Shown here: positions 1 through 23,123 of the stretch, in pieces
Layout of the letters: the number at the start of each line of letters is the position of its first letter
Position numbering within the stretch: the first letter of the stretch is position 1
Source of the DNA: a virus
Reading direction: 5' to 3' (one strand)
Length of the DNA: 23,123 nucleotides
IMG/VR virus record: IMGVR_UViG_3300020451_000651
Coordinates: 1 to 23,123 of that record
Program-made: the position numbers and the translations under genes
Notes under the pieces: generated by a model
Told to the model about the DNA's origin: nothing
Databases searched by the model: none
What the model saw: the letters and a program-made list of their open reading frames with translations, nothing else

Positions 1-149
1 GTTAATTCTGTTGTAGGTGTAGAAACACCGAAGTTTTCTAAACTTACTCTAAAACGATACTGTAATTTAGGCATTAACAGACCTTGATTAGAAGCACTTT
101 GGCTACTATTCAATGGGACTGTAAGTTTTGATAGTGTAGATATACTCAT
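1..149 (-). CDS. 19: Tail tube protein gp19, N-terminal part (runs off the window edge)
   Basis: The minus strand from the ATG at 149-147 encodes 49 in-frame residues before the window edge, starting MSISTLSKLTVPL and containing MPKLQYRFRVSLENFGV. The LQYRFRV..ENFG stretch is what I recall from the N-terminus of tail tube monomers of marine T4-like phages. The gene lies directly downstream of the sheath gene on the same strand, the conserved 18-19 order of T4-like phages. gp19 stacks into hexameric rings forming the inner tube through which DNA passes. An AGGAG ribosome site lies 6 nt upstream of the ATG. The C-terminus is outside the window. The call rests on context plus the N-terminal match. 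Confidence 0.8.
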   Translation of the reverse strand, partial: MSISTLSKLTVPLNSSQSASNQGLLMPKLQYRFRVSLENFGVSTPTTEL

Positions 150-155
150 TTGTTT

Positions 156-172
156 CTCCTATAATATTTATC
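156..172 (-). promoter_or_regulatory. RBS and possible late promoter for gp19
   Basis: On the minus strand GATAAATA (172-165) matches the NATAAATA late-promoter pattern of T4-like phages. It is followed by AGGAG (160-156), 6 nt before the gp19 ATG. The ribosome site is convincing. The promoter is less so: a T4-type start about 6 nt past the motif would fall inside the AGGAG. gp19 may instead be read through from gp18, whose stop is at 178-176. Confidence 0.45.
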
Positions 173-175
173 TTA

Positions 176-3100
176 TTATAATCCTGCTATTTCGCCAGTA
201 TTTTTCAATCTTAACGGTATGTAAACGAACTCAACTGCTTTGACTGGTTCAATCGCAATATCTAAATACAACTCGTTTCTGTCTATTCTTGTAGGTGTGT
301 TGTTTGATTCGTCACATACTACTAGGAAGTCAAAAATTGCTCTGTTACCTACAAGTTCTAGTAATAAACTTTCTGCTTGTGCCTTGATTTCATCTCTTGT
401 GATTTTATCATTTGGCTCAAACACGAATGGTCTTGCAAGTTTGTTTAATTGACTTCTTAAGTAAATTACTAGTCTTGATACATTGATTCTATCTAAAGAA
501 CTTGTACCAGCAAATCTAGTTTTTTGTCCGTAGTTGACTAAACCTGCACCTGTAATAAACGTAATTGGGTTAACTTTGTTTGTGTATAAAGTGTCTCTTT
601 GACCTTCATTTAATGCTGTTGAAACAAATTCACCTTCGCTGTTGATGTAACCTGTTGAACTTGCATTTGTAATACCACCTCTTCTTGTACCTGCTGGAGC
701 AAACCATGGGAAAGAAACTTGATCGCTTAATGCAATAGTTCTTAACATCATGTGTGATGCTGGAACAACAATGTTGTTTCCAAAGTTGTCTGTTGTGAAT
801 CCTGATGGATAAAACACACCCAAGTATGAGTTAGTTGAAACTAAACCGTTGTCATTATCTTCAACTGCTTTGTTTACGTTTGTCGCCCAGTTGGCTAATG
901 AAGTTGAATCAGGAGTTAATCTCATTGGTGAGTCACCAAGTATAAACGCTGATAATCCTCTGTCAGTGTTTAATGTGATCATTTCACCAATCAACTCTGG
1001 ATAACCTGGAGTTGCCATTACGTTGAATAATCTTGATTCGTCGTCTCTGATTTCTTGGTTGCTTGTTACTAATGCTTGTAAACCTTGTACAACAACTTTT
1101 CTTTGTGCTTTTCTTCCGAAAGAACCTGCACCATCTGTTTGGTTAGCAGACTCAGTTACCCATCTGTGTGGATAGTAAGCAGACATACTAGCACCACCTT
1201 GTCTTAAGTTAGTTGCTGTTGTATCAATACTGTTTCTTACAAATTTCTTAACGTTAAATCCAGAACGTCTTGTGTTGAATAACAATATACCTTTTGGATA
1301 TAATGCTGGATCTGGAGCATCTGGATCTAAGAAGTCACTTGATAGTAATTCTGCAATAGTTCCTGATGGAGCAACTGTTGCCGTACCACCTGAAGTTCCA
1401 AATCTTGCATCTGCAAATAGGACACCGTTTTCAGTAGTTTGATCTGAGTTGTCTAGTACTTCCCATTTCAAACTGTTTGCGTTCCATCTGTAAATGTTTG
1501 CATATGATTCTAAATCTGCTGTGCTTATCCATAAGTCGTTTGCTACAAGAGCCGTTCCATCTGATTGTGTAGTTGGAGCAGTTGCTGAAACTTGTGGACC
1601 TGCTGGATCTGTATTTGTATAAACTCCAGTGTAACCTTTCCATGTTGTACCGTTGTGTACCATGATGTCAACTTGATCTACAACTGAACTGTACCATAGT
1701 TGTCCGTTTGTAGTTAATGAAGTTACTGCGTTTGCACTTGCAGTATAAGTTAAAATTTTCCAGTTACTTGCTCTGAATTGTTTTGGACTTGTTGCGTTTG
1801 TTGTTCCTGGCTCAAATCCTAAATTTGTTGAAGCGTTTGTTAAACCAATTGCTTCTATTAAACCATTTGTATCAACAATAACAAACTCACCACCATCGTT
1901 GTGTTCGATCACTACTCTGTTTTGTGAATCAACACTTGCTACGACGTTAGTAAATCCTGCACCGTTAATGCCACCTGCAATAACATCTGCGTCTGCTGAG
2001 TTATTGTTTGTTGTAACCGTTACAGTAATTGCACTGTTAAGTGCTTCTTGACCTACAATTGATTCTGCAATCGTAAATGATTTACTACCAGCACCTTGAC
2101 CTGTTGCAACTGCTGATGATGTAATAGTTGTGTTTGCTGTGTTTTCTCTTCTGTGGATAATGAAATCTGTTTCAGTTGTTCCGTTACCGTAGTTAATGTA
2201 AAGGTTACCAACTGCAATGTTTTTTCCGCCACCTGCTCTGTCTAGATTGTATAATGCACTTTCGTTACTTGCGTAAAGTGGTGCACTTACTTCTTCCCAA
2301 AGTTTTGTTGTGCCGTTGAATTTTTTAACACTCCATTTTGCACCTAAGTTTGGATCAGTTGTTTTGAACCATAAAGAACCTGTTGGTCTTGGATTCGTGT
2401 CGCCTGATTTGAACGCTGGTACTGAAGTGTGTGGTGCAACTGATACTGCTGGAACATAATAAGTTCCTGCTGTAATACCTAAAGCAGTTGAGATCGTCAT
2501 TGTACCATCTGCTATTATTACTGCACTATCATTTGAACCGTTGTAATGAATATCTAATTTACCACCATTAACTCTTGCAGATAAACCTGAAACACCAGCA
2601 CCGCTGATATCACTTGCTATATCTGTAACTGTTGTACCACTTGCTGTGATTGTTGTTGCCGCACTGTTAATAGTGATTGTGAAATTTTGACCACCTGTGA
2701 TAGTACCTGGAGTACCACCTGCTATTGTTGGTCTTGATGCTACCCAAGCCGCTGTTCCTACTGCAACCCAACTTCCGTCGTATTGTTTGTAGTATACATC
2801 GTTGTTTGTGTCTGTAGCCGTAATCGCATAATCACCAATTGAACCAACTGAAGTTTTTGGTGCACTTCCTAGTCCTGCTGATAATTGTGTAGTTGATGTG
2901 ATTACTGTTGGAATTTTGTTTGTGAATGATTGACCACCTGTTACAGTTGCCGCTGAACCATTCCATTCAAATATACCATATCTTGAACTTGCTGTGTCAA
3001 ACCAATATGTTCCTGATGCTGGATTTGCCGCTGGTGCATTTGCACTTGCTTCTAATTGACCTAAGTCAACATCTGCTCTTACAACGTATGCTCTGTTGGC

Positions 3101-3409
3101 AACACCTAAGTATGAATAAGCCGCTTGTAATCCAAACTCATTAGTTTCACCACCATGGATTGGATTATTGCTTGTATCTGTTTTGAATACTGGATCACCA
3201 AACGTTTCTGCTAACTCTCTTTGAGAAGTCATTAAGAAAACTTTGCCGGCGTTAGCCGCTGTTGTTCCTGATGCTGTTCCTGTTCCTGTGCTTGATGTTT
3301 TATCTTGTGCTGTCGCAACAAAGATCATTGGCACCGTGCCTGGTTCGGCTGGTGTATAAAAACTTTCGTCAATTACGCTGACTTGTACTCCTGGTGAAAC
3401 TATTGCCAT
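176..3409 (-). CDS. 18: Tail sheath protein gp18, enlarged by inserted modules
   Basis: This 1077-aa protein is the contractile sheath subunit that drives the tube through the host envelope. The N-terminus (MAIVSPGVQVSVIDES) and the C-terminal 400 residues are typical of T4-like sheaths, including RGLSAFILGDSP near 817 and a C-terminal domain with NVSRLVIYLRSQLNKLARPF near 976-995. T4 gp18 is 659 aa, so this one is about 400 aa longer. The extra length lies at roughly residues 120-660. It holds five tail-fibre-like modules of the type G.LW..T....YxWNG..W (about 133-151, 192-215, 344-373, 567-592, 624-652) and two copies of another beta-rich module (239-318 and 441-528). The insert probably decorates the sheath exterior. 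The ATG has AGGAG 9 nt upstream and a late-promoter-like motif further up. Translation continues to a TAA at 178-176. Confidence 0.93.
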   Translation of the reverse strand: MAIVSPGVQVSVIDESFYTPAEPGTVPMIFVATAQDKTSSTGTGTASGTTAANAGKVFLMTSQRELAETFGDPVFKTDTSNNPIHGGETNEFGLQAAYSYLGVANRAYVVRADVDLGQLEASANAPAANPASGTYWFDTASSRYGIFEWNGSAATVTGGQSFTNKIPTVITSTTQLSAGLGSAPKTSVGSIGDYAITATDTNNDVYYKQYDGSWVAVGTAAWVASRPTIAGGTPGTITGGQNFTITINSAATTITASGTTVTDIASDISGAGVSGLSARVNGGKLDIHYNGSNDSAVIIADGTMTISTALGITAGTYYVPAVSVAPHTSVPAFKSGDTNPRPTGSLWFKTTDPNLGAKWSVKKFNGTTKLWEEVSAPLYASNESALYNLDRAGGGKNIAVGNLYINYGNGTTETDFIIHRRENTANTTITSSAVATGQGAGSKSFTIAESIVGQEALNSAITVTVTTNNNSADADVIAGGINGAGFTNVVASVDSQNRVVIEHNDGGEFVIVDTNGLIEAIGLTNASTNLGFEPGTTNATSPKQFRASNWKILTYTASANAVTSLTTNGQLWYSSVVDQVDIMVHNGTTWKGYTGVYTNTDPAGPQVSATAPTTQSDGTALVANDLWISTADLESYANIYRWNANSLKWEVLDNSDQTTENGVLFADARFGTSGGTATVAPSGTIAELLSSDFLDPDAPDPALYPKGILLFNTRRSGFNVKKFVRNSIDTTATNLRQGGASMSAYYPHRWVTESANQTDGAGSFGRKAQRKVVVQGLQALVTSNQEIRDDESRLFNVMATPGYPELIGEMITLNTDRGLSAFILGDSPMRLTPDSTSLANWATNVNKAVEDNDNGLVSTNSYLGVFYPSGFTTDNFGNNIVVPASHMMLRTIALSDQVSFPWFAPAGTRRGGITNASSTGYINSEGEFVSTALNEGQRDTLYTNKVNPITFITGAGLVNYGQKTRFAGTSSLDRINVSRLVIYLRSQLNKLARPFVFEPNDKITRDEIKAQAESLLLELVGNRAIFDFLVVCDESNNTPTRIDRNELYLDIAIEPVKAVEFVYIPLRLKNTGEIAGL
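957..3016 (-). repeat. Repeated decoration modules inside the sheath gene
   Basis: At the protein level the middle of gp18 repeats a short motif, G.(L/Y)W..T followed after 10-20 residues by (Y/F/K).(W/F/Y)(N/D)G..W. Copies begin near DNA positions 3013, 2836, 2380, 1711 and 1540 (minus strand). Between them sit two copies of a module with DIASDISGAGVSGL-type and VIAGGINGAGFTNV-type segments (about 2695-2456 and 2089-1826). The copies are diverged at the DNA level, so this is old domain repetition and not a recent DNA duplication. The outer boundaries are approximate. Confidence 0.6.
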
Positions 3410-3418
3410 GTGTTAAAT

Positions 3419-3461
3419 CTCCTAGTTTTAATATAAAACTTTTGTATTGTTTGTATTTATG
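3419..3461 (-). promoter_or_regulatory. Late promoter, small hairpin and RBS upstream of gp18
   Basis: On the minus strand CATAAATA (3461-3454) fits the NATAAATA late-promoter pattern of T4-like phages. A T4-type start about 6 nt downstream would give a leader of nearly 40 nt. The leader contains a perfect 7-bp inverted repeat with a 3-nt loop (AGTTTTA / TAAAACT, 3424-3440) directly before AGGAG (3423-3419), which lies 9 nt from the ATG. The hairpin is AT-only in most pairs and may be too weak to matter. Confidence 0.6.
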
Positions 3462-3532
3462 TAATACAGGTAAAATGCACCAAATTAAAAGGCATCGAAA
3501 AGGGGTGGTAAAGGGCAGGTAAATACGTGTAT

Positions 3533-3874
3533 ATGAGACCTTTATGTAATAAATGCAACGAAAGACCCTCGGCAGTAAACTATAAAAAGGGCAACAAGAC
3601 TTACTATAGAAGCCTTTGTGAAATGTGTTTACGTTATGGTGGACCTTCTGGTTATATGCCCAAATGGTATGTGGCAGGATATAGACCTAAGCAACAATGT
3701 GATAAGTGTGGTCATAAAAGTGAATACAAAGAGCATTTCAGAGTGTTTCATATAGACACTAATCTTAATAACTGTAAATTTGATAATTTAAAAACTGTGT
3801 GTGCTAATTGTCAAACAACACTGCACCTTGAAGGAATCCGTTGGAAACAAGGTGATCTTGTACCTGACTTTTAA
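3533..3874 (+). CDS. HNH-like zinc-finger protein
   Basis: A small plus-strand protein (113 aa from ATG 3533; a GTG at 3527 in the same frame would add two residues). Numbered from the GTG, it has C7xxC10 and C31xxC34, then C58xxC61, then HID at 75-77, NN at 81-82, N87 and C92xxC95. The last part matches the H-N-H/zinc pattern of phage HNH proteins, in which a metal-bound histidine cleaves DNA. Similar small proteins occur in marine T4-like phages, either as homing-type nucleases or as structural zinc proteins. It is transcribed against its neighbours, and its last 71 bases overlap the end of the dNMP kinase gene on the other strand. A GGTAAATA motif at 3518-3525, just before the start, resembles a late promoter with one mismatch. 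Nuclease activity is inferred, not certain. Confidence 0.75.
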   Translation: MRPLCNKCNERPSAVNYKKGNKTYYRSLCEMCLRYGGPSGYMPKWYVAGYRPKQQCDKCGHKSEYKEHFRVFHIDTNLNNCKFDNLKTVCANCQTTLHLEGIRWKQGDLVPDF

Positions 3875-4430
3875 GCGAATTTATAGTGCTGTCATTGTCG
3901 AAAACTTTATGAAATTTTGATCTTGCCCATTGCCATTCCGATGGATGTATGTCCTTAGGTTTTTGACCTATGTCTTGATACATTCTAAACCACATAGGAA
4001 TTTGACCACGTTTTACCCACCATACTTCACCGCCTATGTCATTGAGTACTTTCACTTCATTTTCAAATCTAACATCGGGTATAACCCAATTTATGTCTGG
4101 ATTTTCAGTCACTTTCTTCTTTAACATACTGACCCAAATACCATCGTAAAATCCATCACGCATACATTCAGTTCCAAATACTTGAAGTACATATCTTGGA
4201 GTAACTTTTTTCTTTAATTCTTTGCTCCAATAAGGATCTTCTTGTTCTCTCCATAGTCTACTTTGTTCGGTCTTGCCGTCAAGCAACGTTCGATCCCAGT
4301 CGAATAATGTTGCCACTGTGTCTTTAAGTTTATCTGCAAAGGATATTTTTACAAAATTATGATCTTTTACTAAATGATCTGCTATTGTGTCTTTTCCAGA
4401 CCCTATTAATCCACAAATTCCAACTATCAT
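3804..4430 (-). CDS. 1: Deoxynucleoside monophosphate kinase (T4 gp1-like)
   Basis: A 208-aa P-loop kinase that phosphorylates dNMPs to dNDPs for phage DNA synthesis. The Walker A loop GLIGSGKDT is at residues 7-15. Downstream are FADKLKD (31-37), which fits the nucleotide-binding part of the dNMP kinase family, and a conserved VIPDVRFENE segment near 115-124. T4 gp1 is 241 aa, so this is a slightly short but intact member. Its ATG overlaps the stop of the upstream oxygenase gene by 4 bp (4427-4430), so the two are probably translationally coupled. The last 24 codons overlap the convergent HNH gene. It is an early-type metabolic gene lodged between late structural genes gp13 and gp18 and likely uses the sigma70-like promoter at 5080-5108. 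Confidence 0.9.
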   Translation of the reverse strand: MIVGICGLIGSGKDTIADHLVKDHNFVKISFADKLKDTVATLFDWDRTLLDGKTEQSRLWREQEDPYWSKELKKKVTPRYVLQVFGTECMRDGFYDGIWVSMLKKKVTENPDINWVIPDVRFENEVKVLNDIGGEVWWVKRGQIPMWFRMYQDIGQKPKDIHPSEWQWARSKFHKVFDNDSTINSLKSQVQDHLVSNGFLQGAVLFDN

Positions 4431-5071
4431 AATATTTTTAACTGCTTTGTACCTTCTCCAATGTCTCCTTTTGGATATGTATTAAATGCTAGACTGATAC
4501 GGTTGTGTTCTGGTCCTTGTTCTAATACTTCATGTTCTAACCAAGATGGAAACATTAATAATTCTCCAGGCAGTGGATTTATTCCATAGTAATCTGTATT
4601 GTATTGATTTTTATTTTCACCACTGTACGCCAACTGTATGTTTTGAAATGTAATGTTAGAGTATAGATGAGGTTTGCTGAAAATAATTGGAGCACATTTA
4701 GGAGTTGTGCTTATATAATATACACCACTTATTATACTGTTTGGGTGTGAATGTTTGTCTATGTATTCTGTCTTGTCTGTTTTGTTAATCCAACTTGTTG
4801 TAATTTGAAAATTTTGCACTATGCCTAAAACATCGCCCACAAAATAATTTATTGCATTTTGTATTTTGTATTTTAAATCTTTTAGTTGTGGTCTTTCAAG
4901 TATTTTCATACCTCTATTCATCATAGGTAAATCATCATCTGAATGATCTGTACCTGTTCTTTGGGAAGGATAATCCAACCCACGTACCCATGCCATAGAC
5001 ACTGGATCCATTACTCCAATGTTAGTTTTGATCAAAGGCACGGAAAATAACGGAATCATTTCATGTTGCAT
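4427..5071 (-). CDS. 2OG-Fe(II) oxygenase-like protein (TIGR02466-type)
   Basis: This 214-aa protein resembles the TIGR02466 group of putative 2-oxoglutarate/iron-dependent oxygenases common in marine T4-like phages. The double-stranded beta-helix signature is visible: KHSHPNSIISGVYYI at 106-120 (H107 and H109 as candidate metal ligands), PGELLMFPSWLEHEV at 168-182 (H180), and NRISLAFN at 190-197 (R191 as the 2-oxoglutarate-binding arginine). The canonical HxD is HSH here, so the exact ligand set is unclear. The substrate is unknown. It is the first gene of a two-gene unit with the dNMP kinase. The ATG at 5071 lies only 8 nt past a strong -10 box and has no clear ribosome site. An in-frame ATG four codons later (5059) is an alternative start. 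Confidence 0.75.
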   Translation of the reverse strand: MQHEMIPLFSVPLIKTNIGVMDPVSMAWVRGLDYPSQRTGTDHSDDDLPMMNRGMKILERPQLKDLKYKIQNAINYFVGDVLGIVQNFQITTSWINKTDKTEYIDKHSHPNSIISGVYYISTTPKCAPIIFSKPHLYSNITFQNIQLAYSGENKNQYNTDYYGINPLPGELLMFPSWLEHEVLEQGPEHNRISLAFNTYPKGDIGEGTKQLKIL

Positions 5072-5079
5072 ATCTTACG

Positions 5080-5108
5080 ATAATACAACAAAATTACGGT
5101 AATGTCAA
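5080..5108 (-). promoter_or_regulatory. Sigma70-type promoter for the oxygenase-dNMP kinase pair
   Basis: On the minus strand TTGACA (5108-5103) is followed by a spacer of exactly 17 nt and TATTAT (5085-5080). That is a perfect -35 box and a -10 box with one mismatch to TATAAT. It fits transcription by unmodified host RNA polymerase, as for early genes of T4-like phages. The expected start falls almost at the ATG at 5071, implying a leader of a couple of bases or none. Confidence 0.75.
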
Positions 5109-5114
5109 TAGGAA

Positions 5115-5873
5115 TTAGCCGATTAAGAAACTGTAACCTTGACCACCAGCAGTTTGAGTTTTGACTTCTGCATCCAAACGTTCCATTTCTGCAAGTGCTT
5201 CTTGTTTAAGTGCGTCACCATTTAATGTGGTTCCGCCTTGTGGTCCTGCTATTGTGTTAAATTTGCTTCTGGCTTCGCCAAGCATAAATTTGCACTTTGC
5301 CAAAGTGTAATCTTTAATCCATTTTTTTGCCAAATAGTCTTTGAATAGTTCCGTATCTGGTCTGTACATATAGACATACATCAAAACTTCTTCACCCTGT
5401 CTTGGTCTTTGTAGGATTGTTAATTTTTTAGTTGTGGTGTTCCATTTAAATTCTATGAAAGAACCAAACATTCTTCCAACCAATTCTTGGAACTGCGAGA
5501 ACATATTGTAAGTTGCAACACCACCCATATTAGAACTTGCTAATAGGTAAGTGTTTGTGTAGGCAAGATTGAATGGTTCAAATAGTGTACCACCGTCTCC
5601 ACCACCTGATCTAGAACCAATGCTTCTTCTGAAAATTTGTCTTACTTCAATTATCTCATCAGCAAGTGTATAATCATTCTGATCTTGCACTAATGGTAAA
5701 AATATGTAACTTTCTTCTACTGCATTGTCCGATCTCTGTCTGAATCTATCTAAGGCATCCTTTACAGCGGTCTCATAGTGGGCAGGATCCAACTCTACAT
5801 CTACCATTCCGCCACCCAGCGAATTGAATACGTAGTCGAATATCTCTTGTTTTTCTGTGGTTAAATTTGCCAT
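5115..5873 (-). CDS. 13: Neck protein gp13
   Basis: A 252-aa protein matching what I recall of gp13 of marine T4-like phages, including VDVELDPAHYETAVKDAL (24-41), IIEVRQIFRRSIGSR (69-83) followed by a GGG/GG loop, FEPFNLAYTNTYLL, and a C-terminal region with TIAGPQGGTTLNGDALK. In T4, gp13 (309 aa) and gp14 form the neck that closes the DNA-filled head and accepts the tail. Upstream is an AAGGA ribosome site (5887-5883), 9 nt from the ATG, below a late-promoter-like motif. The orientation is odd: gp13 is divergent from gp14, whereas in T4 they are collinear. The choice of gp13 over gp14 for this protein rests on family recollection. Confidence 0.85.
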   Translation of the reverse strand: MANLTTEKQEIFDYVFNSLGGGMVDVELDPAHYETAVKDALDRFRQRSDNAVEESYIFLPLVQDQNDYTLADEIIEVRQIFRRSIGSRSGGGDGGTLFEPFNLAYTNTYLLASSNMGGVATYNMFSQFQELVGRMFGSFIEFKWNTTTKKLTILQRPRQGEEVLMYVYMYRPDTELFKDYLAKKWIKDYTLAKCKFMLGEARSKFNTIAGPQGGTTLNGDALKQEALAEMERLDAEVKTQTAGGQGYSFLIG

Positions 5874-5888
5874 TTAATACGTTCCTTA

Positions 5889-5926
5889 CATATATTTATC
5901 ACTCACCACCATCCGATAAATATATG
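5889..5926. promoter_or_regulatory. Divergent late promoters forming a perfect inverted repeat
   Basis: CATATATTTATC (5889-5900) and GATAAATATATG (5915-5926) are exact reverse complements, 12 bp each, separated by 14 bp. Each arm contains GATAAATA read outward, matching the NATAAATA late promoter pattern: minus strand at 5900-5893 towards gp13, plus strand at 5915-5922 towards gp14. The arrangement would let one late-transcription complex site fire both ways. The plus arm ends in the ATG at 5924, so its transcript would start at or just after that codon. Confidence 0.7.
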
Positions 5927-7087
5927 TCTATGCCTAGATTAAGTCTATATAAGCCGGAAAAAGGTCAGGATTACACGTTTTTAGATAAGACCGTAGTAGA
6001 GATGTTTACTGTGGGTGGAACAGACGTTTTTGTCCACAAATATTTAGGACCTAAAAATCCTGCTGAAGCAGATGCCACATCTGATGAACCTAGGTACGAT
6101 TCAGTAAAAGAAACAAATATTCAAGATATGCTGTTTTTAGAAAACCGCGATAGAAAATATGATTCATCAATTTATAATTTAAGAGGCATTTACAACGTGC
6201 AAGATATTGACTTTGATATGAGTCAATTTGGTTTATTTTTACAGAACGACACTTTATTCATGACCATACCTATAACTTCTAGTGTGAAAGTATTGGGTAG
6301 AAAGGTGATGCCAGGTGATGTATTTGAATTACCACATCTTAAAGACGAATATGCTTTAAATGATTTTAATGTAGCATTGAAAAGGTTTTATGTTGTGGAA
6401 GATGTCAACAGAGCCGCTGAAGGATTTTCGGCAACATGGTATCCACACTTGTATAGAGTAAAATTAAAACAAATTTACGACAGTCAAGAGTTCAAAGAAA
6501 TACTACAAAAAGACGCTGGTGCTGGAGATGGAAAAACTTTACGTGATGTGCTTTCAACTTACGAAAAAGAAATGCAAATTAACAATGCCGTTGTTGCTCA
6601 AGCAGAAGCAAATACTAAAAAAGCAGGTTACGATACAACAAATTTATATACCTTACAAGTAGATGACAAAGGTAAGCCTGAACTAGTAACAACAGATACT
6701 TCTACTTTAGATACAACAACACACAATACCTTAACAGACAGAATTAATCAAACGCCTAGTAAATCAGGTTATGATGGTTATCTATTAGGAGACGGACTTG
6801 CACCTAACGGAGAAGTATTTGGATTTGGAATTAGTTTTCCGAGTGCTTCAGACAAAGGTGATTATTTCTTAAGAACAGATTTTTTACCTAATAGATTGTT
6901 TAGATACGATGGTGGACGTTGGATTAAAATGGAAGACAATGTGCGTATGACATTATCTAACACAGATACAAGAAGCAACTTGAAAGGTACTTTCGTTAAT
7001 AACACAAAAACATCATCTATTGCTGGTGAAACTGTTACAGAAAGACAAAGTCTATCAAAAGCACTTAAACCTAAGGCGGACGGATAA
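5924..7087 (+). CDS. 14: Neck protein gp14
   Basis: A 387-aa protein starting MSMPRLSLYKPEKG, with GGTDVFVHKYLGPKNP (31-46), IQDMLFLENRDRKYD (66-80) and GFSATWYPHLYRVKLK (167-182), as in gp14 of marine T4-like phages. T4 gp14 is 256 aa. The extra length is C-terminal (about 190-387) and ends in a tail-fibre-like module, KGDYFLRTDF..RLFRYDGGRW at 311-333. gp14 works with gp13 to complete the head and attach the tail. The reading frame is open back to 5867, but family comparison puts the start at 5924 or at the next in-frame ATG, 5930. No ribosome site precedes either. The late-promoter motif ends 1 nt before 5924, so a leaderless message starting near 5930 is possible. Confidence 0.85.
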   Translation: MSMPRLSLYKPEKGQDYTFLDKTVVEMFTVGGTDVFVHKYLGPKNPAEADATSDEPRYDSVKETNIQDMLFLENRDRKYDSSIYNLRGIYNVQDIDFDMSQFGLFLQNDTLFMTIPITSSVKVLGRKVMPGDVFELPHLKDEYALNDFNVALKRFYVVEDVNRAAEGFSATWYPHLYRVKLKQIYDSQEFKEILQKDAGAGDGKTLRDVLSTYEKEMQINNAVVAQAEANTKKAGYDTTNLYTLQVDDKGKPELVTTDTSTLDTTTHNTLTDRINQTPSKSGYDGYLLGDGLAPNGEVFGFGISFPSASDKGDYFLRTDFLPNRLFRYDGGRWIKMEDNVRMTLSNTDTRSNLKGTFVNNTKTSSIAGETVTERQSLSKALKPKADG

Positions 7088-7239
7088 TGAGATTAAGAGA
7101 ACTTTGGGGAATACCTATACCAGGTACAGAAAAAGCAGTTGGACTTAAAAAAGTTTCAAAAAAATTAATGGGTAAAGTAAGAACTTATTACGAACCTGTT
7201 GGTAACAAGATTAATGAAAAGAATAAAGAGAAAAAATAA
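7087..7239 (+). CDS. 50-aa basic protein between gp14 and gp15
   Basis: A short intact gene, MRLRELWGIPIPGTEK and onward to 50 aa, rich in Lys and ending NEKNKEKK. It starts inside the stop codon of gp14 (TAATG at 7085-7089) and ends in the same way at the gp15 start (TAATG at 7237-7241), so all three are probably translationally coupled. This exact fit in a structural operon argues that it is a real gene. It has no membrane segment or recognisable domain. A neck or assembly-accessory role would suit the context but is only inference. Confidence 0.8.
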   Translation: MRLRELWGIPIPGTEKAVGLKKVSKKLMGKVRTYYEPVGNKINEKNKEKK

Positions 7240-8696
7240 TGCAACATTTTTACGACGGACAGGTTAGAAGATATATTACTCAGATCATTAGATTGATGAG
7301 TAATTTTTCTTACAAAGATGGTGATGATGCATTAAGAACTATCCCTGTAATGTATGGTGATATGACACGTCAAGTTGCACACATAATCAGAGATAATTCC
7401 GAAAATAAATTGCCAAGCATTCCTAGAATGGGAATATACATTACCAACTTGCAAATGGATAGAACAAGATTATCTGATGCAAGTTTTATTAGTAAAGTAC
7501 ATTTAAGAGAACGTTCCTACGATGCAACAGGCAAAGAATACCTAAACACGCAAGGAAAAAATGTTACAGTTGAAAGACTGATGCCAACTCCATACACATT
7601 AACAGTGAACTGTGATATTTGGTCAAGCAATACAGAACAAAAATTACAAATAATAGAACAAATTTGTATGTTATTCAATCCAAGTTTAGAAATTCAAACC
7701 ACTGACAATTATATAGACTGGACAAGTTTGAGTGTAGTTGAATTAGACAATATAAATTTTTCTAGCAGGTCTATTCCTGTTGGTACAGAAACAGAAGTGG
7801 ACGTGGCAACATTAACTTTCAGTATGCCTATATTCATTAGTCCACCAACCAAAGTAAAAAAATTAGGAGTGATTACTCATATTATTACAAGTATATTCAA
7901 CGAAAAGACTGGGAACATAGACCTAAGTCAATCTATGCCAGAACTAATGGCATATCAAGATGACTATGACAAAAGTATTAAAGCGTCAATCAGAACAAAT
8001 GCTGATGGTAGCGTCGATACAAGCGTTGCTTCGCGTAAAGATACTGCTAGTGTACAAGGCACAACAGGAACACAATTCGATATCTACGTCCTAGGACAAA
8101 CAGCATCTATAATTGACAAAGGCGTGATAGGCGGATTAGCATGGAACGGATATTTAGATGTGTTGTTAAATTACAAAGCAGGTTTAAGTAAAATACAATT
8201 GAACAGAGAAGGTATAGATGTGCCTGTAGTAGGAACTATTGCATTGAACGAATCTAATCCTATGCAATTATTGGTCACGTGGGACATGGACACAATACCT
8301 ACAGACACAGTAATAGTAGGACCTCAAGATACAAGAGGTAGTGTAGACTTTATTGTTGATCCTACAACATTTAATCCAAGTGCAATTAAACAAAATGGAA
8401 AACGTGTATTGCTACTAAAAGATATTGGTAGTTCACAAAACACAGATGGTGCAGATGCTTGGAAAAGCAACAGCAATGTAGATTTAATTGCAAGTGCCAA
8501 TGACATTGTAGAATGGAATGGTGCAAATTGGCAAATAATATTTGACGCAAGTACAAATCCTGATCCAGGTGATAGCACATTTACACCAACATACATTACC
8601 AATTTAAAAACTGGTATCCAATATAAATGGAATGGTAGTGAATGGATATTAAGTTTCGAAGGCGAATATCGTAAAGGAACCTGGAAGATCTCTTAA
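7239..8696 (+). CDS. 15: Tail sheath stabiliser / tail completion protein gp15, with C-terminal extension
   Basis: A 485-aa protein. The first 210 residues resemble T4 gp15 (272 aa): an N-terminal HFYDGQVRRYITQIIRLMSN (3-22), RMGIYITNL (63-71), a central PTPYTLTVNCDIWS (116-129) then QIIEQICMLFNPSLEI (137-152), and a terminal FSMPIFISPPTKVKK (194-208). gp15 caps the sheath/tube end and links the tail to the neck. Residues 210-485 are an extension absent from T4, finishing with two module-like motifs, IVEWNGANWQI (423-433) and YKWNGSEWILSF (462-473), akin to motifs in gp14 and the sheath. It starts within the stop of the 50-aa gene and ends 16 nt before the Nudix gene. Confidence 0.8.
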   Translation: MQHFYDGQVRRYITQIIRLMSNFSYKDGDDALRTIPVMYGDMTRQVAHIIRDNSENKLPSIPRMGIYITNLQMDRTRLSDASFISKVHLRERSYDATGKEYLNTQGKNVTVERLMPTPYTLTVNCDIWSSNTEQKLQIIEQICMLFNPSLEIQTTDNYIDWTSLSVVELDNINFSSRSIPVGTETEVDVATLTFSMPIFISPPTKVKKLGVITHIITSIFNEKTGNIDLSQSMPELMAYQDDYDKSIKASIRTNADGSVDTSVASRKDTASVQGTTGTQFDIYVLGQTASIIDKGVIGGLAWNGYLDVLLNYKAGLSKIQLNREGIDVPVVGTIALNESNPMQLLVTWDMDTIPTDTVIVGPQDTRGSVDFIVDPTTFNPSAIKQNGKRVLLLKDIGSSQNTDGADAWKSNSNVDLIASANDIVEWNGANWQIIFDASTNPDPGDSTFTPTYITNLKTGIQYKWNGSEWILSFEGEYRKGTWKIS

Positions 8697-8712
8697 TCAC
8701 ATAATTATTAAC

Positions 8713-9141
8713 ATGAGCAGTAAAATTATAGGGTGCGGTGCACTCTTCTATACTTTGGATACCCAAAGGTTTTTAGTACTTCATAGAGTGCAGAGCAAAC
8801 AAAATCACGTATGGGGATTAGTAGGTGGCACAACCGTAGATGAAAATTTATGGGAAGGACTACATAGAGAGATTAAAGAGGAAGTAGGTGAAGTAGAAAT
8901 AAAAAAGAAAATACCTATGGAAACTTTTATAAGCAATGATGAAAATTTTTTATATCACACTTTCTTGTGTGTTGTAGAGAAAGAATTTATTCCAAAATTA
9001 AACACAGAACACGATGGATATGCGTGGGTAAGTTTTGGTAATTGGCCCAAGCCATTACACCAAGGTTTACGTAAGACTCTTCAAAATAAAATGAACCAGG
9101 TCAAATTAGATACTGTGTTCAAAATGTTAAAATTAATGTAA
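8713..9141 (+). CDS. Nudix hydrolase
   Basis: A 142-aa protein with a complete Nudix box (Gx5Ex7REUXEEXGU) at residues 38-61: G38, E44, R52, E53, E56, E57 and G59 are all present, so it should bind Mg2+ and cleave a nucleoside-diphosphate-linked substrate. The substrate (oxidised dNTP, ADP-ribose, nucleotide sugar or RNA cap) cannot be read from the sequence. It follows gp15 by 16 nt without a clear ribosome site, and its stop overlaps the HldE start (TAATG at 9139-9143). Co-translation with HldE raises the possibility of a nucleotide-sugar substrate, but Nudix genes are common in T4-like phages for nucleotide clean-up. Confidence 0.88.
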   Translation: MSSKIIGCGALFYTLDTQRFLVLHRVQSKQNHVWGLVGGTTVDENLWEGLHREIKEEVGEVEIKKKIPMETFISNDENFLYHTFLCVVEKEFIPKLNTEHDGYAWVSFGNWPKPLHQGLRKTLQNKMNQVKLDTVFKMLKLM

Positions 9142-10394
9142 TGATTAAAATCATCGGTGATGTAATGCTTGATATGTGGACACAGGGCGATTGCCAAAAA
9201 GTGAGTCCAGAAGCACCGGTGCTTGTAGTTAAAGAAACAAACAAAGATTTCAATGTTGGAGGCGCTGGAAACCTAGCGTTAAACCTATCAAACTTGGGCA
9301 CAGACACGTGGCTTTATGGTGCCGTGGGCAACGACATCCCCGGACACAAAATCCAAGAAATTTTACTGCAAAATGGAGTAAAGTCGCATCTGTGCCAAGA
9401 TGGTGAAATGACAACTACCAAAACTAGAATCATAGGACAGAACGGACAACACCTTATTCGTGTGGACAAGGAGGAGAAATATAAGGCAGATACTCCTGTT
9501 GAAATACTGCTTGAAAATTTAAATGAAACCGATGTGGTAATTGTAAGTGATTACAACAAAGGAGTAATCAAAAAAGATACAATAACGAAAATTTTAGAAA
9601 AATGTAAGAATGTATATGTGGATCCAAAACAAGGATTTAGTAGATACGTTGGTGCATTTTTAGTCAAACCAAATATGAAAGAATATGAAGCATGGTTTGG
9701 TAATTTTAATATTGAAACTGCTAAAAAAATGTGTGAAGATAATGTATGGACATGGCTTGTTGTAACTGATGGAGCGAACGGTATACACGTAGTCACTAAA
9801 GATTCTTATGATCATATTAAAAGCAATACTGTTGAAGTTGCAGATGTAAGTGGTGCAGGTGATTCTGTACTTGCCATAATTGCACATTATTTTAAAACCA
9901 ACAATATGATTGCTTGTTGTGAATTAGCAGTTAAAGGTGCAGAAAAAATTGTGCAAAAAAGAGGAGTATCTATAATAGATAGATCAGATATTGAAGACAC
10001 AGTGGTATGGACAAATGGCGTTTTTGATATTCTGCATAAAGGACATTTAGAATTATTAAAATTTGCGAAACAGCAAGGAGATAGATTAATTGTTGGAATT
10101 AATTCTGATGCAAGTGTAAAAAGATTAAAGGGTGACGATAGACCATTCAATAATGCTTGGGCAAGAGAACAACAACTATTACAACTGCCCTGGGTGGACC
10201 AAGTGGTTGTATTTGAACAAGATACTCCCATAGATGCATTAAAAGAACATACACCAAACGTGATTGTAAAAGGTGGAGATTACACGTTCGACACAGTGGT
10301 CGGAAATGACCTTGCCGAAGTGATAATATTTCCAACAGTAGAAGGTTTTTCAACATCAAACATAGTGGACAAGGTTAATGGAAACAAGAATTGA
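9141..10394 (+). CDS. hldE: HldE-like bifunctional heptose-7-phosphate kinase / heptose-1-phosphate adenylyltransferase
   Basis: This 417-aa protein has both halves of HldE (RfaE). The N-terminal PfkB-type sugar kinase (about 1-280) has GDVMLD (6-11), SPEAPVLVV (22-30), GGAGN (40-44), VDPKQG (160-165) and the catalytic SGAGDS (237-242, base D241). The C-terminal nucleotidyltransferase (about 288-415) has TNGVFDILHKGH (291-302, HxGH), NSDASVKRLKG (321-331), VKGGDY (376-381) and FSTSNIV (403-409). The kinase makes heptose-1,7-bisphosphate and the other half charges heptose-1-phosphate with ATP to ADP-heptose. E. coli HldE is 477 aa, so this one is compact with a short linker, but all key motifs are intact. 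It overlaps the next gene by 17 bp. The first ~300 bp are clearly richer in G+C than the rest. Confidence 0.93.
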   Translation: MIKIIGDVMLDMWTQGDCQKVSPEAPVLVVKETNKDFNVGGAGNLALNLSNLGTDTWLYGAVGNDIPGHKIQEILLQNGVKSHLCQDGEMTTTKTRIIGQNGQHLIRVDKEEKYKADTPVEILLENLNETDVVIVSDYNKGVIKKDTITKILEKCKNVYVDPKQGFSRYVGAFLVKPNMKEYEAWFGNFNIETAKKMCEDNVWTWLVVTDGANGIHVVTKDSYDHIKSNTVEVADVSGAGDSVLAIIAHYFKTNNMIACCELAVKGAEKIVQKRGVSIIDRSDIEDTVVWTNGVFDILHKGHLELLKFAKQQGDRLIVGINSDASVKRLKGDDRPFNNAWAREQQLLQLPWVDQVVVFEQDTPIDALKEHTPNVIVKGGDYTFDTVVGNDLAEVIIFPTVEGFSTSNIVDKVNGNKN

Positions 10395-10983
10395 AAAAGG
10401 CAAATTAATTTGCACCAATGTAATTCAAAAAGAAGAATTTAAGATACTTACGGACAAAATGTTAAGTGATCATTTTCCTTGGTATTACTCGGAACACGTT
10501 GTTGAAGATGCACAAAAAATGACTGAGGAAAAAGAACAATTACAGTTTCAACACAACTTTCATGGAGTTTCCGATGTGACCACTGAACACAGTAATTGGG
10601 TAATGCTTTATCCAATCTTTAATGTATTGAAAGCAAATACTTTTATTAGAGTAAAAGCAAACAACATACCAAGAACAGAAAAAATTATTAAGCATGGATT
10701 CCATGCAGATACAAGAGTGGCATTAAGTTACACCGCAATTTATTATGTAAACACAACAGATGGTTACACTGAATTTAAAGATGGCACAAAAGTTCCTAGT
10801 GTAGAAAATTCAATGGTGGTATTTCCAAGTTACATGGAACACACAGGCACGACTTGTACAGATAAAAGAAGCAGGATTAACATAAACATGAACTACTTGA
10901 CCAACTGGCACGATGAACTTACTAAAGACATAAGACCAGAAGGCGCTGATAAAATTATAAAATTGTGGGAGAATGTTAAATGA
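10378..10983 (+). CDS. 2OG-Fe(II) oxygenase-like protein
   Basis: A 201-aa protein with the iron/2-oxoglutarate pattern of the prolyl-hydroxylase-like superfamily: H109xD111 in GFHADTRVAL, the distal histidine H155 in FPSYMEHTG, and R164/R166 in the following RSRININMNY strand. TAIYYVNTTDGYTEF between them is the usual core strand segment. The substrate is unknown. It lies between HldE (17-bp overlap) and HldD (4-bp ATGA overlap at 10980-10983) in one coupled unit, so it may hydroxylate a sugar intermediate, glycan or protein linked to that pathway. It is unlike the oxygenase at 4427-5071 in sequence. Confidence 0.75.
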   Translation: METRIEKGKLICTNVIQKEEFKILTDKMLSDHFPWYYSEHVVEDAQKMTEEKEQLQFQHNFHGVSDVTTEHSNWVMLYPIFNVLKANTFIRVKANNIPRTEKIIKHGFHADTRVALSYTAIYYVNTTDGYTEFKDGTKVPSVENSMVVFPSYMEHTGTTCTDKRSRININMNYLTNWHDELTKDIRPEGADKIIKLWENVK

Positions 10984-11798
10984 AAATTTGCTTAACAGGT
11001 TACAAAGGATTTATCGGAGATCATTTAGGAATGCATCTTACAAAACAAGGGCATGAAGTCATCGGCTTTAGATGGGAAGATTATAATCATTTTCCGGATC
11101 CGTCTTTGTATGATTGGATCATACATCTAGGAGCAATCACAAGCACAACTGAAAGAGACGTTGATAAAATCATGAAAACGAATTTAGAATACAGCATGAA
11201 ACTTTTGGAAATGTGCGACAACATGGGTACAAATTTTCAGTATGCCAGTTCCGCAAGTGTGTATGGGAACACAGGAAATTTCAAGGAAGATGGTGACGTG
11301 TATCCATTAAATGCTTATGCTTGGAGCAAATACCTATTTGATAGATTTGTTAATTCTGTAATGGGAGAATTTAAAGTGCTTGTACAAGGATTTAGATATT
11401 TTAATGTGTATGGACACAACGAAGAAAAGAAAGGCGATCAAGCATCTCCTGTAACTAAATTTGCCAATCAAGCAAAGACTGGCAAAATAAAATTGTTTGA
11501 AAACAGTGACAAGTATCTACGTGATTTTGTTAGTGTAGATGATGTCTGTGAGGTACATGGAAAAATGCTTAATGCTGATGTTTCTGGTATATTCAATGTT
11601 GGCACAGGAGCACCAATATCTTTTCAAAAAGTTGCAGAACTTGTTGCCAAAAAATATGACGCACAAATAGAAACAATACCCATGCCTGCAAAATTACAAG
11701 GTCAATATCAGACCTACACCAGTGCAGATTTAACAGAATTAAATAAAAATATAGAACACAAATTTAGAACAGTGGAGGAATTCTTAAATGTCAATTAA
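10980..11798 (+). CDS. hldD: HldD-like ADP-glyceromanno-heptose 6-epimerase
   Basis: A 272-aa extended short-chain dehydrogenase with an NAD(P) loop GYKGFIG (7-13) and catalytic residues in YASSASVYG (88-96) and Y113xxxK117 (YAWSK). Features that point to HldD and not a generic sugar epimerase are LGAITSTTERD (50-60), QGFRYFNVYG (136-145) with a following K-G-D-QASPV segment, YLRDFVSVDDV (179-189), SGIFNVGTGAPISFQ (202-216) and LQGQYQTYTSADL (239-251), all aligning in order with E. coli HldD (310 aa). HldD inverts C6 of ADP-D-glycero-D-manno-heptose to the L-glycero form used in LPS inner core. The gene starts within the stop of the oxygenase gene and overlaps the cupin gene by 11 bp. Confidence 0.88.
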   Translation: MKICLTGYKGFIGDHLGMHLTKQGHEVIGFRWEDYNHFPDPSLYDWIIHLGAITSTTERDVDKIMKTNLEYSMKLLEMCDNMGTNFQYASSASVYGNTGNFKEDGDVYPLNAYAWSKYLFDRFVNSVMGEFKVLVQGFRYFNVYGHNEEKKGDQASPVTKFANQAKTGKIKLFENSDKYLRDFVSVDDVCEVHGKMLNADVSGIFNVGTGAPISFQKVAELVAKKYDAQIETIPMPAKLQGQYQTYTSADLTELNKNIEHKFRTVEEFLNVN

Positions 11799-12177
11799 TA
11801 AAGAAGGAAAAATAGACAAAGGTTGGGGATATGAATTAATCTTTGCTTCCAATGATTTATATTGTGGAAAAATAATGGTTTTCAATAGAAAAGGTGCAAA
11901 ATTTTCAATGCACTATCACGCTGTAAAAGATGAATCATGGTTTATAAACAACGGTAAATTTTTATTAAGTTGGATAGATACCAAAGATGCAACATTATAT
12001 ACCAAAGAATTAAATGAAGGCGACACATGGCGTAATCCGCCGTTCCTACCTCATCAAGTACAATGTCTTACTGACAATGGAAGTATTACTGAAGTTAGTA
12101 CTGCTGATGATCCCAATGACAATTATCGCATAATTAAAGGCGATAATCAACAAACTACCGTTACTGAAGAAAAATAA
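11788..12177 (+). CDS. Small cupin protein, sugar-phosphate-isomerase-like
   Basis: A 129-aa single-domain cupin. Cupin motif 1 is complete: G36x5H42xH44x4E49x6G56. Motif 2 is recognisable at 78-89 (GDTWRNPPFLPH), with H89 as the fourth metal ligand and F at the usual second glycine. The N-terminal KGWGYELIFA and the H-x-H strand resemble mannose-6-phosphate-isomerase-type cupins. A clear ribosome site, GGAGG (11774-11778), lies 9 nt before the ATG, inside the end of hldD. As the last gene of the heptose unit it may act on a heptose or other sugar phosphate; that is inference. It abuts the convergent 2336-aa gene with no intervening base (stops at 12175-12177 and 12178-12180). Confidence 0.8.
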   Translation: MSINKEGKIDKGWGYELIFASNDLYCGKIMVFNRKGAKFSMHYHAVKDESWFINNGKFLLSWIDTKDATLYTKELNEGDTWRNPPFLPHQVQCLTDNGSITEVSTADDPNDNYRIIKGDNQQTTVTEEK

Positions 12178-15100
12178 TTAAGCCTGTGCTTCTGACCAAC
12201 GCAGTGTAACTGTTCCTGCAACAGAACCCGTTCCCGCTGTTCTAAATACGTTGATAGCCAACACGTCTGGACCATTAGGGAACGTACCACGTCCACCTAG
12301 TGTTGTGTTAGTTAAGGCTTTAATGGCGCTAAGAGCCAATGTTGCTCTTTCACCCGGTACCCCAATGAATGAAAAGATTGTTTCACCCGGTTGTGCATAT
12401 GGTGGTTGTCCAAATGTAAATGTAATTGCATCACCCGCCGCAATATTACCCGTCGACGTCTGTGTGAACGTAACTCTGTAGAAGTCAGTTGTTCCAAATG
12501 TATCTAATGAGTCAACTGATGCCACTGTTGTACCTGGTGGGAAAGTAGCGTAACTTACATCAACTTCTGTACCGCTAACTGCGTTAGAAGCCTCCCACGT
12601 TGTTTGATCCATGTACAAGAAGTTAGTACCGGATAGATCACCACCAAGTGTAAATGTCACTGCTTGATTTGAACTTATTCCTGTGTGTCTATTACTGAAT
12701 CTTACAAAGTAGTATGAGTTGTAGTCAATAATCTGTGTAACAACTGTACCTGAAGGGAACTGTCCGGAAGATACTGCCATACCTACTCTTAAACCTTTGC
12801 CTTCCCATTGTGCTTCAAGGAAGTATGCATAGTTTCTGTTACCACTCAAGTTGAACCAGTGGTTTGCTGTTGCAGTCATCTGTGCCTGTGTATTTGCTGT
12901 CGCTGTTGTTTGCGATGCACCACCGTTCCAGTTAACCGAACCACCTGCCGCAATCTGGGCAAAACTTGGCTGTCCACCTTGTGCTGGACCTTTCAAGTCA
13001 CCCCAACCTATATCTGCTGGATCAATTGGATAGTTTTGTGGATTCAATACACCCTGTACAACCAACTGTCCGTTTACACCCGCCGCTGGAACGTCAGTTG
13101 TAATCTCAACACCGTCTAGTAGCAACTGGGCTCTGTTAAGTAGATCTCTATCTCCTAGGTCACCTGTCAATGCGTTGGATACTGACGGTGCTAGTCTTAA
13201 TAGGAACACTGTTTGTTTTGTAGTTGTAAGTGCTAATCCTGTGGAAGCGTAACTGAATAGATATCCTCTATCTTCATCGAAGTTACCATCTGTTAGATAT
13301 GCTGATCCCCAGTGTGATATGATCGGTGATGCTGTGTTAGATATTAACACAACTCCTGTGTTTCTAAAGTGTGTTGTTGCCGCGCCGGCTGTATAGTTTC
13401 TTGTAGCACCTGCGTTAAAGTTTGTAAGTGTTGCCGCTCTTGTGGCACCAGTCAATACGTCACCTGTCTTACCTGTGTAAGTGATAATTTCATTGTCTAT
13501 GAAAATTGTTCCACCTGTTGACGGAAAGAAACTTGCATCAACTAATTGTACAGTTGTTTGTACAGTTGTCATATCTAATTCTAATCTACCGTTTGGACCT
13601 TCGTTGGTTACTTCGTAACGTACAGGTTGGTTACCTGTTCTCATAAATGCTTCTGTGTTAATGTTTGAATTTCTCATTCTGTGAGCAAATATAAAGTCAC
13701 CCTTTTGACCTCTTGCCATCCAGTCAATAAATCCAGCCCCGTACCATGAAAATTGTATCCCGATCATCTGCATCTTAGATACGTCCCAATTGTAACCGCT
13801 CTTGCTATTACCGTCCATTTTATCTCTATTAAATTCTGATTGTTTTGCTTTTTTGTCTACAACAGCACAAACTTTTACACCAGTTGAAGTGTTGACACCT
13901 CTATAATCTGGAGTAACAAACATTGATGTATTAGAAGCAACAGATGATATAACGTGTGTCATACCTCTGATTACTATTCTGTCACCTGCTTTAACTTGTT
14001 CTCTAAATCTTGTACCAGTTCCTGATACAGTGTTACTGTTAGGTGTAACAGTTACTACACCTGCAAGTTGTCTTGTTGCTGTTCTTTGTACTGCGTTTGT
14101 TGTTTGTCCATCATATTCCCAATAAATTCCGTTTTGGTCATCAAATATTCCTGATCTTACAGTTGCACCATTCCATTGATACAATGATACCTGTGGTTGA
14201 TCTGTAAATTCTGCTGTCGTTCCGCCAAGTGCGATAGTTGCCAATACTGTAAATGTTCTTTCATTTACAATACTTGCGATAGTGTATGTGCCATCATAAC
14301 CCGATGTGGCAATACCAATCAATCTTATTCTAGCACCTACCTGTAAATTGTGGTCAACATCATCAGTCGTTACTGTGATTGTTGATCCCTGTGCTAATCC
14401 GTCTGCTGTCACAGTCAATAGGTCATAACTTGGAGCAAACAAGGCACCCGTCGTATACATACAACCTTTACCTGATTGATATCTAATGTATTTTTTAGAT
14501 TGACGTATCGCCTGTGCACCGTGTGATGGACCACCTGTACCTAATTGTACACCTCCATCAAATGGTCTATGTATAAAGAATGAATCTGGTCTTGCATATA
14601 CAAAACCTTGCCAACCTGAATCTGTTATTGCACCCGGAGATCTAACTTGATATTGTAATCTTGTTGAGGATGGAATTGCCGTTGCTAGGAATGGACCTGA
14701 TGCAAGTATGTGATTATTGGCACCGTCATCTGATTGTATCACAATCAAGAATGCGTTTCCTGGAACTAGTCCGTGAGGAGTAGTAAAGTCTACCTGTATA
14801 GTTGCTAACGCACTGTAACTTATTGTGCTGTTCTGTGCGATGTTTTGTGAAATTGTTTCTGATATAGATATCGAACCATACACACTTAATCCTGTACCAG
14901 CCACTGCTGTACCGCTGTGTGTTTGTGTCAATATTCCGCCAGTTGTGTTTACACTTTGAACTCTTAACGTGATATCATTTGCCGGAGTTTGTCCACCTAA
15001 ACTAGTACCTGCTATCACAAGTTTGTCACCTATTGCATAGTTCGAACCTAAACTTGTTATTGTAACTTCTGTGTATGCTGTTGAAGAGTCAGTCTGGTTG

Positions 15101-18100
15101 GATCTTGTAGCACTGAACTGAGCACCAACTCCTGATGGAGTTCTGTTTGTACCACTTACTCCTAAAGAGTTACCAGTACCTGTGTTTGCCGTTCCTGCCA
15201 CACTGCCTATTGTTGTTACAACACCACTTGGAATATTGTTTACCGCTGTGATTGTAAAAGTTAAATCGTTTGTTGGTGATGTACCAAATAAATCTGTTCC
15301 TGCAATTTTAAATGTTTGATCAACGGCGTAGTTTGCACCTGGATTGTTAAGTGCAACGTTGTAAGAACCACTGTTCAGTGTTACGTTAACACTTAAACCT
15401 GTTCCTGTTATACCTGCTTTGTTAACATTGTTGTAAACCTGTGTGTTTACAGCCGTACCAGTTACTGTGAATGTTGCTACCGCACCTGCTGAAACTGTGT
15501 CAACAGTAATTTGACAATCATTTGCTGGACTTGTTCCACCTAATGCCGTACCCGCAATATCTATTGTTTCTGCACCTACAAATGAACTACCATTGTTGCT
15601 GAATGTTGCTGTATAAGTTGTGCCTGTTCTGTTTATATCAAACACTGCACCAGTACCCGAAGCGGATGTTGTGTATGCTGGACTTGTATAATCTACATTG
15701 GCATCTGTTGCCGTACCACTGATTGTTACACCTGTGATACCACCTGTACCGTTTACACCACTTACAGCCACATAAGCATCATTGGTTGTTGCCACTCCAC
15801 CTACGTCACCGCCGCCTACTAAGAATCGATCACCTACTTTGTAACCATTTGTTCCTTCTAGTGCCGCTGTGCCTGATGTTGAAATTGTGTTGATAGGGCC
15901 TGCACCAGTAGAACCTGTGATTGATGCTACTGTTATTGTTAAATCGTTTGCTGGTGTTGTACCACCTAAAGAAGTTCCTAATATTTTTAAATCTTGTCCT
16001 ACACTGTAATCGCTACCTGCTTGGTTTACTGATACTGAATAAGATGTTCCAGAAATTGCAACATCAAATGTTGCGTCAACACCTGATAAGTTTGTACCGC
16101 TTGATATTGCTGTGTAAGATTTTGTATCAACCGCTGTACCTGTAACGTTGAAAGTTAAAATTCCACCATTGCCATCAACTGCTGTTACTTCTAATGCCGC
16201 ATCATTGGCAGTTGTAGCACCACCTAGATTTGTTCCAACGAAAGTTAAAATATCATTCTGTTGATAGTTAGAACCTAAATTTGTAATTGCCGCTGAATAA
16301 GTTGTACCTGTTCTCGTAATGTTAAATGCCGCTGACGAACCGTTACCACCTGTAAATGCAACTGTGTTATAAGTTACTGTCTGTGCTGGTGCTGTACCTA
16401 ATACTGAAAGTGTTTGAATTGCTCCACCACCTGTTACTGCTGTTACTCTGATGTTTGCATGGTTGGCACTTGTACCACCAAATGTTGAACCGTCAATTCT
16501 AATTACATCATTGACAATGTATCCTGTACCTGCTCCGTTTACACTTGCAGAATAAGATCCTGCTGTTGCAACAACATCAAATGTTGCACTTGAACCTGCC
16601 GCTCCTGGGAAAGTTCCTACTGCTGTGCCTGTGTAAGTTGGTGAATTTAATGCAACTGTGTAAGATTGGTTTGTTTTTGTTACATTGAGTTGTGCACCTT
16701 GTCCTAATCCACCTTGGAATACTGCTGGTGTACCTGTTGTGCTTCCTGAACCAGTGAATGCAGATCCTGAAATAGTTGCTGTAAGGATTTCTCCTCCTGT
16801 GTCTACACTTTCTACTAATACTGTTGCGTCATTGGCTGGAGTAGAACCACCTAGAGTTGTTCCTGCTACAACTATCGCATCACCTACTGTGTAGTCTTGA
16901 CCTGATCCCGCAATAACAACGGAGTAGTTTCCACCATTTCTAGTGATATCAAATGTTGCTAATTGTCCCGCTGGGTTATAATTTACACCTGCTAGTCCTG
17001 TGTATTGTGTAATGTCACCAATTAAATTTTGTGTAAGAGGTCCTGATAATGTTAAGTTATTTCCAGCGATGTTTGTGATTGCAACTGCGTAACCATCTCC
17101 TCTATCAATTACTGAGTTTTGCACAATACCTGCTGAACTTGCCACAGTAATTTCTGTAACACCTGATAAAAAGTCTCCTGTAACGTTTGGAGATGCTAAT
17201 GAACCACCGGATCCGTTAGCACCAGTTACCTGTGTACCTGTTTGTATACCTGTTCCTGATAAAGGTGCACCAATTGGTGGCGTTGTACCTGTGTATGGTA
17301 AAATACTCGCACCACTTAAAGCACTTATTGTTGTTGTGAAAGTTCCTGAAGAACCATTACTTGCAACACTGAACGAAGGAAATCCAATCGCCGCTCCTGT
17401 GTAGAAGTCACCTTCTCTTAACTGTGTGTTAGTTGTAGAAATCGTTGTTGGGTTTGCAACGGCAACTTTTGCTTTTGCGTAGTATGTAAATTGTGTGTTA
17501 CTTACAATAGTGTTTACAACAAATGAACCCGCCGCTCTACTTGAACCTGATACTGCGTTGTTAAATCCTGTAATTGTAAACGGTTGTCCTGCTTCAAAGT
17601 TGTGTGGACCTACTGTTGTCACAGTGATTAAAGATGAACCAATACCTTGTGTTCCCGCAGAAGCATCAGAAGTTACAGTTGCTATATCAAAGTCTGTACC
17701 TGGTACTTCATAAATTGATGGATAACCTCTTTGTGTTGCAATCGCTTGCCACTTCGTAGGCTGAAGTCCGTATTCAAAGTCAGCGTCAAGCATTGATTCT
17801 GGTTGTGCAACTCTAAGTCTTTCAATCGCATCTGTTCCAAAGTCATGTGGACGTGTTCTTACTTCATCATCTTCAACAAATATTTGTATTTCATCTGTTG
17901 AGGCATCTGCTGATGTATCAGCATTTAAAAATATTGTAGTGATTACATCATTTCCGTGATATGCCTTAGGAAAATCTGGATCAACAAATGCTGTTGTGTT
18001 AGATGTTCCTGTTTCGTATTCTCTTTTGTAACTTACTGTTGCACCTTGTGTCGCGTCGTTGAATGTGTATAATACTGTGTTGTCTGTAGTGTTCGTGATC

Positions 18101-19188
18101 AATAATAATTCTGCTAATTCAACTCTTTCAGGAATTTTTACACTAGATATTCCGTTTGATACCTGTGCAGGTAAGTTGTCTAAACCATTTTGTATCACGT
18201 CTGTGATTATTCCGAATAAACTCGTAACTCTTGTACTTGCCGCAGATTCACCTGCTGAACCTAAAATTGTTTGTTGTGTAACAACAGGACTCTGTCTGCT
18301 TGAAAATGCTGTACCAGGAAAAATGTAATTGTTGATAATGCTTTTTATTTCATTTTTTGTTTGTATTTCTGGTTGTCTATTTCCTGTTAAAACAGATACT
18401 TCACCGTTCCAGTAAGTTCCTGCGTTGTATCTTGATTGTTCATTTCCACCATATCTTAAATCTTTTAATATACCAGTTAGATTGTAACCCATATCTCTTT
18501 CACAAAGGTAAGAGTCATATGTGTAATCTGCAAATGGATAACTTGAAATCACTTCTGCTGGTAAAGTAAGTATTCCATTGTCAATCGCATTAATTATTAC
18601 ATCCATGTTTGACTTCATCAATGTTCTACCAGCCGCTTCTCCATTAGAACCTGAAGTGTTTTGTGATATTCCTTCTGTGTTTATTGTAGAGTTAGCAACA
18701 CCTGGTAAGATGTAACTGTCGATCAAAGTTCTTGCGTAAGTCAAATATTGTATTTCAGGATTACCTTGGTCTCCTAATTGTAGTACACCATCGATATAGT
18801 ATGTGTTAGATTGTGTTCGCATTCTTTCGTTACCACCATATCTTGTGTCTTTGTATGCCGCATTAACAACTTTCTCAACGTCTGCTTTGATGTTCGCTGA
18901 TAAACCTGTGTAACCTGCAAATGGAGCCACGTTTCCTGCAACTTGGTTTTCAACATACTTGGCAACTTCCGCCTTGATGTAATTTAAGTTGTTTACTATT
19001 CTTGCTGATGCATTTGGGTAGGGATTGTATGCTGTGTCTGTTGTTACTCTTGAAGCAATAAAAGCCGTTGCTTCATCTTTTAAAAATTCAAAGTTGGCAT
19101 TTAGTTGTGCCCAAGCATTAGGATAGAGATTACCTGTTGAAGGTATACCTGGTATAAATTTATAGTCGTTTATTCGTTTTTTAGCCAT
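12178..19188 (-). CDS. Giant repeat-rich virion structural protein (fibre or baseplate-associated)
   Basis: A 2336-aa protein, low in charge and rich in Gly, Ser, Thr and Asn, as in phage adhesion fibres. In order: an N-terminal head, MAKKRINDYKFIPGIP; two tandem ~110-aa copies (100-213 and 232-343) with DTRYGGNE/DLRYGGNE; a conserved block with QPESMLDADFEYGLQPTKW (462-480) that I recall from structural proteins of marine T4-like phages; one PHNFEAGQ-type beta module; about eight beta repeats with a GTxLGGxTPAND core; two more PHGL/DHNL modules; and a distinctive C-terminal part with KKYIRYQSGKGCMYTTGALF and FIDWMARGQKGDFIF. No enzymatic motif is visible. It is 7 nt downstream of the 618-aa fibre gene on the same strand. 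It probably forms a long tail appendage. Its exact T4 counterpart is unclear. Confidence 0.85.
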   Translation of the reverse strand: MAKKRINDYKFIPGIPSTGNLYPNAWAQLNANFEFLKDEATAFIASRVTTDTAYNPYPNASARIVNNLNYIKAEVAKYVENQVAGNVAPFAGYTGLSANIKADVEKVVNAAYKDTRYGGNERMRTQSNTYYIDGVLQLGDQGNPEIQYLTYARTLIDSYILPGVANSTINTEGISQNTSGSNGEAAGRTLMKSNMDVIINAIDNGILTLPAEVISSYPFADYTYDSYLCERDMGYNLTGILKDLRYGGNEQSRYNAGTYWNGEVSVLTGNRQPEIQTKNEIKSIINNYIFPGTAFSSRQSPVVTQQTILGSAGESAASTRVTSLFGIITDVIQNGLDNLPAQVSNGISSVKIPERVELAELLLITNTTDNTVLYTFNDATQGATVSYKREYETGTSNTTAFVDPDFPKAYHGNDVITTIFLNADTSADASTDEIQIFVEDDEVRTRPHDFGTDAIERLRVAQPESMLDADFEYGLQPTKWQAIATQRGYPSIYEVPGTDFDIATVTSDASAGTQGIGSSLITVTTVGPHNFEAGQPFTITGFNNAVSGSSRAAGSFVVNTIVSNTQFTYYAKAKVAVANPTTISTTNTQLREGDFYTGAAIGFPSFSVASNGSSGTFTTTISALSGASILPYTGTTPPIGAPLSGTGIQTGTQVTGANGSGGSLASPNVTGDFLSGVTEITVASSAGIVQNSVIDRGDGYAVAITNIAGNNLTLSGPLTQNLIGDITQYTGLAGVNYNPAGQLATFDITRNGGNYSVVIAGSGQDYTVGDAIVVAGTTLGGSTPANDATVLVESVDTGGEILTATISGSAFTGSGSTTGTPAVFQGGLGQGAQLNVTKTNQSYTVALNSPTYTGTAVGTFPGAAGSSATFDVVATAGSYSASVNGAGTGYIVNDVIRIDGSTFGGTSANHANIRVTAVTGGGAIQTLSVLGTAPAQTVTYNTVAFTGGNGSSAAFNITRTGTTYSAAITNLGSNYQQNDILTFVGTNLGGATTANDAALEVTAVDGNGGILTFNVTGTAVDTKSYTAISSGTNLSGVDATFDVAISGTSYSVSVNQAGSDYSVGQDLKILGTSLGGTTPANDLTITVASITGSTGAGPINTISTSGTAALEGTNGYKVGDRFLVGGGDVGGVATTNDAYVAVSGVNGTGGITGVTISGTATDANVDYTSPAYTTSASGTGAVFDINRTGTTYTATFSNNGSSFVGAETIDIAGTALGGTSPANDCQITVDTVSAGAVATFTVTGTAVNTQVYNNVNKAGITGTGLSVNVTLNSGSYNVALNNPGANYAVDQTFKIAGTDLFGTSPTNDLTFTITAVNNIPSGVVTTIGSVAGTANTGTGNSLGVSGTNRTPSGVGAQFSATRSNQTDSSTAYTEVTITSLGSNYAIGDKLVIAGTSLGGQTPANDITLRVQSVNTTGGILTQTHSGTAVAGTGLSVYGSISISETISQNIAQNSTISYSALATIQVDFTTPHGLVPGNAFLIVIQSDDGANNHILASGPFLATAIPSSTRLQYQVRSPGAITDSGWQGFVYARPDSFFIHRPFDGGVQLGTGGPSHGAQAIRQSKKYIRYQSGKGCMYTTGALFAPSYDLLTVTADGLAQGSTITVTTDDVDHNLQVGARIRLIGIATSGYDGTYTIASIVNERTFTVLATIALGGTTAEFTDQPQVSLYQWNGATVRSGIFDDQNGIYWEYDGQTTNAVQRTATRQLAGVVTVTPNSNTVSGTGTRFREQVKAGDRIVIRGMTHVISSVASNTSMFVTPDYRGVNTSTGVKVCAVVDKKAKQSEFNRDKMDGNSKSGYNWDVSKMQMIGIQFSWYGAGFIDWMARGQKGDFIFAHRMRNSNINTEAFMRTGNQPVRYEVTNEGPNGRLELDMTTVQTTVQLVDASFFPSTGGTIFIDNEIITYTGKTGDVLTGATRAATLTNFNAGATRNYTAGAATTHFRNTGVVLISNTASPIISHWGSAYLTDGNFDEDRGYLFSYASTGLALTTTKQTVFLLRLAPSVSNALTGDLGDRDLLNRAQLLLDGVEITTDVPAAGVNGQLVVQGVLNPQNYPIDPADIGWGDLKGPAQGGQPSFAQIAAGGSVNWNGGASQTTATANTQAQMTATANHWFNLSGNRNYAYFLEAQWEGKGLRVGMAVSSGQFPSGTVVTQIIDYNSYYFVRFSNRHTGISSNQAVTFTLGGDLSGTNFLYMDQTTWEASNAVSGTEVDVSYATFPPGTTVASVDSLDTFGTTDFYRVTFTQTSTGNIAAGDAITFTFGQPPYAQPGETIFSFIGVPGERATLALSAIKALTNTTLGGRGTFPNGPDVLAINVFRTAGTGSVAGTVTLRWSEAQA
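14893..16988 (-). repeat. Tandem beta-repeat array in the giant structural protein
   Basis: At least eight protein repeats, spaced irregularly from about 60 to 125 aa, each with a strand ending in Y.V....G..Y.VGD, then the core (G/A)(T/S)xLGG(T/S)(T/S)PAND, then V..V...GG(I/A). Core copies lie near 16840, 16475, 16205, 15950, 15780, 15530, 15280 and 14985 on the minus strand. Variants include TFGGTSANHAN, DVGGVATTNDA and DLFGTSPTNDL. The copies are diverged at the DNA level. Array ends are approximate. Confidence 0.75.
18160..18891 (-). repeat. Tandem domain duplication near the N-terminus of the giant protein
   Basis: Residues 100-213 and 232-343 align along their length: (T/L)RYGGNE, then Y(Y/W).G.V..L......PEIQ, then I..YI.PG, then a G..GE.A..R..(S) block, II..I.NG, and LPA.V. 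The copies are clearly diverged. Between them is SYLCERDMGYNLTGILKDL, a segment common upstream of such domains in marine phage structural proteins. Confidence 0.7.
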
Positions 19189-19195
19189 TCTTTTT

Positions 19196-21052
19196 CTATG
19201 CTCCTAAGGCAATACTTAATACTGTCGCCGTGTTATCTACATACGACTTTCTAGTTAAACTATTAGCCGTTGCCGGCCCACTTGTTACAGTAGCCGATGT
19301 AAATGCCGCCTGCGCCGCAGTTGTTAATCCTATTGTAGTACTATTTAACGTTCCTGCACTCGAAACCAAACTTGAAAAGGTTCCATTTCTTGGTGTTGTT
19401 CCGCCCACTGTGACGTTATCTAATGAGCCTACTGAAAGAGGACTAATTGTAAGGTTACCACTTGCTTGTGGACTTATTGTAACATCTGCATTTGGTGTTA
19501 AATTTACGTTTCCTGATGTTGTTAATTGTGCTGTATTAACATTCATGTTATTAATGCTACCTGTAGTCTCAGGATTAATGGTGATCAATCCTGTTCCAGT
19601 TGGTTTCATTTCTATATTTGCATTAACACCATTCTGTAATAAATTTCCTGTGTTTAAAATACTGCTGAATACACCAACACCAATTACTGATGGTTGTGTA
19701 ACTGTAACCGTTCCGAACGGATTTCCATCACTGTCACCATAAAACATACTGTCCGGAGCATCTACTGGAACTGTGTAACTTAAATTTCCTGTTTGTTGAC
19801 CTTGCGCCGCCGCATCTGTCAAAGTCGTAGATGTAGGAATATCCAAATATGTTGAAGGAGTAATTTGTGTTGTAATTAATGTTCTAATATCATTCTGTAC
19901 ACCAGAAAAATTGTTAGCCACAGTTGGAAATGAGTACATTTTAACTGATGTGTAATCGTATAGATTACTTCCATTTGGTTGTAAAGTTGCTGATGTAATT
20001 TTTGTTCCACTGTAAGCGTTTGCAACAGCCATTCCATGAATACTATCTACACCGCTGTATAAACTTTGACCTAAGTAAGTTCCGCCGTTGAATAAAAAAT
20101 TAAGTTCTTGTTCACCATTGAACATTAATACTTGTCTTTGTCCTATTGGTGTAAGTTCACTCCAACTAATTTCAGTTGATGTATCGTTGTCTACAGAATT
20201 TAAAGAATAATTGTAAAATTTTCCTAAAGTAGAATTGTATTGGTCCATGTGTAGAAGACCATTGTAACAAATTATATTTTTTATTGTTGCAGATTGATTG
20301 TAATTAGAATATTGTAGAGCCAACTGAGCACCGTTTCCATAACCTATTATTGTAATTTCTCTTGTATCAACGTTATCATAATTTGCCAAGTCAGCAATAA
20401 TTGAATCTAACAATGCTATATCATCTGCTTTACTAGATTGATATCCTACGTTCCATGTGTTATTGTAACCTTGAGGCGCAATTAACACTGAATTTGTAAT
20501 GTAATTTATTGACGCTAATCCTGTTGCACTAGTGCTACCTGAATCATGTAAAGCAATTACAACTGGTAATTTTTTAGTTGCATATGACGTTCCTGTTGTG
20601 TCAGGCACAAAATATTGTGCAGTTCTATTTGCTCCAGTAGTTGCTTGTTGCCAAGTTTGTGAGAAATTTTTACTTCCTGTAACTAATGTCGAACCAGTTA
20701 CAATGTTTGTGTGTGATAATCCTGTGCTGTAAAGTAATCCTGGAACAGCACTGTTACCTGTATCTGCTTTGTAAATGTTAAATGCTAAACTGTTTAAAGT
20801 TAAATTTATAGAATATGTTTTACCACGTTCTATAGTAATTGTTGGATTGTTTCCTGCAACTGCTGTACCGTCTTTTTTCCATGTAAAAGCACCTGATGTT
20901 TCCTCTACATTAAAATCTGGAACCACTGCCGGAGCAGGTGGAGTATATGTGTTAGTAATTGTACGGACAGTTACGTTACCTGCCGTATCAACTGCGAATC
21001 CTGTACTTTGAAAACCATTTTCACTTATGAAAGGTCTTTTTACTACTGCCAT
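19196..21052 (-). CDS. Tail-fibre-like adhesin with an embedded alpha/beta-hydrolase-like domain
   Basis: A 618-aa protein starting MAVVKRPFISENGFQSTG, like N-termini of marine phage fibres. Residues 55-116 form the first half of a cupredoxin-like beta domain (PTITIERGKTYSINL, LLYSTGLSHTN). Its usual closing half, TGNLSYTVPVDAPDSMFYG, appears only at 421-439. Between them, about 143-395, is an alpha/beta-hydrolase-like domain of PHB-depolymerase/esterase type: LPVVIALHDSGS (162-173), VLIAPQGYNNTWNVG (189-203), DDIALLDSIIADL (210-222) and ITIIGYGNGAQLAL (233-246). The nucleophile elbow GxSxG reads GYGNG, with Gly at 239. The C-terminal part has fibre repeats such as GNVNLTPNADVTISPQASGN and IG.TTP..GTF-type segments. 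Its ATG follows the stop of the 144-aa gene by one base. Likely host binding; enzymatic activity doubtful. Confidence 0.8.
   Translation of the reverse strand: MAVVKRPFISENGFQSTGFAVDTAGNVTVRTITNTYTPPAPAVVPDFNVEETSGAFTWKKDGTAVAGNNPTITIERGKTYSINLTLNSLAFNIYKADTGNSAVPGLLYSTGLSHTNIVTGSTLVTGSKNFSQTWQQATTGANRTAQYFVPDTTGTSYATKKLPVVIALHDSGSTSATGLASINYITNSVLIAPQGYNNTWNVGYQSSKADDIALLDSIIADLANYDNVDTREITIIGYGNGAQLALQYSNYNQSATIKNIICYNGLLHMDQYNSTLGKFYNYSLNSVDNDTSTEISWSELTPIGQRQVLMFNGEQELNFLFNGGTYLGQSLYSGVDSIHGMAVANAYSGTKITSATLQPNGSNLYDYTSVKMYSFPTVANNFSGVQNDIRTLITTQITPSTYLDIPTSTTLTDAAAQGQQTGNLSYTVPVDAPDSMFYGDSDGNPFGTVTVTQPSVIGVGVFSSILNTGNLLQNGVNANIEMKPTGTGLITINPETTGSINNMNVNTAQLTTSGNVNLTPNADVTISPQASGNLTISPLSVGSLDNVTVGGTTPRNGTFSSLVSSAGTLNSTTIGLTTAAQAAFTSATVTSGPATANSLTRKSYVDNTATVLSIALGA
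19814..20704 (-). other. Inserted alpha/beta-hydrolase-like domain (nucleophile serine replaced)
   Basis: Residues about 117-413 of the fibre interrupt the cupredoxin-like domain. The order of strand-loop motifs matches LpqC/PHB-depolymerase-like hydrolases: VV.ALH, APQG...WN, DD...L...I, then the elbow strand, then VLMFNGEQELNFLFNGG (308-324), which sits where these enzymes have their acid loop. The elbow codon at 20338-20336 is GGA (Gly) where family members have Ser. The expected C-terminal histidine region (VKMYSFPTVANNF, 370-382) has no His. Boundaries are estimated from the flanking beta-domain halves. Confidence 0.65.
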
Positions 21053-21053
21053 A

Positions 21054-21488
21054 TTAACTTGTTACCTGACTTCCTCCCACTAATGCATTTTGCGTTGCAA
21101 AATAAGTGGCACTGAATATTATTTTAGATCCTGAATATTTCTCTGTTTGAGTTTTATCCGTAGGACTTACTGTTATTTTACACAATGAATTGTCTACTGT
21201 GCTGTCTATTGTTATTAGATTGTTTCCTAAATTTGTTCTAGCATATATTGTAAGTGCTGATTGATTGGGACTTGCTGTTACTAACATTTTAATAAGTTCT
21301 TTGTTGTTAGTATCGTAGTCAACTTGTATGGCATATTCAGCCGATGAAAACGTATTCACATGGAACTTGTCTAATACTAGACCGTCCTCTACAACTCCAT
21401 ATGGCCCATTGTGTGAAAAATTTAAACCATTCTTCAAAAGAAGCGTGTTTTTATCACCCTTGCCAAAAAATCTTGATACATCAAACAT
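21054..21488 (-). CDS. Unknown 144-aa protein upstream of the fibre gene
   Basis: An intact small protein, starting MFDVSRFFGKGDKNTLLLKNG, predicted from its composition to be mostly beta strand, with no signal peptide, membrane segment or known motif that I can identify. AGGGA lies about 10 nt upstream of the ATG, and a late-promoter-like GGTAAATA precedes it (21520-21513). The next gene, the 618-aa fibre, starts one base after its stop, so it probably heads a late structural unit of three genes including the giant protein. A minor virion protein or fibre-attachment protein would fit the context. Confidence 0.7.
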   Translation of the reverse strand: MFDVSRFFGKGDKNTLLLKNGLNFSHNGPYGVVEDGLVLDKFHVNTFSSAEYAIQVDYDTNNKELIKMLVTASPNQSALTIYARTNLGNNLITIDSTVDNSLCKITVSPTDKTQTEKYSGSKIIFSATYFATQNALVGGSQVTS

Positions 21489-21512
21489 AGTCGAAAATCC
21501 CTTGTTATAGTG

Positions 21513-21520
21513 TATTTACC
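21513..21520 (-). promoter_or_regulatory. Possible late promoter for the fibre operon
   Basis: On the minus strand GGTAAATA followed by CACTATA (21520-21506) resembles the T4 late promoter TATAAATACTATT with mismatches. It sits in the 67-bp gap between the GT9-like gene and the 144-aa gene, about 25 nt upstream of the latter's ATG. A second, weaker CGTAAATA lies at 21564-21557, overlapping the end of the GT9-like gene. Confidence 0.4.
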
Positions 21521-21555
21521 TAATTGGCAGTAGTTGTGGAATACGTAGATATAGG

Positions 21556-22536
21556 TTATTTACGGGCGTTTTTGCCGTGTTTGATAAGCCTTTGTACAGA
21601 TTTAATAATACGTGTTTCTACTTCCTCATCCATAGCCATAATACCTTCATTAAGTCTGTCTGAAAACTCATCTGAAGTGACTCTTATTGGACTGTACACA
21701 CGTTCATCTTTACCTAAATCAATTACATTGAATTTTTCATCATCTGGAAAAGTAGTATTAATAGGATACGTAGAGCCTATTATCACAGTTGCTGATTTAT
21801 TATATGAATGAGCAATATGTTGACCCACTGAATCGCAACCAACAAAATGATCCGCTTGTTGAATAATACCCATCCATACTCTAATGTGTGTTCCCATAGG
21901 CAATGCCACTGGTTTATTGGGTATGTGCTTTCCAAAGTCTAATGGAAATTCACTCATTACCATTACACCATAATCTTTGCTTAATTTACGTACAATATTC
22001 CAAACATTTTGTAGTTCTACACTTCTTCCTGTAGAGTCTATTATGTCAGGTTGTTTTTCTTTTTGTTTTTCATCAAGTTTTTCTGGCTGTGCGCCTCTGC
22101 CGAAAGGTTGGAATACAACAATCTTATCTTTTCCTGTTTTTTCTTTGACTTCCGCAATCATTTTTCGTGCTAATAATATTTCTTCCTTGCTTAATTTTAA
22201 ATTTGCTCTTGGCAAATCTCTAATTCCTTTATCATTTATTGCTATATCATATGCTTGACCTAAACTACATTTTTGATTGTAATATTCCCATACTCTATAT
22301 GGTTCAGGCGATAATAAATCTCTATCTTTTAATAAATCTTGGAATAAATTTTTGTGCCAATTGTCATATGCTCTATAATGTAGTTTAGGATGACCTTTGT
22401 ATGCATCTGTACCACCTTCGCAAATGATAATTGGATCTAGATCTGCGTTCTCTTCTATGTATTTTTCTATTGCTGGTATTGAACTTATGCTTCTACCTGC
22501 ACCACCGTTTACAAATATTGCTGTTTTTCTAGCCAT
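21556..22536 (-). CDS. GT9/heptosyltransferase-like glycosyltransferase
   Basis: A 326-aa protein with the two-domain outline of glycosyltransferase family 9 (ADP-heptose:LPS heptosyltransferases). The N-terminal FVNGGAGRSISSIPAIEKY (8-26) is like the GT9 start G..GD.....PAL..L, KIVVFQPFGRGAQ (138-150) opens the second Rossmann domain, and ADHFVGCDSVGQHIAHSYNK (228-247) plus VIIGST (251-256) matches the GT9 donor-site segment AD.FIG.DSG..HLA..L.KP...LFG.T. The Gly-Pro of the usual DSGP is Val-Gly here. It overlaps the upstream carbamoyltransferase by 8 bp, so the two are coupled. The donor could be ADP-heptose, given hldE/hldD 10 kb away; this is inferred. Such phage proteins may also be diverged and non-catalytic. 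Confidence 0.7.
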   Translation of the reverse strand: MARKTAIFVNGGAGRSISSIPAIEKYIEENADLDPIIICEGGTDAYKGHPKLHYRAYDNWHKNLFQDLLKDRDLLSPEPYRVWEYYNQKCSLGQAYDIAINDKGIRDLPRANLKLSKEEILLARKMIAEVKEKTGKDKIVVFQPFGRGAQPEKLDEKQKEKQPDIIDSTGRSVELQNVWNIVRKLSKDYGVMVMSEFPLDFGKHIPNKPVALPMGTHIRVWMGIIQQADHFVGCDSVGQHIAHSYNKSATVIIGSTYPINTTFPDDEKFNVIDLGKDERVYSPIRVTSDEFSDRLNEGIMAMDEEVETRIIKSVQRLIKHGKNARK

Positions 22537-23123
22537 TTAAAACCTTTACTATCTTTTTGTACTCTGGCAAATATAGATATTCTATTTCGCTATGTTGTAA
22601 TGTTCTTACTGCGTCTTCTAATGTCTCAACTAATGGTTCACCACCTAAATTAAATGATGTATTGAAAATTATAGGACATTCTGTTTGTTTATGGAACTCT
22701 TTTATTAGGTCATAATACAAAGGATTCTGTTCACGTTTCACAGATTGTATTCTGCAAGTACCGTCCACGTGAATTATACTTGGAATCTTCTCTTCTATAC
22801 CTGGTTGACAGTTTACAGCATACATCATATGTGGAGTTTCTTCCATTCCACGTAGATCAAACCAATCATGCACGTAATCATGAAGTATTGTTCCAGCAAA
22901 TGGTCTAAAGTATTCACGGTTTTTCACTCTGTTTACATAATCTTTACCGTCTTTGAATCTTGGATCAAACAAAATACTTCTATTACCTAATGCCCTAGGA
23001 CCATTTTCACTTTGCCCTTGGAATATTGATACAATATTTTTATTAACTAAAAGTTCTACAACTTTAGAATCGTCACAATCTTCTAAAACAACACCTGGTC
23101 TGTGACATATTCCGCTTATTTGC
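22529..23123 (-). CDS. Carbamoyltransferase (NodU/CmcH family), C-terminal part
   Basis: The frame is open from the window edge: the last 197 residues are present and the N-terminus is missing. The family signature GPRALGNRSILFDPR straddles 23002-22958, followed by NRVKNREYFRPFAG, HVDGTCRIQSVKREQNP and PIIFNTSFNLGGEPLVET, all typical of the C-terminal domain of O-carbamoyltransferases. A TTG at 22972 is an internal Leu codon of the signature and not a start. These enzymes move a carbamoyl group from carbamoyl phosphate to a hydroxyl of a sugar or antibiotic; full-length members are usually around 550-600 aa. Coupling with a GT9-like gene suggests glycan decoration. Known in some marine T4-like phages. 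Confidence 0.93.
   Translation of the reverse strand, partial: QISGICHRPGVVLEDCDDSKVVELLVNKNIVSIFQGQSENGPRALGNRSILFDPRFKDGKDYVNRVKNREYFRPFAGTILHDYVHDWFDLRGMEETPHMMYAVNCQPGIEEKIPSIIHVDGTCRIQSVKREQNPLYYDLIKEFHKQTECPIIFNTSFNLGGEPLVETLEDAVRTLQHSEIEYLYLPEYKKIVKVLNG

Follow-up and report, generated by a model that had tools for sequence, protein, structure and literature searches.

A phage fibre-type protein with a hydrolase domain, probably non-catalytic, nested in its cupredoxin-like beta domain

Introduction

The vestigial esterase subdomain of influenza haemagglutinin has lost its activity. The term 'vestigial esterase' is used in PMC7551194; amongst phages, PMC9569702 describes fibres carrying active esterases of the SGNH fold (G7C gp63.1 and Possum gp66), together with deacetylase domains in phage fibres. 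In the pelagimyophages, tail fibres and glycosyltransferases are found within a hypervariable 'host recognition cluster' located between VrlC and gp14 (PMC7029224). Hydrolases are also encoded by cyanophages: SShM2_094 of GU071096.1 (L010:7017-8738), annotated as 'gp7 baseplate wedge initiator', consists of YHYH and alpha/beta-hydrolase parts according to Pfam, NCBIfam and PHROGs. The YHYH-hydrolase gene lies directly upstream of gp9 in S-SSM4 and ACG-2014d, with one small gene between the two in S-ShM2 (L010, L252 and L253).

Here we describe a related hydrolase nested inside the beta domain of a fibre-type protein, P0001, encoded by a metagenomic virus record of 23,123 bases (the window, by which we mean the whole stretch of DNA analysed). 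Orthologues of P0001 that carry the hydrolase are referred to as inserted, and those in which the same beta domain is uninterrupted as empty-site.

Results

Gene neighbourhood of the fibre-type protein

The annotated genes of the window that place P0001 in context are as follows:

176-3409, tail sheath, T4-like (phrog_10581)
5115-5873, head-tail adaptor (phrog_211)
7239-8696, gp15-type sheath stabiliser (PF16724, E 1.1e-24)
12178-19188, minus strand, virion structural protein of 2336 amino acids (P0002; phrog_5838), the next gene after the fibre gene and adjoining it in 19/19 loci searched
19196-21052, minus strand, the whole fibre-like protein P0001, 618 amino acids with stop codon, a continuous open reading frame
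21054-21488, minus strand, gene for a 144-amino acid protein that precedes the fibre gene, its neighbour in all 19 loci searched, inserted and empty-site alike
21556-22536, minus strand, phrog_8954 gene with a weak GT9-like match, found at this place in the inserted clade only

Beyond the phrog_8954 gene, on the preceding side of the fibre, lies the end of a carbamoyltransferase gene. The order carbamoyltransferase, 144-amino acid protein, fibre and P0002 homologue is common to inserted and empty-site loci; the carbamoyltransferase is at its expected place in 18 of the 19 loci searched, and the sequence of the remaining locus stops short of it. The phrog_8954 gene, situated between the carbamoyltransferase gene and that for the 144-amino acid protein, is present at every inserted locus where the region is visible (31/31, from a total of 35) and at none of the 11 empty-site loci. 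As both this gene and the insert map to one branch, we count their co-occurrence as a single joint event, not as 42 independent observations. A second copy of phrog_8954, 46-57% identical, sits upstream of the carbamoyltransferase in 11/19 loci searched. Adjoining the fibre block, the plus strand at 8713-12177 encodes a NUDIX protein, a PfkB-cytidylyltransferase fusion, an epimerase and a cupin; that is, sugar-related and other small-molecule genes.

We regard P0001 as a protein of fibre type, encoded where a T4-like marine myovirus has its host-recognition region, with incorporation into the virion predicted from its position, its repetitive beta part and its neighbours.

Overall architecture of P0001

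P0001 is encoded by a single, uninterrupted gene and can be divided, working from the N-terminus, into the following parts (all on the minus strand):

20924-21052, N-terminal segment, residues 1-43, with the conserved pattern GFxSxGFxVDxxGNVxVRT; similar in alignments of the empty-site orthologues
20705-20923, first half of the cupredoxin-like beta domain, residues 44-116, matching the first part of the empty-site HMM; predicted strands 72-75, 79-85, 91-96, 104-107 and 112-115
19829-20704, inserted alpha/beta-hydrolase with short linkers, residues ~117-408, identified by profile and fold matches; absent from empty-site orthologues
20336-20338, codon for Gly239 at the catalytic serine position (G-Y-G-N-G in place of GxSxG); Gly in 22/22 inserted sequences
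20105-20107, codon for Glu316 at the catalytic aspartate position; Glu in 8/22 and Asp in 14/22
19901-19927, residues 376-384, the loop that bears the catalytic His in relatives, here without His; in 22/22 neither the column nor the positions next to it have His
19691-19828, second half of the cupredoxin-like domain, residues 409-454, matching the last part of the empty-site HMM; predicted strands 410-412, 421-427, 435-439 and 445-452
19199-19690, repetitive beta fibre part, residues 455-618, ending KxYVD...IALG, kept in inserted and empty-site orthologues; low-confidence model

An AlphaFold2 model of P0001 was built from an alignment of 20 sequences, 47-91% identical to it. Whilst the mean pLDDT is 60, values of 80-91 were obtained for residues 41-130 and 401-450, and mostly of 76-90 for 141-240 with a dip at 191-210; residues 265-350 are poorly predicted. 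A comparison of P0001 with PDB sequences, at E up to 10, returned no match, and one with named phages, at E up to 1e-5, returned 14 cyanophage records, each matched through the hydrolase part.

The split beta domain and its empty site

The initial annotation had proposed that a hydrolase interrupts a split cupredoxin-like fibre domain, and this is borne out by the way in which P0001 aligns with its empty-site relatives, the interruption being found in 35 contigs. Comparison of P0001 with an HMM built from the empty-site domain gives two matching pieces that almost complement one another, with HMM positions 19-77 on residues 61-128 and positions 69-122 on residues 407-461. When residues 118-407 are removed the two pieces become a single match of 104.8 bits; 16 control deletions of equal length placed elsewhere all score lower, the best of them (95.5 bits) being shifted by 7 residues. 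Once joined, the flanks also give a single continuous match to phrog_677, an independent family (E 1.8e-8). The interval proposed at the outset, 19814-20704, corresponds to residues 117-413; the insert runs from residue ~117 to ~408.

The empty-site domain of one orthologue (L169) was also modelled, with a mean pLDDT of 76 and blocks of 75-93 over residues 31-120. Its predicted strands (29-33, 37-43, 49-53, 64-68, a turn, 71-74, a helix at 75-78, 83-89, 97-101 and 107-114) correspond to those of the P0001 model, where the insert follows strand 112-115 and is succeeded by strand 410-412, a helix at 413-416 and the remaining three strands; the only departure is the short extra strand 104-107 in P0001. 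The point of insertion is thereby located in the two-residue turn of a beta-hairpin, between L169 strands 64-68 and 71-74. Homology with the uninterrupted domain, in combination with this predicted strand order, indicates that residues 55-116 and 421-451 of P0001 would form the two halves of one domain.

A Foldseek search with the L169 model gave the cupredoxin AcoP as its first match (E 1.7e-3, probability 1.00; none with E < 0.001), followed by arginine deiminases, scoring alike, and then by amicyanin and copper enzymes. A second structural comparison placed the multicopper oxidase 3gdc at the top (Z 8.4), with the best 50 matches listed being multicopper oxidases, laccases or copper nitrite reductases. 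With modest confidence, and from modelled structure, we therefore describe the host domain as a cupredoxin-like beta barrel. The copper ligands of a cupredoxin are His, Cys, His and Met; in alignments against cyanophage gp9 this pattern is absent from both the inserted forms of P0001 and the empty-site orthologues, with HPF of gp9 replaced by LAF in P0001 and YYQC..H..M by FYGDSDGNPF.

One fibre orthologue of 729 amino acids (L160:2444-4630) has, in addition to the hydrolase, an extra piece of ~110 amino acids in another loop of the cupredoxin-like domain. This piece matches 293 phage records; amongst the best 5 of the 293, two are named virion structural protein and one gp7.

Fold and family of the inserted hydrolase

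Residues 130-375 match phrog_2576 (E 5.7e-21), and residues 139-246 match NCBIfam NF050058, extracellular PHA depolymerase (E 4.6e-8; 32.9 bits, below the curated cut-off of 150). A structural search, suggested in the initial annotation for residues 143-395 and made with model residues 118-401, retrieved the acetyl xylan esterase AoAXEB (9j07) with Z 16.0 and an rmsd of 4.0 Å over 230 aligned residues, with feruloyl esterases and PHB depolymerases following it among the best 50 matches listed; an alpha/beta-hydrolase fold is thus found, residues 265-350 of the model being of low confidence. Judged by profile and predicted fold, the insert is a complete alpha/beta-hydrolase domain of the type seen in extracellular PHB depolymerases and CE1 esterases, in agreement with the resemblance first read from the sequence. 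A scan of bacterial genomes found two relatives, a number too small to point to a donor; one of these (L189) was left out of the active-site census and tree, being cut off before the active site.

Distribution and history of the insert

Fibres lacking the insert, sought at the suggestion of the initial annotation, are indeed present at the same locus. A scan with a C-terminal profile gave 62 loci, of which 47 contigs were classified as 35 inserted (22 distinct sequences), 11 empty-site (10 distinct) and 1 fragment, the 15 others (L173-L187) being partial profile matches that were left unclassified. Neither an N-terminal query (31 loci) nor an N-terminal profile (36 loci) returned an empty-site form. 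The empty-site proteins are 276-349 amino acids long, counted from the first start codon, and have a similar N-terminus and C-terminal end on either side of an uninterrupted beta domain. The fibres of S-CAM1 and S-CAM3, considered as empty-site forms at the same locus, were ruled out on sequence.

A tree of the fibre was calculated from the flanks only, with insert columns excluded (31 rows; L165 and L166 were dropped as near copies of L164). All 22 inserted rows fall on one side of a branch supported at 99/95 and, with a midpoint root, the empty rows occupy several deep branches surrounding one inserted clade, making a single gain of the insert the simplest reading. That reading falls short of certainty because the tree program flags empty rows L169-L172 as long branches, and because the choice between gain and loss depends on midpoint rooting. 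Taken together with the empty-site orthologues at the same locus, the tree supports the earlier proposal of domain capture into a loop.

Loss of catalytic residues and selection on the insert

The active site was surveyed in an alignment of 56 hydrolase domains. In all 22 distinct fibre inserts the nucleophile position is Gly and the catalytic His column lacks His, with the acid position occupied by Asp in 14 and Glu in 8; Ser, Asp and His are kept in 5/5 YHYH-type proteins, in ACG-2014h and in the one bacterial protein aligned. The residue after LH of the oxyanion loop, usually Gly, is Asp in 16, Glu in 1 and Asn in 5 of the 22 inserts, but this is weak evidence, as 3/27 non-fibre domains that keep Ser, Asp and His also have a residue other than Gly here (2/5 YHYH-type and 1/20 Ser-keeping domains of the second host described below). 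Within residues 122-402 the sole His invariant in the 22 inserts is H169, which precedes the oxyanion position and is present in aligned relatives too. On this sequence evidence the nested hydrolase is probably not an enzyme; as both nucleophile and His are lost in 22/22 distinct inserts, the processing of surface polymers, one of two functions originally suggested, is unlikely. The other, receptor binding, is plausible as a candidate role.

Selection was assessed in 11 pairs for each half of the insert. By simple Nei-Gojobori counts, in which some dS values are near saturation, dN was below dS in all 22 comparisons, with dN/dS of 0.03-0.39 in 21 and, for a pair of almost identical sequences, of 0.6 in the other; on these figures the insert is being maintained and is not decaying. 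No part of the protein varies as much as the second half of the insert (residues 261-402), and this holds in each of the close, middle and far sets; at middle distance its identity is 49%, whilst the five remaining parts have 62-70%. Conservation at the nucleophile elbow is 0.76 against a domain mean of 0.58, with 13% of segments of the same length as conserved; values for the His loop (0.47) and the oxyanion loop (0.56), set against the same mean, make a retained binding pocket no more than a possibility.

A second nesting of the same hydrolase family

The hydrolase family is also nested, independently, in the N-terminal beta domain of unrelated phage proteins of ~1160 amino acids (L190-L243, L249 and L017-L042), which have a He_PIG (putative Ig) domain elsewhere in the chain. 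Seven relatives of this second host have the domain uninterrupted (L244-L248, L250 and L251; six distinct stretches), and in two of these a YHYH-like part precedes it. In each of the six inserted proteins tested, the two halves match separate, partly overlapping parts of an empty-site HMM; joining them gives one match of 83-106 bits (6/6), whereas control joins that retain part of the hydrolase still give two matches, the better scoring 53-80 bits.

The census of the second host took in 55 of 63 loci (L041, L244-L248, L250 and L251 were left out), with 3/55 then dropped because their 5' ends are missing, and 27 distinct domains remained; their nucleophile position is Ser in 20, Gly in 4 and Asp in 3. 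In a hydrolase tree, calculated after removal of the nucleophile, acid and His columns, the nucleophile needs four changes, several of the forks behind them being weakly supported (94/73, 91/74 and 87/68). The Gly found in L210-L212 might have arisen together with the one in the fibre clade.

In L226, L231 and L235 (also L026, L032 and L036) the nucleophile Ser is replaced by Asp, with the catalytic Asp and His kept. Hydrolases with an Asp nucleophile exist and, by analogy, the three Asp forms might be active by another chemistry rather than represent a loss.

Discussion

The account that we consider likely is that a captured, dead hydrolase is nested in the cupredoxin-like domain of the fibre and has been kept as a putative binding or decoration domain. 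The hydrolase would have been gained once, in one clade, by a host domain that, without a copper site whether or not it carries the insert, could act as a rigid platform. The hairpin turn would bring the ends of the insert close together, so that both domains could fold, with the dead hydrolase presumably protruding from the fibre. Here, it may have been kept to bind or decorate, for example in contact with a host surface glycan or polymer, and any such binding might use either the former substrate face or the variable second half. An adhesin or decoration role fits best for this candidate binding insert, and the sugar-modifying genes close by, which the pelagimyophage 'host recognition cluster' also has, agree with it. 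In most phage fibres the receptor site lies at the C-terminal tip and, set against this, an insert that begins at residue 117 of 618 counts against the binding reading.

The nested hydrolase could instead be a structural spacer or stabiliser, free of any ligand, that adds bulk to the fibre, sets the orientation of adjacent subunits or covers the shaft. Loss of the catalytic residues, a catalytic His loop that is not specially conserved, and purifying selection are all compatible with this, as is the different ~110-amino acid piece in another loop of the L160 host domain, which implies that the domain tolerates inserts. We nevertheless regard a spacer as rather unlikely: high variability such as that of the second half would be seen more often in an exposed face for interaction than in a unit for packing, and a fold of ~290 amino acids kept down to 47% whole-protein identity is a costly one. 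That the insert still acts as an enzyme on a surface polymer, by means of unusual residues, is in keeping with a fold and family that are those of extracellular depolymerases and esterases, with the Asp or Glu retained at the acid position, and with the active SGNH deacetylase domains described in phage fibres in PMC9569702; set against a nucleophile that is Gly, and a His loop devoid of His, throughout the 22 inserts, we consider it very improbable. The only invariant His, H169, sits before the oxyanion position and is shared with relatives, and the Asp, Glu or Asn that follows it in 22/22 is a further, weak point against activity.

The direction of change and the integrity of the sequence also bear on the favoured account of a captured, dead hydrolase. 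A hydrolase already present in the ancestral fibre, and later lost from the empty-site lineages, would be permitted by a midpoint root in a tree with no outgroup. Against this, that root distributes the empty rows over several deep branches that surround a single inserted clade, and domains of the same kind in cyanophage gp9 are uninterrupted; ancestral loss is, in our view, improbable. The window is a metagenomic virus record, a type of source in which chimeric assembly or a frameshift might create such an arrangement, but 35 contigs with 22 distinct sequences, each in one continuous frame, make an artefact scarcely credible.

Across the two hosts, we put forward only tentatively, as a possibility falling somewhat short of an even chance, a broader reading: that the PHB-depolymerase-like hydrolase is a recurrent plug-in, nested at least twice in unrelated beta domains, in which the serine nucleophile was lost on some four occasions and which now serves as a putative non-catalytic recognition domain (a 'pseudo-hydrolase adhesin') in marine T4-like phages. 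The locus presents a domain insertion that can be read with the empty site still present in same-locus relatives, and a captured enzyme fold whose catalytic residues are lost although selection has maintained the domain. Whether phages repeatedly convert enzymes to recognition domains along one and the same path becomes open to testing, and the case advises caution in annotating such proteins as depolymerases.

Comparison with known systems

A literature search, in which few subscription papers were covered, found no report of such a nested hydrolase among the papers listed, and PMC7824862 and PMC10769870 have no bearing on it; several described systems do resemble P0001 in part. With the type 1 PHA depolymerases and CE1 esterases (NF050058; LpqC, 3d0k; AoAXEB, 9j07) the insert shares its fold and detectable sequence homology, differing in having neither Ser nucleophile nor catalytic His and in being nested in a phage beta domain. 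The phrog_2576 proteins of cyanophages (S-ShM2 SShM2_094, YHYH plus hydrolase) are 32.9% identical to P0001 residues 163-312 and are likewise encoded beside baseplate and fibre genes but, unlike in P0001, the hydrolase of SShM2_094 follows the YHYH domain end to end and keeps its Ser-Asp-His. S-MbCM7_177 of Synechococcus phage ACG-2014h (28.2% identity over residues 131-442) also combines a hydrolase and a plastocyanin-like domain in one chain; there, subtilase, hydrolase and cupredoxin-like domains are arranged in series with the triad intact, whereas in P0001 the arrangement is nested and the triad lost.

Amongst named proteins, the two beta halves, when joined, are matched best by the C-terminal domain of gp9, the baseplate wedge tail fibre connector (phrog_677; P-RSM4 and S-RIM4), which, in contrast to that of P0001, is uninterrupted, keeps the His, Cys, His and Met of a copper-type site and is accompanied by a T4 gp9/10 N-terminal domain. 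T4_gp9_10_N is present in gp9 of P-RSM4 and S-RIM4 and is not among the P0001 domain matches at E up to 1; with one domain in common and the gp9 N-terminal domain missing, identity of P0001 with gp9 was ruled out. As the YHYH-hydrolase gene lies near gp9, whose C-terminal domain is cupredoxin-like, the path to a fusion would be short. In S-CAM1 a tail fibre lies between a block of sugar genes and a phrog_5838 protein, followed by gp13, gp14 and gp15, an order close to that of the window; this fibre (SXBG_00215; phrog_11338) occupies the position of P0001 in the gene order and resembles it at the C-terminal end, but has a different N-terminal part and no hydrolase. The carbamoyltransferase, PfkB/cytidylyltransferase, epimerase and cupin content of the window is similar to that of the pelagimyophage 'host recognition cluster' (PMC7029224); a likeness of gene content that carries no assignment to the pelagimyophages.

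Amongst adsorption proteins more generally, G7C gp63.1 and Possum gp66 have, as P0001 does, a hydrolase domain within a phage adsorption protein, theirs being of the SGNH fold and enzymatically active, probably unlike that of P0001 (PMC9569702). Influenza haemagglutinin, an analogy only since both virus and fold are unrelated, likewise keeps an esterase-derived subdomain, termed vestigial in PMC7551194, in a viral receptor-binding protein.
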